Shown piece by piece: positions 1 to 64,000 of a stretch of 64,000 bases of DNA. The DNA lies in NCBI GenBank assembly GCA_947176505.1, contig CAMWQW010000017.1, positions 1 to 64,000 of the forward strand. Reading direction: 5' to 3'. Within the stretch, counting starts at the first letter, position 1. Every line of letters begins with the position of its first letter. The stretch is from an uncultured Lachnospiraceae bacterium. GTDB lineage: Bacteria > Bacillota > Clostridia > Lachnospirales > Lachnospiraceae. Both the position numbers and the translations under genes were made by a program. The notes below the pieces were generated by a model. That model did no database searches. It worked only from the letters and a program-made list of their open reading frames with translations, and was not told where the DNA came from.

Positions 1-170
1 TAACAGACGCAAGCCCGGCGGCTTGCGTCACAAGAATTGCGTCGCAATTCTTGCCAGAATGATTTGAGCTGAGGCATTTATCTATATAGTATAACAGACG
101 CAAGCCCGGCGGCTTGCGTCACAAGAATTGCGTCGCAATTCTTGCCGGAATGATTTAAGTTGAGGCATTT
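1..170. repeat. Tandem 79-bp repeat with two hairpins per unit
   Basis: Two copies (1-79 and 92-170) differ at three positions by eye. Each holds two perfect inverted repeats: GACGCAAGCC/GGCTTGCGTC (6-15 with 20-29, loop CGGC) and CAAGAATTGC/GCAATTCTTG (31-40 with 44-53, loop GTC). Copy 2 repeats the same pair 91 bases later. No T-tract follows the stems, so these are not classic terminators. They resemble REP-like intergenic palindromes; the array may continue upstream of the window. Confidence 0.85.
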
Positions 171-199
171 CACAAGTAAAAGCAGAGAGGTAGAACGCG

Positions 200-883
200 A
201 TGGGGGACTTCAAGGGACTGGCAGACAAGTTGAAAGTGAAGGAAAATAAGTATATCATGGAAGCGAGAAAGCTTAAAATAGGAAAAGGCGTGATATCTTA
301 TGATGAAAATATACTGATACCACTAGATGCGATTTCTTTTGTGGAAATACCGGAGCAGGAGCAAAACGGACAGGATTCCTATGAGTTGAAGATTCAGAAC
401 CATGCGGGCACGTGTTTTTACATAACGGCTCCGGACATGGGGTTTATCAGAGAAATTCGCAGTGCCCTGATGATTTGCATGAATGACAGGAGTGCGGTAT
501 ACAGCGGTAGGGAGAGGGCTGTTGTGACCGGGGGAGATAAAGTTTACGGAGATAAAATCATATCAGCAGGGGATATACATATCGAAAGCACAGGACATTC
601 GAGAACTGCCGTGGTCAAAGAGAAAAATACCGGCGCCACCGAGACCATAACGATATTGGAGGATGAGTGGAAGCTCCTTAAAGATTATGCACTGCAAAGA
701 ATGAAGGATTTTCCGAAGAATGATAGGAATCATACCATATGCGAGGCGCTGGCGGCGTCTGCCGAACTTAAGAATAGAGAGAAATGCAAAATGATACTGG
801 ACGTGTCAGGCAACAACGCGTTAGATATGATCATAGTAGGGGCACCGATTGCGATAAAGGCGGTTGTGAATAAGATTATGTGA
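200..883 (+). CDS. Hypothetical protein, 227 aa
   Basis: I do not recognise this protein. The ATG follows AGAGAGG (184-190) at a workable distance. The first ~95 residues look like a small beta-rich domain ending in an amphipathic helix (IREIRSALMICM), reminiscent of PH-like or DUF6232-type domains, but this is only an impression. A glycine-rich segment around residues 110-130 leads to a helical C-terminus. There is no signal peptide or clear membrane segment; the last ~20 residues are hydrophobic (MIIVGAPIAIKAVV) and could be a weak membrane or packing helix. It sits alone between the hairpin repeats and a ~260-base gap before the glycan genes, so it may not belong to that operon. Confidence 0.7.
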   Translation: MGDFKGLADKLKVKENKYIMEARKLKIGKGVISYDENILIPLDAISFVEIPEQEQNGQDSYELKIQNHAGTCFYITAPDMGFIREIRSALMICMNDRSAVYSGRERAVVTGGDKVYGDKIISAGDIHIESTGHSRTAVVKEKNTGATETITILEDEWKLLKDYALQRMKDFPKNDRNHTICEALAASAELKNREKCKMILDVSGNNALDMIIVGAPIAIKAVVNKIM

Positions 884-1146
884 CGGTAATGATTTTAGGA
901 AAATCATGGAAAATGCTTGCTTTTTACGATATACTGCTGTTTAAGAGGCGTATAAAGTTTTCTTTCTATTCAGCCGATAATATTAGCATGACAAAAAAAT
1001 ACTGTGCACATATGAAAGACAAGGAAGGTCGGGATTACTATCATGAGGATAAAAGCAGAGATTAAAGTTGATGACTATAGAATATTATAACATCAGCTTT
1101 TATTTTTGTTTTTTTGAGTAAAGATATAGAGCAAGAGGTAATCAAC

Positions 1147-2451
1147 GTGAAGAAGAAAGATGTTTTATCTGTAATAGATTCGTTGGAAAAAATCAATAGC
1201 GTTCTCGCAAAAAAACTGGACTCAAATGTTCCGGTGACAGTAGAGGTTCTGGCGGACTGTCAGGATGCCGCGATTGCGGTTGGCAATGAAATCGAGAAGG
1301 TCGGAGAGGCAGGAGAAGAGGCTGTCCGCCTGTTGGAAGCCTATTGCGAGAATATCTATCAGATGAATTGTAATCAGTCAGATGTCAATCAGTGCAGAAA
1401 GCTGACTAAAAAAATCCAGAAGCAGTTGGTACAGATACGCAATCAGGTGAAATTCAATCTGCCGGAGGAGAAGAAACAGGTTGTATTTCTGCCATATAAG
1501 GCTTCCATGTGGGATTCCTTAGAGAGCGTATGGAGGGCGGCGTCCGCTGATAAAGATTGGGAGAGTATCGTGATGCCGATTCCCTATTTTACGAAGAATA
1601 AGGACGGCACGCTTGGAGAGATGCACTATGAAGGTGCGGATTTTCCGGATTATGTCCCGATTGTGGACTGGCAGCAGTACTCTTTGGAAGCAGAACATCC
1701 GGCGGTCATTTTCATTCATAATCCGTATGACCAGTATAACCTTGTGACGACCGTGCATCCACAGTTTTATTCAGCAAAAATCAGAAACTATACGGATAAA
1801 TTAGTGTATATTCCATATTTTGTACACAGGAATGATATGGTGAAAGAGGAGTATTGTGTGCTGCCCGGAACATTGTATGCAAATGTAGTAGTACTGCAGT
1901 CAGAAAAAGTCAGAGAGCAGTATATCAGATATTATTCGGCTGCTTTGCCGGAGTTAGCGGAGAGAGTTGGCAGGAAAGCGATAGAAGAGAAGTTTAGGGC
2001 GCTCGGTTCGCCGAAGTTTGACGTGGGTGAGGCAGAAACCGGTGTGGTTCCGGAAGAATGGAAGGAATTTTTGGTCGGAAATAGGAAAGTGCTTTTCTTC
2101 AATACACATTTGAATGGTCTCATAGCGGGCAAAAGCGAACAATTTCTAGAAAAAATAGAGTGGGTATTCGAGTTATTCAAAGATAGAGACGATGTCGTGC
2201 TGTTGTGGCGTCCGCATCCGTTGATGGTGGAAACGGCGAAATCCATGAATCCGGATGCGGTAGAACCGTATTTGCGGCTGGTAGATAAATATAAGGAAGA
2301 AAAGATAGGAATCTACGATGATACCAAAGATTTACACAGAGCCATCAACCTATCCGACGCTTATTACGGTGATATGAGTTCTGTGGTGGAATTGTTCAGA
2401 CATCAAGGGAAACCGATTATGATTATGGATCACACTATCACTGATGGATGA
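1147..2451 (+). CDS. CDP-glycerol-type polyol-phosphate transferase (TagF/TagB-like)
   Basis: Likely moves a polyol-phosphate from a CDP-polyol donor to a glycan. Family features are the FLPYKASMWDSLESV block (about residue 114), IHNPYD (about 191), LLWRPHPL near residue 350 and the end motif GDMSSVVELF, matching the GT-B-like CDP-glycerol glycerophosphotransferase fold. I chose GTG 1147 because AGAGG (1135-1139) lies 7 bases upstream; an in-frame TTG at 1114 has no ribosome site. The first ~110 residues are helical and probably coiled coil. A close paralogue lies at 33772-35133 and shares the same N-terminal layout. LicD and a CTP:glycerol-3-phosphate cytidylyltransferase fusion follow directly, so glycerol-phosphate is the likely cargo, though the exact polyol is inferred. 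There is no membrane segment. Confidence 0.82.
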   Translation: MKKKDVLSVIDSLEKINSVLAKKLDSNVPVTVEVLADCQDAAIAVGNEIEKVGEAGEEAVRLLEAYCENIYQMNCNQSDVNQCRKLTKKIQKQLVQIRNQVKFNLPEEKKQVVFLPYKASMWDSLESVWRAASADKDWESIVMPIPYFTKNKDGTLGEMHYEGADFPDYVPIVDWQQYSLEAEHPAVIFIHNPYDQYNLVTTVHPQFYSAKIRNYTDKLVYIPYFVHRNDMVKEEYCVLPGTLYANVVVLQSEKVREQYIRYYSAALPELAERVGRKAIEEKFRALGSPKFDVGEAETGVVPEEWKEFLVGNRKVLFFNTHLNGLIAGKSEQFLEKIEWVFELFKDRDDVVLLWRPHPLMVETAKSMNPDAVEPYLRLVDKYKEEKIGIYDDTKDLHRAINLSDAYYGDMSSVVELFRHQGKPIMIMDHTITDG

Positions 2452-2501
2452 AACATATCATTCTCGTTATGGAGTGAAGTTCAATTTCGAGGAAAAGGTG
2501 G

Positions 2502-3323
2502 ATGGATATGAAGGTACATCATTTGACTGATGGTGAATTGCGGCAGGTGCAGCTGATTCAGCTTGAGATGTTAAAGGAAGTGGACAGAATCTGCAACCTC
2601 TGCGGTATTCAGTACAATATTATAGCAGGTACACTTCTTGGGGCTGTAAGGCATAAAGGATATATCCCGTGGGATGATGATGCAGATGTTGCATTTTTAA
2701 GAGAAGAGTACGAGAAATTTCGGGCTGCCTGCGAGAAGGAGCTGGATCATAGAAGATTTTATTTCCAAGACCATAGGAATACGACGGGATACCGGTGGGG
2801 ATATGGCAAGCTTAGGAGAAAAGGCACGTGTTTCTTAAGGGAGAATCAGGAGCATATGCCCTATGAGCAGGGAATTTTTATTGATATCTTCCCGTTGGAT
2901 GCCGTTTCCGATAACAAGGCGGTAAGAACATGGCAGAATTTTCACTGTTATTGTATCCGTAAGGTGATGTGGGCTCCGGTCGGGAAAATTGTTTCCAAGA
3001 ATCGCTTTTTAAAAGGATGGTATCGGATTCTTGACTTCATTCCGGCGGATATATTATATGGACATTACAACAGATATGTAGTCCGTCAGAATAAGAAAAA
3101 AACAAAGTGGGTACGCATATTGACATTCCCGACGCCCAATAAGGAATATGGATATCTGAGAGAATGGTATGCAAATCGTGAGAAGATATTGTTTGAAGAC
3201 GGGATATTCTGGGGGATCAAGGATTATGACGCGTACCTGTCGTTTAAGTTTGGGGATTATATGAAACTGCCCCCGATGGAAATGCGCAAGGTACATCCGG
3301 TGACGAAGCTGCAGTGCTTGTAG
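2502..3323 (+). CDS. LicD family phosphotransferase
   Basis: LicD proteins move phosphocholine or another phospho-alcohol from a CDP donor onto surface glycans. The family signature is clear: a helical start (QLIQLEMLKEVDRIC), AGTLLGAVRHKGYIPWDDD at about residues 46-64 with the acidic metal-binding DDD, then IDIFPLDAV near residue 128. At 273 aa it has normal length. ATG 2502 is followed by an in-frame ATG at 2508, which AAAGG (2494-2498) fits slightly better. No choline kinase or choline transporter is in the window, and the next gene makes CDP-glycerol or similar, so phosphoglycerol transfer is at least as likely as phosphocholine. Confidence 0.88.
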   Translation: MDMKVHHLTDGELRQVQLIQLEMLKEVDRICNLCGIQYNIIAGTLLGAVRHKGYIPWDDDADVAFLREEYEKFRAACEKELDHRRFYFQDHRNTTGYRWGYGKLRRKGTCFLRENQEHMPYEQGIFIDIFPLDAVSDNKAVRTWQNFHCYCIRKVMWAPVGKIVSKNRFLKGWYRILDFIPADILYGHYNRYVVRQNKKKTKWVRILTFPTPNKEYGYLREWYANREKILFEDGIFWGIKDYDAYLSFKFGDYMKLPPMEMRKVHPVTKLQCL

Positions 3324-3368
3324 GAGGGCAGTGTAAACACAATGATGGAAAGATGAGAGGAAAAGCCC

Positions 3369-4703
3369 ATGAAGAAAGTCATTACATACGGTTCTTTTGA
3401 TTTATTTCATGAAGGTCATTATCGGTTATTACAAAGAGCAAAAGCTTTGGGGGACTATCTGATTGTCGGGGTAACGACAGAGCACTATGACGAGTCGCGC
3501 GGCAAGATGAATGTTGTAGATTCGTTGATGGATCGTATTGAAAATGTGCGGAAAACGGGATTTGCAGATGAAATCATTATCGAAGACCATGTGGGGCAGA
3601 AAACGGAAGATATTATCAAATACGGCGTGGATATCTTCACGGTAGGTTCTGACTGGACAGGTGTGTTTGATTTTCTGAGGGATTACTGTGAAGTGGTCTA
3701 TCTGGAAAGAACGAAAGATATTTCCAGTACAATGTTGCGGGCGAAGAAGTATAATATTATCAGACTGGGCATCATAGGAACCGGACGGATTGCGGCGAGG
3801 ATGGTGCCTGAAGTGAAGTATGTGAGCGGGATTAATGTAGATGCCGTTTATAATCTTCATATAGAGAGTGCAAGAAAATTTGCGGAACAATTCGAGATGA
3901 ATAAGTATATGGACGACTTAGAGGAATTCTATGAAGAAGTGGACGCTGTATACATTGCATCGCCGCATCAGACGCACTATGAATATATTAAGAGCGCTAT
4001 TCTGCACAAGAAACATGTCTTATGTGAAAAACCGATGGTTTTGCAAAAACAACAAGCCGAAGAAGTGTTCCGGCTGGCGGAAGAAAATAATGTTGTTCTG
4101 ATGGAAGCAATCAAGACCGCATACTGTCCGGGATTCAATCAATTATTGTCTATCGTGCGAAGCGGTGCAATCGGCAGTGTGAGAGACGTGGAAGCTTGCT
4201 TTACGAAACTGGAGAATCCGCTGAGCAGAGAGCTGACAGATACCGCTTACGGCGGCAGTTTTACGGAGCTTGGAAGTTACACGGTATTGCCGGTTTTAAA
4301 GATACTGGGGAAGAATTATCAGGATTTAGAATTTAAAATTCAGACAGCCGCGAATGGTTTGGATGTCTATACCAAGGTATATTTTACCTATGAGAATGCT
4401 TTTGCGACGTCAAAGAACGGATTGGGTGTGAAATCCGAGGGACAGCTTATTATATCAGGAACCAGAGGCTACATCTTAGTGGATGCTCCGTGGTGGAAGA
4501 CGACGTCCTTTGAGGTTCGATATGAGGACAGTAGTCAAAATGAGAAGTATTTCTCTAAGTTCTTGAATGATGGGCTGCGTTATGAAGTGGGAGATTTTGT
4601 TTCGAGTATCAATGGATTTAGTGAGAAACATTTCAAGATGACCAAGGGAGAGAGTATTGTGCTCGCGGAGATTATGGAGAGATTTTTGGAGACGCGAGAG
4701 TGA
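3369..4703 (+). CDS. Fusion: glycerol-3-phosphate cytidylyltransferase + Gfo/Idh/MocA oxidoreductase
   Basis: Residues 1-~128 are a TagD-type cytidylyltransferase: GSFDLFHEGH (8-17, with the HxGH nucleotide-binding motif) and RTKDISSTMLR (114-124, the RTxxISTT signature). This half should make CDP-glycerol or a related CDP-polyol. Residues ~130-444 are a Gfo/Idh/MocA NAD(P)-dependent oxidoreductase: the Rossmann motif GIIGTGRIAARM (134-145) and the diagnostic CEKP (219-222). The reading frame is continuous with no sign of a joining error. An inferred role is that the oxidoreductase reduces or oxidises a sugar or polyol phosphate that the first half then activates. It sits after LicD and before a DUF115 gene. 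The domain order and pairing are unusual. Confidence 0.88.
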   Translation: MKKVITYGSFDLFHEGHYRLLQRAKALGDYLIVGVTTEHYDESRGKMNVVDSLMDRIENVRKTGFADEIIIEDHVGQKTEDIIKYGVDIFTVGSDWTGVFDFLRDYCEVVYLERTKDISSTMLRAKKYNIIRLGIIGTGRIAARMVPEVKYVSGINVDAVYNLHIESARKFAEQFEMNKYMDDLEEFYEEVDAVYIASPHQTHYEYIKSAILHKKHVLCEKPMVLQKQQAEEVFRLAEENNVVLMEAIKTAYCPGFNQLLSIVRSGAIGSVRDVEACFTKLENPLSRELTDTAYGGSFTELGSYTVLPVLKILGKNYQDLEFKIQTAANGLDVYTKVYFTYENAFATSKNGLGVKSEGQLIISGTRGYILVDAPWWKTTSFEVRYEDSSQNEKYFSKFLNDGLRYEVGDFVSSINGFSEKHFKMTKGESIVLAEIMERFLETRE

Positions 4704-4713
4704 GAGACGGAGA

Positions 4714-6024
4714 ATGGTAAGAGATGACAAGAACTGTATAACGGAAAAATATTATTTATTTGGCGCAGGTAATAATGCATGGGGCGTCATTGCTTATTTC
4801 GGCAAAGAGAATATCATAGCGATTATTGATAATGAGGCTAAAAAGACAAATAGCTTTATGAGAGATATTCCCATTATATCTTTGGAACAATACTTGCAAT
4901 CTCATAGTGACGGGACGATTATCATTACGGCAGCGGTACATGAGGGTATAGAAGAGCAATTATCTGATCATAGCATTACGGACTATTACGTTGCGCCTAT
5001 GATACAAATGGGTCTGGCATCTGCCAAACAGATGATCGCAGAATGGCATATGACACAGATGGAAGAAATTTTCCTGTTTGGATATCAGCCAATCGGGCGT
5101 CATTTGATTTGTGAATTGCATCGATGCAGTGCAAACTGCAGAGTGAAGGTAATTCCGCAAAGTGCTAAAGAGGCAGAATGGGCAAAGAAAGACGATTTAC
5201 ATATAGCAGATGTATCGGATATTAATGAAGATAGCAATGTCATTATTTTTCAATCAGGAGATGTTGATAAAGTAAAGACAATAAAGAGAACATCCGAAGG
5301 AATTTTCAATATCTTTGATTTGGTGATGGAGTCTAACAAAGGGGCGGCAGGACTGATTAAATGGAAAAACATCCACGAAGGAGAAAGCTGCATTCTTGTA
5401 GGTAACGGACCGAGTCTCAGAATGGAAGACTTGGAGAAAATTCATCATAGTGGGATAGCCAGTTTTGGCATGAATCTAATTTATAAGGTTTATGATAATA
5501 CGGTTTGGAGACCTGCCTACTATATTTTTTCTGATTATAATATGATGCGCCAGTATTATGATGAAATTGCATTGCTGAGACGTGATAATTTATTTGTAAA
5601 AAATTTTTACTACATGGAAGAAACACCTGTTTTATCAGATGCGAATTATTACCCCGGTTGTGCAGAAAGATGCTATTTAGATGAGCAGCGCTTCGCCGTT
5701 GATATTACCAAGGCAGTATATGGCGGATATACAGTTATGTACGATGCCCTGCAGATAGCAATTTATATGGGGTATAAGAAAATATATTTGATTGGAACCG
5801 ATTTCAGCTATTTGGATGATCCGGCAACAAAAGGCAATCATTTTTATGATGATAAAACGGATGATAAGAGAGTGATTGCAGGAAAGCCTCATATCTATAT
5901 TTCATTGGCGGCTATGCGGAAAGCAGAAGCTTACGCGAGAGAACATAATATCGATATCTATAACGCAACACGAGGCGGTAAGCTGGAGGTATTTCGCAGA
6001 ATAGATTTGGATTCTCTGATTTAA
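4714..6024 (+). CDS. DUF115 / MptE-like (Maf-type) protein with N-terminal FGAG domain
   Basis: The C-terminal half carries the DUF115 signature: LVGNGPSLRMEDLEKI near residue 230, LIGTDFSYL near residue 356, and an end of the ATRGGKLEVFRRID type. This family includes motility accessory factors (Maf), which put nonulosonic acids on flagellin in the cytoplasm, and 6-hydroxymethylpterin diphosphokinase MptE; in glycan islands the glycosyltransferase role is usual. The N-terminus is a small Rossmann-like domain (YYLFGAGNNAWGVIAYF, then AIIDN) of the type repeated through this window. I start at ATG 4714, 11 bases after the previous stop with GAGACGGAG upstream; the frame is open further upstream inside the previous gene. 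No membrane segments. Confidence 0.8.
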   Translation: MVRDDKNCITEKYYLFGAGNNAWGVIAYFGKENIIAIIDNEAKKTNSFMRDIPIISLEQYLQSHSDGTIIITAAVHEGIEEQLSDHSITDYYVAPMIQMGLASAKQMIAEWHMTQMEEIFLFGYQPIGRHLICELHRCSANCRVKVIPQSAKEAEWAKKDDLHIADVSDINEDSNVIIFQSGDVDKVKTIKRTSEGIFNIFDLVMESNKGAAGLIKWKNIHEGESCILVGNGPSLRMEDLEKIHHSGIASFGMNLIYKVYDNTVWRPAYYIFSDYNMMRQYYDEIALLRRDNLFVKNFYYMEETPVLSDANYYPGCAERCYLDEQRFAVDITKAVYGGYTVMYDALQIAIYMGYKKIYLIGTDFSYLDDPATKGNHFYDDKTDDKRVIAGKPHIYISLAAMRKAEAYAREHNIDIYNATRGGKLEVFRRIDLDSLI

Positions 6025-6051
6025 AGTTCTTGATTGGGAAAGAGGGAGAGA

Positions 6052-6945
6052 ATGGTTATGGAATGTAAATTATGTAAAGGCAGTCATATCAGCATAATAT
6101 ATAACGGCAAAATCAGGAACGGAGGACTCGGGCAGTATACGCAGAGGGATGTGCCGATTTACCAATGTGAGGATTGTGGAATCATATGGCATGAGAAAGA
6201 TGATATGAATATAGAGCAGTACTATGAAAGCACACAGTACAGGGAATCGTTGGAAGGAAATTCGGATATTGAGGAATTTTATAAGCTTCATGATAAGGAG
6301 ACGATGGCGAAATTTACATATACGGGAACTGAGCGGTTCAGACACAAAACAGTTGCGGATATTGGCTGCGGCGGCGGCGCATTTCTTGACTTCTTAGGCG
6401 GTGTGGCTAAGGATATTGTTGCGATTGAGCCGTCAGCATACTATAGAAGTGTTATGAGCCAGAAAGGATATCACACTTATCCCTATGCAGCAGATGCAGC
6501 GGCAGAATGGAAGGGTAAGGTGGACACGGTTGTTTCCTTTGATGTGATAGAGCATGTGGAGGCGCCCGTGCAGTTTTTGAATGATATAAAGGAATTGCTA
6601 TCTGAAAGCGGAGAGGCTGTTATCGGAACACCGACCGATGCGCCGGTCATGCGTCAGATGCTGGGAAACATTTATGAACAGAGATTATTATTCAGCACAC
6701 AGCATTTATGGATATTTTCAGAAAAGAATCTGGAAATGATGGCGGAAGCGGCAGGATTTAAAAAGTTTAAGGTGCGATATTTTCAAAGATACGGGCTTTC
6801 CAATTTTATCGGATGGATGAAGGAGCAACGTGCCTGTGGGGAACCCGACTATTTCTTCGTATCGGAGACGATGGATGCCGTTTGGAAATCGGAGATAGGC
6901 AGGCAGGGTATATCTGATTATATCGTAATGTATTTAAGCAAATAG
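6052..6945 (+). CDS. Class I SAM-dependent methyltransferase with N-terminal zinc ribbon
   Basis: Likely methylates a sugar or sugar nucleotide. Two CxxC pairs (CKLC at the start, CEDC about 40 residues on) form a zinc ribbon typical of methyltransferases in sugar clusters. The SAM-binding motif ADIGCGGGAFLDFL lies near residue 100, followed by AIEPS and SFDVIEHV, the methyltransferase domain 12 pattern. The 297-residue length is a little short for the C-methyltransferases that carry an extra C-terminal domain. Start ATG 6052 follows GAGGGAG (6042-6048); TTG 6034 in frame has no ribosome site. The target is unknown. Confidence 0.82.
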   Translation: MVMECKLCKGSHISIIYNGKIRNGGLGQYTQRDVPIYQCEDCGIIWHEKDDMNIEQYYESTQYRESLEGNSDIEEFYKLHDKETMAKFTYTGTERFRHKTVADIGCGGGAFLDFLGGVAKDIVAIEPSAYYRSVMSQKGYHTYPYAADAAAEWKGKVDTVVSFDVIEHVEAPVQFLNDIKELLSESGEAVIGTPTDAPVMRQMLGNIYEQRLLFSTQHLWIFSEKNLEMMAEAAGFKKFKVRYFQRYGLSNFIGWMKEQRACGEPDYFFVSETMDAVWKSEIGRQGISDYIVMYLSK

Positions 6946-6953
6946 GAGGGACC

Positions 6954-7802
6954 ATGTTAAGAGCATATCTTTTCGGAGCAGGCGGCGGCGGAGCCAGATT
7001 GTATGATAGTGTAAAAGAACAGTATGATATTGTCGGAATCGTGGATAATGACGAAAGAAAATGGGGAACAATGTTCCGGGATCATAAAATAGGCGTTCCG
7101 GAGGAATGCCTTAAACAATCTGTATATGATGTGATTGTGCTGACATCAGCGCCGGGCAGGGACAGTATTATACATCAAGTGCGGGGATATGGGATAGCGG
7201 AAAACCGGATTATTACCTCTTTTGTTGACCAGCCGTTAGAGAGCAGAAGGATATTTTTAAAAAGTCTGTCTGTACTTATGCGTGGGTATGACCGGAGAGT
7301 GTCGGTAGCGGAAGCAGGAGTCTTTCAAGGGGATTTTGCGAAATATATGAATCAATATTTCCCTGACAGGAAATTGTATCTGTTCGATACTTTTGAGGGA
7401 TTTGATGAGAAGGATGTCGCATTGGAGCGACAGAACAACTATTCTGCTGCTGGCGCAGCGGACTATCATAATACGAGTTTGGAACTGGTAAGGCAGAAAA
7501 TGGAATATCCGGATCAATGTATCTTTAAAGTAGGATATTTTCCGGAAACCGCGAGTGGCATTGAAGATGAATTCTGTTTTGTGAATTTGGATTTGGATTT
7601 GTATCAGCCGACATTGGAGGGTTTACGCTGGTTTGAAAGCAGAATGGTACAAGGCGGTGTGATTTTAATTCATGATTTTTTTGCCGATAATTTCAGGGGT
7701 GTCAGGCAGGCTGTGGATGAATACATGAGAAACAGGCAACGTCAGGAATTGCATTTGATGCCCATAGGCGATGGCATCAGCATTGCAATATGCGGATTCT
7801 AA
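6954..7802 (+). CDS. FGAG Rossmann domain fused to TylF/MycF-type O-methyltransferase
   Basis: Residues 1-~90 form the small Rossmann-like domain found on many proteins here: AYLFGAGGGGARLYDSV, IVGIVDNDERKWG, then a VIVLTSAP strand. Residues ~100-282 match the macrocin O-methyltransferase (TylF) family: AEAGVFQGDFAKYMN, LYLFDTFEGFDE, FVNLDLDLYQPTLEGL and LIHDFF, where the acidic residues would bind the metal. It should O-methylate a sugar hydroxyl. GGAGG (6946-6950) precedes ATG 6954 at a short distance. The N-terminal domain may tether or sense a nucleotide; its role is unknown. Confidence 0.82.
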   Translation: MLRAYLFGAGGGGARLYDSVKEQYDIVGIVDNDERKWGTMFRDHKIGVPEECLKQSVYDVIVLTSAPGRDSIIHQVRGYGIAENRIITSFVDQPLESRRIFLKSLSVLMRGYDRRVSVAEAGVFQGDFAKYMNQYFPDRKLYLFDTFEGFDEKDVALERQNNYSAAGAADYHNTSLELVRQKMEYPDQCIFKVGYFPETASGIEDEFCFVNLDLDLYQPTLEGLRWFESRMVQGGVILIHDFFADNFRGVRQAVDEYMRNRQRQELHLMPIGDGISIAICGF

Positions 7803-7823
7803 AATTTAAAGGAGGACAACTCT

Positions 7824-8471
7824 ATGAAAGTGGCATCATTTATTCCGATCAAGCTGAATAATCAGAGACTGCCGGGGAAAAATACGCTCCCGTTGGGTAA
7901 AAAGCCGATGTGCGAATATATTTTTGATACGGTATCTAAAGTACAAGGAATTGATGAACGTTATGTGTACTGCAGTGATGAGAAAATAAAGGAATATATG
8001 CCGGAAGATTTGATATTTCTGCAAAGGGATTCATACTTGGATGGATTTCAGGTGAAAGGCTTAGAGATTATCGAATATTTTCTGAGAGATGTGCCGGCGG
8101 ATATCTATGTGCTGACGCATGTGACACAGCCTTTTACGAAACCTGAGTCCATGGAGGAGGCTTTGCAGAAAGTTATAAGCGGTGAATATGATTCGGCATT
8201 CAGCGCAAGGGAAATCCAAGATTACTGCTGGTATCAGGGAAAACCTTTTAACTATGATATGCAGGATATTGTGACAACACAGAATCTTGAACCGATTTAT
8301 ATGGAGACAGGAGCTTTTTATATTTTTACACGGGAAGTATTTGAGAAATATCACCAAAGAATCGGTAAGAAGCCGTATATCAAAGTAATCGACCAGATAG
8401 AAGCGGTTGACATTGATACTGCTTCGGATTATGAATTTGCCAGAGCTGTAGCGGCATTCTTGGGAGTATAG
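7824..8471 (+). CDS. Acylneuraminate/keto-sugar acid cytidylyltransferase (NeuA/KdsB-like)
   Basis: CMP-sugar synthetases join CMP from CTP to a 2-keto sugar acid such as sialic, legionaminic or ketodeoxyoctonic acid. Visible features are an N-terminal nucleotide-binding stretch FIPIKLNNQRLPGKN (residues 6-20, equal to the family IPARxGSKxxPxKN loop), LTHVTQPF near residue 97 (the LLQPTSP position) and DIDTASDYEFARAV at the end (the family IDxxxDLxxAE motif). At 215 aa it has normal length. GGAGG (7811-7815) lies 8 bases before the ATG. It starts a three-gene set with a pyruvate-type aldolase and a KdsC-like phosphatase, so the substrate is likely the keto acid those genes make rather than sialic acid itself; no NeuB is present. 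Confidence 0.85.
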   Translation: MKVASFIPIKLNNQRLPGKNTLPLGKKPMCEYIFDTVSKVQGIDERYVYCSDEKIKEYMPEDLIFLQRDSYLDGFQVKGLEIIEYFLRDVPADIYVLTHVTQPFTKPESMEEALQKVISGEYDSAFSAREIQDYCWYQGKPFNYDMQDIVTTQNLEPIYMETGAFYIFTREVFEKYHQRIGKKPYIKVIDQIEAVDIDTASDYEFARAVAAFLGV

Positions 8472-8493
8472 CAGGACGACGTGGGGTACGCAC

Positions 8494-10107
8494 ATGAAAA
8501 ATATTAAAATTTTGGACTGTACGTTAAGAGACGGCGGAAGGATTATTGACTGTAAGTTTACGGATAATGTGATTGCTGAACTGACGAAGGAATTGACAGA
8601 GGCGAATATTGATATTGTTGAAATGGGGTTCTTGCGGGACAAGAAGCTGGTGCAATATCATGGAAATTCCACATTTTTCACAGAGACAGCGCAGCTTAGC
8701 GCCTTCATTCCGGTAAATAAAAGAAACGCCATGTATACGGCATTTATTGATTTTGATATGTATGATTTCTCATGTTTGGAGAAGTGTGACGGAAGTTCTG
8801 TTACAGGGATTAGAGTCGGTTTCACCAAAAAACAGTTTCTCTATCAATATGCGGAATTAAGGGACAGCTTGTTAAAAGTGAAGGAGCAGGGATATGCGCT
8901 GTTTATACAAGGGGTTAATACACTTGCGTATTCCGACAGGGAACTTCTGGACGTGATTGATTTGGTGAACGAAGTAGAACCTTATAGTTATGGTATTGTT
9001 GATACATACGGCGGAATGTATTTGGATGATATGGTGCATCTGTATAATCTGGTGGAGCATAATTTGAATCCGGGAATTTGCATTGACATTCATTCGCATA
9101 ACAACTTCCAGCTTTCTTTTGCATTCGCTCAGGAAATTATCAGACTGGCGAACGATACGCGGCAGATTATACTGGACTCTACGCTCAATGGCATGGGAAA
9201 ATGTGCAGGCAATCTGAACACGGAGCTGATTGCGGATTTTCTTGTCAGAAAAAAAAGTTATGATTACGACACGGATATTATATTGGACGCGATAGACAGA
9301 TACCTGTATCCGGTCAAGAAGACAAATGAGTGGGGATATTCTATCCCGGCATTTATGGCAGGCATTTATAAGGCGCATCCCAATAATATTATTTATCTTA
9401 CCGAAAAATACCGGTTAAACAGTAAAGATATGAAATATATTATTTCCGGTATTGAGGGAGAGACAAGGCAGCGGTATGATTACGAGAATATACAAAGAGT
9501 ATATAAGGAGTATTGTGCCAGCAGGATAGATGATGCGGAAGTAATCAGTGCGCTTAGGAGTAAACTGGAAAACAGACATATTCTGATTCTTGCACCGGGA
9601 AAATCGACAGAGGACTTTCACGAGAAGATTTGTAATTTCATAGAACAGGAAGCGCCGATTGTAATAAGTGTGAACTTTATTCCTCGGCAGATAGAGTGCG
9701 ATTATTTGTTTTATGCAAATACCATCCATTGGGAGAAAATCAGCGATCGTACGGACAGGACGAAGTGTATTCTGGCATCTAATATTCATACGGACACGGA
9801 AAGCACGCTGTTAGTTGATTATTCGGGGCTCATTATGGAAGACAGCGTTTTGTATGATAACAGCACGATTATGCTGTTAAATCTGTTGAAAAAGGTAGAT
9901 GTCGCAAGAATTAGTCTGGCGGGATTCGACGGATTGAAGGAAAATGAAGAAAATTATGTGGATGATACATTTCCGAATCAAGCATCGGATGTAAATATTA
10001 CAAAAACAAACAAAGAAGTGAAGCGTTTGTTAGAGCAGTATAGAAATAAAGTGGCAGGAAAAATTGGAATAGACTTCCTGACGCCAAGCATCTATGAGAC
10101 GCTGTAA
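8494..10107 (+). CDS. DRE-TIM metallolyase (pyruvate aldolase-like) with extra C-terminal domain
   Basis: Residues 1-~300 are a DRE-TIM barrel like 4-hydroxy-2-oxovalerate aldolase and HMG-CoA lyase: LDCTLRDGG (7-15, metal Asp8 and catalytic Arg12), DTYGGMYLDD near 170-179, and DIHSHNN (198-204, metal ligands His200 and His202), then NGMGKCAGNLNTEL. The residues needed for metal-dependent aldol chemistry are all present. Residues ~360-537 are an added domain that starts ILILAPGKST and includes DVARISLAGFDGL, resembling MptE/CST-I-like Rossmann folds. Placed between a CMP-sugar synthetase and a KdsC-like phosphatase, it likely condenses pyruvate (or a relative) with an aldehyde sugar phosphate in place of a PEP-dependent NeuB or KdsA. 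The substrate is inferred. Confidence 0.8.
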   Translation: MKNIKILDCTLRDGGRIIDCKFTDNVIAELTKELTEANIDIVEMGFLRDKKLVQYHGNSTFFTETAQLSAFIPVNKRNAMYTAFIDFDMYDFSCLEKCDGSSVTGIRVGFTKKQFLYQYAELRDSLLKVKEQGYALFIQGVNTLAYSDRELLDVIDLVNEVEPYSYGIVDTYGGMYLDDMVHLYNLVEHNLNPGICIDIHSHNNFQLSFAFAQEIIRLANDTRQIILDSTLNGMGKCAGNLNTELIADFLVRKKSYDYDTDIILDAIDRYLYPVKKTNEWGYSIPAFMAGIYKAHPNNIIYLTEKYRLNSKDMKYIISGIEGETRQRYDYENIQRVYKEYCASRIDDAEVISALRSKLENRHILILAPGKSTEDFHEKICNFIEQEAPIVISVNFIPRQIECDYLFYANTIHWEKISDRTDRTKCILASNIHTDTESTLLVDYSGLIMEDSVLYDNSTIMLLNLLKKVDVARISLAGFDGLKENEENYVDDTFPNQASDVNITKTNKEVKRLLEQYRNKVAGKIGIDFLTPSIYETL

Positions 10108-10133
10108 AAGATTGGTAGAAGGAGAAGGAGATC

Positions 10134-10616
10134 GTGAAAGATAAGCCAACAATTAAAGCATTAGTCATGGATGTGGACGGAACACTGACGGATGGCGGAC
10201 TCTATATAGGAGCAGGTGGGGAAGTCATGAAGCGATTTCATGTAAAAGACGGCTATGCGATTCATGATCTGCTTCCGCAGATGGGAATTGTTCCGATTAT
10301 CATAACCGGACGGACCTCTGAGATTGTAGCACAAAGGTGCCGAGAGTTGGGAATTACGAGGCTTGTACAAGGCAGCAGTAATAAAATAGAGGATTTAAAG
10401 AAGATTCTTGCGGACGAGAATATTAGCATTACACAAGTTGCCTATATGGGTGATGATCTGAATGATTATGACTGTATGAAGCAGGTCGGACTGAAAGGCT
10501 GTCCGAGTGACGCGGTAAGCGAAATCAAGAGCATTGCTGACTATGTGACACAAAGCAACGGCGGGAACGGCGCTGTGAGGGAGTTTGTGGAGTGGATTCG
10601 GGAGAAGGGTGAATGA
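10134..10616 (+). CDS. KdsC-like HAD phosphatase
   Basis: A tetramer-forming C0-type HAD hydrolase related to KDO-8-phosphate phosphatase and to the phosphatase half of NeuA. All hallmarks are visible: MDVDGTLTDGG (residues 12-22, nucleophile Asp), FHVKDGYAI, IITGRTS, GDDLNDYDCM and the C-terminal NGGNGAVREFVEWI. At 160 aa it is normal length. The start is GTG 10134 after AAGGAG (10126-10131 region). It likely removes the phosphate from the aldolase product before CMP activation. Its stop overlaps the next start (ATGA at 10613-10616), so translation is probably coupled. Confidence 0.9.
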   Translation: MKDKPTIKALVMDVDGTLTDGGLYIGAGGEVMKRFHVKDGYAIHDLLPQMGIVPIIITGRTSEIVAQRCRELGITRLVQGSSNKIEDLKKILADENISITQVAYMGDDLNDYDCMKQVGLKGCPSDAVSEIKSIADYVTQSNGGNGAVREFVEWIREKGE

Positions 10617-11755
10617 AAGTCAGTATTATTACAGTGTGCTTAAATAGCGCGGCAACAATAGAACAGACGATTCAGAGCGTACTGGGACAAACATGGAAAA
10701 ATATAGAATATATTATCGTTGATGGTCAATCGACAGATGGAACATTAGGAATTGTTGATAAGTATCGGGACAAAATCGCTAAGTGTATCAGCGAGAAAGA
10801 TCAAGGACTGTACGATGCCATGAATAAAGGTATCAGCATGACAACCGGGGAGATTATCGGTATCCTAAATAGTGATGACTGGTATGCAAAGGACGCTGTT
10901 GAGAAAGTAGTGAATGCATTTCAGGAGGAAAATGCGGATCTTGTATACGGCGCTATGGAGATTGTGCATCCCAGCGGCTATACGAGCAGAGTTAAAAATG
11001 ATGCCCTAGAGCATATGCTGTATCGCTGTGTAATACCCCATCCGACAGTTTTTGTCAGAAGGAGGGCATATCAGGAAGTGGGGATGTTTGATTTAGAGTA
11101 TAAAGTGCTTGCTGATTATGATTTGCTGATGAGGATGTATCTGCATCATGTGAAAATAAGTCAGATTCCGGCGGTACTGACTTATTTCAGAAAAGGCGGA
11201 TTCAGTACGGAACATGCGATTCAATGTACGGAGGAAATGAGAAGCATAGCGCGACACTATGCGAGACAGAGACAAGATGTCAAGACACTTGAAAAGATAG
11301 ATGAATATTATCAAAAAAGGATAAAAAGAGCACAGGCTCAGGATATGGCGCAGGAGCTTGTAAGTAAGCATAAATCTGAGACAGCAGCAATGCTGCAGGA
11401 ATGCTTGAATGGCAATAAGAAAATAAAGATTTTCGGTGCAGGCAGCGTTGGTACGGAATGTTTTTATTTTCTTAAGGAAATGGGAATGGAAGTGGAGTGC
11501 TTTCTGGATAATGATGAGTCAAAATGTCATGAACAATTTTTAGGGAAAGCGGTTCAATCTTGCAGCAACAGAGAAGAGAGTGATGAAGAACAATACATTG
11601 TGATTGCGGTTGTAAGTTATCAGGAAGAAATTGTGAAGCAGTTGGAAAATATAGGTTATCGTAAAGATAAAGATTATTGCTTGTATTATGAGCTGGTGGA
11701 GAGCATGTTTTTGCGGATAAGAGAAGTTACAGAGGTGGAAAATATTGGAGGATAA
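10613..11755 (+). CDS. GT2 glycosyltransferase with C-terminal FGAG domain
   Basis: Residues 1-~230 are a GT-A glycosyltransferase of family 2: SIITVCLNSAATIEQTIQSV at the start, YIIVDGQSTDGT, AMNKGI and the metal-binding NSDDW near residue 85; HPTVF and LADYDLLMRMY are typical of the WcaA/PGL-type branch. Residues ~270-380 are the repeated Rossmann-like module: KIKIFGAGSVGTECFYFL, VECFLDNDESK, YIVIAVVSYQEEI. A helical linker separates them. There is no membrane helix, so it acts in the cytoplasm. It overlaps the KdsC-like stop by 4 bases. Donor and acceptor are unknown. Confidence 0.88.
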   Translation: MKVSIITVCLNSAATIEQTIQSVLGQTWKNIEYIIVDGQSTDGTLGIVDKYRDKIAKCISEKDQGLYDAMNKGISMTTGEIIGILNSDDWYAKDAVEKVVNAFQEENADLVYGAMEIVHPSGYTSRVKNDALEHMLYRCVIPHPTVFVRRRAYQEVGMFDLEYKVLADYDLLMRMYLHHVKISQIPAVLTYFRKGGFSTEHAIQCTEEMRSIARHYARQRQDVKTLEKIDEYYQKRIKRAQAQDMAQELVSKHKSETAAMLQECLNGNKKIKIFGAGSVGTECFYFLKEMGMEVECFLDNDESKCHEQFLGKAVQSCSNREESDEEQYIVIAVVSYQEEIVKQLENIGYRKDKDYCLYYELVESMFLRIREVTEVENIGG

Positions 11756-11784
11756 ATTGCAGATAGAAGCGAACAGAATTTGTT

Positions 11785-12048
11785 ATGATCAATGTTAGTG
11801 GTAAAAGTAAAGTAAAAGTGGATAATGGATATGAACAAAGAATTATAGAGTTGGATCGACCGCGGATGGGATTATATTTAAAAACGATGGTATGGAAAGA
11901 TATGTATGATTTTTCAGAAGATTCAGTATTGCTTGTTTTAGCGAGTGAGCATTATGATGCACAAGAATATATTAGAGATTATGATGAGTACATAAGGGAG
12001 ATAGGCATTAAAGATGCTGGCGAGGAGCGTATGAATGCAAATTTGTAG
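11785..12048 (+). pseudogene. 5'-truncated FdtA/QdtA (WxcM-like cupin) sugar ketoisomerase remnant
   Basis: FdtA/QdtA proteins are cupin 3,4-ketoisomerases of dTDP-4-keto-6-deoxyglucose, usually ~130-150 aa. Here only 87 residues remain, matching the C-terminal half: NVSGKSKVKVDNG, LDRPRMGLYLKTMVWKDM, SVLLVLASEHYDAQEYIRDY. The family-like frame continues upstream of the ATG (codons for RTEFV) to a stop at 11764-11766, and the N-terminal half with the catalytic HAH-type histidines is missing. No good ribosome site precedes ATG 11785. Most likely a dead remnant left by recombination; no dTDP-sugar genes (rmlA/rmlB) are nearby to feed it. Confidence 0.6.
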
Positions 12049-12058
12049 GTGACGGGAA

Positions 12059-13270
12059 ATGATGGAGACAAATGGAATGGGAAATAAACAATTATCATTT
12101 ATGACTGCATGTGATATAGGAGACAGCTTAATAGCTATTGATGAGCTGGGCGTAGGGATGTTCAGAATAGATAAGAGTGATATGTCATCACATTTGATAG
12201 CTGAACTGGAAGATATGGGAAAACGTCGTAATGTGTATCAAGCTTCGGAACAGTATAACAATGAAGTATTCTTTTTTCCGGTATTGATAAGTGTAGATTA
12301 TAGAGTTATCGTATATCATTTAGATAGCCAGAGCGTTGAATATCTTGATTTGAGAAGTGTCAGTGATAGCGTATTTGGTAACTATGAGCCTTTGTACCGA
12401 ATGGGAAATTATATATGGATGTTTCCACACCAACTTACTGAAAACCTTCTTAAGTTTCGACTGGATACCAGACAAATAGAAGTAGTGCCACAGTGGAGAG
12501 ACGCTGTAAAAGATATTGAATTAGGATATGCAGACCCTTGGGCGAAGGCAGGGAATCTGATAGAGATACAAGGCGCCTTATATCATACGATCAAGGGAAC
12601 GAATCTGATTATTAAAATTGATTTAAATGATTGTAATGTAGAAAGTTACGAGATACCGACAGAGGCTAAGTTTTATATCCGTATGAATTATGATGGTGAG
12701 AAATTCTGGATCGTGGAAGATGATAATCAAGGTGTGATTTCATGGAATCCGATTGATCAAAAAGTACGGCGGTATCCGATCATGTTTCCAGAAACAGAAC
12801 AAAAACATATTAGTTGGGCTGAAAGTATTTTATGCGGGAAAAAATATCTATGGCTTATCCCGCAGAGGGATAAATTGATGATTCGTATGGATTACGAAAC
12901 GGGAGCGTATGAATGTATCGAAATTTTCCCCAAGAAGTTTTGCGTGAGAAAAGGAAACAACAGGGTCTTCGGAATGATTTTGCAGAATGGTGTTATAGCA
13001 GATTTATATCCGCTTTTTGGTAATCTAATAGTACATTTGGATTTGTTAAGGGACAAATTGCTTGAAGATTACGAGCAAATATTATTGCCGGAAGAATGGT
13101 CTGAATCAGACTTGGAAAGATACCAGCTATGCCATGAATTTGAAACGGATAGAATATCTTTTAGGGCATATACAGATATGATATCAAATTCTGAACAGCA
13201 TACAAATAGTGTAGAGGAATGCTGCAGTAATGGTGATAATATCTGGAGACAGATTACAGATAAAAATTGA
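12059..13270 (+). CDS. Beta-propeller-like protein, paralogue of 53958-55157
   Basis: Repeated short beta-strand blocks with a spacing of about 45-55 residues (for example NYIWMFPHQ, GEKFWIVEDDNQGVISWNP, KKYLWLIPQRDKLMIRMD) suggest a beta-propeller similar to kelch or YncE-type folds. Blades end in patterns such as hydrophobic-x-hydrophobic-D. There is no signal peptide, so it is probably cytosolic. Its paralogue shares the blocks GxNFWL/GEKFWI, IYIWNPK/VISWNP and IWLLPT/LWLIPQ. The function is unknown; propellers near glycosyltransferases may act as binding scaffolds. GGTGACGGG (12048-12056) precedes ATG 12059, which is followed by a second ATG. Confidence 0.7.
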   Translation: MMETNGMGNKQLSFMTACDIGDSLIAIDELGVGMFRIDKSDMSSHLIAELEDMGKRRNVYQASEQYNNEVFFFPVLISVDYRVIVYHLDSQSVEYLDLRSVSDSVFGNYEPLYRMGNYIWMFPHQLTENLLKFRLDTRQIEVVPQWRDAVKDIELGYADPWAKAGNLIEIQGALYHTIKGTNLIIKIDLNDCNVESYEIPTEAKFYIRMNYDGEKFWIVEDDNQGVISWNPIDQKVRRYPIMFPETEQKHISWAESILCGKKYLWLIPQRDKLMIRMDYETGAYECIEIFPKKFCVRKGNNRVFGMILQNGVIADLYPLFGNLIVHLDLLRDKLLEDYEQILLPEEWSESDLERYQLCHEFETDRISFRAYTDMISNSEQHTNSVEECCSNGDNIWRQITDKN

Positions 13271-13335
13271 TAAATTAGGCGGAAAATTTCAAAAATAGTG
13301 GGATTATTGCTGACACATAAGGAGAGAACAAGACA

Positions 13336-14388
13336 GTGACTGAACAAGATAAAATGGTATTTTGTACGTTATTTGATTCCAACTATTTGGATAAAGGACT
13401 GGCTCTTTATCATTCGATGCGTAAGAATATTGCAGTATTCAAGCTATATATTTTTGCATTTGATGATAGATGCTTTGATGTTTTAGGCGATATGCATTTG
13501 GAGAATGTGGTTCTGCTCTCGGTAAAGGATATTATGACCGAACAATTGGAACAGATTCAAGAAGAACGTACACGTGCAGAATTTTGCTGGACCTGCACAT
13601 CTTTGATTATAGAGCATGTCCTTTTGATATGTAAGGAAAAAGTCTGTACATATATTGATGCGGATATTTATTTTTTTGCAAATCCAATAAATGCAATACA
13701 AAAGATTATTGATAATAATTGTTCGGTCGGTGTGGTCGAACATCGATTTGAAAAAAATTATAAGTATGGCAAAGCAATTTTTAGGAACGGCAAATACTGT
13801 GTTCAATTTAATACTTTTGTGAACGATCATGAAGGAAGAAGGGTGTTAAAAGAATGGAAAGAGAATTGTCTTAATTGGTGCTATGCCAGACACGAGGATG
13901 GAAGATATGGCGATCAAAAGTATTTGGATAAGTGGACACAGAAGTATTCGTGTGTGTATGAGGCAGAAGATCTAGGGGTAGGAGTGGCCCCTTGGAATTT
14001 ACATTTGTATAAATATGTCGGAAGTGAAGAAGATGCCATTTGGATGAAACGTGGGAACAAGAAGTTTCCGGTAGTTTTTTATCATTTTGAAGGAATGAGA
14101 TATTTAGAGTCTAATAAGGTTTATTTGAACCTATGGGCGTTTGATAAACAAGGAACAAACAGAAAAGTGAATCTTTTGTACGGAAAATATTTTGAGACTG
14201 TAGAAGACATTCGCAAAAAGTTAAAGAAGACTTATGGGATTACATTCAGTCATATGATTGATGTGAAGAGTCCTTATCTTGGAAGGGATTATTCATTTTA
14301 TCAATTTTGTTTGAATGACGGCTTTTTTGAGGGCCTGAGAGCATGGCTTGGATATTGGAAGAACGGTGTATTTGTTCTTGATAAATAA
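13336..14388 (+). CDS. GT8-like glycosyltransferase
   Basis: The start FCTLFDSNYLDKGLALYHSM is typical of GT8-like or nucleotide-diphospho-sugar transferases, and YIDADIYFFANP (about residues 108-119) has the DxD metal-binding motif; GDQKYLDKW and NLHLY..FYHFEGM follow in the usual order. At 350 aa with no membrane segment it should act in the cytoplasm on a nucleotide-sugar donor. The start is GTG 13336 with GGAG 11 bases upstream, a long spacing; ATG 13354 is an alternative that would still keep the first motif. The gene sits in the AT-rich 12-22 kb stretch. Confidence 0.78.
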   Translation: MTEQDKMVFCTLFDSNYLDKGLALYHSMRKNIAVFKLYIFAFDDRCFDVLGDMHLENVVLLSVKDIMTEQLEQIQEERTRAEFCWTCTSLIIEHVLLICKEKVCTYIDADIYFFANPINAIQKIIDNNCSVGVVEHRFEKNYKYGKAIFRNGKYCVQFNTFVNDHEGRRVLKEWKENCLNWCYARHEDGRYGDQKYLDKWTQKYSCVYEAEDLGVGVAPWNLHLYKYVGSEEDAIWMKRGNKKFPVVFYHFEGMRYLESNKVYLNLWAFDKQGTNRKVNLLYGKYFETVEDIRKKLKKTYGITFSHMIDVKSPYLGRDYSFYQFCLNDGFFEGLRAWLGYWKNGVFVLDK

Positions 14389-14412
14389 TCTGATCTAGAA
14401 AGGAAAACAGAC

Positions 14413-15567
14413 ATGTTTTTGCATGAAAGAATTTACCAGATTAACGAGCGGTTGAAGGTGTTGGAAAACACTTTGGATATTGTAATTTGGGGAGCCGGGA
14501 TACATACATGTAAGCTTCTTGAGCTAACGGACATGTTGTCTTATTCGATTACTGATATCGTAGATATCAGTAAAAATAAAAAAGGAAACCCATTTTTTGG
14601 TTTTACGATAAAAAATCCGGAAGAGATAACATGGGATCATGTTGATGCAGTGGTCATATCCGTGCCAGGTAAAGAAATGCAGATTACAGATATGCTGTTA
14701 GAAGAATGGGGTTTTCAAGGCAGGATTATTACATTGTATGAAGGTAATGAAACGACACCGTTTTATTTGTTATATGATGAAAAAGGTTCGAGTATACAAT
14801 TTTTGGGTGACTATGATAATTGGGAGAGCGCTTACCGCGAGTGTGCTGGATACGGGGACAGCAATATTATCAATACAGCTATAGCGAGTGTGGAGAAGGT
14901 GCTAAGCGGAGAAGCAGCATGGGAAAGGGATGGTTTTTTATTTTATGAACCCAAATATAATTATTCCATATGTGCAAGTGTTTTGAAGTGTGCAGTACAA
15001 AATGGAAATAGAAGTGTACGTATATTGGATATCGGAGGTTCTTTAGGCAGCACATATTTTCAAAATAAAGATTATTTAACAGATATAGACAAACTGGAGT
15101 GGGTGGTTGCGGAACAAGACGCCTTTGTTCAGTATGGTAAACAGCATTTGGAGGATGGCTCGTTAAGGTTTATCAGCAGTTCTGATCGTTATGTGGAATA
15201 TAGCAGCTTTGACATTGTACTGATGTCTGGCAGTATACAATATATTAATGAATACGCTGAAATCATTTCTAAAATATTAGAAGCGAAACCGCGCTATATT
15301 ATTTTAGATAGAATTGCAATCGGTGACAGAAGAAGGATATGCAAGGAGATAGTACCGGAAAAAATATATAAGAGCAGTTATCCTATAAGAATTTTTAGTG
15401 AGAACGACATCACCTACTTCTTTAGTCCGGATTATAAGATCGTAGAAAAGGATACTTCAAGTGTTAACGATAAAACGTTATATTTTGCAGATGGACAAGC
15501 TGATTACAGATATTATGTTTTGAGATTAGTGGAGGATGAAAGGGATGAATATGAAAAGAAAATATAG
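14413..15567 (+). CDS. FGAG Rossmann domain fused to TIGR04325-type methyltransferase
   Basis: Residues 1-~115 carry the repeated module: DIVIWGAGIHTCKLLELT, ITDIVDISKNKKG, AVVISVPGKEMQI. Residues ~130-384 match the TIGR04325 (LIC12133-like) putative methyltransferases: DYDNWESAYRECAGYG, a conserved WERDGFLF, ILDIGGSLGSTYFQ (SAM-binding loop), LEWVVAEQ and LMSGSIQYINEYAEII. The product probably methylates a sugar; the family is found mostly in O-antigen and capsule loci. AAAGG (14399-14403) precedes the ATG. It overlaps the next gene's N-terminus. Confidence 0.82.
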   Translation: MFLHERIYQINERLKVLENTLDIVIWGAGIHTCKLLELTDMLSYSITDIVDISKNKKGNPFFGFTIKNPEEITWDHVDAVVISVPGKEMQITDMLLEEWGFQGRIITLYEGNETTPFYLLYDEKGSSIQFLGDYDNWESAYRECAGYGDSNIINTAIASVEKVLSGEAAWERDGFLFYEPKYNYSICASVLKCAVQNGNRSVRILDIGGSLGSTYFQNKDYLTDIDKLEWVVAEQDAFVQYGKQHLEDGSLRFISSSDRYVEYSSFDIVLMSGSIQYINEYAEIISKILEAKPRYIILDRIAIGDRRRICKEIVPEKIYKSSYPIRIFSENDITYFFSPDYKIVEKDTSSVNDKTLYFADGQADYRYYVLRLVEDERDEYEKKI

Positions 15568-16027
15568 ATTGATTATATGCTTTTTGCTAGGATTGGATGT
15601 ATTAAGCATGTATATTATAAGATTACAGCAACATAGCATTAAGACATGGAAAAAAACGGCCGAAAAAAATATCGGTTTGTTTATGTTGATGAACCAGTGG
15701 GTCAGAGTAAAACAAGAGGGGAAAAAGTTGGATGCATATTTTATCAATAACAATTATCAGAAGATTGCTGTTTATGGAATGAGTTATATAGGTCTACGCA
15801 TTATTAGAGAATTGAAGGACTCTGAAATAGAAATTGCATATGGAATTGATAAAAGAGCAGAGGAACTTTCTTCAGATTTGAAGCTTTTTACATTAGAAGA
15901 CGATTTACCGGATATAGATGCGGTGGTAGTTACGTTATTATCAGAATATGATGAAGTCTATGAAGCAATATCAACTAAAGTGAATTGCCCTGTGATAGCC
16001 ATAGAGGATATTTTTAATGAAGTATAG
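15545..16027 (+). CDS. Membrane-anchored Rossmann-like (FGAG-type) protein
   Basis: A short basic start (MNMKRKYR) leads into a hydrophobic stretch LIICFLLGLDVLSMYII that looks like one transmembrane helix; the rest is cytosolic. Residues ~70-155 form the repeated module as a stand-alone domain: IAVYGMSYIGLRIIREL, IAYGIDKRAEE, AVVVTLLSEYDEV. GGAGG (15531-15535) fits ATG 15545 best (9-base spacing); ATG 15536 is too close and ATG 15551 is also possible. It overlaps the previous gene. It is one of very few membrane proteins in the window. It could anchor partners through domain pairing, but the function is unknown. Confidence 0.65.
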   Translation: MNMKRKYRLIICFLLGLDVLSMYIIRLQQHSIKTWKKTAEKNIGLFMLMNQWVRVKQEGKKLDAYFINNNYQKIAVYGMSYIGLRIIRELKDSEIEIAYGIDKRAEELSSDLKLFTLEDDLPDIDAVVVTLLSEYDEVYEAISTKVNCPVIAIEDIFNEV

Positions 16028-16046
16028 GTAATTAAAGGAGATTAGA

Positions 16047-18296
16047 ATGGATATAAATGAGGAACTGGAAGAGATTATAAGAAAATATCAGTTAGATCAT
16101 TACTATCCGCATTATAGAAATATGTATCGCGCGGAAAAAATATTGCAGAATGTCATAAAAGGGATTATACAAAGAAATGGAAAAGCGATATTTGTAGGAA
16201 ATGATAAGACGGGAATAGCATTCGTTCGTAATATTTCAAAAGATTACGCTGGCATTCGATTTCTTTATTATGCTCGAAATGATATGGGATTGTCCCGATT
16301 GGAGAAAGCGGAGTGGGACAAGGACGAGGAGATATATCTTATTTCATGGTACGGAGCGGAATATGTAGAAAAATGGTTCCGTATGCATTATATACAGTAT
16401 GAATGGATTTATGATATTTTTGAGAGGGAGGGATGTCTTTTTCAACGGGAGTTCTTTGCTTTTGGAAAAGAAAATTTATTAAATTGTGTTAACACAACAG
16501 AGTGGACATTTGAAAACCGGGATTATGTCGAGGCGCTTCAATGTGAATTGTATTGTCAACAGTGCAAGTATAAGAATGCCAGTCACTTGGAGACAAGACG
16601 TATTGCACTGGAGAGATGCTTGTTTATTACAATTTATATGCGGAATTTTGTTTTGGCAGAGAAATATACCAATTTGTTGTCAGAGTATGACAAGCGGTAT
16701 GAGTCTCTGTGGGAAGAAATAGAAGTTCTGTTAATGAAAATAAAACAACATATAAAGCACCGAAAACAGAAAGATATCGTCCTATACTGGTTAGATGCCA
16801 TTCCATATGGTGATGAAGAGAATATGCCGTATTTACAAAATATGATGGAGAAATCTGTTGTGTTTGAAAATGCATTTGCTTACATTGGATATACAAATTC
16901 TACATTGCGAGCTATGTTCTTGGGTAAAAGGGATATAGATGACGAAGTATATGGTACGACAATGATAACGCGGGACAATAGCCCGGTCATAAGACTTCTG
17001 GAAGAGCAAGGGTATCATATCAAAGTTTTTAGCGGAGGAATTAATGATAAATTCCCGATAGCTTATTCTCCGTCCAAATTCTATATGTTTCATTTTGAAC
17101 CGGTATCCAGAAAACTATGGGATATGCTGGCGGAAATGTCAGCGGATGAGACAAAGACATTATGGCTCGTACATGCAATGGAAGGTCATATGCCATATCT
17201 GAATGGTAGAATCAAAGATGACTATTTTAAAGATGGCACAGACCGTAGAGAACGATACAAAGTGGCAAGACGGGAGCTGGATGAGCAACTGGCTTTTTAT
17301 GATTCCTATATGGATGAAGAAGCGATTCGAATTTATATGTCTGATCACGGACAAGTCGATCCTGACACGTATCACGTGCTTTTTAATATCAAATGTAAAA
17401 CATTGAAACCAAGAAAAATAGAAGGTATGTTTACGATGTTGGATTTTAATACAGTTATTGAGCAGCTTCTTGTAAGTGAGGAGGGTGAGATAAGGGAAGA
17501 AAAATTTACCAGAGAATATGTTGAAATAGGAAATTTCGACTGGTATAGCAAGGGGAACATTGAACGGCTATTTAGAAACCGGCTGGGACTACCTATGTCA
17601 TGGATAGGATTGAAGGGGATTATTGATAAAGAATATATTTATCTCCATTATAAAACAGGCAAAGAATGGTTACAGAAAAGAAATGATATGCCCATAACCG
17701 GACCATTGCTGTTTTATGATTGCGAAAGTGATGTATGCGAGCAGGCTTTACTTCCGAAATATAGGCAGCTTGTAAGAGAATATCCCGAAAACATAATATT
17801 GGATGAAAAATTTCGATATTCGAGGTATATATATATTCTGTATCATAATATGTTGAAGCATAATAATATGCCTGAACGTGTCGAAACCATTAACCGTCTT
17901 GTGGAGAGTTATCCTGATAACAGCATTGGAATCCGAATGGGCGGAGTTAATTCTGCAATGCTTTATTATATTCTTACGAAAGAAAACAAAAAGAAAATAT
18001 GGGGGGTTATTGATAACAGTAAAGAATGCCTCTGTAGCAGGTTACAACTGCATGTAGTCAGTTATGACCACATGGATGAGTTGCCGGCGGCTGGTATAAA
18101 AGCAGTACTGATTTCATCCTATACTCATTTAGAAATGTTAAGGGAGGAATCAAAAGCATGGCCTAAGGAGATAGACATTCTGGATATATATGATTGCTTT
18201 GATAAAAATGGAATAAGGTGCAGGGAAAATTTCTATGAATTAAAGGGAACAGATGAAGACTATGACGTAGGGTTTCCCTTTGATGAAAGTAAATGA
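16047..18296 (+). CDS. Cytosolic alkaline phosphatase/sulfatase-fold protein, tandem copy 1
   Basis: First of three tandem ~750-residue paralogues. Residues ~46-125 look Rossmann-like (KAIFVGNDKTGIAFVRN). Residues ~243-450 have the order of motifs of the alkaline phosphatase superfamily (LtaS, EptA, OpgB, sulfatases): VLYWLDAIPYG with Asp250, GYTNSTLRAMFLG with Thr283/Thr286 as nucleophile candidates, HAMEGHMPY with His376/His381, and YMSDHG with Asp433-His434; His443 in YHVLF is also shared. Residues ~626-700 form another Rossmann-like domain (IGIRMGGVNSAMLYYI, GVIDN). No membrane helices are seen, unlike LtaS or EptA. AAAGGAG lies 8-9 bases before the ATG. A phospho-group transferase or hydrolase is likely; the cargo is unknown. 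Confidence 0.75.
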   Translation: MDINEELEEIIRKYQLDHYYPHYRNMYRAEKILQNVIKGIIQRNGKAIFVGNDKTGIAFVRNISKDYAGIRFLYYARNDMGLSRLEKAEWDKDEEIYLISWYGAEYVEKWFRMHYIQYEWIYDIFEREGCLFQREFFAFGKENLLNCVNTTEWTFENRDYVEALQCELYCQQCKYKNASHLETRRIALERCLFITIYMRNFVLAEKYTNLLSEYDKRYESLWEEIEVLLMKIKQHIKHRKQKDIVLYWLDAIPYGDEENMPYLQNMMEKSVVFENAFAYIGYTNSTLRAMFLGKRDIDDEVYGTTMITRDNSPVIRLLEEQGYHIKVFSGGINDKFPIAYSPSKFYMFHFEPVSRKLWDMLAEMSADETKTLWLVHAMEGHMPYLNGRIKDDYFKDGTDRRERYKVARRELDEQLAFYDSYMDEEAIRIYMSDHGQVDPDTYHVLFNIKCKTLKPRKIEGMFTMLDFNTVIEQLLVSEEGEIREEKFTREYVEIGNFDWYSKGNIERLFRNRLGLPMSWIGLKGIIDKEYIYLHYKTGKEWLQKRNDMPITGPLLFYDCESDVCEQALLPKYRQLVREYPENIILDEKFRYSRYIYILYHNMLKHNNMPERVETINRLVESYPDNSIGIRMGGVNSAMLYYILTKENKKKIWGVIDNSKECLCSRLQLHVVSYDHMDELPAAGIKAVLISSYTHLEMLREESKAWPKEIDILDIYDCFDKNGIRCRENFYELKGTDEDYDVGFPFDESK

Positions 18297-18339
18297 GATT
18301 AGGCAGTAAGATGTCTGCAATCTAAGAGGAGGAATAAAG

Positions 18340-20580
18340 ATGGATATCAATGAGGAGTTGAATGGAATCATTTTTAAATATCATTTAGATCGATGTTATC
18401 CTCATTATAAAAACATGAAAAAGGCGGAAAAGATAATAAGAAGCATGATAAATGAGATTGCGGATTGTAATAAAAAAGTACTTTTCGTAAGTGATGATAA
18501 GCTGGGGATAGCATTTATCCGTAATATTTCAAGAGACTATACAGATATTCATTTCCTCTCGTATAAGCATAATGATATGGATTTGCATCTTCTGGAGGAA
18601 GTTGATTGGGATCAGTATGAAGAAATATATCTTATTTCTTTCAATGGGGCAGAGTATGTTGAGAGATGGCTTCGGCTCCATAAGGTGCAATATGAATGGA
18701 TATATGATGTATTTGAACGGGAAGGGCTTTTCCTGCAAAAGGAATTTTTTGCATTAGGGAAAGCAAATATGTTGCTGTTGATTGATCCGAGAAGAGAGCA
18801 GGTTTTCAGCAGCAGTACATATGTCGGTGCAATTCAGTGCGAGTTATATTGTCAGCAAAGTAAATATAACAGTGTTCAGGACTGCAGGACAAAGCGTATT
18901 GCATTGGAGAAGTGTTTGTTTCTGTCACTTTATATGAAAAATTTTCTTGTTGCTAAGGAATATGTTATGCTGCTTATGAAAGATGATGAGCAATATAGAC
19001 ATATGTGGAATGAAGTAGAGGATTTATTATGTCGGATTAAGAGTAAGATAAGCAGTAGAAAAGATGATATTGTTTTGTACTGGTTGGATGCCATACCGTA
19101 TGGCGGTGAATGTGATATGCCGTATTTAAAGCATATCATGAGTGAATCCATAGTATTTGAAAATGCTTTTACTAATATTGCCTATACAAATCCGACGATG
19201 AGAGCGATGTTTCTTGGCAAAAGAGATATAGAGGATAAGGCATATGCCACTACTCATATTACGTGTGAGAATAGTCCGACGCTGCGTCTTTTGAAGGAAC
19301 AAGGATATGCGGTTAAGGTTATTAGCACAAGTTTTAGTCTTAATTTTCAAGATCAAAATAGTCAAACGGATGTAGACTGGCTGCTTCCTGCATCAGTGCA
19401 GTACTGGGATGTGCTTTCAGGTATGCTCTCACAAGAGCAAAAAACATTGTGGATAGCTCATACCTTGGATGCACATGGTCCGTTTTTGAATATCAGAATG
19501 AATGATGAAAACTATGCGAACAAGGGCAAACTTCATAAACTGGCAAAGGAGGCATTGGATGAGCAGCTTGCCTTTTATGACCAAATGATATGTGGTGACG
19601 CAATTCGTATTTATATGTCAGATCATGGAAAAGATGCAATTTATAAATATCATGTATTATTTAATGTTTATCATAAATTATTACAGCCAAGGAAAATAGA
19701 AGGATTATTTTCATATTTGGATTTTGGAACGGTGTTGAAACAGTTGCTGTTAGATGGAACAATCAATGAGGAGGAATTTGAAAAAGAGTACATAGAAATA
19801 GGGAATATGGATTGCTATGATTATGAACATGTTAGAAAAGTATTTGCAAATAGAGAAGCATTGAGCTTGTATTTTTTTGGACATAAAGGAATTGTTGATA
19901 AGGAGTATATCTATATTCATTATGCAACGGGAAAGGAGTGGCTGCATAGGAGAGATGATAAAATGTTGTGTACGCCATTGCTATTTTATGATTGTGAAGA
20001 TGATATATGTGCTCCAGAGCTGTTACCAAAATATAGAAAACTGGCAGGAAAATATCCTGAAGGAATGATCAATGAGGAGAAATTTAAATATTCACGATAT
20101 TTATATAGACTTTATGACAATATTTTGAAGCATAATGACATGAATAAGAGGATTGATATAATCAATCAAATTCTGGCGGACTATCCGAACAAGAGTGTAG
20201 CGATCAGAATGGGAGGCATTACCTCCGCCATGCTTTACTATGTTCTTTCAAAAGAGAATAAGGGGAAGGTGTGGGGGTTTATTGATAACAATGACCGATG
20301 CCTGTGCAGCAGGCTGGGGTTGCCGATTATTTCCTCCGGACAAACAGAAGAAATAAGGGAGAATGGTGTAAAGGCAATTTTGCTTCCTTCATATACTTAT
20401 CTGGCGATGATTAGGGAAGAAGCCAAATCATGGGCTGCGGAGTTTGATATTTTGGATATATATGAATGCTTTGATAGAAATGGAATAGAGTGCAGAGAGG
20501 ATTTCTATAAAGTAAGCGGTACAGAAGAAGACTACGATGTTGGATTTCCTTTTGAAGAAGATAAATGTATTTATATTTAA
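18340..20580 (+). CDS. Cytosolic alkaline phosphatase/sulfatase-fold protein, tandem copy 2
   Basis: Collinear paralogue of the genes on both sides (746 aa). Motifs: VLYWLDAIPYGGE, AYTNPTMRAMFLGKRD, HTLDAHGPF and YMSDHGKD, then YHVLF. The Thr after Pro is kept while the Ser before it is replaced, which supports the second Thr (or the YT Thr) as the nucleophile. N-terminal module LFVSDDKLGIAFIRN and C-terminal IAIRMGG-like module (VAIRMGGITSAMLYYV, FIDNN) are kept, as is the end GTEEDYDVGFPF. AGAGGAGG (18327-18334 region) gives a strong start. The region after HxxxH (where the acceptor should bind) varies between copies, suggesting different acceptors. Confidence 0.75.
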   Translation: MDINEELNGIIFKYHLDRCYPHYKNMKKAEKIIRSMINEIADCNKKVLFVSDDKLGIAFIRNISRDYTDIHFLSYKHNDMDLHLLEEVDWDQYEEIYLISFNGAEYVERWLRLHKVQYEWIYDVFEREGLFLQKEFFALGKANMLLLIDPRREQVFSSSTYVGAIQCELYCQQSKYNSVQDCRTKRIALEKCLFLSLYMKNFLVAKEYVMLLMKDDEQYRHMWNEVEDLLCRIKSKISSRKDDIVLYWLDAIPYGGECDMPYLKHIMSESIVFENAFTNIAYTNPTMRAMFLGKRDIEDKAYATTHITCENSPTLRLLKEQGYAVKVISTSFSLNFQDQNSQTDVDWLLPASVQYWDVLSGMLSQEQKTLWIAHTLDAHGPFLNIRMNDENYANKGKLHKLAKEALDEQLAFYDQMICGDAIRIYMSDHGKDAIYKYHVLFNVYHKLLQPRKIEGLFSYLDFGTVLKQLLLDGTINEEEFEKEYIEIGNMDCYDYEHVRKVFANREALSLYFFGHKGIVDKEYIYIHYATGKEWLHRRDDKMLCTPLLFYDCEDDICAPELLPKYRKLAGKYPEGMINEEKFKYSRYLYRLYDNILKHNDMNKRIDIINQILADYPNKSVAIRMGGITSAMLYYVLSKENKGKVWGFIDNNDRCLCSRLGLPIISSGQTEEIRENGVKAILLPSYTYLAMIREEAKSWAAEFDILDIYECFDRNGIECREDFYKVSGTEEDYDVGFPFEEDKCIYI

Positions 20581-20612
20581 AATGTATCTAATGAAAGGGA
20601 AGAGGTGTAGAG

Positions 20613-22847
20613 ATGTACATTGATGAGGCGCTAAATAAAATTATCTTTGATTTTCATTTAGACAAATATTATCCGCATTATAGAAATATGTATGAAGCGG
20701 AAAAAATCTTAAAGAATATTATCGAAAATATTGTACGGAATAATAAAAGAGTAATATTTGTCGGAGACGATAAAACGGGGATTGCATTTGTCAGACATCT
20801 GTCAAAGGATTGTCCGAATATTCATTTTGTCCATTATAATCGGGATGATAGAACTCTGCACAATTTAAGTGAAATAGAATGGGATGAATATGAAGAAATC
20901 TACCTCATTTCTTATTATAAAGCAGAATATGTTGAACGCTGGTTTAGAACGAAAGGGATAAAAGCTCGATGGATTTACGATATTTTCGAAAGGGGGGGGG
21001 TATTTTTCCAAAGGGAATTTTTTGTTTTCGGAAAAGAGAATATGCTGCCGCTTGTTGATGAGAAAGTACGCACATACAGTAATAGAGGTTATGTTGAAGC
21101 AATGCAGTGTGAGCTGTATATTCAACAAAGTAAATATAGGAATACGGATGACAGTATGATAAAACGTATTGCGCTTGAAAAGTGTCTGTTTCTTGTAATT
21201 TGCATGAGAAATTTTGTGCTGGTCGAGGAATATATGTTATTACTTTCGGAAGAAGATAAACAGTATATTTATCTCTGGAAGAAAATATCTGATTTATTAG
21301 CTGAAATAAGGGCGAAGGTACATAATAGAAAACAAAGAGATATTGTTTTATACTGGCTGGACTGTATGTCTTATGGTGATGAATCAGATATAAAGTATTT
21401 GACGAATATCATGAAGGATTCAGTAGTATTCGAAGAGGCCTATACAAATGTAGGATATACCATTTCAACGCTGAGGGCTATGTTTCTTGGTAAAAGAGAT
21501 ATAGATGACAGAGGATATCGCATTTCACAAATTACACGGAATAATAGTTCAGTTATCCAGTATTTAGAAGAGAGGGGATACCGTATCAAAATTTATAGCG
21601 GCATACTTGACGAGAATTTTCCGGCTGAATATTCTTCTGAACAATTTTATTTGATTCATCTTGAACCATTTTCCAAAAAATTATGGGATATGATGTCTGA
21701 TATGCTGCAGGAAGAACAGAAGACGTTATATATCGTACATGCTATGGAGACACATGGCCCATATTTAAGCAGTAGAATATGTGATGCGAACATAAAAGAT
21801 AATAATGAACGATATAGATTAGCTAGGCAGGAAATAGATGAACAGCTTGGATTTTATGATGCAATGGTGAATCGGGGTGCATTTCGTATCTACATGTCAG
21901 ATCATGGGAGAAGTCAGGTGGCGTTGGAGCGGTATCACATTCTATTTGCTGTTTATCATGAGACATTAGAAGCAAAAAAGATAGAAGAAATGTTCTCATT
22001 ATTGGATTTTGAAAAAGTATTGAGACAGATTATTCAGGATGGTAAGATAGAGGAGCACGAGTTACGAAGAGAGTATGTTGAAATAGGAAACTTAGATTGG
22101 TATAACAAAGAATTTATCATAAAATTATTTGAAAAGAAAACAGATTTGTCTATGATATTTTTTGGGATGAAAGGAATTATTGATAAACAGAATGTTTATC
22201 TGCACTATAGAACGGGACAAGAATGGCTGCAAAGAAGAGAAGATGCGGCATTGAGTGCGCCGGTACTGTTTTATATAGGTCAAGATGATATATGTGAGCC
22301 GACGCTGCTTATGAAGTATCGGAAATTGGCAGGGGAATATCCGGACGATATTGTAAATGATGAGAAGTTCATATATTCTCATTATGTATATGCTTTGTAC
22401 AACAATATGTTACAGCATAATAATATGAACAGGCGAGTTGATGTGATCAATCAGCTCCTGAATGATTATCCTGAACAAAGTATTGCGATCAGGATGGGCG
22501 GCAATACTTCCATGGTGTTGTATCAGATTCTTTCGAAGGAAAATAGAAGAAAGATTTGGGGATTTGTTGACAGTAATGAAATATGCCTATGCAGTAGACT
22601 ATCTTTGCCGATTCTTTCCGTGGATCAGATAGATAGATTAAGCAACATAGGAATAAAAGCAATTTTGATGCCTTCGTATCTGCATTCCCAAATGCTTAGA
22701 AAAGAATCGGAAATGTATCCTGAGGATATTGATGTTCTGGATATATATGATTGTCTGAACAGAAATGGGATAGAGTGCAGAAGTGAGTTCTATAAAGTAA
22801 GTGGTACAGAAGAAGACTATGATGTTGGATTTCCTGTTGATATCTAG
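20613..22847 (+). CDS. Cytosolic alkaline phosphatase/sulfatase-fold protein, tandem copy 3
   Basis: Third paralogue (744 aa), same layout: IFVGDDKTGIAFVRHLS, VLYWLDCMSYGDE, GYTISTLRAMFLGKRD, HAMETHGPYLSS, YMSDHGRSQ, YHILF and IAIRMGGNTSMVLYQI. All metal and nucleophile candidates seen in the other copies are present. A run of nine G lies early in the gene (20992-21000, residues ~127-130) where the other copies have mixed bases. The stop codon is only 42 bases before the likely start of the glutamine kinase-like gene, so this copy looks co-transcribed with the phosphoramidate cassette. AGAGG (20602-20606) precedes the ATG. Confidence 0.75.
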   Translation: MYIDEALNKIIFDFHLDKYYPHYRNMYEAEKILKNIIENIVRNNKRVIFVGDDKTGIAFVRHLSKDCPNIHFVHYNRDDRTLHNLSEIEWDEYEEIYLISYYKAEYVERWFRTKGIKARWIYDIFERGGVFFQREFFVFGKENMLPLVDEKVRTYSNRGYVEAMQCELYIQQSKYRNTDDSMIKRIALEKCLFLVICMRNFVLVEEYMLLLSEEDKQYIYLWKKISDLLAEIRAKVHNRKQRDIVLYWLDCMSYGDESDIKYLTNIMKDSVVFEEAYTNVGYTISTLRAMFLGKRDIDDRGYRISQITRNNSSVIQYLEERGYRIKIYSGILDENFPAEYSSEQFYLIHLEPFSKKLWDMMSDMLQEEQKTLYIVHAMETHGPYLSSRICDANIKDNNERYRLARQEIDEQLGFYDAMVNRGAFRIYMSDHGRSQVALERYHILFAVYHETLEAKKIEEMFSLLDFEKVLRQIIQDGKIEEHELRREYVEIGNLDWYNKEFIIKLFEKKTDLSMIFFGMKGIIDKQNVYLHYRTGQEWLQRREDAALSAPVLFYIGQDDICEPTLLMKYRKLAGEYPDDIVNDEKFIYSHYVYALYNNMLQHNNMNRRVDVINQLLNDYPEQSIAIRMGGNTSMVLYQILSKENRRKIWGFVDSNEICLCSRLSLPILSVDQIDRLSNIGIKAILMPSYLHSQMLRKESEMYPEDIDVLDIYDCLNRNGIECRSEFYKVSGTEEDYDVGFPVDI
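20992..21000 (+). repeat. Nine-G homopolymer inside copy 3
   Basis: The codons for R-G-G-V contain nine consecutive G in frame. Paralogues encode the same region (FEREG) without such a run. Homopolymer G tracts of this length are slippage-prone; a change by one base would truncate the protein near residue 130. This could be a phase-variation switch or simply an unstable run. Confidence 0.7.
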
Positions 22848-22889
22848 GTGCCAAGCATTCTTATTGAAAATGTAGTGGGAGATGGGGAA

Positions 22890-25235
22890 ATGATAAAGTA
22901 TACCAAAGCGGCAATGCTGCAATATCTAAAATCAAATATACCGGGCATTCATATTCTGCCTGTTTTGGTGGTAAAAAGCGTTGATTTTTATAAAAATCCT
23001 CAGGAAACCATTGACTCTGTCTTAAAGTTTGCACAGAATCGATTACTGATCGTACGTTCCTCCTCGACGGCAGAGGATACGGATTTATATTCCAATGCGG
23101 GCAAGTTTGAATCAATTCTCAATGTCAGACCGGAATATGAAGCTGTTAAGGATGCGATTGAAAAGGTTTATCATTCTTATGATACGGATGAGAATGAAGA
23201 GATACTGATTCAACCGATGTTACGTAATATCAGGAAATCAGGCGTTGTCTTTACGGCGGATATGGACACCTTCGCAGATTATTACACTGTGAACTATTAT
23301 GAGGGCGACGATTCAGCAGCGGTTACGGGTGGAAGTTCCGATGCATTGAAAACTTATGTCAGGTATAAACATTCCGAGGTTCCCATTTGTGATGAAGACA
23401 TGAGAAATCTTCTGAATGATTGTGTCCACATAGAGCAGTTTCTGAATGATTCGGCGTTGGATATTGAGTTTGCCATTGACCAAACGGGAACTGTCTATAT
23501 TCTGCAAGTACGTCCGATTGCACGCGGTCAGAAGTGTTGTGACGAGAAAGTTGATTTATCGCCTGCGCTGAGCAGAATTTATAAAAAGGCGCAAAAGCTG
23601 TCGGCAAGACATCCTTTTCTGCTTGGGGACACGACCTGCTTCGGTGTCATGCCTGATTGGAATCCGGCGGAAATATTGGGGGTCAGACCGAAGAAGCTGT
23701 CTATTTCTTTATATAAGGAATTAATCACAGACAATATATGGGCACATCAGAGATATGATTACGGGTATCGTGACTTAACGATGCATCCGCTAATGATATC
23801 TTTCTGCGGTGTGCCTTATATAGACACGAGGATTACATTTAATTCATTTGTGCCGCAGAGGTTGAATGAGAAAATAGCGGAGAAGCTTGTTAACTATTAT
23901 CTTGATAAACTTTCTAAGTATCCGGCATATCATGATAAGATTGAGTTTGAAATCGTTTTTTCATGCTACTATCTGGGGATTCATGATAAATTGAAAGAAT
24001 TGCTTGCGCATGGGTTCAATGAGAATGAAATTACCAGAATTGAATTTTCACTGCTTGAATTGACGAATGACATTATCAGTCCTGACAGTGGGCTTTACAA
24101 GAAAGATATTCAAAAAATCAGGATTTTGGAACAGAATTATGACAAGATTGTCATGTCTGACATTTCTCTTGTGGACAAGATATATTGGCTGATTGAGGAG
24201 TGCAAGGCATATGGAACATTGCCGTTTGCGGGAGTAGCCAGAGCAGGGTTTATTGCAGTTCAGTTCTTGCGGTCGTTTGTCAGTATCGGTATCATCAGTC
24301 AGGAAGAATACGATGCCTATATGAATTCATTGGATACGGTCAATAAGAAAATGAATCGCGACTTGCGTAAGGTGGACAGAGGCGAACTGGATAAGAATGC
24401 TTTCCTTGAAAGATATGGGCATATCCGTCCCGGTACATACGATATTATGTCAAAGCGGTATGATGAAGCCTTTGACGAATACTTCGAGAAGGGAATCTCT
24501 TTGGATAGGGAGGAGACCGAGAACGATTTTTCCTTTACGGAAGAGCAGATGTCCCGTATCCAGACAGAAATGGAGCAGAACGGGCTGCTGATTACCGCGG
24601 AGGAGTTATTGGTTTTCATTAAAGAATCTATTGAAGGAAGAGAGTATCTGAAATTTGTCTTCACAAAATCTGTGAGCAAGATTTTACAATTAATAGAAGA
24701 GCTGGGAGTGAGGGCGGATATTTGTAAGGAGGATATGGCGTATCTGGATATATCGGTGGTCAAGCAGTTGTATGTGGATTTGTATACCGGAGATATCAGC
24801 ACTGTTTTCAAAGAAAATATCGAGCATAACAAAATCCAGTATCAGAGCGCGGTACAGCTTAAACTGCCAAGTATGATTGTGGAACCGGACGACGTCTATT
24901 CATTCTGGCTGCTAAGTGAGGAGCCGAATTTCATCACGCAGAAGAGTGTTACCGCAGACACGGTGGTGCTGGAATCAAAAATTGACTCTGCCAAGTTAGA
25001 GGGAAACATTATCTTTATCCGGGCGGCGGATCCGGGTTATGATTTCCTATTCTCGAAGGGCATCGGTGGTCTGGTGACGCAGTTCGGAGGGGCTAATTCC
25101 CATATGGCGATACGGTGTGCAGAACTGGGGATTCCTGCGATAATCGGCGTGGGAGAAAAGAATTATATGGAATGGAGCCGATGCAGCAGAATGACGATAG
25201 ATTGTTTGAAGAAACAGGTGGTAAAAATAAAATAG
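22890..25235 (+). CDS. L-glutamine kinase-like protein (Cj1418-type; PEP synthase-like)
   Basis: In C. jejuni, Cj1418 uses ATP to phosphorylate the amide nitrogen of L-glutamine, the first step to capsule phosphoramidate. This 781-residue protein has the same layout: an ATP-grasp domain (LLIVRSSSTAEDTDLYSNAGKF, then VYILQVRPIARG near residue 210), a large middle domain, and a C-terminal swivelling phosphohistidine domain (GGANSHMAIRCAELGIPAI, with His738). The PEP-binding barrel of true PEP synthase is missing, as in Cj1418 and rifampin phosphotransferase. ATG 22890 has GGGAG (22877-22881) 8 bases upstream; GTG 22848 has none. The call rests on the neighbouring Cj1415, Cj1416 and Cj1417-like genes; alone it could be another ATP-dependent phosphotransferase. 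Confidence 0.82.
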   Translation: MIKYTKAAMLQYLKSNIPGIHILPVLVVKSVDFYKNPQETIDSVLKFAQNRLLIVRSSSTAEDTDLYSNAGKFESILNVRPEYEAVKDAIEKVYHSYDTDENEEILIQPMLRNIRKSGVVFTADMDTFADYYTVNYYEGDDSAAVTGGSSDALKTYVRYKHSEVPICDEDMRNLLNDCVHIEQFLNDSALDIEFAIDQTGTVYILQVRPIARGQKCCDEKVDLSPALSRIYKKAQKLSARHPFLLGDTTCFGVMPDWNPAEILGVRPKKLSISLYKELITDNIWAHQRYDYGYRDLTMHPLMISFCGVPYIDTRITFNSFVPQRLNEKIAEKLVNYYLDKLSKYPAYHDKIEFEIVFSCYYLGIHDKLKELLAHGFNENEITRIEFSLLELTNDIISPDSGLYKKDIQKIRILEQNYDKIVMSDISLVDKIYWLIEECKAYGTLPFAGVARAGFIAVQFLRSFVSIGIISQEEYDAYMNSLDTVNKKMNRDLRKVDRGELDKNAFLERYGHIRPGTYDIMSKRYDEAFDEYFEKGISLDREETENDFSFTEEQMSRIQTEMEQNGLLITAEELLVFIKESIEGREYLKFVFTKSVSKILQLIEELGVRADICKEDMAYLDISVVKQLYVDLYTGDISTVFKENIEHNKIQYQSAVQLKLPSMIVEPDDVYSFWLLSEEPNFITQKSVTADTVVLESKIDSAKLEGNIIFIRAADPGYDFLFSKGIGGLVTQFGGANSHMAIRCAELGIPAIIGVGEKNYMEWSRCSRMTIDCLKKQVVKIK

Positions 25236-25252
25236 CAGCAGGGGAATATAGT

Positions 25253-25786
25253 ATGAAAAAAAACTTTATGATGTATATGGTCGGAAGAAGTGGAAGCGGT
25301 AAGACGACGATTGCTAATGCATTAGAAGAAGAACTACGAAAAAAAGGAATACAACAGTTACAGGTGATTGACGGTGATGTGATCAGGCAGCAGTTTGGAG
25401 ATATTTTTGGCTATACGTATGAGGAGCGGATGAAATGTAACTGTGCCGTCCGCGTTGTTGTGAAATATTTATTGGAGAATCGTATTTCCGTAATCCTTGC
25501 ACAGGTGGCGTCCTATGAGGAGATGCGTAAGAAGGTGCGGGAGGCTTTTTCCAAAGAGTATATAGAAGTATATGTGAAATGTTCCTATGAAGAATGTGCA
25601 AGAAGAGATGTAAAGGGATATTACAAGAAGCAGCAGAATGGTGAAATGGAAAACTTAAACGGGGCGAATGATACTTATGAGATTCCGCAAAATAGCGACA
25701 TAATAATTGATACGGAGAAAGAAACCGTATCAGAAGCGGTACAGAGGATAATTGCTTATCTGGAGGAGAATGGTTATGGCATATGA
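25253..25786 (+). CDS. CDP-phosphoramidate 3'-kinase-like (Cj1415-type; APS kinase family)
   Basis: A P-loop kinase of the adenylylsulfate kinase family, 177 aa. Walker A is GRSGSGKTT (residues 11-19); LQVIDGDVIRQQFGDIFGYT holds the conserved D-G-D substrate loop, and the family LID segment follows near KGYYKKQQNGE. No ATP sulfurylase or sulfate gene is nearby, so sulfate activation is unlikely. In C. jejuni the related Cj1415 phosphorylates the ribose 3'-OH of cytidine diphosphoramidate. Start ATG 25253 follows AGGGGAA (25240-25246); the frame is open upstream into the previous gene. The last codons overlap the next start. Confidence 0.83.
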   Translation: MKKNFMMYMVGRSGSGKTTIANALEEELRKKGIQQLQVIDGDVIRQQFGDIFGYTYEERMKCNCAVRVVVKYLLENRISVILAQVASYEEMRKKVREAFSKEYIEVYVKCSYEECARRDVKGYYKKQQNGEMENLNGANDTYEIPQNSDIIIDTEKETVSEAVQRIIAYLEENGYGI

Positions 25787-26354
25787 ATATGTGACGGATA
25801 ACAATCTATATCAGAAACAGACTTATATGTACAGCGAATACAGAGGGAGAGAGTTTCTAAAGGATTATCTGGACTCAAGACACCAGTATGTAGACAGTAT
25901 AAAGTATAAGAACGACGAAAGCGAATCCGTATCGCGTGAAGAAGGGGTGGCGGATCCGGTGCAAAGCAATCTGCTGCTGATCCTTCGTAAATTAGAGTCA
26001 GGGGAATATGACAGAGAACTTACAGACAGGATGAATGCGTATACGAAAAGCTTCGAAGTGCGTAAGAGAATTTATTCTGGTTATGACAGCCGGTGGAAAC
26101 CTGTGGAGGGTGCCGGATTTGAAAACTATCTAAGCTATCTTTTGTTTGCAGACTGTTTATTGCATATGTACGAGAATACAGGGTGTTTGAAATATTTCAG
26201 TTGTTTGTTGAAAGTGGATGATACGATGCTGTCTGTAAGTGGTCATTTGTCTGGAAATCTCACAGGGTATTTGAGAACGATTATTGTTCGAGAACTGGAG
26301 ATTTTTGAGCAGTTGCTGTGTAAAAACGAAATCGATTTGGGGGTAACGGGATGA
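25776..26354 (+). CDS. Unknown 192-aa protein in phosphoramidate cassette
   Basis: Not recognised. Start ATG 25776 follows GGAGGAG (25762-25768) by 7 bases and overlaps the preceding stop by 11 bases; its own stop overlaps the next start (ATGA), so it is translationally coupled on both sides. It is predicted all-helical with no membrane segment; the second half has SYLLFADCLLHMYENTG and KYFSCLLKVDDTMLSV, a pattern I associate with small helical partners of formyltransferase-like genes in Clostridia glycan loci. The tight coupling to the formyltransferase-like gene suggests a complex or consecutive steps. Confidence 0.75.
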   Translation: MAYEYVTDNNLYQKQTYMYSEYRGREFLKDYLDSRHQYVDSIKYKNDESESVSREEGVADPVQSNLLLILRKLESGEYDRELTDRMNAYTKSFEVRKRIYSGYDSRWKPVEGAGFENYLSYLLFADCLLHMYENTGCLKYFSCLLKVDDTMLSVSGHLSGNLTGYLRTIIVRELEIFEQLLCKNEIDLGVTG

Positions 26355-27085
26355 TATTAGAAGAATTTGCATTGCTGGCATCCGACACAGCCCGGACGAA
26401 AGCATATCTGCAGGCGATGATACGTGATAACAAATTGCCGGGTCTGTGCGTCGTCTATTCGGATGATATTTCCGGAATGAAAGAAGAGGCGGAGAAATAC
26501 CAGAGAAGCGTAGAAGCGGAGAAATACTTTGACAGGAATATTCCGATTCTATTTTCTCTGAATGAGGCAGGGATTTCTTATCTGCTGCTTGAGAATAAAG
26601 ATATTAATTCCGAGCAAATGAAGGATGTCCTCTTGGGTCTCAAGCAGAAATATCTGATCTATTCTGGATATGGCGGCTATATATTGAAAGAGCATTTATT
26701 TCACATGGATAAGAAATTCATTCATGTGCATGCCGGCATTCTGCCACAGTATAGAGGAAGTACGACTGCATATTATAGTTTCCTTCAGGAGAAAGAGTTC
26801 GGTGCAACTGCGATTTTTCTAAGCGAGGGGATTGATGAGGGCGAGATGATCGTGCAGGAAACTTTTCCGGTGCCGGAAGAGCCGGTGAATATTGATTACA
26901 TTTATGAACCGTATATTCGCTCGCGGGTATTGCTTAAAGCGATAGGGAAGTACCTGCAAAATGGTGAACTGGTAAGCGGTAGGCAGCCTTCGGAGGGAGC
27001 GGAGACATATTATATTATTCATCCACTCTTAAAACATCTGGCGATCATGGGAATTGAGAAGACGATAGGAAGGAGGATATTGTGA
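26351..27085 (+). CDS. Formyltransferase-like protein
   Basis: Resembles the catalytic domain of methionyl-tRNA formyltransferase and of sugar N-formyltransferases (10-formyl-THF donor). The core block IHVHAGILPQYRGSTT (about residues 122-137) matches the family NxHxSLLPxYRG loop, and GIDEGEMIVQE carries the conserved DxG aspartate. However the catalytic Asn of NxH is replaced by His here (HVH), so activity may differ. At 244 aa it lacks the usual tRNA-binding C-terminal domain, which fits a small-molecule substrate. It overlaps both neighbours by 4 bases (ATGA, GTGA). Its place inside the phosphoramidate set suggests action on an amino or phosphoramidate group, which is a guess. Confidence 0.75.
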   Translation: MILEEFALLASDTARTKAYLQAMIRDNKLPGLCVVYSDDISGMKEEAEKYQRSVEAEKYFDRNIPILFSLNEAGISYLLLENKDINSEQMKDVLLGLKQKYLIYSGYGGYILKEHLFHMDKKFIHVHAGILPQYRGSTTAYYSFLQEKEFGATAIFLSEGIDEGEMIVQETFPVPEEPVNIDYIYEPYIRSRVLLKAIGKYLQNGELVSGRQPSEGAETYYIIHPLLKHLAIMGIEKTIGRRIL

Positions 27086-27696
27086 GAACAGTCATATATA
27101 CGCAGCGGGTAGAGGTGATAGAAAGTTATCAGGAGCGAAGGGACTGTGCAGACCAGAGGATAGCGGATTTTATTTGTGCCTGCGGTTTTCTGCCGATTCC
27201 GCTGCCGAACAGAGCAGAACAGGCGGAACGGATAATAGAGGCGGTTCATCCGGCAGGAATCATCTTGACAGGCGGCAACAGCCTGACGGCTTACGGAGGC
27301 AATGCACCGGAACGGGATGCTATGGATAAGGCACTGATTGAGCTTGCCATTCGCTATAAGATACCACTTTACGGTTTTTGCAGAGGAATGCAGTCGATTC
27401 TTGCTTATTATGGGAATGAATTAGTGAATGTGGAAGGTCATGTAGCGGTGAGGCATTTCGTACATGCCGGACAGGAGGACTATGAAGTGAACAGTTATCA
27501 TAATCAGGCGTGTAGGGAATTGAGGGAAGACTGCAGACTAATGATAACGGCGCAGGCAGCGGATGGAGTGATTGAAGCGGTTCGGCATGAGAGCCTTCCG
27601 ATTGTGGGAACCATGTGGCATCCGGAGCGGGAAGAAACTTATGTGCAGAAAGATATAATCAGGGTAACAGAGTTGTTTGTAAATGCAGACAATTAA
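27082..27696 (+). CDS. Class I glutamine amidotransferase-like hydrolase (Cj1417-type)
   Basis: In C. jejuni, Cj1417 hydrolyses CDP-L-glutamine to glutamate and cytidine diphosphoramidate. This 204-residue protein has the class I amidotransferase triad: Cys100 in GFCRGMQSIL, and His180/Glu182 in MWHPERE; the oxyanion region is LTGGNSL near residue 62. Length matches Cj1417 (about 200 aa). Related peptidase C26 enzymes cut gamma-glutamyl-GABA, an alternative if the neighbours were different. The GTG start at 27082 follows AGGAGG (27071-27076) and overlaps the formyltransferase-like stop. Confidence 0.83.
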   Translation: MRTVIYTQRVEVIESYQERRDCADQRIADFICACGFLPIPLPNRAEQAERIIEAVHPAGIILTGGNSLTAYGGNAPERDAMDKALIELAIRYKIPLYGFCRGMQSILAYYGNELVNVEGHVAVRHFVHAGQEDYEVNSYHNQACRELREDCRLMITAQAADGVIEAVRHESLPIVGTMWHPEREETYVQKDIIRVTELFVNADN

Positions 27697-27751
27697 GTGA
27701 TTGAGAAAGAAGATTACACAAAAAAATTATAAAGAATGGAGAGATTAAAAA

Positions 27752-28708
27752 ATGGACAATCAAAAATACTATGGATGTGAAAATCCGGAATCGGTAAGCT
27801 ACTTGGAATTTGGGTCAATCAATCTAGTGAAAGGCGAAAAGAAAATATGGGGATACTGGCAGGATCAGATTGCCTATGATTTATACATGTTTGCCAGATA
27901 TTCAAGGGATTTATTTGCATTTAGAAAGTTTTTCGGTGAAAAAGAAAAGTCAGTGGAAAAATTGAATGAATATGTATTACGCTCAGCGCATAATAAGCTG
28001 ATGGATTATATTTTCAAATACGCAGGGATACTTGCTATTTCCAACCGGGAGGGAGTAATTTGTGAAAATGGAAGTTCTCTATATGGTTGGATTGATGAGG
28101 CAATAGCCTGCGACTATGTATTTCGTGGAGGAAAGAATATAGCAAGAATTCAGGAACTTGAATATGTAGGAAGTGATATATCTGAACTGATGAATGAAGG
28201 CGCTGAGAGTTTTCACAGCAATGTGAAGATGAGTTTTACGACAGAAGACACAATAGACGGGGTCATAACAGATATACATAATAAGATGATGAAGAAAATT
28301 GCACTTTTTTACGGATTAAGTGTGAGTGTACGTTATGCCGTAAGAAAAGCGGAAGATTTAGTTAAAGCGGCGGATTTGTCTGAACTGACTATGTATAACA
28401 GATTAAGTCTTACATATGATGACCGGACTCTAGTGTCGGTATATGGAACAGGTAAGAGTGTTTACATTGTATCTCTTCCTAAGTTAGTTGAAGGATTGAA
28501 GGCAAAAGGAATTTACGCGAAATACTGTACTGCCAATATGCAGCATGGGAAAGACGGCGAGAATACCGTCAGGGCGTCTATTATCACATCTAAATCTGAA
28601 GAGGTATTAAATACATTTATATCGGCGTACGAAGAATGCATTGAAAAGAGTATTCAGATACCGGGTGTCGAGAGAGGGGAATGGAAAGACTTAGAGGAGC
28701 TGCTGTAA
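27752..28708 (+). CDS. Unknown 318-aa protein in phosphoramidate cassette
   Basis: Not recognised. ATG 27752 is preceded by GGAGAG (27738-27743). It lies between the Cj1417-like and Cj1416-like genes and ends 32 bases before the latter. Sequence is soluble and mixed alpha/beta; notable stretches are KIWGYWQDQIAYDLYMFARY near the start, ISNREGVICENGSSLYGWID in the middle, and SVYGTGKSVYIVSLPKLVEGL near residue 230. No nucleotide-binding motif or catalytic signature is obvious. Position inside a dedicated pathway makes a transfer, modification or regulatory role plausible; the phosphoramidate methyltransferases of C. jejuni have SAM motifs that I do not see here. Confidence 0.75.
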   Translation: MDNQKYYGCENPESVSYLEFGSINLVKGEKKIWGYWQDQIAYDLYMFARYSRDLFAFRKFFGEKEKSVEKLNEYVLRSAHNKLMDYIFKYAGILAISNREGVICENGSSLYGWIDEAIACDYVFRGGKNIARIQELEYVGSDISELMNEGAESFHSNVKMSFTTEDTIDGVITDIHNKMMKKIALFYGLSVSVRYAVRKAEDLVKAADLSELTMYNRLSLTYDDRTLVSVYGTGKSVYIVSLPKLVEGLKAKGIYAKYCTANMQHGKDGENTVRASIITSKSEEVLNTFISAYEECIEKSIQIPGVERGEWKDLEELL

Positions 28709-28740
28709 CATCAGAAAGAGAAAATAAGGGAGATAAGAAC

Positions 28741-29523
28741 ATGAAAGCAATTATTCTGGCAGCAGGACAGGGAACAAGATTAAAGAAGTATACGGAGAAC
28801 TTACCGAAAGGAATGCTTTCCTTTATGGGGCAGACGATTATTGAACGCCAGATAGAGATGTATCGAAAGTGTGGATTAGACAATATCATCGTAGTCCGTG
28901 GATTTGCTGCAGACAAAATAGAGTATGAAGGAGTTACCTATTATACGAATGAGGATTACGCCAATACGAATATGGTAGAGTCTTTGATAGCGGCGAAGTC
29001 AGAGTTTGACGATGATGTTATTGTCAGTTATTCTGATATCTTATTTGAAGAGGATATGCTGAAAGCGATGATGAAGTCGGAAGCGGATTTTGCAGTTGCG
29101 GTAGATGATAACTGGAAAATATATTGGGAGAAGCGTTACGGCAAGGTGGATTTTGACACGGAGAGCCTCGCTTTGGACGAAAATGATAACATTGTTGAAT
29201 TGGGACTGGAAAGCCCGAAACTGGAGGACATTGATGCAAGATATGTCGGTCTGCTGAAATTCTCCAAAACCGGATTGGAACATATTCAGGCTATTATGAA
29301 TGCGGCATATGCCGATTATGAAGATAAACCGTGGCAGCAGTCGGGTAAGACGGTGCGTAAGGCATATATGACGGATTTGCTGCAGGCGGTCATTGAATCC
29401 GGTCGCCCCGTAAAGGCGGAAAGATTTAATCACGGCTGGATCGAATTTGATACGAACGAAGACTATGAGAATGCGTGCAGATGGGTCGAAGACGGAAGTA
29501 TTAATGATGTGATAAGGCTGTAG
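28741..29523 (+). CDS. L-glutamine phosphate cytidylyltransferase-like (Cj1416-type nucleotidyltransferase)
   Basis: In C. jejuni, Cj1416 joins CTP and L-glutamine phosphate to give CDP-L-glutamine. This 260-residue protein is a GT-A-type nucleotidyltransferase: AIILAAGQGTRLKKYT (3-18) with LPKGML and then YANTNMVESL, a pattern shared with LicC (phosphocholine), PntC and Cj1416; metal-binding YSDI lies near residue 100. LicC is the main alternative, since a LicD gene occurs at 2.5 kb, but the genes around it favour the phosphoramidate route. Start ATG 28741 follows AAGGGAG (28727-28733); the frame is open 20 codons upstream into the previous gene. Confidence 0.82.
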   Translation: MKAIILAAGQGTRLKKYTENLPKGMLSFMGQTIIERQIEMYRKCGLDNIIVVRGFAADKIEYEGVTYYTNEDYANTNMVESLIAAKSEFDDDVIVSYSDILFEEDMLKAMMKSEADFAVAVDDNWKIYWEKRYGKVDFDTESLALDENDNIVELGLESPKLEDIDARYVGLLKFSKTGLEHIQAIMNAAYADYEDKPWQQSGKTVRKAYMTDLLQAVIESGRPVKAERFNHGWIEFDTNEDYENACRWVEDGSINDVIRL

Positions 29524-29776
29524 AGAGAATATATTTGGCAGTTCTAATCGCATATTTAGTTGTAATGAATGCGCCATTTAGCGGCAAGAGAGCGTGGCAG
29601 AGTGTCAGAAGATATAGTCGATTATATTATGGAACATAAAGACTTGAGGATAGCTATACGCATGATACAGCAACGGAAAGTTAGTGAAGAGTTCTGGGCG
29701 GAATGCATCAAGAAAATGGAATAGGGCATTATACTAAATGTTGTATCTGTATGCAAAGTTCTGTAATATCTAGCGA
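29524..29776. other. Gene-poor gap between the phosphoramidate cassette and the next unit
   Basis: The full gap to the next confident gene is 377 bases (29524-29900). It holds a weak small reading frame (29569-29724) and a plausible promoter near its right end, listed separately. No clear terminator stem with a T-tract was seen after 29523. Confidence 0.6.
29569..29724 (+). CDS. Possible 51-aa protein or gene remnant
   Basis: An ATG frame encoding 51 residues with a charged, helical end (LRIAIRMIQQRKVSEEFWAECIKKME split over two helices). There is no ribosome site before the ATG. The composition looks more like real protein than noise, so it could be the tail of a lost gene. Function unknown. 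Confidence 0.2.
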   Translation: MRHLAARERGRVSEDIVDYIMEHKDLRIAIRMIQQRKVSEEFWAECIKKME

Positions 29777-29806
29777 TTGCCTGTGTGGAAGTGAATGTGA
29801 TAAAAT
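29777..29806 (+). promoter_or_regulatory. Candidate sigma-A promoter for the 29901 unit
   Basis: TTGCCT (29777-29782) and TAAAAT (29801-29806) are separated by 18 bases, a good spacing. The predicted start would be about 80 bases before the membrane protein gene at 29901. It supports a separate transcription unit. Confidence 0.4.
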
Positions 29807-29900
29807 ATAGTTTAACCGCCATTTTATTATTGTTTATTAGTGGCAAGGACGGTAGAGTGTAGTCATCGATTAGAGAGCAGACAGAAGGATAGCTGATGTA

Positions 29901-30419
29901 ATGGAAGAGGAAGAATTGAAGGCTTTGAAGTACTGCTTGCAGTTTTCGAAGAAGGCATATGAACAGGAGACAGAACGTCAAAGGCATGCAATGGGTAAAG
30001 CAGATTATTTGCTTAAATATTTGACGTTGCTGATGACTGCCTTCAATATTACGATATCTGTGGTTTCTAAGATGAGCAGCGTTCATATCGTCGGGGTTGT
30101 CTTTTGGGGGCTATATATGCCGATGCTGTTATCGGGGATACTAGGTATTATTAGTACCTTGATGATTCAGAAGCCGAGAAAGATAATGAGATTTCCTTCG
30201 GGGAAGGAAGAACTGCTAAAGGTACAACGTAATCCTTCGGAATATGACACGGAGTGCAAGCGGATTTATCAGGAAATACTTCGGGTAGATAAAATTTGTG
30301 ACAGACTAAAAGAAAATAATGATAAAGCAATGAAATGGATTATGACAGGATATATATGCATGGTGGTAATGATTGTTGCTTTTGGAACTTTTATTACTTA
30401 TGTGATGTGTTTGTCTTAG
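29901..30419 (+). CDS. Small three-helix membrane protein (SLATT/effector-like layout)
   Basis: 172 residues. A charged helical start (KAYEQETERQRHAMGKADYLL) leads into two close hydrophobic helices (about residues 45-60 and 62-85), a cytosolic segment rich in charged residues (KIMRFPSGKEELLKVQ), and a third hydrophobic helix at the C-terminus (ICMVVMIVAFGTFITYVMCL). This resembles membrane proteins of the SLATT or Pycsar-effector type, but I see no diagnostic motif and the call is by layout only. No signal peptide. It heads a unit with two small proteins and a C39-like peptidase and has its own candidate promoter. The ATG lacks a strong ribosome site. Confidence 0.6.
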   Translation: MEEEELKALKYCLQFSKKAYEQETERQRHAMGKADYLLKYLTLLMTAFNITISVVSKMSSVHIVGVVFWGLYMPMLLSGILGIISTLMIQKPRKIMRFPSGKEELLKVQRNPSEYDTECKRIYQEILRVDKICDRLKENNDKAMKWIMTGYICMVVMIVAFGTFITYVMCLS

Positions 30420-30444
30420 ACAATTAGACTTGTGGAGAAGAGTT

Positions 30445-30588
30445 ATGCAAGATACCAAAGCAAAGGAACAGAATGCTGAAGAAGAGCAGAACGGTCATGA
30501 TAAGCCGATTTTTCCATTTATTGAGGACTGTACAATCGAGGAAGACTACGAGCAGATTGAGATGGAAGAGGCATATCAAGGGTTTTAG
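30445..30588 (+). CDS. Small acidic 47-aa protein
   Basis: ATG 30445 follows GGAG (30433-30436) at 8 bases. The peptide is very acidic: many E and D residues flank a short hydrophobic core KPIFPFIEDC. No GG-type leader cleavage site is seen, although the next genes include a C39-like peptidase. It could be a substrate, an inhibitor (immunity-like) or a partner of the peptidase. Too short for family assignment. Confidence 0.45.
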   Translation: MQDTKAKEQNAEEEQNGHDKPIFPFIEDCTIEEDYEQIEMEEAYQGF

Positions 30589-30619
30589 TAAGATACGACG
30601 AATATATTAGGAGGCAGCT

Positions 30620-30805
30620 ATGACACAGGCGCAGTTACAGGAAGAACAAATTTATCAGCAATTAAAAAAGTGTATGGATGAGTATAACTCCGATTTTGAA
30701 GGCGCTCTTAGACGTTCTGAGGAAATTGCGGAAGATGAGAGAAAGCGAGCAGAGCGGGCGAGCAGAGATTGGGAAGCGCTGGAAAGGTTTGGTTTGATTT
30801 TATGA
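30620..30805 (+). CDS. Small 61-aa coiled-coil protein
   Basis: GGAGG (30611-30615) precedes ATG 30620 well. The protein is almost entirely charged helix (LQEEQIYQQLKKCMDEY, then ERKRAERASRDWEALERFG), likely coiled coil. Its TGA overlaps the peptidase ATG (ATGA at 30802-30805), so the two are translationally coupled and probably interact. Function unknown. Confidence 0.6.
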   Translation: MTQAQLQEEQIYQQLKKCMDEYNSDFEGALRRSEEIAEDERKRAERASRDWEALERFGLIL

Positions 30806-32232
30806 AAAATGATGAAATATTCCAAAGCGGGTTTCAAGGATTCTGTTCAGGCAATCTTGCCCGCGCGATTCAACTGGCGTTTCCGTCGATGTTTCCTGAC
30901 TTAGCCCAACTTAGAGAAGAAATTGATAAGGTTATTTTTCCGAGATTAGATTTTATGGTGGGAAGTGAAGAGAACGCATTTTCCTTTTTGTTTGAAGCAC
31001 GCTATGTGGAAACAGAATGGAAAGATATGGTTGGTATGCACTATATCAACACGTCTTATGAAGTTGAAAATACTGTAATGAGAATCCATCTTTTTAAAAA
31101 GAAAAAGGTGAGTGAGAAGCATTATAGGGGATGTTTTACGATGAGGACAATCAATGAGGCGCGTATTATGCTTTCCTATATTTATCCTAATTGGAAATAT
31201 GTGGCTTACCATGGCAGTGCATTGAATGTGATGACTTACCAGAAAAAAGTGCATCTTTATGGAAAGGAAATCACATTTTGTACATATCCTCTTTTTGCAC
31301 AAGATAATACCGTGGTGGCATGCGCACAGGCATGTCTTGTTTCTATGTCTAAGTATTTGCATTCACAATATGATTATGCGAAAATACAGATTAGAAATAT
31401 TAATGACTCGTATCACTCAAATAAAACTAAAGTATATCCATCTTCCGGACTTTTATCGACACAGATGCTTGAGATACTATCCAGTTACAATATACCTTGC
31501 GGATATCAAGTGTATCATGAACAGGAGGAATTCAAAGAATACATTGATTATTGTATAGAAAGTGCAATTCCGGTACTGGTAGGGATTCATGTGCAGGAAG
31601 AGAATGTCAATACCTCTGCAAAGGGTAAAGGAAGGAAAAATATATGCGAAAATAAGATTGGCAGACATGTGGTACAGATTATTGGACATTCTGACGTGAA
31701 TATAGAGAAAAGGTATGTTGTATATGACGACTCGGGATATTATCTGAGACACTTAGGAGAAGAGGGGTTCGTAAGATGTGTGCCGTGGGAAACTTTACGC
31801 GATAGTTTGCAACGGGACAAAAGCTTTATCATTTATCCTATTCATGAAAAAGTATATATTTTGTATGATAACTTTAAAAAGCATGTGGATGATATGCTGT
31901 GTAGATACCGACGGGATGGTGTGACTACGGATGGAATCGTAGAACGGGAAGGAAGGGCATTGCTTGTAGATAATAGGGTGGTAAAGCAGTTTCTACGTGA
32001 ACAAATGGTAGATGCTCATGAGATAAATGTGAATGTTCAGGAGGAGGCGCGGCGAATTCTTGGTATGGACATGCCGCATTATCTTTGGTGCTATGAATAT
32101 TATACGCCTATGGGCAAAGCGTTGTTTATTGCGGATCCCACATATATCAGAAGCACAACCAAAAGCATTTTTTTGAATAAAGAACCTTTAATCAGCAGAG
32201 GTCAGATTAGTTTATTACGATATGATGATTAA
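30802..32232 (+). CDS. Papain-like / C39-type cysteine peptidase domain protein
   Basis: 476 residues. The middle carries a papain-like triad in C39 order: VACAQACLVSM with Cys174 in the C39 DCG-x-ACL position (Cys178 next), GRHVVQIIGH with His289, and VVYDDSGYY with Asp309/Asp310. The DCG motif itself is changed to ACA, so activity is likely but not certain. The N-terminal ~160 residues are unrecognised; there are no membrane helices and no ABC domain, so this is not a bacteriocin exporter. Start ATG 30802 uses an ATGA overlap with the small coiled-coil gene; an in-frame TTG at 30769 is less likely. The substrate could be the acidic peptide encoded upstream. Confidence 0.65.
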   Translation: MKNDEIFQSGFQGFCSGNLARAIQLAFPSMFPDLAQLREEIDKVIFPRLDFMVGSEENAFSFLFEARYVETEWKDMVGMHYINTSYEVENTVMRIHLFKKKKVSEKHYRGCFTMRTINEARIMLSYIYPNWKYVAYHGSALNVMTYQKKVHLYGKEITFCTYPLFAQDNTVVACAQACLVSMSKYLHSQYDYAKIQIRNINDSYHSNKTKVYPSSGLLSTQMLEILSSYNIPCGYQVYHEQEEFKEYIDYCIESAIPVLVGIHVQEENVNTSAKGKGRKNICENKIGRHVVQIIGHSDVNIEKRYVVYDDSGYYLRHLGEEGFVRCVPWETLRDSLQRDKSFIIYPIHEKVYILYDNFKKHVDDMLCRYRRDGVTTDGIVEREGRALLVDNRVVKQFLREQMVDAHEINVNVQEEARRILGMDMPHYLWCYEYYTPMGKALFIADPTYIRSTTKSIFLNKEPLISRGQISLLRYDD

Positions 32233-32273
32233 GAAGGTGATATGATGAAAACAAACCCAGAAAGGACACCCGC

Positions 32274-32996
32274 ATGAACATAGCCCTAATCTTAGCCGGC
32301 GGAACAGATCCGGATTTCCAGATGAGCGTTCCCAAACAATTTGTAAACGTTTTCAACCGCCCGGTCATTACATATACATTAGAGAAATTTCAGAATCATA
32401 AGGATATTGACGCCATTATGGTGGCATGTCTGGACGGCTGGCAGGAAATGGTGAAAACCTATGCCAAGCAGTTTAACATTGACAAGCTGAAATGGGTGAT
32501 ATCCGGCGGTAAAGACGGACAGGCTTCTGCGGGCAACGGAATCATGGCACTGCGAAAAGAATGCAGGGATGACGACGTGATTATCGTGCATGATGCAATC
32601 AGACCGCTTGTATCGGAGGAAATCATTACGGACAGCATCAAGGTATGCAGGCAGCATGATATGGGAGTTGCCGCAATGAGGACCATGGACACCATCATGC
32701 ATACTAAAGATGGAAAGGTCGGGACGAGCAGTATTTCACGTTATTCCGTCATCCGAATCCAAACTCCGCAGGCATATCGGATGGATAGATTGGCGGATAT
32801 CCAAGCCAAAGCTATAGAAGCCGGTATTATAGGACAGGTAGACATGAGCAGTGTTGTTTCCAAGTTAGGAGAGCCGGTTTACTTTTCTAAAGGTTCCGAA
32901 TTTAACATGAAGATTAACACGGTGGAAGACGTGGAAATTTTCAAGGCACTGTACAAGATGCAGCAGGACAAGGAGAAAGAAGAAAATAGAGAATGA
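32274..32996 (+). CDS. IspD/TarI-like cytidylyltransferase with altered CTP loop
   Basis: Family members join CMP to methylerythritol-4-phosphate (IspD) or ribitol-5-phosphate (TarI). Conserved here are ALILAGG, PKQF, VACLDGW, IVHDAIRP and MKINTVEDVEIF. In the CTP loop the canonical GGxGxR is changed: the nine residues between GG and PKQ read TDPDFQMSV, putting Asp where the triphosphate-binding Arg normally sits. The next gene is a close paralogue with a normal loop, so this copy may have another substrate, need its partner, or be inactive. The last codons overlap the next ATG (ATGA). Next to a CDP-polyol transferase at 33772, a CDP-polyol role is favoured over isoprenoid synthesis. Confidence 0.82.
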   Translation: MNIALILAGGTDPDFQMSVPKQFVNVFNRPVITYTLEKFQNHKDIDAIMVACLDGWQEMVKTYAKQFNIDKLKWVISGGKDGQASAGNGIMALRKECRDDDVIIVHDAIRPLVSEEIITDSIKVCRQHDMGVAAMRTMDTIMHTKDGKVGTSSISRYSVIRIQTPQAYRMDRLADIQAKAIEAGIIGQVDMSSVVSKLGEPVYFSKGSEFNMKINTVEDVEIFKALYKMQQDKEKEENRE

Positions 32997-33703
32997 ATGT
33001 AGCAGTGTTACTGGCGGGAGGAAGCGGTTCCAGAACGGAGCAGGACGTCCCGAAGCAGTTTATGAATGTTTATGATAAACCTATTATGATATATACATTG
33101 GAGGCATTCCAACAGCATCCGGACATCGACAGCATCATAGTGGCATGTCTGGACGGCTGGCAGACGATTCTTGAGGCATATGCAAAGGAAGCCGGCATTA
33201 CGAAAATACAGTATATCGTAAAGGGCGGAGAGAACGGGCAGGAATCAGCCAGAAACGCATTAGATGCGCTTAAAGGAATCTGCAAAGAGGATGATATTGT
33301 TATTATTCATGACGCCGTCCGCCCGATGGTTTCTGCAGAGATTATATCCGATTGCATCGTGAAATGCAGGAAGTACGGTTCCGGACTTGCAGCCGTGAGA
33401 TGTCAGGAAACGATTGTCAGGACGCAGGATGGAGTGAAAGGCGATGCATACGTTAAGCGGAAGGGTATCATGCGCGTGCAGACACCGCAGGCTTACCGAT
33501 ACGGGAAGGCGTTTCATGCGCATGAAGAGGCGCTTAAACAGGGGATTTACGACGTCGTCTATACGAATATATTAATGCTGGATATGGGAGAGACATTGTA
33601 TTTTTCTAAAGGCTCCGAGAAAAACATTAAGATAACAACTATGGAGGATGTAGAGATATTTAAAGCATTGTATCGTGTGAAGAAAGAAGATTGGGTAAAA
33701 TAA
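32993..33703 (+). CDS. IspD/TarI-like cytidylyltransferase (canonical loop)
   Basis: Paralogue of the gene it overlaps. The CTP loop is intact (LLAGGSGSRTEQDVPKQF, residues 6-23), with IIHDAVRPMVS near residue 103 and IKITTMEDVEIF near the end. At 236 aa it matches TarI/Bcs1-type ribitol-5-phosphate cytidylyltransferases and IspD. The downstream CDP-glycerol-type transferase suggests it makes the CDP-polyol donor. No ribulose-5-phosphate reductase (TarJ) is seen, so ribitol is not proven. Confidence 0.85.
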   Translation: MNVAVLLAGGSGSRTEQDVPKQFMNVYDKPIMIYTLEAFQQHPDIDSIIVACLDGWQTILEAYAKEAGITKIQYIVKGGENGQESARNALDALKGICKEDDIVIIHDAVRPMVSAEIISDCIVKCRKYGSGLAAVRCQETIVRTQDGVKGDAYVKRKGIMRVQTPQAYRYGKAFHAHEEALKQGIYDVVYTNILMLDMGETLYFSKGSEKNIKITTMEDVEIFKALYRVKKEDWVK

Positions 33704-33771
33704 TCGCAATTTCTGCCGATATAATATATAGTGCTGTGTGTGAAAATGGCACGAGAGGGGAAAACGGTTCG

Positions 33772-35133
33772 ATGCGCAGGTGTCAGAAGCTTCAGATGTT
33801 ACTAGATATTTCCGGTCTGCATATGATACATCAGCAGAACAAAGGGAAATTGCTGCAAAAAGAATACCAGTCTATTCTTGATGCGCTGGCTGATTGTCAG
33901 AGAATTGCTATCGAGATAGGGGAGAGCATTGAACAGACAGAAGGTGAAGACAAAGAAATAGACGCCGTTCGATTTCTGGAACAATATTGTGAGACTCTTT
34001 ATCAAGTGAGTCTGCAGTTGGAAGAGATTTCGGCGGAAGATTTATATGGGACACTGGAAGAAGCACTGCGCTTTGTGGAAGAGGCAATTGTTGTAATGCC
34101 CGTAAGGAAAGAAATTGTTTTTCTGCCATACAAAGCGAGTATGTGGGACTCTTTGGAAAGTGTCTATTTTGCTGCCGCACGGGACGAGAACTGCGATGCC
34201 TATGTAGTGCCGATTCCGTATTATGACAGAAAAGCGGATGGAGGCCTTGGGGAAATGCATTATGAGGGCGGTGAATATCCGAAGAATATCCCCATCACTC
34301 ATTACGAAGAATATCATCTGGAAGAAAGACATCCGGATGCAATCTATATTCACAATCCCTATGATGGTAATAACTATGTCACATGCGTACCGGAGAGGTA
34401 CTTTGCCAGCAGGCTTAGGAATTATACTGATCAGTTGGTATACATTCCGTACTTTGTTTTGGATGAAATCAAACCGGATGACCATGAGAAAATCGAGAAA
34501 TTTAAAAATTTGTGTCTTATGCCGGGCGTAATTTACGCGCATAAAGTCATTGTTCAGTCGGAAAACATGCGCCAGATTTATATCAATGAATTTCTGAAAA
34601 ACGCGGAATGGCTCACAGATTACATGGGCTATTTCGACCGAAAGAAGCTGGAGGATAAAATACTGGCGCTTGGTTCGCCGAAATTTGACAGAGTACGCAA
34701 CACGAATAGAGATACGCTGGAGGTTCCGGATGAATGGCTAAGGCTTATTGAGAAGCCTGACGGAACATGGAAGAAGATTATTCTGTATAATACAAGTGTC
34801 AACGCTTTTTTTCAGTATAATGAGAAGATGATTACGAAAATAAAATCTGTTTTTGTAAAGTTCAAGGAGGCGCAGGAGAATGCAGTACTTCTCTGGCGTC
34901 CCCATCCGCTTATATCCGGCACGCTGCGGACTTTAAGACCGCAGCTTTTGGCGGAGTATGAGCAGCTCGTAGAGGAATACCGGAAGGAAGGATATGGTAT
35001 CTACGATGACACCGCCGATGTTGATAGGGCAATCGTATTAAGCGATGCTTATTTCGGAGACTATAGCAGCTTGGTGCAGTTATATCAGGCGACAGGGAAA
35101 CCGGTAATGATAGAAGACGTGGAAGTGCTGTAG
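33772..35133 (+). CDS. CDP-glycerol-type polyol-phosphate transferase, second copy
   Basis: Paralogue of 1147-2451 (453 aa) with the same signature blocks FLPYKASMWDSLESV, IHNPYDGNN, LRNYTDQLVYIPYF, LLWRPHPL and FGDYSSLVQLY. ATG 33772 is chosen because the N-terminus then aligns with the paralogue; AGAGGGG lies 12 bases upstream, somewhat far. The frame is open upstream to TTG 33691, inside the previous gene. It follows two cytidylyltransferases that could supply its CDP-polyol donor. The two copies differ in the N-terminal helix and after HNPYD, so they may use different donors or acceptors. Confidence 0.82.
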   Translation: MRRCQKLQMLLDISGLHMIHQQNKGKLLQKEYQSILDALADCQRIAIEIGESIEQTEGEDKEIDAVRFLEQYCETLYQVSLQLEEISAEDLYGTLEEALRFVEEAIVVMPVRKEIVFLPYKASMWDSLESVYFAAARDENCDAYVVPIPYYDRKADGGLGEMHYEGGEYPKNIPITHYEEYHLEERHPDAIYIHNPYDGNNYVTCVPERYFASRLRNYTDQLVYIPYFVLDEIKPDDHEKIEKFKNLCLMPGVIYAHKVIVQSENMRQIYINEFLKNAEWLTDYMGYFDRKKLEDKILALGSPKFDRVRNTNRDTLEVPDEWLRLIEKPDGTWKKIILYNTSVNAFFQYNEKMITKIKSVFVKFKEAQENAVLLWRPHPLISGTLRTLRPQLLAEYEQLVEEYRKEGYGIYDDTADVDRAIVLSDAYFGDYSSLVQLYQATGKPVMIEDVEVL

Positions 35134-35144
35134 AGAGGTCTGGC

Positions 35145-35723
35145 ATGGATAATACATATATGCAAGAACTATTTGAGAAATTAGACAATACTGAGATTTG
35201 GTATGGCATGAAGCATAAATGCGTGAATTATGATGCCGGTATCAAATTTTTGGTGGATATATTTACGGAGCATAAGGAAAGGCAGGCATGGCTCTTTTTT
35301 ATAGGGAATGGAGGAAGTTCCGCTATAGCAAGCCATATGACTGCAGATTATATGAAAAACGGCGGGATGAATACATACAGCTTGTATGATAACGCGGTTA
35401 CGACTTGTATGGGGAATGATTACGGATATGAGGCTATCTTTTCAAGACCCATGGAATTTCTGGTAAAAAGGGGCGATCTTGTGGTGGCAATCAGCAGCTC
35501 CGGTAATTCACCCAATATTATAGCGGCGATAGAGACTGCCAAGGAGAAGGGCGCATCGGTGGTTACTTTTACGGGATTTTCCGCGGATAATCAGACAAGG
35601 CAGTTGGGCGATATCAATGTATATGTGCCCTGTGAAAAATATGGTATTGTGGAGTCTATCCATAACATGATCCTTCAACAGGTAGTAGATATGATTATGG
35701 AGAGAGACGGAGTAAAATTATAA
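35145..35723 (+). CDS. gmhA: Sedoheptulose-7-phosphate isomerase (SIS domain)
   Basis: GmhA turns sedoheptulose-7-phosphate into D-glycero-D-manno-heptose-7-phosphate, the first step to activated heptose. A single SIS domain is clear: FFIGNGGSSAIASHMTADYMKNG (in two overlapping motifs around residues 51-72), VAISSSGNSPNIIAAI near residue 115, and the C-terminal EKYGIVESIHNMILQQVVD helix that carries active-site residues. At 192 aa it is of standard length. gmhB follows with one base between them. The split transketolase at 47-49 kb could help supply the sedoheptulose phosphate. Confidence 0.88.
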   Translation: MDNTYMQELFEKLDNTEIWYGMKHKCVNYDAGIKFLVDIFTEHKERQAWLFFIGNGGSSAIASHMTADYMKNGGMNTYSLYDNAVTTCMGNDYGYEAIFSRPMEFLVKRGDLVVAISSSGNSPNIIAAIETAKEKGASVVTFTGFSADNQTRQLGDINVYVPCEKYGIVESIHNMILQQVVDMIMERDGVKL

Positions 35724-35724
35724 T

Positions 35725-36312
35725 ATGGATGCGAAGGCAAAGAAACCCGCTGTGTTTTTAGACCGGGACGGAGTATTGACGGAAGAAAACGGGTATATTA
35801 CCTCACCGGAAAAATTAAAGATATTTCCCTATGCCGAGGAGTCTGTCCGTAAGATACGGCAGAAAGGTTATTATACAATTGTGATTACGAATCAAAGTGG
35901 TGTGGCAAGAGGCTTGTTTACAGAGAAGGCGTTACAAGAGATGAATGAATACTTGATGAAGCAGACGCATGTAGATGCCATTTTCTATTGTCCCCATCAT
36001 CCGGGCGGAAAAGTCGAAAAGTATACAAAAGAATGTGCCTGCCGGAAACCAAGAACAGGAATGTTTGAGGCAGCTTGCAGAGAATTCGCAATTGATATGT
36101 CCAACTCTTACATGATAGGAGACCGGGCAGGGGATATTTTTGCGGGACAAAGTGCGGGCGTAAGGACGATATTGTTAGAATCCGGTTATGGAACGGGAGG
36201 ATTGGAAGCCGAGGTTACGCCGGATAACATCATGCAGGATTTGCGTGAGGCGGCGATGTATCTGCCGGATGCTACAGAACATTTACAGAATAAGACAGCA
36301 GAAAGGATATAA
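35725..36312 (+). CDS. gmhB: D-glycero-D-manno-heptose-1,7-bisphosphate 7-phosphatase
   Basis: A HAD phosphatase of the histidinol-phosphatase/GmhB type. FLDRDGVLTEENGYI (residues 11-25) holds the nucleophile and acid Asp pair, VITNQSGVARGLF is the second motif, CPHHPGG..CACRKPRTGM is the Cys/His zinc loop typical of GmhB, and MIGDRAGDIFAG the acidic motif. At 195 aa it is normal. It removes the 7-phosphate after the kinase step, which the fusion protein at 43311 could perform. Confidence 0.88.
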   Translation: MDAKAKKPAVFLDRDGVLTEENGYITSPEKLKIFPYAEESVRKIRQKGYYTIVITNQSGVARGLFTEKALQEMNEYLMKQTHVDAIFYCPHHPGGKVEKYTKECACRKPRTGMFEAACREFAIDMSNSYMIGDRAGDIFAGQSAGVRTILLESGYGTGGLEAEVTPDNIMQDLREAAMYLPDATEHLQNKTAERI

Positions 36313-36317
36313 TCAAC

Positions 36318-37304
36318 ATGATTTCATTAGTAACAGGCGGATGTGGATTTATCGGTTCCCATATGGTGGACCGGCTGCTTGCAGAAGGGCATACGGTTAA
36401 AGTGATTGATAACTGGACGACGGGAAGACCGGAGAATCTGGAACACCAGAAGGATAACCCGAAGCTGACCGTATATCATATGGACATCAGAAATAAAGAG
36501 GAGATTGAGCCTGTTTTTCAGGGGGCGGACTATGTGTTCCACTTCGCGGCGCTGGCGGATATCGTACCTTCCATCCAAAGACCATGGGATTATTATTCTT
36601 CCAATGTTTTAGGAACCTATAATGTAGTGGAGTGTGCGAAGAATGCAGGCATTCGGAAACTGGTGTATGCGGCATCTTCGTCCTGCTACGGAATACCGGA
36701 TGCATACCCGACGAAAGAAACAGCCGAGATTAGACCGCAGTATCCGTATGCACTGACTAAACGGCTGGGGGAAGAGACGGTTCTGCATTGGGGACAGGTA
36801 TACGGACTTCCCGTAGTGACGTTGCGGCTTTTTAATGTATATGGAACGCGCTCCAGAACATCCGGTACATACGGTGCGGTGTTTGGCGTATTTTTAGCGC
36901 AGAAGCTTGCCGGGAAGCCTTTTACGGTAGTGGGCGACGGTACGCAGACGAGGGATTTTACATATGTGACGGACATCGCGGATGCTTTTTACACGGCGGC
37001 AATGTCGGATGTGGTACAGGATACGTTCAATGTGGGAAGCGGCGGAACATATTCGGTCAACCGTCTTTGTGAGCTGCTGGGCGGCGAGATTACGCATATC
37101 CCCAAGAGACCGGGCGAGCCGGACTGTACTTTTGCGGACACGACGAAGATTGAGAAGGCGCTCGGCTGGAAGGCGAAGGTAAGCTTTGAAGAAGGTGTAG
37201 GGAAAGTGCTTGACAATATAGACTACTGGAGAGAAGCTCCGGTCTGGACACCGGACAGCATCGGTGAGGCGACGGAAGATTGGTTTAAGTATTTGGGGAG
37301 ATAA
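36318..37304 (+). CDS. NAD-dependent sugar-nucleotide epimerase/dehydratase (extended SDR)
   Basis: Rossmann motif VTGGCGFIGSH (residues 5-15), HFAALADIVPS, catalytic Ser-Tyr-Lys set with SSSCYG and YPYALTK, then LRLFNVYGTR and GDGTQTRDFTYV; these are hallmarks of UDP-glucose 4-epimerase/dTDP-glucose dehydratase-type SDR enzymes. Its place after gmhA and gmhB suggests action on an NDP-heptose or similar, but UDP-hexose 4-epimerisation is possible. The gene is clearly richer in G+C (32 of 60 in 36961-37020) than the 12-22 kb stretch (19 of 60 in 16081-16140), hinting at a different origin. Confidence 0.88.
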   Translation: MISLVTGGCGFIGSHMVDRLLAEGHTVKVIDNWTTGRPENLEHQKDNPKLTVYHMDIRNKEEIEPVFQGADYVFHFAALADIVPSIQRPWDYYSSNVLGTYNVVECAKNAGIRKLVYAASSSCYGIPDAYPTKETAEIRPQYPYALTKRLGEETVLHWGQVYGLPVVTLRLFNVYGTRSRTSGTYGAVFGVFLAQKLAGKPFTVVGDGTQTRDFTYVTDIADAFYTAAMSDVVQDTFNVGSGGTYSVNRLCELLGGEITHIPKRPGEPDCTFADTTKIEKALGWKAKVSFEEGVGKVLDNIDYWREAPVWTPDSIGEATEDWFKYLGR

Positions 37305-37307
37305 GAA

Positions 37308-39146
37308 ATGCTTATTGTTAGATTGACTACGGGATTAGGCAACCAAATGTATGAATATATGGCTGGGTATGCACTGGCAAAGGAACTGCATCAAGAGCTG
37401 GTGCTGGACATAGAGAACTGTACGCGTTCTGCATATGGGTATTTGCTTGATCATTTCAATATACCTGCATGCAGGAAGATTATTTACGCACAGGACAGTA
37501 TCGGCGGAGGAGACGACGAGTTCTATGACAGAACATTGGATCTTTGGGACGATATGGTAATTCTTGTACAGTCAGAGGAACAGAAAGAAGGATATGAAGA
37601 TAATGATAGAATGGTTGTGTATTCTGACTGGAAGATGACAGAAGAATTAAGAGATTGCAAGAATTTATATATGTATGGGTACTTTCTGGGGAAAAATAAA
37701 TATTTTAAAAATTATTGGGAGGAATTAAAAGCCCTTTTTACGTTAAAAGAAGAAAATGAGGATGTAAGAGATTTCAGGAAATTGATTCAGAGAAGAACTT
37801 CCGTAGGAATACATATCCGCAGAGGAGACATCTTGTTGATGGATTGGTTTTGCAAAGCGGAAGATGATTACTATAGGGCAGCAATAGAATGCTGTAGAGA
37901 ATTATATGGCGATTGCGTGTTCTGCGTTTTTTCGGATGATATTGAGTATGCGAAAAAGATGCTGGGAGCAGATGAAAATATTTACTATGTCCACTATGAT
38001 GGTTATGATGATGCTTCCGTGAATGAGTTTTACTGCCTGTCTTTATGTGACCACAGGATTTTGACAGCTTTAAGTACATTTGGACTATTGGCTGATGAAC
38101 TGCATCAGGGGAGCGGAAGTCATTCTTTTATGTGGGACACGGATGAGTCAACCAAGGGCATTCCGCTGGAGAAAAAAAGTGGAAACAAAAGAATCCTTTT
38201 GAATAAAGAGGATATTCGAAGATACAGCACAAGATATCAGATGATTCATGAAGAGATGGCGCCGCCGGATGCAGGATTGCCTTATCAAAGATTTAAGAGA
38301 CTAGTAGAAGAAAACAGAAATCACGAGGCGCTGCAAGCGGCATTTTGCCTATATCATGACAAGAAGGGCGGCGTAGAGTTTGGATTGTATCTGGCAAGAG
38401 CGCTGATGTGGATTGGCGCATATGAAGAGGCTGTGGTAGAATTGGCAAAGCTGTCGCAGGATGCGGTGAAGCAGTTTTTTAGTGATTTGATATTAGACGA
38501 GTCAAAGAAAAAACAGTTAGCCAGTCTGTATGAAGGGATAGGAATACAAGTAAAAAAACATTTTATTATCGTATTGGCTAAAGAAGTGACGCCGGCTTAT
38601 GAAACGTGCGGATTATTTGATTTGGCAATTGTTTTGTCGCATATAGGTCATGATGTCACCATAGTATACGATACGATCGATGCAGGAAAGTATTATTTTC
38701 AGCAAAGTAATATGCTCCACAATGCCAGAGGCATTAATATGGAGTGTTTTCATGTAGAAAAGGAGACTGTGATTAATTCCGGGATATGTGATTTCTATAA
38801 TGGCTTTGAAGAGGATGAATTGATCATTATTTCTGAGGATAAGAGCTTCTTCGATAGAAGCGGTTGCAGTAAAAAATTGCAGTTTATTATATCTGATGAG
38901 GAATATGGTTCCGAGGAATTATTTGACAAAGCGGATTATATTTTGACACAGCAGAAGGAGCTGGCGGAGGATAACAGTAAATATATTTATTGGCAGGAGC
39001 AAAATATTCAGGGTCAATACGTACTGATATCTTTCCCGTGGGAATACGGATACGGACAACGGTTGAATCGAAGAATGATTAAGATGGCGGAAGCATTGTT
39101 AAAGTCTGTCGCAAATAGACATGATGAAGAAGGTAGTGAACAATAA
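37308..39146 (+). CDS. GT11-like fucosyltransferase with long C-terminal extension
   Basis: Residues 1-~290 match alpha-1,2-fucosyltransferases (GT11): LTTGLGNQMYEYMAGYALA (6-24), VGIHIRRGDI near residue 165 (the GDP-fucose binding HxRRGD), CVFSDDIEYAKKML and a Ser-Thr-Phe motif LSTFGLLAD. A further ~310 residues follow, of which ~410-600 look like a Rossmann or GT-B-like half (HFIIVLAKEVTPAYETCG, VLSHIGHDVTIVYDT). This extension is not part of usual GT11 enzymes (~300 aa). No fucose synthesis genes (gmd, fcl) are in the window, so the donor could be another GDP-sugar such as a GDP-heptose. Confidence 0.78.
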   Translation: MLIVRLTTGLGNQMYEYMAGYALAKELHQELVLDIENCTRSAYGYLLDHFNIPACRKIIYAQDSIGGGDDEFYDRTLDLWDDMVILVQSEEQKEGYEDNDRMVVYSDWKMTEELRDCKNLYMYGYFLGKNKYFKNYWEELKALFTLKEENEDVRDFRKLIQRRTSVGIHIRRGDILLMDWFCKAEDDYYRAAIECCRELYGDCVFCVFSDDIEYAKKMLGADENIYYVHYDGYDDASVNEFYCLSLCDHRILTALSTFGLLADELHQGSGSHSFMWDTDESTKGIPLEKKSGNKRILLNKEDIRRYSTRYQMIHEEMAPPDAGLPYQRFKRLVEENRNHEALQAAFCLYHDKKGGVEFGLYLARALMWIGAYEEAVVELAKLSQDAVKQFFSDLILDESKKKQLASLYEGIGIQVKKHFIIVLAKEVTPAYETCGLFDLAIVLSHIGHDVTIVYDTIDAGKYYFQQSNMLHNARGINMECFHVEKETVINSGICDFYNGFEEDELIIISEDKSFFDRSGCSKKLQFIISDEEYGSEELFDKADYILTQQKELAEDNSKYIYWQEQNIQGQYVLISFPWEYGYGQRLNRRMIKMAEALLKSVANRHDEEGSEQ

Positions 39147-39844
39147 TGAGAACCTATACAAATACTGACTTGGAAGAATATTTGAAAAATGATTGGATTA
39201 AGGATTTCATCAATCATCATATTGATGACCGGGAAAGGGAAATTCGCACAAACCAGTGGCTGTCAAATATGGATAATAAGAGACTTATCTATGCAGATGT
39301 TTACGGCGATATATTGCGTGAGAAATCCTCCAAGAAAGTATTAGATGTGGGAGGAGGCTACAATTCGCTTACTAAGGTGCTGGCAGCTAATTCACAGTAC
39401 ACATTATTAGATTTCATGGCACATGGAGGAGAGGACTATCTTAGAGAGATATCAGGCAAATATCATATTCACTGGATGGAACAAGACTGGTATGACATGA
39501 AAGAAACGGCTGCTTACGATGTGATAATAGCAAATGATATTTTCCCTGATGTGGATCAGAGAATGGAACTGTTTATTGACAAGATGCTTCCGCATTGCCA
39601 CGAATTAAGGCTGGTGGTGACATATTATAACACGCCATGCTTTTATACGACTAAGAGAGTGGATGATTCTGAAATCATGACTTTCTTGTCATGGGACGGT
39701 GAGATAACCGGATTGAAGTTGAAAAAGTATACCTCCAGAAGTAACGCGTCAGAACACGAATTGGAGGCAATGAAAGACAATCATGACAGTATATACCGTA
39801 ACGGAAGACAGGTATCGTATATTGTAATAAAGGGAGATTTATAG
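39146..39844 (+). CDS. SAM-dependent methyltransferase-like protein
   Basis: Starts inside the previous stop (TAATG overlap at 39144-39148), so translation is coupled. The SAM-binding motif is KVLDVGGGYNSLTKVLA near residue 64, followed by an acidic YTLLDFMAHGG and a DVIIANDIFPDVDQRMELF stretch typical of methyltransferase strand 4. 232 aa. The substrate is not evident. Confidence 0.72.
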   Translation: MRTYTNTDLEEYLKNDWIKDFINHHIDDREREIRTNQWLSNMDNKRLIYADVYGDILREKSSKKVLDVGGGYNSLTKVLAANSQYTLLDFMAHGGEDYLREISGKYHIHWMEQDWYDMKETAAYDVIIANDIFPDVDQRMELFIDKMLPHCHELRLVVTYYNTPCFYTTKRVDDSEIMTFLSWDGEITGLKLKKYTSRSNASEHELEAMKDNHDSIYRNGRQVSYIVIKGDL

Positions 39845-39877
39845 ACTAGAATCAAGAAGAAAGCGGTATGGATACGA

Positions 39878-41059
39878 ATGCGCAATTATTCAATACATAA
39901 TATGAAATGGAAAAACAGAGGGCATGAATTAGACGGACTCGCTGCTTTAATGCTGGAGGAGGGTAACGAGTATTATCTTATCGGCAGCAAAGAGGAAAAC
40001 GAGTCTTTCTATGAAAAAACCGGTCGCTATATGAAACGGGTTATGCCGGTTACTATATCGCATGAGAGAGTTGTCGAGTATGCGGGGCAAAATGCTGTGT
40101 CTGAAAAAGATATGCAGCTCAATGACCACACAATACTGATTTGTACGGCAAGGAACCGCGCTGAATATGAAACGATACGAAATAAATGGAGAGAAAAAGG
40201 ACTTATAGAAAATCAGCGTTTTTTTCAAGGAGAGCTCTTTTCTATGATATATGATGTGTATGTAAGAAATCAGATCCGGATAGACAGGATAGAGATTTTT
40301 CTGACATCACGCTGCACCTTACAGTGTGAGAAATGCATATCATATATTCCATATTTTGAGAGAAAAATGGACGTTCCTTTGGAACAGCTAAAGAAAGATG
40401 CGGACATTTTGTTTCAAAAGGTGGATTATATATATAAGTTGAAGGTATTGGGCGGAGAAGGACTTCTCTATCCGTATCTGGTAGAATATATCGATTATAT
40501 ATGGGACAGATATCAAGAGAAAATCGGAACAATCAGAATCGGAACTAACGGAACGGTTATACCGAGCAAGGACATCTTGGATATGTGTTCGAGAAATCAT
40601 GTGATACTGGACATCAGCGACTATTCCAAAGCCGTTCCGGAGCAATCCAAATTGGCTGAAATAAAGGCACTGTGCGATAAAAATAATGTGACGGTAGAGA
40701 TAAAAAGGACAGGTGAGCAGTGGCTGGATTTAGGGTTCCCCAATAAAGTATTTGATGTAAAAGATGAGGGACAAATGTGGGAACATTTTTGCGGATGCGC
40801 CATGTTTTGCAGGCAGTTCAGTCAAGGAAGAATGTGGTATTGCTGCACCAATTTTGCCGCGGTCTGCGCCGGTCTTTTTCCGGAAAACGAGAACGATTAT
40901 TTTGATTTTACAGCAGATTTTTCTAAGAAGGAACTGTTAGAATATGAAGTCGGATACAGCAGGTTAGGACATACGACATTCTGCGTTGTCTGCGGCGGAT
41001 GTTCGGATGAAGTTAACCCATGTCAGGTTGAAGTGGCAAAGCAGTTGAGAGAAAAATAG
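39878..41059 (+). CDS. Radical SAM protein with N-terminal Rossmann-like module
   Basis: Residues ~130-300 form a radical SAM domain with the CxxxxxC-type cluster TSRCTLQCEKC (C-x3-C-x2-C) and a following LGGEG, IGTNGT. The C-terminal third is rich in Cys (HFCGCAMFC, WYCCTNFAAVC, CVVCGGC), consistent with an auxiliary iron-sulfur (SPASM/Twitch-like) domain. The N-terminal ~120 residues (EEGNEYYLIGSKEENESF, HTILICTARNRAEY) resemble the small module repeated in this window. Radical SAM enzymes in sugar loci act as epimerases, dehydratases or deaminases. The 33-base gap before it contains AAGAAAG only, a modest ribosome site. Confidence 0.8.
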   Translation: MRNYSIHNMKWKNRGHELDGLAALMLEEGNEYYLIGSKEENESFYEKTGRYMKRVMPVTISHERVVEYAGQNAVSEKDMQLNDHTILICTARNRAEYETIRNKWREKGLIENQRFFQGELFSMIYDVYVRNQIRIDRIEIFLTSRCTLQCEKCISYIPYFERKMDVPLEQLKKDADILFQKVDYIYKLKVLGGEGLLYPYLVEYIDYIWDRYQEKIGTIRIGTNGTVIPSKDILDMCSRNHVILDISDYSKAVPEQSKLAEIKALCDKNNVTVEIKRTGEQWLDLGFPNKVFDVKDEGQMWEHFCGCAMFCRQFSQGRMWYCCTNFAAVCAGLFPENENDYFDFTADFSKKELLEYEVGYSRLGHTTFCVVCGGCSDEVNPCQVEVAKQLREK

Positions 41060-41075
41060 AATAGAGAGTAAATGT

Positions 41076-42164
41076 ATGAAATTTATTAATCAAATGGAAC
41101 CATGTTTTGATGATTGTGAGCGAATTGCACTAAACGAGTATATGCAGGCAGGCGGATGGGTTACGGAATTTAAGAAGACGCGTGAATTTGAGGCGGCTAT
41201 TGCTAAATACACAGGCGCTTCTTTCTGTTCTGTAGTAAGTAATGGAACGGTGGCATTGTCTATCGCTTTAATGGCTTGCGGAGTTACTGTCGGAGACGAG
41301 GTAATTGTGCCTGATTATACGATGGTGGCAACCCCTAATGCGGCAGAACTTATCGGCGCAAAGGCTGTCTTCGTAGATATTGATATCCGAAATTTATGTA
41401 TGGACTTTGAGCTGATGAAAGAGGCGGTGACAGAGAAGACTAAAGCAGTTATTCTTGTGAGCATTAACGGAAGATATCCGTCCCGGATTAAGGAGTTTGT
41501 AGATTACTGTAAGGCTAAGGAGATTTATCTGATTGAGGATGCCGCCCAGTCTTTAGGGAGCTTTTATGGTGGAAGACATGTAGGCAGATATGGGGATATC
41601 GGCAGTTTTTCGTTCAGTGCGCCCAAGATTATCACGACCGGACAAGGCGGTGCGCTCATTACTGATAACGAGGAGTTATTCACGAAGATTAAGCGAATAC
41701 GTGATTTCGGAAGAGAACAGGGCGGGAGCGATCACTATCTTACAAAGGGATGGAATTTTAAATTTACGGATATTCAGGCTGTTATTGGGTTGGAACAAAT
41801 GAAAAAGCTTCCAGATAGAGTTGAACGCAAGAAAGCGATGGGCAAGCTATACTGGGATAGGCTGGCTGAGATTCCGGGTGTTGAGCGTATAGATACAGAT
41901 TTTGCGCAGACTGCGCCATGGTTTTTTGATATTTTATGTGAAGACCGACAGGGACTGATGGCTTACTTAAAAGAAAAGAATATCGGAACGAGGGAATTTT
42001 ATCCGGCACTGCATAAGGAGCCGGCGTATCATTACACTTCATTGTCGTTTCCGTCGGCGGAAGATGCTGCCAAACGTGGTTTGTGGCTGCCTTCGGCGGT
42101 GACGTTGACAGATGAAGAAATTGATTATGTATGTGAGCATATTAGGATGTACTATCATGGATGA
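41076..42164 (+). CDS. DegT/DnrJ/EryC1 family PLP aminotransferase
   Basis: Sugar aminotransferases of this family convert NDP-keto sugars to amino sugars using glutamate. Visible are the N-terminal GGWVTEFKKTREFE and VSNGTVALSIAL motifs, PDYTMVATPNAA, ValGlu-Asp-Ala PLP-ring contact in LIEDAAQSLGS, and the PLP lysine Lys184 in FSAPKIITTGQGG. At 362 aa it is complete. A second family member lies at 50084-51157. No 4,6-dehydratase is close by apart from the epimerase at 36318, so the keto substrate is unknown. The radical SAM gene before it may work in the same route. Confidence 0.88.
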   Translation: MKFINQMEPCFDDCERIALNEYMQAGGWVTEFKKTREFEAAIAKYTGASFCSVVSNGTVALSIALMACGVTVGDEVIVPDYTMVATPNAAELIGAKAVFVDIDIRNLCMDFELMKEAVTEKTKAVILVSINGRYPSRIKEFVDYCKAKEIYLIEDAAQSLGSFYGGRHVGRYGDIGSFSFSAPKIITTGQGGALITDNEELFTKIKRIRDFGREQGGSDHYLTKGWNFKFTDIQAVIGLEQMKKLPDRVERKKAMGKLYWDRLAEIPGVERIDTDFAQTAPWFFDILCEDRQGLMAYLKEKNIGTREFYPALHKEPAYHYTSLSFPSAEDAAKRGLWLPSAVTLTDEEIDYVCEHIRMYYHG

Positions 42165-42202
42165 TGCCGGATGAGAGAATAAAGAGGAAAGTAGAAATTT
42201 AG

Positions 42203-43281
42203 ATGAAAAAATTATTAGTTTGGGGAACCGGAGACTTAGCGGAGCAATTTATAGATAGTGGGTGCCAAGGAGATATCATTGGTTTTGTAGAAACGGTGAA
42301 ATCAAAAGATGTATTTATGAAAAAGCCGGTATATGACAGCCGTGAAATTCCGGAGGAATACGACTACATTGTTATAGCAAATTCTTATGGAACAGAAATA
42401 TATTCGTTATGTATCAAGCTGGATATTGATATATCCAAATTGATATTCCTATATAGAATTCAGAGCAGAGTAGGCTGTACGGATGCAGCGGTATTAAAAG
42501 AGGTATTGTCAGAAAAAAGTTATGACGATTATTGTATCAGGTTCCGCCTCAAACCCCAGCCGAAGCAACATCCAAGGGAGAAAGGGGATGAGTTTGTTTA
42601 TGAGGATGCAGAAAAATATCGTAAATTAAATACAAGACCAACTTTTGAGATTCAGGAAAAATATATGTGGCCCATTGCTACGGATAAGTATGTTGAGGCA
42701 GGAAATGTAGATGATTATTTTCAGCAGGATTTATGGGCTGCAAAATTAATATATAAAAGCGGAGTAAAAAAACATTTTGATATTGGGTCGAGACTCGATG
42801 GGTTCATAGCGCATTTATTGGCTATGGATATTGAAGTATCTATGATAGATATCAGAGAATTTCCGGCGGAAGTGGAAAATTTGTATACGGTGGTTGATGA
42901 TGCAACCAATTTAGAGCAGATTCCGGATGATAGTATAGAAAGTATGTCGGCGTTGTGCTCATTGGAACATTTTGGTTTGGGACGGTATGGGGATCCGATT
43001 GACCCGGAGGCATGTTTTAAGTGTTTCGATGCAATCCAAAGAAAATTGAAAAAAGGCGGAAGATTATATATTTCTGTTCCGATTGCAAGTGAGCGTGTAG
43101 AATTCAATGCACATCGTATTTTTTATGCGAGTACAATTGTGGAATGTTTTCTGATATGATACTCGAGGAGTTTTCTGTTTCTGCGGATGGTGTATTGGAA
43201 TCGCATGTAGAAGATATTCATAAATATGATGATGACGAGTGTGATTATCGGTTTGGCTTATTCTATTTTGTCAAAAAATAG
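42203..43281 (+). pseudogene. FGAG module + DUF268 protein, broken by a frameshift
   Basis: Residues 1-~100 form the repeated module (KLLVWGTGDLAEQFI, IIGFVET). The rest matches DUF268: HFDIGSRLDGFIAHLLA (methyltransferase-like loop), SMSALCSLEHFGLGRYGDP and KGGRLYISVP, ending NAHRIFYASTIVECF. The frame then stops at 43157-43159, but the DUF268-like C-terminus continues in another frame (43156-43281, ending YRFGLFYFVKK). Adding one T to the four-T run at 43147-43150 would restore a ~356-residue protein. This is a recent inactivating frameshift, slippage site or sequence error. GAGGAAAG precedes the ATG region at 42184-42191. Confidence 0.75.
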
Positions 43282-43310
43282 AAGCATATAAAATCAATGA
43301 GGAAAGTACC

Positions 43311-44858
43311 ATGGATGTGCTGCATAAAAACAAAATAGTATCTAAACATGAATTTATGACGGAAATAGGACCTGAACTGAGGAGCATCGGAAAGAAGACG
43401 GCACTATGCCACGGTGTATTTGACTTGGTGCATCCCGGTCACATCATCCATTTGGAGCAGGCAAAAGCAATGGCGGATATTCTGGTGGTATCTATTACTG
43501 CGGCAGAGTATGTCCGTAAGGGACCGGGAAGACCGTACTTTGATGATGAGATGCGCATGAAGACATTGGCAGCCTTGGAGTGCGTAGATTATGTGATGCT
43601 TTCCGAAGGGTATACCGTTGACGATATTGTCGAATGCGTTGAGCCGGACATTTATGTGAAAGGCGAGGAATACGCCAGAGCGGAAGATGATATTACAGGG
43701 AAAATATCGGAAGAAAAGGCTTTGGTGGAAAAGCATGGAGGTTGTATAAAATATACAACCGGACAGACTTTTAGTTCTACTAACTTAATTAACACGGCGT
43801 TAGCTGGCTTGTCCGATGAAGTCAGATGCTATATGGAAGATTTTACCACAAGATACTCCATGAAGGACATCCGTACATTTGCCGAAAAAGCAGAAAATCT
43901 CAAAGTTTTGGTAGTAGGTGATATTATTATAGATAAATATACTTACTGCGATGTACAGGGACTCATGAGCAAAGATATGGGATATTCCGCAAGAATCCAA
44001 AATTCAGAGGAATATTTAGGCGGTTCCGTTGCAATAGCAAGGCATCTTTCAAGTTTTAATAAGCAAGTTACGCTTTTGTCTGTTATGGGAGAGGATGAAG
44101 AGATTCACAGGCGGATTTTAGAGGAATTATCCGGATCCATGCAGATAAATCTTTTGCATAGTGCCCAGTTTCCTACGATTGTAAAACATCGCTACCTGAC
44201 GCGTAATGCCAAGCGAGAGGAGTACCGTAAAGTATTGGCGGTGAACAATATTCCGGAGAAGATGGAGTATGAAAAGGAAATCAGAGAAAGCTTTATGGCA
44301 AAATTACGAGAAGAGATGGATGCCTGTGACGCAGTGTTCCTATGTGATTTCGGACATGGATTGATTGATGCGGAAACGATAAAGCTGATTCAGGAGAAAG
44401 CAAAATATCTTGTTTTAAATTGTCAGACCAATTCCTCGAATCACGGATTGAATATCATTACAAAGTACACGAGAGCGGACGTTTTCGTAGTAGACCAACG
44501 GGAACTGAAGCTGGCATTTCCGGTCTATGCAAGTGATGAAAAAGCAGGACTTAGAAGGCTCACAGAGCACCTGCATGGAAACGGCTGGCTGACAAGGGGA
44601 TCCTTGGGGGCTTATGGAATCGAGCAAGGGGAGATAGAAGAGTGTCCGGCATTTACGCTTACTGTCAAAGATACGGTGGGCGCGGGCGATGCTTTTTTCT
44701 CGGCAGCAGGATTGTATGCGGCAGCAGGCGCACCGATAGAAGCAGGAACTTTTATCGGGAATATAGCGGGTGCGCTTGCGGCGAATATTGTCGGAAATAA
44801 AGAGGCAGTTGAGAAGGTCAATGTATTGAAGTATGCGAATACGTTAATGAATGTGTAA
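43311..44858 (+). CDS. Bifunctional nucleotidyltransferase + PfkB-type kinase (HldE-like, swapped order)
   Basis: HldE phosphorylates heptose-7-phosphate at C1 and later adds the nucleotide. Here the nucleotidyltransferase half comes first: CHGVFDLVHPGH (33-44, HxGH) and GQTFSSTNLIN (about 158-168, the ISTT-like motif); the kinase half follows from ~185: VLVVGDIIIDKY, YLGGSVAIARHL, and DTVGAGDAFF (454-463) with the catalytic Asp460 of PfkB kinases. E. coli HldE has the reverse order. With gmhA and gmhB in the window this supplies a full route to NDP-heptose, although sugar and nucleotide are inferred. The start is ATG 43311 after GAGGAAAG. Confidence 0.83.
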   Translation: MDVLHKNKIVSKHEFMTEIGPELRSIGKKTALCHGVFDLVHPGHIIHLEQAKAMADILVVSITAAEYVRKGPGRPYFDDEMRMKTLAALECVDYVMLSEGYTVDDIVECVEPDIYVKGEEYARAEDDITGKISEEKALVEKHGGCIKYTTGQTFSSTNLINTALAGLSDEVRCYMEDFTTRYSMKDIRTFAEKAENLKVLVVGDIIIDKYTYCDVQGLMSKDMGYSARIQNSEEYLGGSVAIARHLSSFNKQVTLLSVMGEDEEIHRRILEELSGSMQINLLHSAQFPTIVKHRYLTRNAKREEYRKVLAVNNIPEKMEYEKEIRESFMAKLREEMDACDAVFLCDFGHGLIDAETIKLIQEKAKYLVLNCQTNSSNHGLNIITKYTRADVFVVDQRELKLAFPVYASDEKAGLRRLTEHLHGNGWLTRGSLGAYGIEQGEIEECPAFTLTVKDTVGAGDAFFSAAGLYAAAGAPIEAGTFIGNIAGALAANIVGNKEAVEKVNVLKYANTLMNV

Positions 44859-44924
44859 GACAGTATGGAAGCAGATAACGCAGAAGAGGATTTTGCGTAG
44901 AACGAAATAATCACGGAGACAGTT

Positions 44925-45986
44925 ATGGCAGAGAATATCAGAATGGATTCCCACAAATTAATCTATCATCCGGATGTGGTGGCGAGATGGATGAAAGGGG
45001 AGAATATTTATCCGATTGAGATAGAAATATCCCCCAGCGGAGCCTGCAATCACAGATGCGTGTTCTGCGCTGTAGATTATATGGGATATCAGCCTGACTT
45101 TTTGGACAAAGATACTATATTACGTGATATCTCGCAGATGAGTAGAAGCGGATTGAAAAGTGTTATTTGTTCCGGAGAGGGGGAACCGCTTTTAAATAAA
45201 GATATGCCGGATATTGCCAATGGGATTAAAGCTTGTGGTGTAGATGTGGCAATGAGTTCAAATGGTGTTTTGTTTACCAAAGAAAAAGCAAATGACTGTT
45301 TGGCAGCATTTACATGGATACGTTTCAGTGTGGCATGCATGGAAGAAGAACCCTATCAGAAGATTCAGAGAGGAAAAGCGGGAGATTTAGATAAAGTAAA
45401 GACCAATCTCACGGAAGCGGTCAGGATAAAACGAGATAAAAAGTTAAGAACAACGTTAGGAGTACAGTGTTTATTGCTTCCCGATAATATGGATAAAATT
45501 GCGGATATGGCGAATCAATTGCGTGAAATTGGAGTTGATTATTTAACGATTAAGCCTTATTCTCAACATTTACATAGTAAGAATACCTTTCATATAGATT
45601 ATAGTAATATGTTAGAATTAGAGAAGGAAATAAAGCAGTTTGAAACAGATGATTTCAGCATTTATTTCAGAGCGGGAGCGATGAAAAAGATGCATCATGA
45701 GAAATGCTATCAGCAATGTTATGGGCTGCCTTTTATGACGCATATAGATTCCAGAGGCAATGTGTGGTCTTGCGTAGCGCATATTGGGGCGGAAGAGTTT
45801 TGCTATGGAAATATATATGAACAGACTTTTGAGGAGATATGGGAAGGACAGAAACGGCAGGAAGCTATACGGAAATTAAACACATTGGATATCAATGAGG
45901 TTTGCCGTGAAGCGTGCCGTCTCGATGAGATGAACAGATATCTGGATGAATTAAAACATCCGGGAGAGCATGTGAATTTTATTTAA
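44925..45986 (+). CDS. Radical SAM/SPASM protein ending HVNFI
   Basis: 353 aa. The cluster motif is GACNHRCVFC (C-x3-C-x2-C, about residue 38-47); SGEGEPLLN (GGE-type), AMSSNGVLF and a C-terminal Cys cluster (CYQQCYGLPF, WSCVAHIG, CREACR) of SPASM type follow. The closely related gene at 45983-47095 faces it and ends with the same HVNFI residues. Such pairs in surface-glycan loci are likely sugar-modifying enzymes. ATG 44925 follows CGGAGACAG at a short distance. It is the last gene of the + strand run before the opposing block. Confidence 0.82.
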   Translation: MAENIRMDSHKLIYHPDVVARWMKGENIYPIEIEISPSGACNHRCVFCAVDYMGYQPDFLDKDTILRDISQMSRSGLKSVICSGEGEPLLNKDMPDIANGIKACGVDVAMSSNGVLFTKEKANDCLAAFTWIRFSVACMEEEPYQKIQRGKAGDLDKVKTNLTEAVRIKRDKKLRTTLGVQCLLLPDNMDKIADMANQLREIGVDYLTIKPYSQHLHSKNTFHIDYSNMLELEKEIKQFETDDFSIYFRAGAMKKMHHEKCYQQCYGLPFMTHIDSRGNVWSCVAHIGAEEFCYGNIYEQTFEEIWEGQKRQEAIRKLNTLDINEVCREACRLDEMNRYLDELKHPGEHVNFI

Positions 45987-46002
45987 ATAAAATTCACATG
46001 CT
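45967..46002. terminator. 36-bp perfect palindrome at the convergent gene ends
   Basis: Bases 45967-45984 are exactly complementary to 45985-46002. The stem includes TGAATTTTATTT on each strand, encodes the HVNFI end of both radical SAM proteins, and contains both overlapping TAA stops at its centre. It can form a long hairpin in either transcript, with A/T-rich tails, so a bidirectional terminator is plausible. Confidence 0.6.
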
Positions 46003-47095
46003 GAGGCAGATTGCCCGACACTTCCGGAATTTCACCGGAATTATAGATGTCCCAAAGAACCTCATTGGTTTTATGCTGTAAACACAACGTACCGCATTCT
46101 TTATTAGGATTGAACTGGTCAGAGGCGATAAGAGACATGATTTCCCAGTATCTATCGCTTTCGAATAACTCTTTAAATCTTGTCTTCTTGATATTTCCAA
46201 TATGATATTTCGCATATTTATCATTGAAAAACATACCGCATGGCGCAACAAGACCGGTTCCAGACATTTGGAGGATAAATGGCGCTCCGAAACATTTACA
46301 ATACCTTTTTAGACCATGGCTCATAATTTTAGACCATTTAACACTGACCTGATATTTGTCCGTTGAAAGATTTTCCGCATCTTTCAGGATATTGATTAAA
46401 TTTTCGTCTTCATATTTATCATAATCAACGCCTAATGTATGGTCTTCATCATCGCTGCAATGCTTTATGACCAGATAATCGACGCCTAATTCTTTTCCTA
46501 ATTTTGCCAGCGGCATGATTTGATCTCTAAATTCGGGCAACAGAACCATTTGCAGTCCGATGGTAACTTCGAGATTTTTTTCTCTCCTAATGCGAACGGC
46601 ATGTCTGATGGTGTTTACTACTTTGTGAAAACATTTTGTTTCACAGCCGTGTATGTGAGCATATCTATCGGCTTCACCGGCAGATATATTAAATCGTAGA
46701 TATGTCAGACAAGGTAATATATCTTCCAGTTCACTATCTTTAAGCAGATAGCCGTTAGTTCCTAATGCCATATCAATCCCTAATGATTTGCCATACACGA
46801 TTGCATCTTTTAGATGGGGATTGCATGTACTTTCACCATCACTGACGAAGCTGATTGCTTTCACGCCTATTTCGGAAGCGTCATCCAGAAATTCAATGAT
46901 TGTTTTTCTATCCAGATTTTCTGATTGATTGATACACTGCATTTGACCATAGCAGTAAATACATCTGTAGCTGCAGCGCGTTGTCAGTGCGCAATCAATG
47001 GTAATTGGGGCAACACGTTCGCCACGACTCCATTGCTCTATTCTTTCCCGATGCCATAATACTTTGCTTGCATCCAAAATATATTTTTCAGCCAC
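45983..47095 (-). CDS. Radical SAM/SPASM protein ending HVNFI (convergent paralogue)
   Basis: 370 aa. Cluster motif TTRCSYRCIYCYG (C-x3-C-x2-C near residue 41), SDGESTCNP (GGE-like), LGTNGYLL and a C-terminal cluster (YCKCFGAPF, APCGMFF, CGTLCLQH). It resembles the facing gene in order of motifs and ends with the same HVNFI. It begins with GTG 47095 after GGAGG on the - strand (47103-47107). It is the third gene of the block that starts with the split transketolase, so it may act on the same sugar phosphate or its product. Confidence 0.82.
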   Translation of the reverse strand: MAEKYILDASKVLWHRERIEQWSRGERVAPITIDCALTTRCSYRCIYCYGQMQCINQSENLDRKTIIEFLDDASEIGVKAISFVSDGESTCNPHLKDAIVYGKSLGIDMALGTNGYLLKDSELEDILPCLTYLRFNISAGEADRYAHIHGCETKCFHKVVNTIRHAVRIRREKNLEVTIGLQMVLLPEFRDQIMPLAKLGKELGVDYLVIKHCSDDEDHTLGVDYDKYEDENLINILKDAENLSTDKYQVSVKWSKIMSHGLKRYCKCFGAPFILQMSGTGLVAPCGMFFNDKYAKYHIGNIKKTRFKELFESDRYWEIMSLIASDQFNPNKECGTLCLQHKTNEVLWDIYNSGEIPEVSGNLPQHVNFI

Positions 47096-47109
47096 GTTAT
47101 ATTCCTCCT

Positions 47110-48033
47110 TTAGTAATTCTGAACTGCAAATAGTTTTATTTTCTCATAAATCGTTTTACTGTCTAAACCATTCGCATGCCGGACGTCGCTTAATTGACCA
47201 TATCCTATAGCAAATGCATCATGTAAACCAATAGCAAGATTGGGAACCATAATATTTTCCAGTGCCATTGCCTCGGCAACGGCGCTATATAATCCGCCGA
47301 TTATATTATGTTCCTCTACAACGACAAGCTTTCCGGTTTTTGTTAGTAATTCGGCAATAGATTTTGTATTCATGGGTTTTAAAGTATGAATACTTATGAC
47401 TTCTGCGTTTATCCCGTCGGATGCCAGATGACTAACGGCTTCCATAACCTCATTTATAATGGAGCCGGTGGTCATAATAGTAACATCATCTCCGGTCTTT
47501 ACTATGGCAGGTTCCCCGATTGAAAATCTTGTTCCTTCTTTGTAATATTCTTCCGAGTTGTTGCTCAGACGAATATAAACAGGTCCGTTTATTTGATAAG
47601 ATTCTTCCATCATCCATTTCACTTCTGCACGAGTTGCAGGAGAAAAGACGTGTAAATTAGGTAATGACCTTAACAGCCCGATATCTTCCGTCGTATGGTG
47701 GGATGGTCCCAGTGTGCTATAGGTTAATCCCGAACCGATTCCGACCAGCTTGACGTTCTGATTTTGAAAACAGATGTCGTCTCTTAAGAATTCATATGCA
47801 CGGTATGCCATAAATGCGCTTATTGTATAAGCAAAAGGAATCTTTCCGCAGCTTGCCATACCCGCGGCGGCTGCAAGCATGTTTTCTTCCGAAATACCGA
47901 AATTGAAATACCTGTCAGGGAAATCCCTTCTGAAATCATCATAAACGATCAATCCGTTGTCCGCGACAAGGGATACAATTTCTGAATCTTTTTGTGCGAA
48001 TTGGTATAGCATGTTTAAATAGGTATCTCTCAT
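47110..48033 (-). CDS. Transketolase C-terminal subunit
   Basis: The pyrimidine-binding and C-terminal domains of a split, TPP-dependent transketolase: RYFNFGISEENMLAAAAGMA (catalytic Glu), VGIGSGLTYSTLGPSHHTTEDIG in two motifs, and VISIHTLKPM, VVVEEHNIIGGLYSAVAE. 307 aa is standard for the split form. Its ATG overlaps the N-terminal subunit stop by 4 bases. Split transketolases in glycan loci make or use ketose phosphates; here the heptose genes make sedoheptulose-7-phosphate a natural product, though a DXP-synthase-like role in a branched sugar is possible. Confidence 0.87.
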   Translation of the reverse strand: MRDTYLNMLYQFAQKDSEIVSLVADNGLIVYDDFRRDFPDRYFNFGISEENMLAAAAGMASCGKIPFAYTISAFMAYRAYEFLRDDICFQNQNVKLVGIGSGLTYSTLGPSHHTTEDIGLLRSLPNLHVFSPATRAEVKWMMEESYQINGPVYIRLSNNSEEYYKEGTRFSIGEPAIVKTGDDVTIMTTGSIINEVMEAVSHLASDGINAEVISIHTLKPMNTKSIAELLTKTGKLVVVEEHNIIGGLYSAVAEAMALENIMVPNLAIGLHDAFAIGYGQLSDVRHANGLDSKTIYEKIKLFAVQNY

Positions 48034-48884
48034 CTTACTAATTCCTCTTCTGAAATATCTAGTTCTTTTTTGATAATTTCCAATTCCTCAGCGTTAGGCA
48101 TACGAAAATGCCAGATGGGGACTTTTTCCATAAAAGAAACGCCATGCCCTTTTATGGTATGTGATATAATCAGGCGGGGCTGGTCATTGTGATTTTCTTT
48201 TCGCAGTTCATTTTCTAGTGCAGTCAGATTATGCCCGTCTACTTCATCGACTTCAAAACCAAATGCCTCCCAGCGTTCTTTCCAAGAAGAGATTCCCATA
48301 ATTTCTTCCACTGTGTCCATGGCTTGCAGCTTATTGTCGTCCATGATGACAACAAGGTTGTCCAGCTTATATCTTACGGCAGACATTACCGCCTCCCACA
48401 CAGAGCCTTCCTGACATTCTCCATCGCCGAGAATGACATATACTTTATTATCGTAATGATTCATTTTGCATGCCAGTGCAATTCCTACCGCAAAGGAAAG
48501 TCCATGTCCAAGAGAACCGGTCGATGCTTCTATACCGGGAGCGGCGCCCAGCTTGGGTTCTCCTCCTAAGCAGGAATCCGGCTGGCAGTATTTTTCTAAC
48601 ATTTGGTCGCTTATTAAGCCGACTTTATTTAGTATCACATACAGAGCCAAACCGGCGTGACCTTTGCTCAGAATCAGCCTGTCTCTTGACTTAGACCACG
48701 GATTTTGTGAATCAAAGCGAATGATTTGCTTACAGTATAGAACATATAAAAGATCAATAACTGAAAAGGAGGACGCTAAATGTGCCGCGCCTGCCTTATA
48801 TGCCGTTAAAAAGATTTTTTTCTTTAATTCTTTGATTTCATCCATTTTAGGAATCTCGCTTTCTGCTACATTTGCATATACCAT
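48030..48884 (-). CDS. Transketolase N-terminal subunit
   Basis: TPP pyrophosphate-binding half, 284 aa. SKGHAGLALYVIL, STGSLGHGLSFAVGIAL, GDGECQEGSVWEA plus VVIMDDNKLQ (the GDG-x-NN-type TPP motif with DDN) and SHTIKGHGVSFME are typical. The first ATG at 48884 has no good ribosome site; ATG at 48845 (residue 14) gives an end MDEIKELKKK that matches family starts better and is a real alternative. First gene of the - strand block, with an A/T-rich promoter region upstream. Confidence 0.87.
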   Translation of the reverse strand: MVYANVAESEIPKMDEIKELKKKIFLTAYKAGAAHLASSFSVIDLLYVLYCKQIIRFDSQNPWSKSRDRLILSKGHAGLALYVILNKVGLISDQMLEKYCQPDSCLGGEPKLGAAPGIEASTGSLGHGLSFAVGIALACKMNHYDNKVYVILGDGECQEGSVWEAVMSAVRYKLDNLVVIMDDNKLQAMDTVEEIMGISSWKERWEAFGFEVDEVDGHNLTALENELRKENHNDQPRLIISHTIKGHGVSFMEKVPIWHFRMPNAEELEIIKKELDISEEELVR

Positions 48885-48911
48885 GAGTGTATGCGCATTA
48901 TTGCTTTATTA

Positions 48912-48917
48912 ATTATA
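48912..48917 (-). promoter_or_regulatory. Candidate -10 box for the - strand block
   Basis: Reading the - strand, TATAAT lies ~28 bases before the transketolase ATG (48884) in a very A/T-rich stretch. No good -35 box is seen at 17 bases. Weak evidence. Confidence 0.3.
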
Positions 48918-49015
48918 TAACAAAATAGTAAGTGATGAAATAAAAAAGTGCTTTTTCCTAAAGGGAGCTTGAACTTGAGGTAAAGAATGTTTCTTTTTCG
49001 CCGATATACTATATG

Positions 49016-49021
49016 TATAAT
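49016..49021 (+). promoter_or_regulatory. Candidate -10 box for the 49-64 kb unit
   Basis: A perfect TATAAT lies in the divergent gap. The -35 position (around 48993-48999) is T-rich with no clear TTGACA match, so the promoter may need an activator or may be weak. The transcript would carry the terminator-like leader at 49078-49112. Confidence 0.4.
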
Positions 49022-49077
49022 AGTTCAGGATGAATGAAAAAGGCTGCAGGGAAGCAGAAATAGAATGGAATTATGTT

Positions 49078-49112
49078 CTGCTATTACAGTGAGTGCAATA
49101 GCAGCTTTTTTT
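49078..49112 (+). terminator. Leader terminator / attenuator hairpin
   Basis: CTGCTATT (49078-49085) pairs with AATAGCAG (49097-49104), loop of 11, followed by seven T (49106-49112): an intrinsic terminator shape. It sits between the candidate promoter and the radical SAM gene at 49149. GCAGAA (49054-49059) can instead pair with TTCTGC (49076-49081), which would break the terminator, so a switch between two structures is possible. Confidence 0.55.
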
Positions 49113-49148
49113 ATGTATATTATATTGATGAAAGAAGGCGAGAAAGCA

Positions 49149-50087
49149 ATGAAATACCCGAGGAAAATTGCAATAGGATTTCAGGAAGGAACTTGCCCGT
49201 TACGATGCGCAAAGTGTTATGCTTTTAGTGAAAATGCGAGAGGACAAAAGAAACCGGCTAAGATGCCGATGGAAAGAGCAATATGGCTGATTGATGAAAT
49301 AGCGCATATGGAGCAGGTGCCAAGTATTCAACCGCATATCTACACGGAGCCGTTTGCGAACGATGATTTGCATGAAATCATACAGAAATGTTTGGATTAT
49401 AATATTTGTATGAGCATTATTTCAAACGGAATTCTTCTGAATCAGGATTGGCTTGATTTTCTTCTTAATAAATTGGATAGGCGTTATACACTATCTTTTA
49501 GCTTGGACGCCGTTACGCAAGATACTTATGAGAAAGTACGCGGAGCATATGAATTAGGCAAAATAGAGGAGAGAATAAATTATTTGATAAGCAACAGGGG
49601 AAACAGCGGTCCCCGTGTTGGCGTCAATTTTTCAGTAGAGGAAGACAATTATGCAGAAGTCAAGGATTTTCTTAACAAATGGAAATACAAAGTAGACGCG
49701 GTACGCATTAATACGGTGTTTGACTTTGATAAGAGAATACCGCCCCGGTTTCGAAAGGAAGAAGATGACAGAAATATAAAATGTGCATATTTAGATGAAG
49801 TGATGACTATAGATGCAGACGGGCAGGTTCGTACGTGCCAGTATGATGCTTTTGGAGACACGGCGCTGGGAAATGTATTTGAAGAAGGGATTTTGAACGT
49901 ATGGAACGGAGAAAAAATATCTGAGCTTAGGCGAAGACAGGAACGTGGAGAATTAGAGACAGACAATTTCTGTTATGGTTGTGATGCATCGAAAGGGATG
50001 GATTTTAAAGAAATTGAAAGCGATGAGTTCCTAATCAAAAAGGCAAGCCAATCCATATATTATAATTACAGAGGAGAGATTGTATGA
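49149..50087 (+). CDS. Radical SAM/SPASM protein
   Basis: 312 aa from ATG 49149 (GAAGG upstream). Cluster motif GTCPLRCAKCYAF (C-x3-C-x2-C, near residue 14), SFSLDAV, VGVNFSV and the C-terminal SPASM-like set (CAYLDEVMTIDADG, RTCQYDAFGD, CYGC). The frame is open up to ATG 49065; starting there would add a hydrophobic N-terminus, but that stretch is also the terminator-like hairpin, so the shorter form is preferred. The stop overlaps the next ATG (ATGA). The following aminotransferase suggests they share a pathway. Confidence 0.8.
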   Translation: MKYPRKIAIGFQEGTCPLRCAKCYAFSENARGQKKPAKMPMERAIWLIDEIAHMEQVPSIQPHIYTEPFANDDLHEIIQKCLDYNICMSIISNGILLNQDWLDFLLNKLDRRYTLSFSLDAVTQDTYEKVRGAYELGKIEERINYLISNRGNSGPRVGVNFSVEEDNYAEVKDFLNKWKYKVDAVRINTVFDFDKRIPPRFRKEEDDRNIKCAYLDEVMTIDADGQVRTCQYDAFGDTALGNVFEEGILNVWNGEKISELRRRQERGELETDNFCYGCDASKGMDFKEIESDEFLIKKASQSIYYNYRGEIV

Positions 50088-51157
50088 TTCCGGTATGGAG
50101 TAACTTCCTGTTGGAAAAAGAAATAGAAAAATTTCAAAAAGCCGTTTCGGACAGAAACATTATGGAAGGTCCTGTCTTGAGAGAATTTCAGAATTGTTTG
50201 AAAGACATTTTAGACGTGAAATATGTAATCGGAACATCCAGCGGAAGTGCTGCGCTGGCACTGGCACTGATGGGGATTGGCATCGAGCCGGGAGATGAGG
50301 TAATCGTTCCTGATTTGACATTTATTGCTACCGCTAATGCGGCTTGTCTTTTAGGCGCTAAGGTAATCGTAGCACCTACAATGCCGGATGCAACGCTGCT
50401 GGATTATTACATGCTGGATGCTCTGATTAGTGAAAGGACCAAAGCGATTATTACGGTGGATCTCAATGGAAGAATTTCATGCAGCAGAGAGCTAAAAGAA
50501 AGATATTCTTCTAAAGGGATCTACATCATTGATGATGCATGTCAGGCATTGATGTCCGGCAATCGGTATGGTAAAGCTGGAACGCAGTCGGATATCGGAT
50601 GTTTTTCATTTGGCATAACGAAAACGGTATCGACGGTAAATGGCGGACTTGTAATAACCAATGATGATTATTTGTATGAACGAATGAAAATAATGAAGAC
50701 GCAGGGAATGGAATCCGTGTTTGAGTCGGATACCTATACATATCCGGGGTTTAATTTTAAGCTGCCGGATGTGCTTGCAGCAATCGGTTTGGGACAATTG
50801 GAGCGTCTGGACGAGAAAATAGAACATATGAAAGAAATTGACGATATGTATCAAAGCGGGCTTTCACAAGTGGAAGGAATATCATTTTTAGCTCGGAAAG
50901 AGAATGAATTTTTATGGATGACAGATATTCTATGCGAAAACAGGGACAAGGTTCGTGCAGTACTAAAGGAAAACGGAGTCATAAGCAGACCGTTGGGAGC
51001 GCCTCTTCATACGGCGCCGTTTTTACATATGTCCGGGAACTATGAAGATTCTGTGGAAATGCAGAAGAAACTCTTGTATTTACCGAGTGGTCCGGATCAG
51101 GATTTAAAAAATATTGAATATGTCATTCAAGTATTGAAAACGCATGATGTGAGATAG
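50084..51157 (+). CDS. DegT/DnrJ/EryC1 family PLP aminotransferase, second copy
   Basis: 357 aa. Motifs: NIMEGPVLREFQN, GTSSGSAALALALM, PDLTFIATANAA, IIDDACQAL (PLP-contact Asp) and the PLP lysine Lys180 in FGITKTVSTVNGG. It is related to the gene at 41076 (similar block order) but the two differ around the PLP lysine, so they likely use different keto sugars. It overlaps the radical SAM gene by 4 bases, so a two-step keto/amino modification is likely. Confidence 0.86.
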   Translation: MIPVWSNFLLEKEIEKFQKAVSDRNIMEGPVLREFQNCLKDILDVKYVIGTSSGSAALALALMGIGIEPGDEVIVPDLTFIATANAACLLGAKVIVAPTMPDATLLDYYMLDALISERTKAIITVDLNGRISCSRELKERYSSKGIYIIDDACQALMSGNRYGKAGTQSDIGCFSFGITKTVSTVNGGLVITNDDYLYERMKIMKTQGMESVFESDTYTYPGFNFKLPDVLAAIGLGQLERLDEKIEHMKEIDDMYQSGLSQVEGISFLARKENEFLWMTDILCENRDKVRAVLKENGVISRPLGAPLHTAPFLHMSGNYEDSVEMQKKLLYLPSGPDQDLKNIEYVIQVLKTHDVR

Positions 51158-51169
51158 GGGACAGTCGGG

Positions 51170-52294
51170 ATGGGCGAATCGGCATTAGAATATTACAGAA
51201 AAAATGCAATCAGTACCGGTCATGGAGTGGATGCAGAGTGGGACAAACATATAGCCAGAAGAAGAAAATTGTATAGACAGCTGGGGATTCCGACACTCGC
51301 ATTTAAGGGGAGCAATGTACTGGAAATAGGACCGGGGGACGGACATAACGCCCTTCCGTTATTAACAGAGTGGCATGCCGCACATATAGATTTGCTGGAA
51401 CCTAATGAGACAGCCAGAAGAGAATTGCAAGAGAAGTTTAGAAGAGAAAATGCACCTTCCGGCAGCTACACGGTATATCCGGTTGCTTTGGAGGAATACC
51501 AGACATCAAAAAAATATGACATTGTGATTGCGGAAGGATTTTTGCAGTATGAAGAGAATTGGCGCGAATGTCTTTCTATGATAGAAACACTGACACATGA
51601 GGATTCCGTCGTGATTGTAACGTGCACGGATGAAATTTCTTATTATGTAGAAAAAATGAAAAGAGCTATTATGCAATACATGGTAAGAGATGTGGAGGGG
51701 CATGAGAAGAAAATAAGAATATTGGCAGAAATTATGAAGCCGCAGTTAAGTATGCTTAAGGGAATGAGCAGGGCAGTAGAAGACTGGATTGAAGATCAGT
51801 TCTTTTATCCGATGGGATTCGAGCTTATGACTCTGGGAAAAGCTATAGATTATTATGGAAATCAATTTGATGTGCTTGGTGCATCACAGAATATTTTTGT
51901 CGATTATTCATGGTATAAAGATTTTGAGTATGATTATATAGCTTCTTACAGAAGGCAGTACGATGAGAAGAAGCATATGTTCTTAGTGGCTGGAGATGAC
52001 CGGGAAGCGTTCAGAACGGCGGAGGAGAACAGGCGGTTAGAGGAAGCAGTAACATATGCAAATATAGCGGCAAGGAAAATAGAAGAAGAGCAAGGAAATA
52101 TTTCAGAACTGGCAGAGGCTGTTATTGCCGTGACCGAAAGTACTGTGAATCCAATCATCATTGAATTTAATTCGGAACTGATAGAAATTATAGAGAAACT
52201 TGAAAAGAAGGAAGTAGTGGACTGGACGAAATACGAGACATATATGAAATGTTTTGGAAAAGCGATACAGTATTTAAGCTTTATGAAGAAGTAA
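51170..52294 (+). CDS. Class I SAM methyltransferase with helical C-terminal domain
   Basis: Residues ~45-150 hold the SAM motif NVLEIGPGDGHNALPLL, LLEPNETA, and IVIAEGFLQYEENWRECL. After residue ~230 a long helical region follows (EENRRLEEAVTYANIAARK; EFNSELIEIIEKLEKKEVV), probably coiled coil, which is not part of ordinary methyltransferases. 374 aa in all. GGGATGGG precedes ATG 51170 with weak ribosome complementarity. The target is unknown. Confidence 0.75.
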   Translation: MGESALEYYRKNAISTGHGVDAEWDKHIARRRKLYRQLGIPTLAFKGSNVLEIGPGDGHNALPLLTEWHAAHIDLLEPNETARRELQEKFRRENAPSGSYTVYPVALEEYQTSKKYDIVIAEGFLQYEENWRECLSMIETLTHEDSVVIVTCTDEISYYVEKMKRAIMQYMVRDVEGHEKKIRILAEIMKPQLSMLKGMSRAVEDWIEDQFFYPMGFELMTLGKAIDYYGNQFDVLGASQNIFVDYSWYKDFEYDYIASYRRQYDEKKHMFLVAGDDREAFRTAEENRRLEEAVTYANIAARKIEEEQGNISELAEAVIAVTESTVNPIIIEFNSELIEIIEKLEKKEVVDWTKYETYMKCFGKAIQYLSFMKK

Positions 52295-52321
52295 GACGTA
52301 AATCGAAAATTAGGTGATAAA

Positions 52322-53938
52322 ATGCATTTCAGAAGTAAGATTTTATGCGAGAAACTTAACCAATATGCAAACATAATAATATATGGAACGGGTTATTTTG
52401 CACAGGAAATATACCCGCAACTCGTAAAATGTAACTTGAAAAATAAGATTCTTTGCTTTACACAGACAAAGGAGACTGGTGAAGCTTCGATAGATGCCAT
52501 ACCGATTATCAGTATTGACAACATTAATTGCGATAAAGCGGAATGCATTGTTCTCATAGCGGTGAGTAAACTATATGCGGATGAAGTAAAACAAACCTTA
52601 TCGAAATATGATTATCCCAATATAATTTCATTGATTGATTATTATATTAGTTATAGTTGGCTGGAAACAGATTATTATTATTTGACTGCATTCGAAGAAT
52701 ATTGTGAATATATAGCAGACTGGCCTGTTAGAACGCAAAAAAGCAATTTGAATATTGATACGGTAATACAGGAGCTTTCAGATAGGGGAAAGAATGTTAC
52801 CGAAAGAACAAATGACAATTTGATAGTATGGATATGTGGTCATTTATCGTCGAGGACAATTAAGATTGCAGGAGCTCTGATAAGAAAAGGATATCGGATC
52901 GTCTTATTAAGTTATTTTGACGGGGCAAATCCATGGAATCTTGATGAATTACAGAAGTTCAATGTACCGATATATCAATGTACATATGTAGCGGAGCTTC
53001 TATATTGGGCTTTACAGTATAATCCGTTGGTCTATTTTTTTGAACCAAGCTGGGGGGACTGCCGTTGGGCAGAGATTATGCTGAAACACAAGGAGCATTT
53101 CGGTAAGGTGGTACTTGCCCTGTATGATGTCATGAATGATGGATATACCGGAAGGACAGAAGAGGAGCTTGCAACAGAAAAATATGCTCTGGAGCATGCG
53201 GATGGAATTGTGTGGAGATGGTTTTCCAAAGAATATTTGGAACAAAAAGGTTTCAGATACCAAGGGAAGTCGATTCAATTTTTGGACTATTGCTATTATG
53301 AAAGCGGGAGTGATGGTTTCGGCGGGTCAGTTAAACCAGAGATTAAAATCTGTTTTGTCAGCGGCTATGGAGACGAATATGTAGAAGACGGATTGCGAGT
53401 GACAGGATATACTGATTGGGCAAGAGTTGGGGAGATATTGGAAAAAATTGGCAACAGAGCTGATTGTGAGTTTCACTTTTATGCCGGAGCATTACAGAAT
53501 AATGAAAATGTGGAACGATGTGAACAATATGCGAAGCAGTATAAGAATTTTAAGTTCTTTTTGGGAATGGAACATGATGAGTTAATAAAAAGACTGAAAG
53601 AATATGATTATGGCTGCGAGATATGGATAAGAGGTAAAGAGCCGCCGAATGATATGCCCATGGGAGATTACTATGGAAGCATATACAATAATAGTGTCAG
53701 GAATGCCTATTTTGATTTTCTATCTGCCGGACTGCCGGTGATTACGACACAGGCTTCCAGAATGAGAGAGTTTCTTGAAGCGGATGATGCTATCATTCAA
53801 ATGACTCTTTCTGATTTGGATGTAGATTATTTGATAGAACATAAACAATACTATAAACAAAAAGTGGCAGAGAAGAGACAAGAGTGGGATATTGGTAACC
53901 AGATTCCAAGACTAATACAGTTTTTTAAAGAAATATGA
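52322..53938 (+). CDS. FGAG module + GT-B-like glycosyltransferase
   Basis: Residues ~1-110 are the repeated module (NIIIYGTGYFAQEIYPQL, CIVLIAVSKLYADEV). Residues ~160-538 look like a GT-B glycosyltransferase: IVWICGHLSSRTIKIAGALIRKGY at the start, a VVLALYDVMND strand, and near the end DFLSAGLPVITTQASRMREFL, the family motif that binds the nucleotide (S/T-x-G-x-P-V). 538 aa, no membrane segment. AGGTGA lies before the ATG. The next gene is a beta-propeller-like protein. Confidence 0.72.
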   Translation: MHFRSKILCEKLNQYANIIIYGTGYFAQEIYPQLVKCNLKNKILCFTQTKETGEASIDAIPIISIDNINCDKAECIVLIAVSKLYADEVKQTLSKYDYPNIISLIDYYISYSWLETDYYYLTAFEEYCEYIADWPVRTQKSNLNIDTVIQELSDRGKNVTERTNDNLIVWICGHLSSRTIKIAGALIRKGYRIVLLSYFDGANPWNLDELQKFNVPIYQCTYVAELLYWALQYNPLVYFFEPSWGDCRWAEIMLKHKEHFGKVVLALYDVMNDGYTGRTEEELATEKYALEHADGIVWRWFSKEYLEQKGFRYQGKSIQFLDYCYYESGSDGFGGSVKPEIKICFVSGYGDEYVEDGLRVTGYTDWARVGEILEKIGNRADCEFHFYAGALQNNENVERCEQYAKQYKNFKFFLGMEHDELIKRLKEYDYGCEIWIRGKEPPNDMPMGDYYGSIYNNSVRNAYFDFLSAGLPVITTQASRMREFLEADDAIIQMTLSDLDVDYLIEHKQYYKQKVAEKRQEWDIGNQIPRLIQFFKEI

Positions 53939-53957
53939 TGCATTTTGGAGGAAAGAT

Positions 53958-55157
53958 ATGATATTTCCAATGAGTGATAATTGGTGGATAGAAAGGGATA
54001 AGGCTTACTTTTGCGGAACGAGGCTTTCAGCGCTTTTTTGCGTGGATATGGAAAGCTTGCAATGTGAGCTGGTGGCATGGCTGCCGGAGAGTGATACGGT
54101 TGATTTCTTTGTACATCCTTACTGTATAAAGTATAAAGAATCTATTATCTGTCTGCCGGGGACGGGCAAGGAGATTTGGAATTACGATATCAGGAAGGCA
54201 GCTTGGGAGAAAACAGAGATAGATAATGAAGGACAGCTTATTCTATCTATGGCATCATACAGACAGACAGATGGCAGAATATGGTTGCTAGAGTATGATA
54301 CCGGGAAAATATTGCAGGTGGATTTAGATGAGAGAATCGTGGAGAAAGAGTATCATCTTCCACGGGATGGAAAAGAGGTATATTACGGAGAGTATGTTCT
54401 TGTACATAATAAATTGTATACAACTGTAGGAAACAGAGTATATTGCATTGATACGAAGAGCGAAGACATTACAATATATGAGATCCCTGATGTTAAAGCG
54501 GGATTGTATACGATTTGTTATGATGGCGCCAATTTCTGGCTGGGAGGTTACTGCAAAGAGATTTATATCTGGAATCCGAAACAGGGACTTGTAAGGGCAC
54601 TTACGGAATTTCCGGAGAGATTCGGTGTTTACCATTTTCCCGGAGTGCCAGACATAGATTATAGTGTTTTTTCCCATACGACAGAGGAGAATCCCTTTTT
54701 CGGATATTCCCTTTTTCTCGGGAAACATATATGGTTACTTCCGACCCAGTCAAATGGAGTTATCTATATTGACAAGGAAACTTATGAGATTCGTTTCTTA
54801 GAAATTGAAGATGAACAGGAGACTCAAGAAAGCTTAGAAAGAGATTATGCTAACAAATTCTTGTTTGAATATATCCGCGAGGACAGATATATAGGTATTT
54901 ATTCCATACTAAATGAAAGAGTTTTTGAAATAGATACAGTTGCATTATGTGTAAACCATAGGGAATATGAACTGGGTGGCAAAACAATTCTGACATTAGG
55001 GGAGACTTTTGAGCAGTATGATGGCAGAAAGGTATTCGGAGAGAAAGCGGGTCAAGAACAAATTTATTTCAATGCATTGCTAAAAGCGAATAATGTGGCA
55101 GACAATACAACGATACAGAACATAGGCGAACAAATTTATCATACGTTGAATAAGTAA
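53958..55157 (+). CDS. Beta-propeller-like protein, paralogue of 12059-13270
   Basis: 399 aa with at least six repeated beta-blade-like blocks (AYFCGTRLSALFCVDMES, GRIWLLEYDTGKILQVDLD, NKLYTTVGNRVYCID, ANFWLGGYCKEIYIWNP, HIWLLPTQSNGVIYID). Very similar layout to the protein at 12059, including the helical C-terminal tail. No signal peptide. GGAGG (53948-53952) fits the ATG. Function unknown; a binding or scaffold role among glycosyltransferases is possible. Confidence 0.7.
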   Translation: MIFPMSDNWWIERDKAYFCGTRLSALFCVDMESLQCELVAWLPESDTVDFFVHPYCIKYKESIICLPGTGKEIWNYDIRKAAWEKTEIDNEGQLILSMASYRQTDGRIWLLEYDTGKILQVDLDERIVEKEYHLPRDGKEVYYGEYVLVHNKLYTTVGNRVYCIDTKSEDITIYEIPDVKAGLYTICYDGANFWLGGYCKEIYIWNPKQGLVRALTEFPERFGVYHFPGVPDIDYSVFSHTTEENPFFGYSLFLGKHIWLLPTQSNGVIYIDKETYEIRFLEIEDEQETQESLERDYANKFLFEYIREDRYIGIYSILNERVFEIDTVALCVNHREYELGGKTILTLGETFEQYDGRKVFGEKAGQEQIYFNALLKANNVADNTTIQNIGEQIYHTLNK

Positions 55158-55171
55158 CAAGGGAAAATCAT

Positions 55172-57088
55172 ATGTGCGGCATAGCGGGTATCATCAAGAA
55201 AAAGAATGGTAAAGTAAATAGAGAAGAGATACAGATGATGAATCATGTCATGGCGCATCGAGGACCGGATGCGGAAGGCATTTATATAGATGATACTGTC
55301 GGTTTCGGGCACCGCAGGCTGTCTATCGTAGATTTGTCAGAAAGTGGCAACCAGCCTATGTTCAGCCATGATAGGAAGTATATGCTGGTCTTTAATGGGG
55401 AGATTTACAATTATATAGAATTAAAAGAGCATCTTAAGAAAAAAGGCGCCAAATTTGTGACAGAAACAGATACGGAAGTCATTATGGAAGCTTATCGTTT
55501 CTGGGGAATGGATTGTACGAAAAAGTTTAACGGCATGTGGAGTTTTGCATTATATGATACTGTGAAGCGGGAGGTGTTCTTTTCGCGAGACCGCTTCGGA
55601 GTAAAGCCCCTATATATCTATGAATCGGAAGACGAGCTTGTATTTGCTTCCGAGATTAAATGTATTACGGCAATCAGACCGGAACAAAAAAGAGCGAATA
55701 TTACACAGATTGCCAGATATCTTGCAGGTTATCAGGAAGATATGGATGAACATACTTTTTATACAAATATTCAGAACTTCCTTCCGAGCCATAGTATGCT
55801 CTATGATCTTGATACAGATACTGGGGAATATCAACAATATTGGGAGATTAATGTTCCGAAATTTAGGAAGAAGTGGAAATGTGACAATCCTTATCCAAAG
55901 TTTTTGGAATTATTAGAAGATTCCATTAGAATACGTCTGCGTGCGGATGTGAAAGTAGGGGCAAGTTTATCGGGTGGATTAGACTCCAGTACCATCGTAG
56001 GAATCTTATCGAAAAAATTTCGTGCCAAGATACATACATTTTCTTCTATTTATAAAGATAAAAGCTGTAATGAGAAAGAATACATTGATTGTATGAATCA
56101 ATATGCCGATACGATACCGCATTATATCTATCCGGACCGGTCAGACAATATTGTACAGGATATGCAGAATATGCTCTATTATCATGACGGACCGTGCTTT
56201 AGTGCAAGTCCCTATAGTGGCTATTGCGTGTATAGAGGAGTAGGGGAGCATGTAAAAGTTATGCTGGATGGACAGGGAGCAGACGAGTTGTTCGGAGGAT
56301 ATCTCTTTTTTTATAGAGCAAAGTTAAAAGAGGTGCTAAGGCAGAATAGCCGGATAGCGAAATTAAGAGCAGTTATATTGATTGCATCTATATGGAAAGT
56401 ATACCCGGATATTGCAAGAAACTTAGCAACCGAACTATTGAGAGAAACGCCCATGGACAAAAAATGGCGGCAATTAAAAAAGAAGATGAGAAGAAGGGAA
56501 CAGGCACAGCAGCATACAAGATTAAAATACCGAAAGAAATTTGCAGAAATTGATTTGAAAATAGGAGCACAGGACAATTACTCTATCATAAATGAGTTGG
56601 ATAAGGAGCTTAATCTACAGTTACAATATAGGCTGCTTCCAAGAATCTTGCATGATGTGGACCGTAACAGTATGGCGAGGTCTTTAGAAGTAAGGCTCCC
56701 TTTTCTGGATTATAGATTAGTGGAGTTTTCCTATACATTATCGGACGAAGATAAGATACGTGGCAGTTACACAAAATATATTATGAGAAAAAGCTGCAAA
56801 AAGTATTTGCCAGAAAAGGTGCGTAACAGAAGAAATAAAATGGGCTTTCCGGCACCGTTTGATAAATGGCTGAGAGACGAACGGTTTCGAGATGAAATAA
56901 AGAAATATTTGGATGCGTTTAAATATAGGAATATAGTGGATAGTTTTTCCTTAGAACGATGTTATCAGGCGCATTTGTCAGGTAAGGAAAACTGGGAGGA
57001 GCAGCTCTTTCGTTTTATGATGTTGGAAATGTGGCTGCAAACAGAAATTGATACAGAACATAAAAAATGGGTTTATGAAGCCGGATAG
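55172..57088 (+). CDS. asnB: Asparagine synthetase (glutamine-hydrolysing)
   Basis: 638 aa. The N-terminal Cys2 nucleophile (MCGIAGI), HRGPDAEGIY and GHRRLSIVDLS define the glutaminase half; SLSGGLDSSTIVGIL is the ATP-pyrophosphatase loop of the synthetase half, and SMARSLEVRLPFLDYRLVEF follows. In glycan loci AsnB-like enzymes often amidate a sugar acid or peptide rather than free aspartate, so the substrate is inferred, not shown. If the keto-acid sugar made at 8-10 kb or a uronic acid is amidated, this would be the enzyme. The following GT2 gene starts 9 bases later. Confidence 0.9.
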   Translation: MCGIAGIIKKKNGKVNREEIQMMNHVMAHRGPDAEGIYIDDTVGFGHRRLSIVDLSESGNQPMFSHDRKYMLVFNGEIYNYIELKEHLKKKGAKFVTETDTEVIMEAYRFWGMDCTKKFNGMWSFALYDTVKREVFFSRDRFGVKPLYIYESEDELVFASEIKCITAIRPEQKRANITQIARYLAGYQEDMDEHTFYTNIQNFLPSHSMLYDLDTDTGEYQQYWEINVPKFRKKWKCDNPYPKFLELLEDSIRIRLRADVKVGASLSGGLDSSTIVGILSKKFRAKIHTFSSIYKDKSCNEKEYIDCMNQYADTIPHYIYPDRSDNIVQDMQNMLYYHDGPCFSASPYSGYCVYRGVGEHVKVMLDGQGADELFGGYLFFYRAKLKEVLRQNSRIAKLRAVILIASIWKVYPDIARNLATELLRETPMDKKWRQLKKKMRRREQAQQHTRLKYRKKFAEIDLKIGAQDNYSIINELDKELNLQLQYRLLPRILHDVDRNSMARSLEVRLPFLDYRLVEFSYTLSDEDKIRGSYTKYIMRKSCKKYLPEKVRNRRNKMGFPAPFDKWLRDERFRDEIKKYLDAFKYRNIVDSFSLERCYQAHLSGKENWEEQLFRFMMLEMWLQTEIDTEHKKWVYEAG

Positions 57089-57096
57089 GAGAACGA

Positions 57097-58065
57097 ATGT
57101 CTGTTATATCGATTGTAATGCCTATATATAATACAGAAAAGTATTTGGAAGAAACAATGACATGTATTACGGAACAAACAATGCGTGACATTGAAATTAT
57201 TTGTATTAATGATGCGTCTACGGATAACTCTTTGCAAATTCTTGAAAACTTGGCAGATAAAGACCATCGGATTAAAATCATTAATAATAGCAGCAATCAG
57301 GGAGCGGCAGCCGCCAGAAATATAGGACTTGGCAAAGCGCAGGGCAAATACATTTGTTTTCTGGATGCGGATGATATATTTGAAAAAGATATGATTGAAA
57401 AGGAGTATGATGCGATTTGCAGGTATGATGCAGATATAGCCGTCGTACATTCTGCGCATTTCAAAGAAGATCCTCGGGAGTGGAACGCATGGGAATTTCC
57501 ATGGGAAGAACAATGTGTATCTATGGAGAACAACAATACCGGACAAAACCTGATATGTGCTTGGGAAGTGGCGCCTTGGAATAAAATGTACACAAAACAA
57601 TTCCTTGAACGGTATCATCTGACATATCAGAACCTGAAATCATCCAATGATGTTTATTTGGGTGTAATGGCAGTGTTGTTAGCAGATAATATTGTCTTAG
57701 TCGGAAGCGACAGACCACTGGTATTATATAGGACAGGGATTGAAACACAAATTTCGTCTAAGCTCATACCGATGAATACATACCTTGCGTTTGAGGCGAT
57801 ACATGATTCCATGATAAAGTGGAATATATGGGACAAGTACTTTGAATCCTTTTTTTCTTTCTTTTATTATGGAATGCGAGGACAGCATAAGAGCTGTAGG
57901 AATGAGGCAGAGAACCGACGGGCCTATGAATATATTGCGCAGGAAGGACTGAGAAAATTAGGATTTTTTGGGATATCTAAAGAGGAGTTTAGAAATAAAC
58001 GTTTGTATGATGGAATATGGAACTATTCAAGCCGCTCATATGACAGCGGCTGGTTTTTGACATAG
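57097..58065 (+). CDS. GT2 glycosyltransferase
   Basis: GT-A fold: SIVMPIYNTEKYLEETM at the start, IICINDASTDNS, GAAAARNIGLGKAQG and FLDADDIFEKDM with the DxD metal motif; 322 aa. No membrane helix. Donor and acceptor unknown. GGAG (57088-57091 area) precedes the ATG at a short distance. Its 3' end contains the hairpin at 58030-58058. Confidence 0.88.
   Translation: MSVISIVMPIYNTEKYLEETMTCITEQTMRDIEIICINDASTDNSLQILENLADKDHRIKIINNSSNQGAAAARNIGLGKAQGKYICFLDADDIFEKDMIEKEYDAICRYDADIAVVHSAHFKEDPREWNAWEFPWEEQCVSMENNNTGQNLICAWEVAPWNKMYTKQFLERYHLTYQNLKSSNDVYLGVMAVLLADNIVLVGSDRPLVLYRTGIETQISSKLIPMNTYLAFEAIHDSMIKWNIWDKYFESFFSFFYYGMRGQHKSCRNEAENRRAYEYIAQEGLRKLGFFGISKEEFRNKRLYDGIWNYSSRSYDSGWFLT
58030..58058 (+). 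terminator. Hairpin with T-run at the end of the GT2 gene
   Basis: AGCCGCT (58030-58036) pairs with AGCGGCT (58045-58051), loop of 8, then GG and five T (58054-58058). It lies inside the last codons of the gene, just before the next gene, so it could act as a weak or partial terminator. Confidence 0.35.
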
Positions 58066-58074
58066 GAGGTGTCT

Positions 58075-59208
58075 ATGAAAGTACTATATATATCCCATGA
58101 TGCAAGGCTCTATGGCGCTCCCAAATCTTTATTGGAATTTGTTAGGGGTATGAAAAAAAAAGGAATAGATCCGGTTGTTATTATACCTTCCAAAGGCGAC
58201 CTGCAAATTGAATTGGATAAGAGTAAAATTGCAAATGTGATCATACCTTATTATAGCTGTGTATATCTTGGGGAGTATCACGCCGGCGATTATGTGAAGT
58301 ATGTTTGGACGAACTTTAAAGCGGTCATGCGCATTAGGAAGTTGATAAAAAAGGAACGAATAGAACTTGTTCATACCAATACTTTGGCGGTCAGCGTAGG
58401 AGCAGTTGCAGCGTATCTATTGAAAATCCCCCATGTATGGCATTTCAGGGAATACCTAAAAGAAGATTTCGATTTTAAAAGACTGAATGCGGAAATGATT
58501 TATAAGTTGGTGCAAAAGAGCAAATGTTGTATTGCCATTGCGGAGGGCATTGAGAGAAAATATCACAAAGAATATGGGATTAAACCTGTACGATTATATG
58601 ATGGCATTGAATGCAGCTTGTATGAGTATCCGGTCAATTTTGAAGAGAATGTCAAAGAAAAGCCGGAATTGCTTTTAGCCGGAGCCATATCCGAAGGAAA
58701 GGGGCAGTGGGATGCCGTTCGAGCGGTTGAGATACTGGTGAATAGAGGGGTTGAGGTTCACCTTAGCATAGTAGGCAATGGGGATCCTGCATTGATGAAA
58801 GCGCTCAAAAGGTATGTGAGGAGGAAGGGTTTAACGGAATATATTATATTTCGACCTTTTACAAGGAGTCTGCAGAAATTGAGGGTTCATAGTACGATTG
58901 TATTGGTGTGTTCTAGGATGGAAGCATTTGGAAGAGTTACGGCTGAGGCGATGCTTTCAGGGAAAATTGTTATAGGAACAGATACCGGAGGTACTGTGGA
59001 GCTTATTGGGAAGAATGAGGAAAGAGGATATCTGTATCGATATAATCATCCGGATGAGCTTGCAAAAAAGATAGAATATGTTCTGTTAAACAGGCAGGAA
59101 GTGATAAAAAAGGAGAAAAAAGCACAGCTGTTTATAAAGAATCTGACAGATATGGATTATTATACAGATAGGATGTTGCAAATATATAAGAAAGCGGTAA
59201 TAAAGTAA
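58075..59208 (+). CDS. GT4 glycosyltransferase
   Basis: 378 aa GT-B enzyme. N-terminal VLYISHDARLYGAPKSLLEF (glycine-rich acceptor loop), VHTNTLAVSVGAVAAYL; C-terminal LLLAGAISEGKGQWDAV and the retaining GT4 motif EAFGRVTAEAMLSGKIVIG, with the Glu-x7-Glu pair. ATG 58075 is preferred because AGGAGG (58064-58069) lies 5 bases upstream; GTG 58069 overlaps that site. No membrane helix. Donor unknown. Confidence 0.87.
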   Translation: MKVLYISHDARLYGAPKSLLEFVRGMKKKGIDPVVIIPSKGDLQIELDKSKIANVIIPYYSCVYLGEYHAGDYVKYVWTNFKAVMRIRKLIKKERIELVHTNTLAVSVGAVAAYLLKIPHVWHFREYLKEDFDFKRLNAEMIYKLVQKSKCCIAIAEGIERKYHKEYGIKPVRLYDGIECSLYEYPVNFEENVKEKPELLLAGAISEGKGQWDAVRAVEILVNRGVEVHLSIVGNGDPALMKALKRYVRRKGLTEYIIFRPFTRSLQKLRVHSTIVLVCSRMEAFGRVTAEAMLSGKIVIGTDTGGTVELIGKNEERGYLYRYNHPDELAKKIEYVLLNRQEVIKKEKKAQLFIKNLTDMDYYTDRMLQIYKKAVIK

Positions 59209-59239
59209 TTGGGGAACAGGAGGTTTGGCTATACCACAT

Positions 59240-60379
59240 ATGAATCAGATACATGAAATGAAAAGTCTGCAAGGCTGCCTTGAAAAAAAAGAAAAATATT
59301 CTATTATTATCTGGGGCGCAGGAGACATTGCAAGAGAAACATTAAAATATAAAAGCGATACCGTAGAAGTATTGGGATTTCTGGATAATAACCCCGATAT
59401 AAAGGAGTTTGAAGGACTTCGGGCTCTGGAAAAAAGCATAGTATATAATGGTGACTATGATTTTATAGTAATTTGTTCCCGCTCGCATGAGGAAATATAT
59501 CATCAATTGCTGGGGATGGGGGTGCAATGCGAAAAAATATTAATCAATCCTATACATAAGGCACAGATTTACTTTATTTACCAGTCGGATTTCTTCGCAA
59601 GGAAATGGAATACTTTAGCAGAGCGTCGCAAGATAGATGTATATATTTCAGGAATTTCTTATCATAATGATGGAATTAAAGATTCTGTTTTTGCAGCCCA
59701 AATAGGCAAAGAGGCATTTAATATTGCTAATCGGGGGCAGGATATATTCTACGATTATCAAATTGCAAAACTGTTAGATAATGAGAAACTACTACAAGAA
59801 ACAACTCATTATATAATAGGATTATGCTACTATAGTTTTGATTATGATTTGTCAAAAACAGGAAACGGATGGGAAATTATAAGGTATTACCCATATATTA
59901 TGGAGCCGCATAATTTGATATTAGCTGATGCCTTTGAAGCCTTTGTCCATGACACCAAAGAATATATGGAGAAGAATGAAATATATTATCGCTTGTTTGA
60001 TAAAAATCCGGTTCATGTTGTCAGTGATGAGCAGGGGCAGAAAGAGGCAAGAATGGATTTTAAAAAGAATAATCCCCTTACAGTCTGGGAAAATAAAGTA
60101 ATCCTCAAACAGTTTTTATCATTTCTGATGGACAAGTCAATCAAACCGATTATTGTTATTATGCCGGCGATTGAGGGATATGTCAAAGGATGTCCGCAAG
60201 CGATGAAGCAAAGATTTTATGCTTCGCTGAGAGAATGTACGGAGGGTTTGGACATACAGGTGCTTGATTATTTTGGGAAATATTACACAGATGTATCGGA
60301 CTATTACCATGTATCACATTTTAACCGGCAGGGTGCAGGAAAGTTTACGGAGAAGCTTATACAAGACATTATTTGGTGA
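59240..60379 (+). CDS. FGAG module + SGNH-hydrolase-like domain
   Basis: Residues ~15-110 are the repeated module (YSIIIWGAGDIARETL, VLGFLDNNPD, FIVICSRSHEEIY). The rest resembles an SGNH/GDSL-type fold as in DltD or sugar O-acetyltransferases: VYISGISYHNDGI (block I position, Ser near residue 140) and a late DVSDYYHVSHFNRQGAGKF with the D-x2-H pattern. Such proteins add or remove O-acyl groups. The start is uncertain: AGGAGG (59218-59223) fits neither TTG 59225 (too close) nor ATG 59240 (16 bases); a rare AUA start at 59231 would have ideal spacing. Confidence 0.6.
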   Translation: MNQIHEMKSLQGCLEKKEKYSIIIWGAGDIARETLKYKSDTVEVLGFLDNNPDIKEFEGLRALEKSIVYNGDYDFIVICSRSHEEIYHQLLGMGVQCEKILINPIHKAQIYFIYQSDFFARKWNTLAERRKIDVYISGISYHNDGIKDSVFAAQIGKEAFNIANRGQDIFYDYQIAKLLDNEKLLQETTHYIIGLCYYSFDYDLSKTGNGWEIIRYYPYIMEPHNLILADAFEAFVHDTKEYMEKNEIYYRLFDKNPVHVVSDEQGQKEARMDFKKNNPLTVWENKVILKQFLSFLMDKSIKPIIVIMPAIEGYVKGCPQAMKQRFYASLRECTEGLDIQVLDYFGKYYTDVSDYYHVSHFNRQGAGKFTEKLIQDIIW

Positions 60380-60400
60380 AACAGAGATAAAAGAGGAAAA

Positions 60401-61513
60401 ATGATGAAGCCTAAAATCATAACGTTTTATTTACCGCAATTTCATACAACTCCTGAGAATGATAAGTGGTGGGGAAAGGGATTTACTGATTGGGTAAGTG
60501 CGAGGAATGCGGAGAAGCTTTTTCCAAGACACTACCAGCCCAGATTACCGGCGCATGATCATTATTATAATTTATTAGATAAGGAGACGATGTGCCGACA
60601 GGCGAGATTGGCTAAAAAAGCAGGTATTTATGGCTTCTGTATCTATCACTATTGGTTCGGAAATGATAAGCAGCTTTTGGAAAAACCGGCGGAGAACCTT
60701 CTGGAATGGGAAGATATTGATATCAATTATTGTTTTTCTTGGGCGAATGAGTCGTGGGTCCGTTCATGGAGTAAGTTTGATGGAAATGCGTGGATGGCAA
60801 CAGAGGATAAGGCGGAAGAAGAACTAAATCAGGGAATACTGGTGCAGCAGGAATATGGAGATGAAAGGGAATGGAAAAAGCATTTTGATTATTTGTTACC
60901 CTTTTTTCGTGATAAGAGATATATTAAGAAAGATGATAAACCGGTTTTTGTGATTTATAAACCTGAAAATATAAAACGTATAAGGCTGATAGTTCAATAT
61001 TGGAATTTGTTAGCAAGGGAGCAAGGATTTCCCGGTATTTATTTTATAGGAACGAATGATTCGAGGTGGAAAAAGGACGGACTGAATGCGGAATTACTTT
61101 ACGAACCGCAATTTACCTTTGGAGATAGACCTTCAGTTGTAATGATGAAAATGCAGAAAGTATTGAAAAGGAATAATATTCATTTTCTTCAGCTTTATTC
61201 TTATGACAAGTTCTGGAAGAAAATACTAAATAGAAAAGTTAAAGAAAAAACATATTATGGCGGATTTGTAGATTATGATGATACACCGAGAAAGGGAGTT
61301 GACGGAATTGTCATAAATGGAATGACACCTTATAAATTCGGCAAATATTTTAGGCAGTTATATAATAAGGCGGCGGACAGAGGAGACGAATATGTATTTC
61401 TGACAGCATGGAATGAATGGGGAGAAGGTGCATATCTGGAACCGGATCAAAGGTATGGGATGAGATGCTTATGGGAACTTGGACAAATCGTAAAGGAGAA
61501 TAGGCACACTTAG
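60401..61513 (+). CDS. WbsX-like / GH99-like glycan enzyme, copy 1
   Basis: 370 aa. The family (WbsX, GH99-like) is recognised by IITFYLPQFHTTPENDKWWGKG (in two parts near the start), YGFCIYHYWFGNDKQLLEKP, FSWANESWVRSW and TAWNEWGEGAYLEPD at the end. WbsX proteins occur in O-antigen and capsule loci and are treated as glycosyltransferase-like, while GH99 enzymes are endo-mannosidases; the role here is not settled. GAGGAAAA precedes the ATG. A paralogue follows directly. Confidence 0.83.
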   Translation: MMKPKIITFYLPQFHTTPENDKWWGKGFTDWVSARNAEKLFPRHYQPRLPAHDHYYNLLDKETMCRQARLAKKAGIYGFCIYHYWFGNDKQLLEKPAENLLEWEDIDINYCFSWANESWVRSWSKFDGNAWMATEDKAEEELNQGILVQQEYGDEREWKKHFDYLLPFFRDKRYIKKDDKPVFVIYKPENIKRIRLIVQYWNLLAREQGFPGIYFIGTNDSRWKKDGLNAELLYEPQFTFGDRPSVVMMKMQKVLKRNNIHFLQLYSYDKFWKKILNRKVKEKTYYGGFVDYDDTPRKGVDGIVINGMTPYKFGKYFRQLYNKAADRGDEYVFLTAWNEWGEGAYLEPDQRYGMRCLWELGQIVKENRHT

Positions 61514-61532
61514 GGCAGAAAGAGAGAAAGAG

Positions 61533-62663
61533 ATGAAACCTAAAGTAATAGCATTTTATTTACCACAATTCCATAGAATTCCCGAAAATGATAAATGGTG
61601 GGGCAAAGGTTTTACAGAGTGGGTAAGTGTAAAAAATGCAAAACCGCTTTTCCCGCTGCATTACCAGCCCAGATTGCCGGCACATGATAATTATTATAAT
61701 TTATTGGATCAAGAAACGATGCAGTGGCAGGCAAAACTTGCCAGAAAGGCAGGGATATATGGATTTTGCATGTATCATTACTGGTTCGGAAATGATAAGC
61801 TGCTCTTGGAAAAGCCGGCGGAGAATCTTTTGAAATGGACAGATATTGACATCAATTATTGTTTTTCATGGGCAAATGAGTCGTGGATATATTCGTGGAG
61901 CAAATACAAAGGGGGAGCTTGGCTTTATACAAATGTGAAGGGAGATGCTGATACAGAACAGGGTCTGCTGGTAAAACAAGAATATGGAGATAAGAATGAA
62001 TGGAAAAGGCACTTTGAATACTTGCTGCCTTTTTTTAAGGACAAGAGATATATGAAAAAAGATAACAAGCCGGTTTTTGTTATCTATAAACCCGAAAATA
62101 TGAAACCTATTAAAGAAATGGTAAAATATTGGAATCTATTGGCGCAGGAGCAGGGATTTGCCGGAATTTATTTTATTGGAACCAATGATACGAGATGGAA
62201 GACGAGAAATATGGACGCGGGAATGATATATGAGCCCGGGTATAGTCTTCATGAAAACGCTAATCATATTGCGCGTGCCAAAAAAATTAATGCAGTATTG
62301 AAAAAAATTAACATTAAGATTCCGTGCATATATTTTTATGACAATTTTTGGAAGAGAATGTTGAGTAGGCAAAACAAGAAGGGTATGTATTATGGAGGTC
62401 TTGTGGATTTTGATAATACGCCGAGAAGAGGGGGAAAAGGATACGCATTATGGGGAATGACGCCTTATAAGTTTGGAAAATATTTTCGATGTATGTACCG
62501 GAAGGCTATGGATAGAGGGGATGAATACATATTTTTGAATGCATGGAATGAATGGGGAGAAGGCGCGTACTTGGAGCCGGATTCAAAGTATGGAGTAAGA
62601 TGTCTACAGGAACTTAGGAGGGGATTAATACAATGTGCGAATGCCAATATGAAGCAGGACTGA
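61533..62663 (+). CDS. WbsX-like / GH99-like glycan enzyme, copy 2
   Basis: 376 aa, close to copy 1 along its whole length (YLPQFHRIPENDKWWGKGF, YGFCMYHYWFGNDKLLLEK, FSWANESWIYSW, NAWNEWGEGAYLEPD). The middle (residues ~220-300) differs most, which is where acceptor choice might lie. The 3' end overlaps the next gene by 31 bases. Tandem duplication suggests two linkages in the same glycan. Confidence 0.83.
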   Translation: MKPKVIAFYLPQFHRIPENDKWWGKGFTEWVSVKNAKPLFPLHYQPRLPAHDNYYNLLDQETMQWQAKLARKAGIYGFCMYHYWFGNDKLLLEKPAENLLKWTDIDINYCFSWANESWIYSWSKYKGGAWLYTNVKGDADTEQGLLVKQEYGDKNEWKRHFEYLLPFFKDKRYMKKDNKPVFVIYKPENMKPIKEMVKYWNLLAQEQGFAGIYFIGTNDTRWKTRNMDAGMIYEPGYSLHENANHIARAKKINAVLKKINIKIPCIYFYDNFWKRMLSRQNKKGMYYGGLVDFDNTPRRGGKGYALWGMTPYKFGKYFRCMYRKAMDRGDEYIFLNAWNEWGEGAYLEPDSKYGVRCLQELRRGLIQCANANMKQD

Positions 62664-63601
62664 TAAGCATTATTATTCCGGTGTATAATGTTGAGTCATA
62701 TTTGAGAAAGTGCTTAGATTCTGTTATTCGTCAAACGTATCAGAATTTAGATATTATTATTGTAGATGATGGTTCAACAGATCATAGCGGACAAATATGT
62801 GATGATTATCAGAGAATAGATAGCAGAGTAAGGGTTTTTCACAAAAAGAATGAAGGACTATCATCAGCGAGAAATATGGGGTTACAGTATGTCAAGGGTG
62901 AATTTATAGGATTTGTTGATAGTGATGATTTTATAGACGAAGATATGTATGAAAGCATGCTGCATGAAATGAAAGATGATGTAGACATTGTAATATGCGG
63001 AAGGCGCATAAGTTTTCCGAAAGAAATGCATCAGAAAAGTAAAGTAGCATTTTGTACGCCCAAATGTGTCAAAATGGATAATGTAACTGCCATGGAGAAG
63101 TTTTTGCAGAACAAAAATATTTCCATGGCTGTTTGGGATAAAGTTTATCGGAGTTCACTTTTTCAGGGAGTCTTGTTTCCATACAAAAGGGTATGTGAGG
63201 ATATTCCGGTAACATATAAACTGATAGCAAAAAGTAGAAATATTGTCCATCTTGGGAAGCCGAAATATAATAATTTTCATAGAAGCGGGAGTATTTCAAG
63301 GCAGGAATTTTACTATAGACAAGTTGACTATGCGGTTTTTGCGGGACAGATATGCAAAGATGTAGCAATAGAATATCCGCAATTGCTTAAGCAGGCTGAA
63401 GCATTATACATCATGTGCACACTTGTTACTCTAAAAAAGATTCAATCATGTCAGAAGAGAATCTTATATACAGACATGGAAAAGAGGATTTTAAAAGCGT
63501 TTTGTCATATGTACTTTCGCATTTTGCGTAATCCATATATTTTATCTAAGAAAAAGCGGGAAATATTAGAGTGCATATTAGAGAGGAATGAGAAATGGTA
63601 G
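62633..63601 (+). CDS. GT2 glycosyltransferase
   Basis: 322 aa GT-A enzyme: ISIIIPVYNVESYLRKCLDSV, IIVDDGSTDHSG, GLSSARNMGL and FVDSDDFIDEDMY with the DxD motif; AVWDKVYR near residue 165 is typical of capsule GT2 enzymes. ATG 62633 follows AGGAGGGG (62616-62623) at 9 bases, inside the previous gene. Its end overlaps the next gene's start. Confidence 0.9.
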   Translation: MCECQYEAGLISIIIPVYNVESYLRKCLDSVIRQTYQNLDIIIVDDGSTDHSGQICDDYQRIDSRVRVFHKKNEGLSSARNMGLQYVKGEFIGFVDSDDFIDEDMYESMLHEMKDDVDIVICGRRISFPKEMHQKSKVAFCTPKCVKMDNVTAMEKFLQNKNISMAVWDKVYRSSLFQGVLFPYKRVCEDIPVTYKLIAKSRNIVHLGKPKYNNFHRSGSISRQEFYYRQVDYAVFAGQICKDVAIEYPQLLKQAEALYIMCTLVTLKKIQSCQKRILYTDMEKRILKAFCHMYFRILRNPYILSKKKREILECILERNEKW

Positions 63602-64000
63602 TTTTATTCGTATCGCCTAATTATGAGCAAAAGGGTGAATTACCTAAAGGCGGTGTCAGTGTGTATATACGAAGAGTTTCGGGAGCGCTGAAAGAGCTTG
63701 GGCATACTCCGATCATCCTCTCATCCGGCACGAAAGACATGCATTATTGGGAAAATGATATAGAAATTTTTTTCGTACACTGTCCAAGTCTAAATTTAAA
63801 AATCAATGAATTCAGCATGTTGGCAGATATCTTTTACAGCAGTTTTATTATTAACAGAAAGATCTCAGAACTGATCAGTACAAGACAAATAGATATTATT
63901 CAGTTTTCCTCCATACGCAGTTGGTCACTTTTCTATTATGGAAAAGTTCCGGCTATTATGAGATTGTCCAGTTATGATAAATTATACTACAAAGATTTTC
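63595..64000 (+). CDS. GT4-type glycosyltransferase, N-terminal part (cut by window edge)
   Basis: The open frame from ATG 63595 runs to the window end (135 residues seen). It begins VVLFVSPNYEQKGELPKGGV, the glycine-rich start of GT-B enzymes, and continues VSVYIRRVSGALKELGHTP, IIQFSSIRSWSLFYYG, as in GT4 family N-terminal domains. GAGAGG (63580-63585) lies 9 bases before the ATG, which overlaps the previous stop. The catalytic C-terminal half is outside the window. Confidence 0.8.
   Translation, partial: MVVLFVSPNYEQKGELPKGGVSVYIRRVSGALKELGHTPIILSSGTKDMHYWENDIEIFFVHCPSLNLKINEFSMLADIFYSSFIINRKISELISTRQIDIIQFSSIRSWSLFYYGKVPAIMRLSSYDKLYYKDF

Follow-up and report, generated by a model that had tools for sequence, protein, structure and literature searches.

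Does a bacterium of the Lachnospiraceae make a phosphoramidate-decorated glycan, and if so, does it finish the group in the way that Campylobacter jejuni does? The question is raised by a gene cluster in a 64,000-nucleotide stretch of an uncultured member of the family, which we call the window. Positions 22890-29523 hold a single run of seven co-oriented genes on the + strand. The original prediction named four of them by their likeness to C. jejuni Cj1415-Cj1418, and all four are found, all on the + strand. Three further genes (25776-26354, 26351-27085 and 27752-28708) belong to the same run, and three tandem genes, SULF1 to SULF3, lie directly upstream of it.

Judging from its sequences, the run probably produces an activated form of phosphoramidate for transfer to a surface glycan, and we infer that this organism carries a phosphoramidate-decorated glycan. 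The window holds a variant cassette. Its 3′-kinase groups with CysC, the usual methyltransferases are missing, and a protein of no matched family (UNK200) and a formyltransferase-fold enzyme (FMT) stand in the run instead. Relative to Campylobacter, the cassette has apparently been rebuilt with different finishing enzymes.

The core enzymes

The first gene of the run (22890..25235, + strand, with an alternative GTG start at 22848, one base past the end of SULF3) encodes a homologue of the Cj1418 L-glutamine kinase. The protein is 46% identical to the C. jejuni kinase (L069:2911-5247; 689 bits), and in the profile search that the original prediction proposed for this assignment, it passes NF004508 (cut-off 501) with 975.9 bits, as the C. 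jejuni kinase does with 1173.1 bits. As predicted, it has no PEP barrel: Pfam assigns it just two domains, PPDK_N and the PEP-utilizers mobile domain. A GGANSHMAI motif from residue 747 (GTG frame) contains the swivelling-domain His. An identity as PEP synthase or rifampin phosphotransferase was rejected, with at most 72.2 bits on the PEP synthase models and 40.9 bits on Rph.

In a kinase tree built by a quick method with no bootstrap, the window kinase and the C. jejuni kinase share an 86-row clade (SH-aLRT 99), and six homologues from the family that have no companion genes form a separate clade. NF004508 accepts those six as well, and it is therefore broader than the pathway.

The hydrolase (27082..27696, + strand) is a class I amidotransferase with GFCRG and WHPE motifs, carrying the Cys and the His, and is 36% identical to the C. 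jejuni hydrolase; we propose that it is the gamma-glutamyl-CDP-amidate hydrolase, the homologue of Cj1417. NF045546 is the best family for the window hydrolase, at 120.7 bits against 50.9 bits for the next, but the family cut-off is 250, which the C. jejuni hydrolase clears with 330.7 bits. The hydrolases of all eight scanned non-Campylobacter relatives likewise fall below it.

The last gene of the run (28741..29523, + strand) would encode the CTP:phosphoglutamine cytidylyltransferase (NTT). The protein is 32% identical to the C. jejuni Cj1416 homologue (133 bits, BLASTP) and matches LicC with 60.9 bits (phmmer), a comparison that is rough because two programs are involved. The LicC-like enzyme of the prediction is thus nearer to Cj1416 than to LicC, and we rejected LicC itself as its identity. 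Between these two genes, UNK318 (27752..28708, + strand) is an orphan with no Pfam match, and a search of 299 family genomes for its relatives matched one, its own. A LicD gene lies at 2502-3323.

Homology gives good support to the route from the glutamine kinase to CDP-phosphoramidate, and we consider it very likely that these enzymes follow it.

How far does the gene set extend?

A genome scan confirmed at least 541 kinase loci, and we analyzed the 80 best-scoring ones. Kinase, hydrolase and cytidylyltransferase occur together in 71 of these 80 best loci, in 13 phyla, and all four genes in 57, in 11 phyla. Nine of the best loci have no hydrolase or no NTT; four of them are cut by a contig end, and five are uncut (L054, L074, L079, L086 and L089). 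We also use a table of 90 loci, which leaves out L034-L040 (six without companions, and L034, cut by its contig end), nine of 16 plasmid records, and scan relatives beyond the best 80. In this table, hydrolase and NTT lie near the kinase in 80 loci, and all four genes are present in 63. The gene order kinase-APSK-unknown-FMT-hydrolase-NTT is found again in two further family genomes, as well as in L049 and L051. Because the order recurs in those two genomes, and because three genes co-occur in 71 of the 80 best loci, chance does not explain the cassette. The original prediction placed the gene set outside Campylobacter, and in this it was correct and understated: the window is no exception, and many phyla have the genes.

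A CysQ-like gene is present in 14 of the 80 best loci, and the one of the 14 that was tested passes TIGR01331. Enzymes of the CysQ type clear 3′,5′-bisphosphonucleotides.

A formyltransferase fold in place of methyltransferases

FMT (26351..27085, + strand) matches PF00551 with 50.3 bits. In all nine aligned sequences, it has His-x-His instead of Asn-x-His, the Asn of which we take to be the catalytic residue in 10-formyl-THF formyltransferases; the solved VioF has an Asn at the position aligned with the FMT His. Adjoining it is UNK200 (25776..26354, + strand), predicted to be all-helical, which has no Pfam or NCBIfam match and whose AlphaFold model (pLDDT 72.5) has no PDB match with E ≤ 0.001.

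An FMT-type protein is present in nine of the 90 kinase loci. All nine have UNK200, and all nine have the order APSK-UNK200-FMT. None of them has a methyltransferase of the Cj1419/Cj1420 type, and none above 30 bits is listed in the 64 kb window, while homologues of these methyltransferases occur in 52 of the 80 best loci of the scan. This mutual exclusion comes from few events, with three independent pairs on starred branches and a sign test p = 1. In addition, the loci were chosen by their kinase, and the reverse test, from FMT to kinase, covered 398 genomes of the phylum and viral contigs only. In the 398 genomes, the window's own genome scores 378 bits, and 22 others score 58-68 bits; these weaker matches cover part of frames of 311-344 aa, and we take them for ordinary formyltransferases. 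No FMT relatives were found in the viral contigs.

Does FMT act on the phosphoramidate? Gene neighbourhood, and that only, suggests that it could, and we propose it tentatively. A 2025 paper assigns Cj1419 and Cj1420 no function, and the knockouts it describes had no visible effect, with no apparent change in the capsule (PMC11800397). On that account, their role as the methylating step itself is unproven.

Candidate transferases upstream of the kinase

SULF1 (16047..18296), SULF2 (18340..20580) and SULF3 (20613..22847), all on the + strand, are tandem paralogues with the alkaline-phosphatase-superfamily fold and its metal and nucleophile residues. Two of the three pass the PF00884 cut-off of 25 (SULF1 with 26.2 bits, SULF3 with 30.5); SULF2, 54% identical to SULF3, reaches 22.6 bits. 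Residues D250, T283, H381, D430, H431 and H442 are invariant across seven aligned SULF rows, and a Thr with such metal ligands is a pattern typical of the superfamily. The best Kyte-Doolittle 19-mer of SULF1 is 1.30, which gives no evident membrane segment.

Are they transferases or hydrolases? Gene neighbourhood is the one reason to call them putative phosphoramidate transferases, an assignment that we find quite possible and hold with reserve. Alternatively, they could be phosphatases, sulfatases or phosphodiesterases, with an unseen protein transferring the group. The superfamily is rich in hydrolases, and in a Foldseek search of the PDB, the AlphaFold model of SULF3 (pLDDT 66.5, pTM 0.61; best match 2.1e-11) finds YejM as its best matches, and sulfatases among others. 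The same matches include BcsG and MCR-1, however, which we take to be phosphoethanolamine transferases, and the invariant T283 stands where sulfatases have Cys or Ser. Three tandem paralogues would also fit several acceptors. A hydrolytic role is a real possibility, if a less than probable one. The resemblance to BcsG and MCR-1 lies in the SULF3 fold match and in the Thr and metal-ligand pattern; the SULF proteins differ from them in having no evident membrane segment, and the fold match to them has 10-14% identity and a query-normalised TM-score below 0.3.

SULF relatives are present in six of the 90 kinase loci, and thus absent from most cassettes, and two family genomes have them without the kinase. 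In L167 and L168, neither of which has a kinase above the cut-off, the genes for ATP sulfurylase and APS kinase are found close to these relatives, and for this reason we propose that SULF proteins use 3′-phosphonucleotide donors. The C. jejuni transferases, identified by gene position, appear to belong to the unrelated DUF2972 family. An hhalign comparison of SULF with the family at the Cj1421 position gives a probability of 0.5 and detects no kinship, a weak test with shallow alignments of six and four rows.

The proposed 3′-kinase and its substrate

The APS-kinase homologue (25253..25786, + strand) starts 17 bases past the end of the glutamine kinase. It had been predicted to be of the Cj1415 type, and this did not hold up. 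It is 30% identical to the C. jejuni 3′-kinase and fails the Cj1415 subfamily model NF004041 (107.5 bits, cut-off 127; C. jejuni 290.6), but passes the apsK model TIGR00455 (152.1 bits, cut-off 138.7; C. jejuni 126.9). It is nearer to E. coli CysC (99.4 bits) than to the C. jejuni kinase (77.4 bits), and in a tree it clusters with seven CysC-type kinases (support 99/89). For the nine FMT-linked APS kinases, a single clade is rejected (AU p = 0.0003); therefore, either the module swapped its kinase or the kinases diverged.

We favor a nucleotide 3′-kinase that phosphorylates CDP-phosphoramidate, a reading that its homology makes reasonably likely. On another reading, the first steps are those of C. 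jejuni, but the APS-kinase homologue and FMT/UNK200 have some other molecule as their substrate, so that the end product is something other than a plain phosphoramidate (for instance, CDP-phosphoramidate is used directly, or the product is a modified N-phospho-amide). The CysC branch of the window kinase speaks for this, as do the three-gene cores of Vibrio alfacsensis, Agrobacterium vitis and Roseovarius, which have no APS kinase in the surrounding 8-9 kb. On the other hand, 63 of the 80 best scan loci (48 of the 59 with full context) have an APS-kinase homologue, and in L098, a near relative by its glutamine kinase, a Cj1415-type kinase fills the same slot. We find this other reading improbable.

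A sulfation module, making PAPS for a sulfo-group enzyme and merely sitting beside a phosphoramidate cassette, would account for the TIGR00455 match, for the name of PF00884 (Sulfatase) and for the neighbors of the SULF relatives in L167 and L168. But in the window's own genome, rated 100% complete, there is no match to ATP sulfurylase (PF01747) or CysD (TIGR02039), and PF01747 does pick up the ATP sulfurylase in L167 and L168. The prediction of an APS-kinase-like gene without sulfate genes is thus confirmed genome-wide for these two families. The kinase, the sole PF01583 match in the genome, is left with no visible source of APS, and we rejected sulfate assimilation as its purpose. Its place right behind the glutamine kinase is also the same in five loci (the window, L032, L033, L049 and L051). 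A separate sulfation module is very unlikely. Elsewhere in the genome, one protein scores 39.4 bits on PAPS_reduct (cut-off 22.5), which also finds matches in 14 of 14 control genomes.

Finally, an ordinary phosphocholine-type (LicC) or rifampin phosphotransferase/PEP-synthase-type function, the fold families that the original prediction named as its refutation, is scarcely credible: for all the phmmer match to LicC and the LicD gene, both the kinase and the nucleotidyltransferase match the C. jejuni enzymes better.

A proposed pathway, and what it means

In the pathway that we propose, the run would make an activated phosphoramidate and then pass it to the surface glycan. Kinase, cytidylyltransferase and hydrolase would produce CDP-phosphoramidate as in C. 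jejuni, and the APS-kinase homologue would add the 3′-phosphate. FMT and UNK200 may modify the phosphoramidate with a one-carbon group, most simply a formyl, in the place that SAM methyltransferases take in many other cassettes. The three SULF proteins may pass the group to different acceptors of the glycan island. The full version, in which APSK-UNK200-FMT produces a novel phosphoramidate with a one-carbon modification (such as N-formyl-phosphoramidate), carried as a 3′-phosphonucleotide, and alkaline-phosphatase-superfamily enzymes transfer it to the glycan in a retooled sulfation-type system, is conceivable and rather unlikely as a whole. To our knowledge, neither such a one-carbon-modified P-N group nor the pairing of a 3′-phosphonucleotide with a transferase of that superfamily is known anywhere in print.

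Sulfate activation, by ATP sulfurylase and APS kinase with transfer from PAPS, has the same 3′-phosphonucleotide logic and a CysC-like kinase, and SULF relatives near its genes, but the window genome has no detected sulfurylase. The C. jejuni Cj1415-Cj1418 pathway yields CDP-phosphoramidate 3′-phosphate (PMC11800397). In the window, a single run contains a homologue of each of the four enzymes. It differs in its host, a gut-type bacterium of the Lachnospiraceae, its 3′-kinase branch, its SULF proteins, and in having FMT and UNK200 but no listed methyltransferase. Among the papers listed for such a gene set outside Campylobacter, we saw one other report, a structure-based prediction of an O-methyl phosphoramidate cluster in Borg extrachromosomal elements, which belong to archaea and are compared here by description (PMC12660748). 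A C. botulinum paper was discarded as a report of the gene set, its match being a mere reference-list entry. A 2019 review has O-methyl phosphoramidate identified in Campylobacter only (PMC6429109), a 2022 review calls the glutamine kinase C. jejuni-specific (PMC9561416), and a phosphoramide group is mentioned for Xanthomonas LOS (PMC8042644).

With kinase, hydrolase and cytidylyltransferase together in 13 phyla among the best 80 loci, and with differing finishing genes, phosphoramidate glycans become testable in bacteria far from Campylobacter. The methyltransferase homologues in so many of these loci bear on the function of Cj1419 and Cj1420, and the window contributes candidate transferases and an atypical formyltransferase. 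Phages recognise the phosphoramidate tag of C. jejuni (PMC9561416), and therefore such a tag may matter for gut phages too.

Core enzymes of the cassette

Ten co-oriented genes follow one another at 16047-29523: the three tandem paralogues SULF1-3 (744-749 aa), then the kinase, APSK, UNK200, FMT, GAT, UNK318 and NTT. Overlaps of 4-11 bases link APSK, UNK200, FMT and GAT. The kinase has its first ATG at 22890, in a frame that begins with a GTG at 22848. In Pfam it matches only PPDK_N and the PEP-utilizers mobile domain, and thus it is a kinase without the PEP barrel. On NF004508, an NCBIfam model titled 'hypothetical protein', it scores 975.9 bits over almost its full length (cut-off 501). The C. 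jejuni kinase (locus L069) scores 1173.1 bits and aligns with the window kinase at 46% identity over 782 columns (689 bits). The C. jejuni gene order is two methyltransferases, kinase, GAT, NTT, APSK; the locus is unannotated, and we assign the Cj numbers of its genes by this order.

The other three enzymes are more diverged from C. jejuni: 36% identity for the amidotransferase-type hydrolase GAT (105 bits), 32% for the nucleotidyltransferase NTT (133 bits), and 30% for the APS-kinase homologue and putative 3'-kinase APSK (77.4 bits), which is closer to E. coli CysC (99.4 bits). The best family for GAT is NF045546, gamma-glutamyl-CDP-amidate hydrolase, at 120.7 bits, below the cut-off of 250, with the runner-up at 50.9. 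The original prediction had named these four enzymes after the C. jejuni phosphoramidate set, and rightly so, as they are homologues of that set at 30-46% identity. Judged from sequence, the proposed chemistry as far as CDP-phosphoramidate is most likely right as well.

Spread of the gene set

The same prediction placed the gene set outside Campylobacter. A 2022 review refers to a 'C. jejuni-specific glutamine kinase' (PMC9561416), and a review from 2019 describes a modification identified until then in Campylobacter only (PMC6429109). Genes for O-methyl phosphoramidate were predicted in Borgs in 2025 (PMC12660748), and an earlier printed mention of homologues outside Campylobacter is possible.

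The set is in fact widespread. Scanning genome contigs of 84,980 species, we confirmed at least 541 relatives of the kinase and analysed the best 80 of these, a set biased to close relatives because only the top-scoring ones were kept. Companions were called using bit-score thresholds of our own. Among these best 80 of at least 541 loci, GAT is present in 72, NTT in 74, both in 71, APSK in 63, and all four enzymes in 57; a Cj1419/Cj1420-type methyltransferase is present in 52, a CysQ-like gene in 14, FMT in 6 and SULF in 4. GAT and NTT occur together in 13 named phyla, and all four enzymes in 11. GAT starts at most 400 bases past the kinase end on the same strand in 60 of the 80, and NTT lies within 1.2 kb downstream in 51. 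One or the other is missing in nine, four at contig ends and five not (L054, L074, L079, L086, L089). Adding two family genomes, seven plasmid loci and the window gives a table of 90 loci, 59 of which extend 4.5 kb or more upstream and 3.5 kb or more downstream; in this full-context set GAT and NTT are found in 53/59 and all four enzymes in 45/59.

Within the family, 10 of 299 genomes have NF004508 matches above cut-off, and three of these 10 (the window's own genome, G273 and G104) show the order kinase-APSK-UNK200-FMT-GAT-NTT. As for the remaining matches, L034 ends at a contig end, and the six loci L035-L040 have no companions; their kinases, 33-35% identical, form a separate clade in the kinase tree. 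Because these companion-less loci pass too, an NF004508 match alone is no proof of the pathway. The kinases lie near 7-10 kb in L035-L040, and in L035 and L038 the neighbours resemble housekeeping genes by eye.

Plasmid records contain kinase matches in 16 cases, covering most of the kinase length in 14. In the seven loci fetched, GAT and NTT are near the kinase in six, and an APS kinase also in three. On the Agrobacterium vitis plasmid (L044:8851-13940), the genes after kinase, hydrolase and cytidylyltransferase encode a LysE exporter and a CDP-alcohol phosphatidyltransferase, with APS kinase absent nearby; from these genes, the product is perhaps an exported small P-N compound. In Vibrio alfacsensis (L042:5320-13898), the kinase of the three-gene core is extended N-terminally, with a CDP-glycerol glycerophosphotransferase-family gene downstream and cysD/cysN upstream on the opposite strand. 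The Cupriavidus taiwanensis homologue (L046:8998-11340; NF004508, 896.1 bits) has nifK nearby and no hydrolase or cytidylyltransferase within 9 kb. Viral contigs and phage records gave one distant kinase relative each (L158, 31%, and MT837632.1:682-2988, 34%).

The putative 3'-kinase and sulfate genes

The C. jejuni 3'-kinase fits NF004041 (290.6 bits), whereas the window APSK, at 107.5 bits, falls below the cut-off of 127 and is CysC-like. L098, a near relative by its glutamine kinase, has in the APSK slot a kinase that passes (154.3 bits). We built a 76-row tree from 69 cassette kinases and seven references, four of which adjoin sulfate-activation genes. The window-type kinases (window, L032, L033, L048, L049, L051) and the seven references are separated from the other 63 with support 99/89. 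All 69 cassette rows lie on one side of another branch, weakly supported (96/43), which neither establishes a single origin nor rules it out. The APS kinase at L053:9434-9949, on a long branch, is 53-54% identical to those that neighbour ATP sulfurylase in L167 and L168, and its product may be PAPS instead of a phosphoramidate donor.

The host genome (4.17 Mb, completeness rated 100%) has one APS kinase, and genome-wide profile searches found neither ATP sulfurylase (PF01747) nor CysD (TIGR02039). The absence of ATP sulfurylase is not due to a blind model, because PF01747 detects the ATP sulfurylases of L167 and L168. One PAPS_reduct protein (frame of 463 aa) is on another contig, at 39.4 bits for a cut-off of 22.5; the family has matches in 14/14 control genomes.

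UNK200 and FMT in place of methyltransferases

No Cj1419/Cj1420-type methyltransferase was found within the 64 kb window; UNK200 and FMT adjoin APSK in their place. According to one report, Cj1419 and Cj1420 knockouts leave the capsule without apparent change (PMC11800397). FMT-type proteins occur in 9/90 loci, five of Lachnospiraceae type (window, L032, L033, L049, L051) and the others L099, L108 (Jannaschia), and L122 and L126 (gammaproteobacteria). The order APSK-UNK200-FMT holds in all nine, which are scattered over three places of the kinase tree. The methyltransferase is present in 0/9 FMT loci vs. 55/81 others (Fisher p=0.0001), and in 0/7 vs. 38/52 in the full-context set (p=0.0003), both ignoring kinship; a kinship-aware comparison has three independent pairs on starred branches (sign test p=1).

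Formyltransferases use Asn-x-His and the Asp of IDxG as catalytic residues. The cassette FMT proteins instead have His-x-His in 9/9, with the IDxG Asp retained in the alignment. UNK200 is modelled as all-helical (pLDDT 72.5), and a PDB fold search gave no solved relative. UNK318 (27752-28708) has no relatives in the 299 family genomes and no match at the E 1e-4 threshold in the fetched relative loci.

Candidate transferases

The predicted SULF3 fold, of low confidence (pLDDT 66.5), belongs to the alkaline-phosphatase superfamily, and as a query it matches YejM, BcsG, sulfatases and MCR-1 in the PDB. D250, T283, H381, D430, H431 and H442, which we take to be the superfamily metal ligands and nucleophile, are invariant in seven aligned rows. 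The C. jejuni transferases are given as Cj1421 and Cj1422 in two papers (PMC9561416, PMC11800397). By gene position, these seem to be the DUF2972 family beside Campylobacterales cassettes. Comparing SULF with DUF2972 detected no kinship in shallow alignments (6 and 4 rows).

In the window, L033, L049 and L115, SULF genes immediately precede the kinase or APSK; in L056 and L076 they are more distant. Relatives occur in 5/299 family genomes. Three of the five carry the FMT-type cassette, in G273 with a weak SULF match on a separate contig; the other two, G288 and G082, have no kinase above cut-off. In these two, SULF has ATP sulfurylase and APS kinase a few kb away at most (L168, same strand; L167, opposite strand). 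The two kinds of setting have a 3'-phosphonucleotide donor in common, PAPS beside the sulfurylase and presumably 3'-phospho-CDP-phosphoramidate in the cassette. Because both kinds of neighbourhood would share such a donor, we propose that SULF1-3 would transfer the group from 3'-phospho-CDP-phosphoramidate, a tentative assignment from few gene neighbourhoods that we rate slightly short of an even chance.

The Lachnospiraceae-type loci L167:7236-15991 and L168:5068-11149, in which ATP sulfurylase, APS kinase and SULF relatives lie together, are possible glycan sulfation loci; both have a protein like the L168 pyruvate-kinase-barrel protein (PF00224). A small family of 158-173 aa proteins, with a hydrophobic stretch at the N-terminus, recurs in SULF-containing islands (window 15536-16027; L168:17221-17697; L169:12532-13026; and, by eye, L170:7259-7780). 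A CysQ-type 3'(2'),5'-bisphosphate nucleotidase is near the kinase in 14 loci (e.g. L059:4907-5755), and the one of the 14 checked by profile passes TIGR01331. Its presence would be expected if the transfer step left a 3'-phosphonucleotide behind.

A variant cassette in a glycan setting

The nearest relatives of the window kinase, in both the genome-contig scan and the kinase tree, are Lachnospiraceae. The 20 window genes scanned include LicD, cytidylyltransferases, an IspD-type gene, a TagF-like protein, glycosyltransferases, a PfkB/cytidylyltransferase fusion and WbsX, surroundings that fit a glycan island. A frame at 32993 is similar to the IspD-type gene. Eight flagellin-domain matches occur in the host genome, none of them on the window's contig, so the acceptor may be either a polymer or a glycan on protein. 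As read from its genes, the window cassette is a variant: its 3'-kinase is CysC-like, an atypical formyltransferase pair stands in the usual methyltransferase place, and it has candidate transferases of its own.
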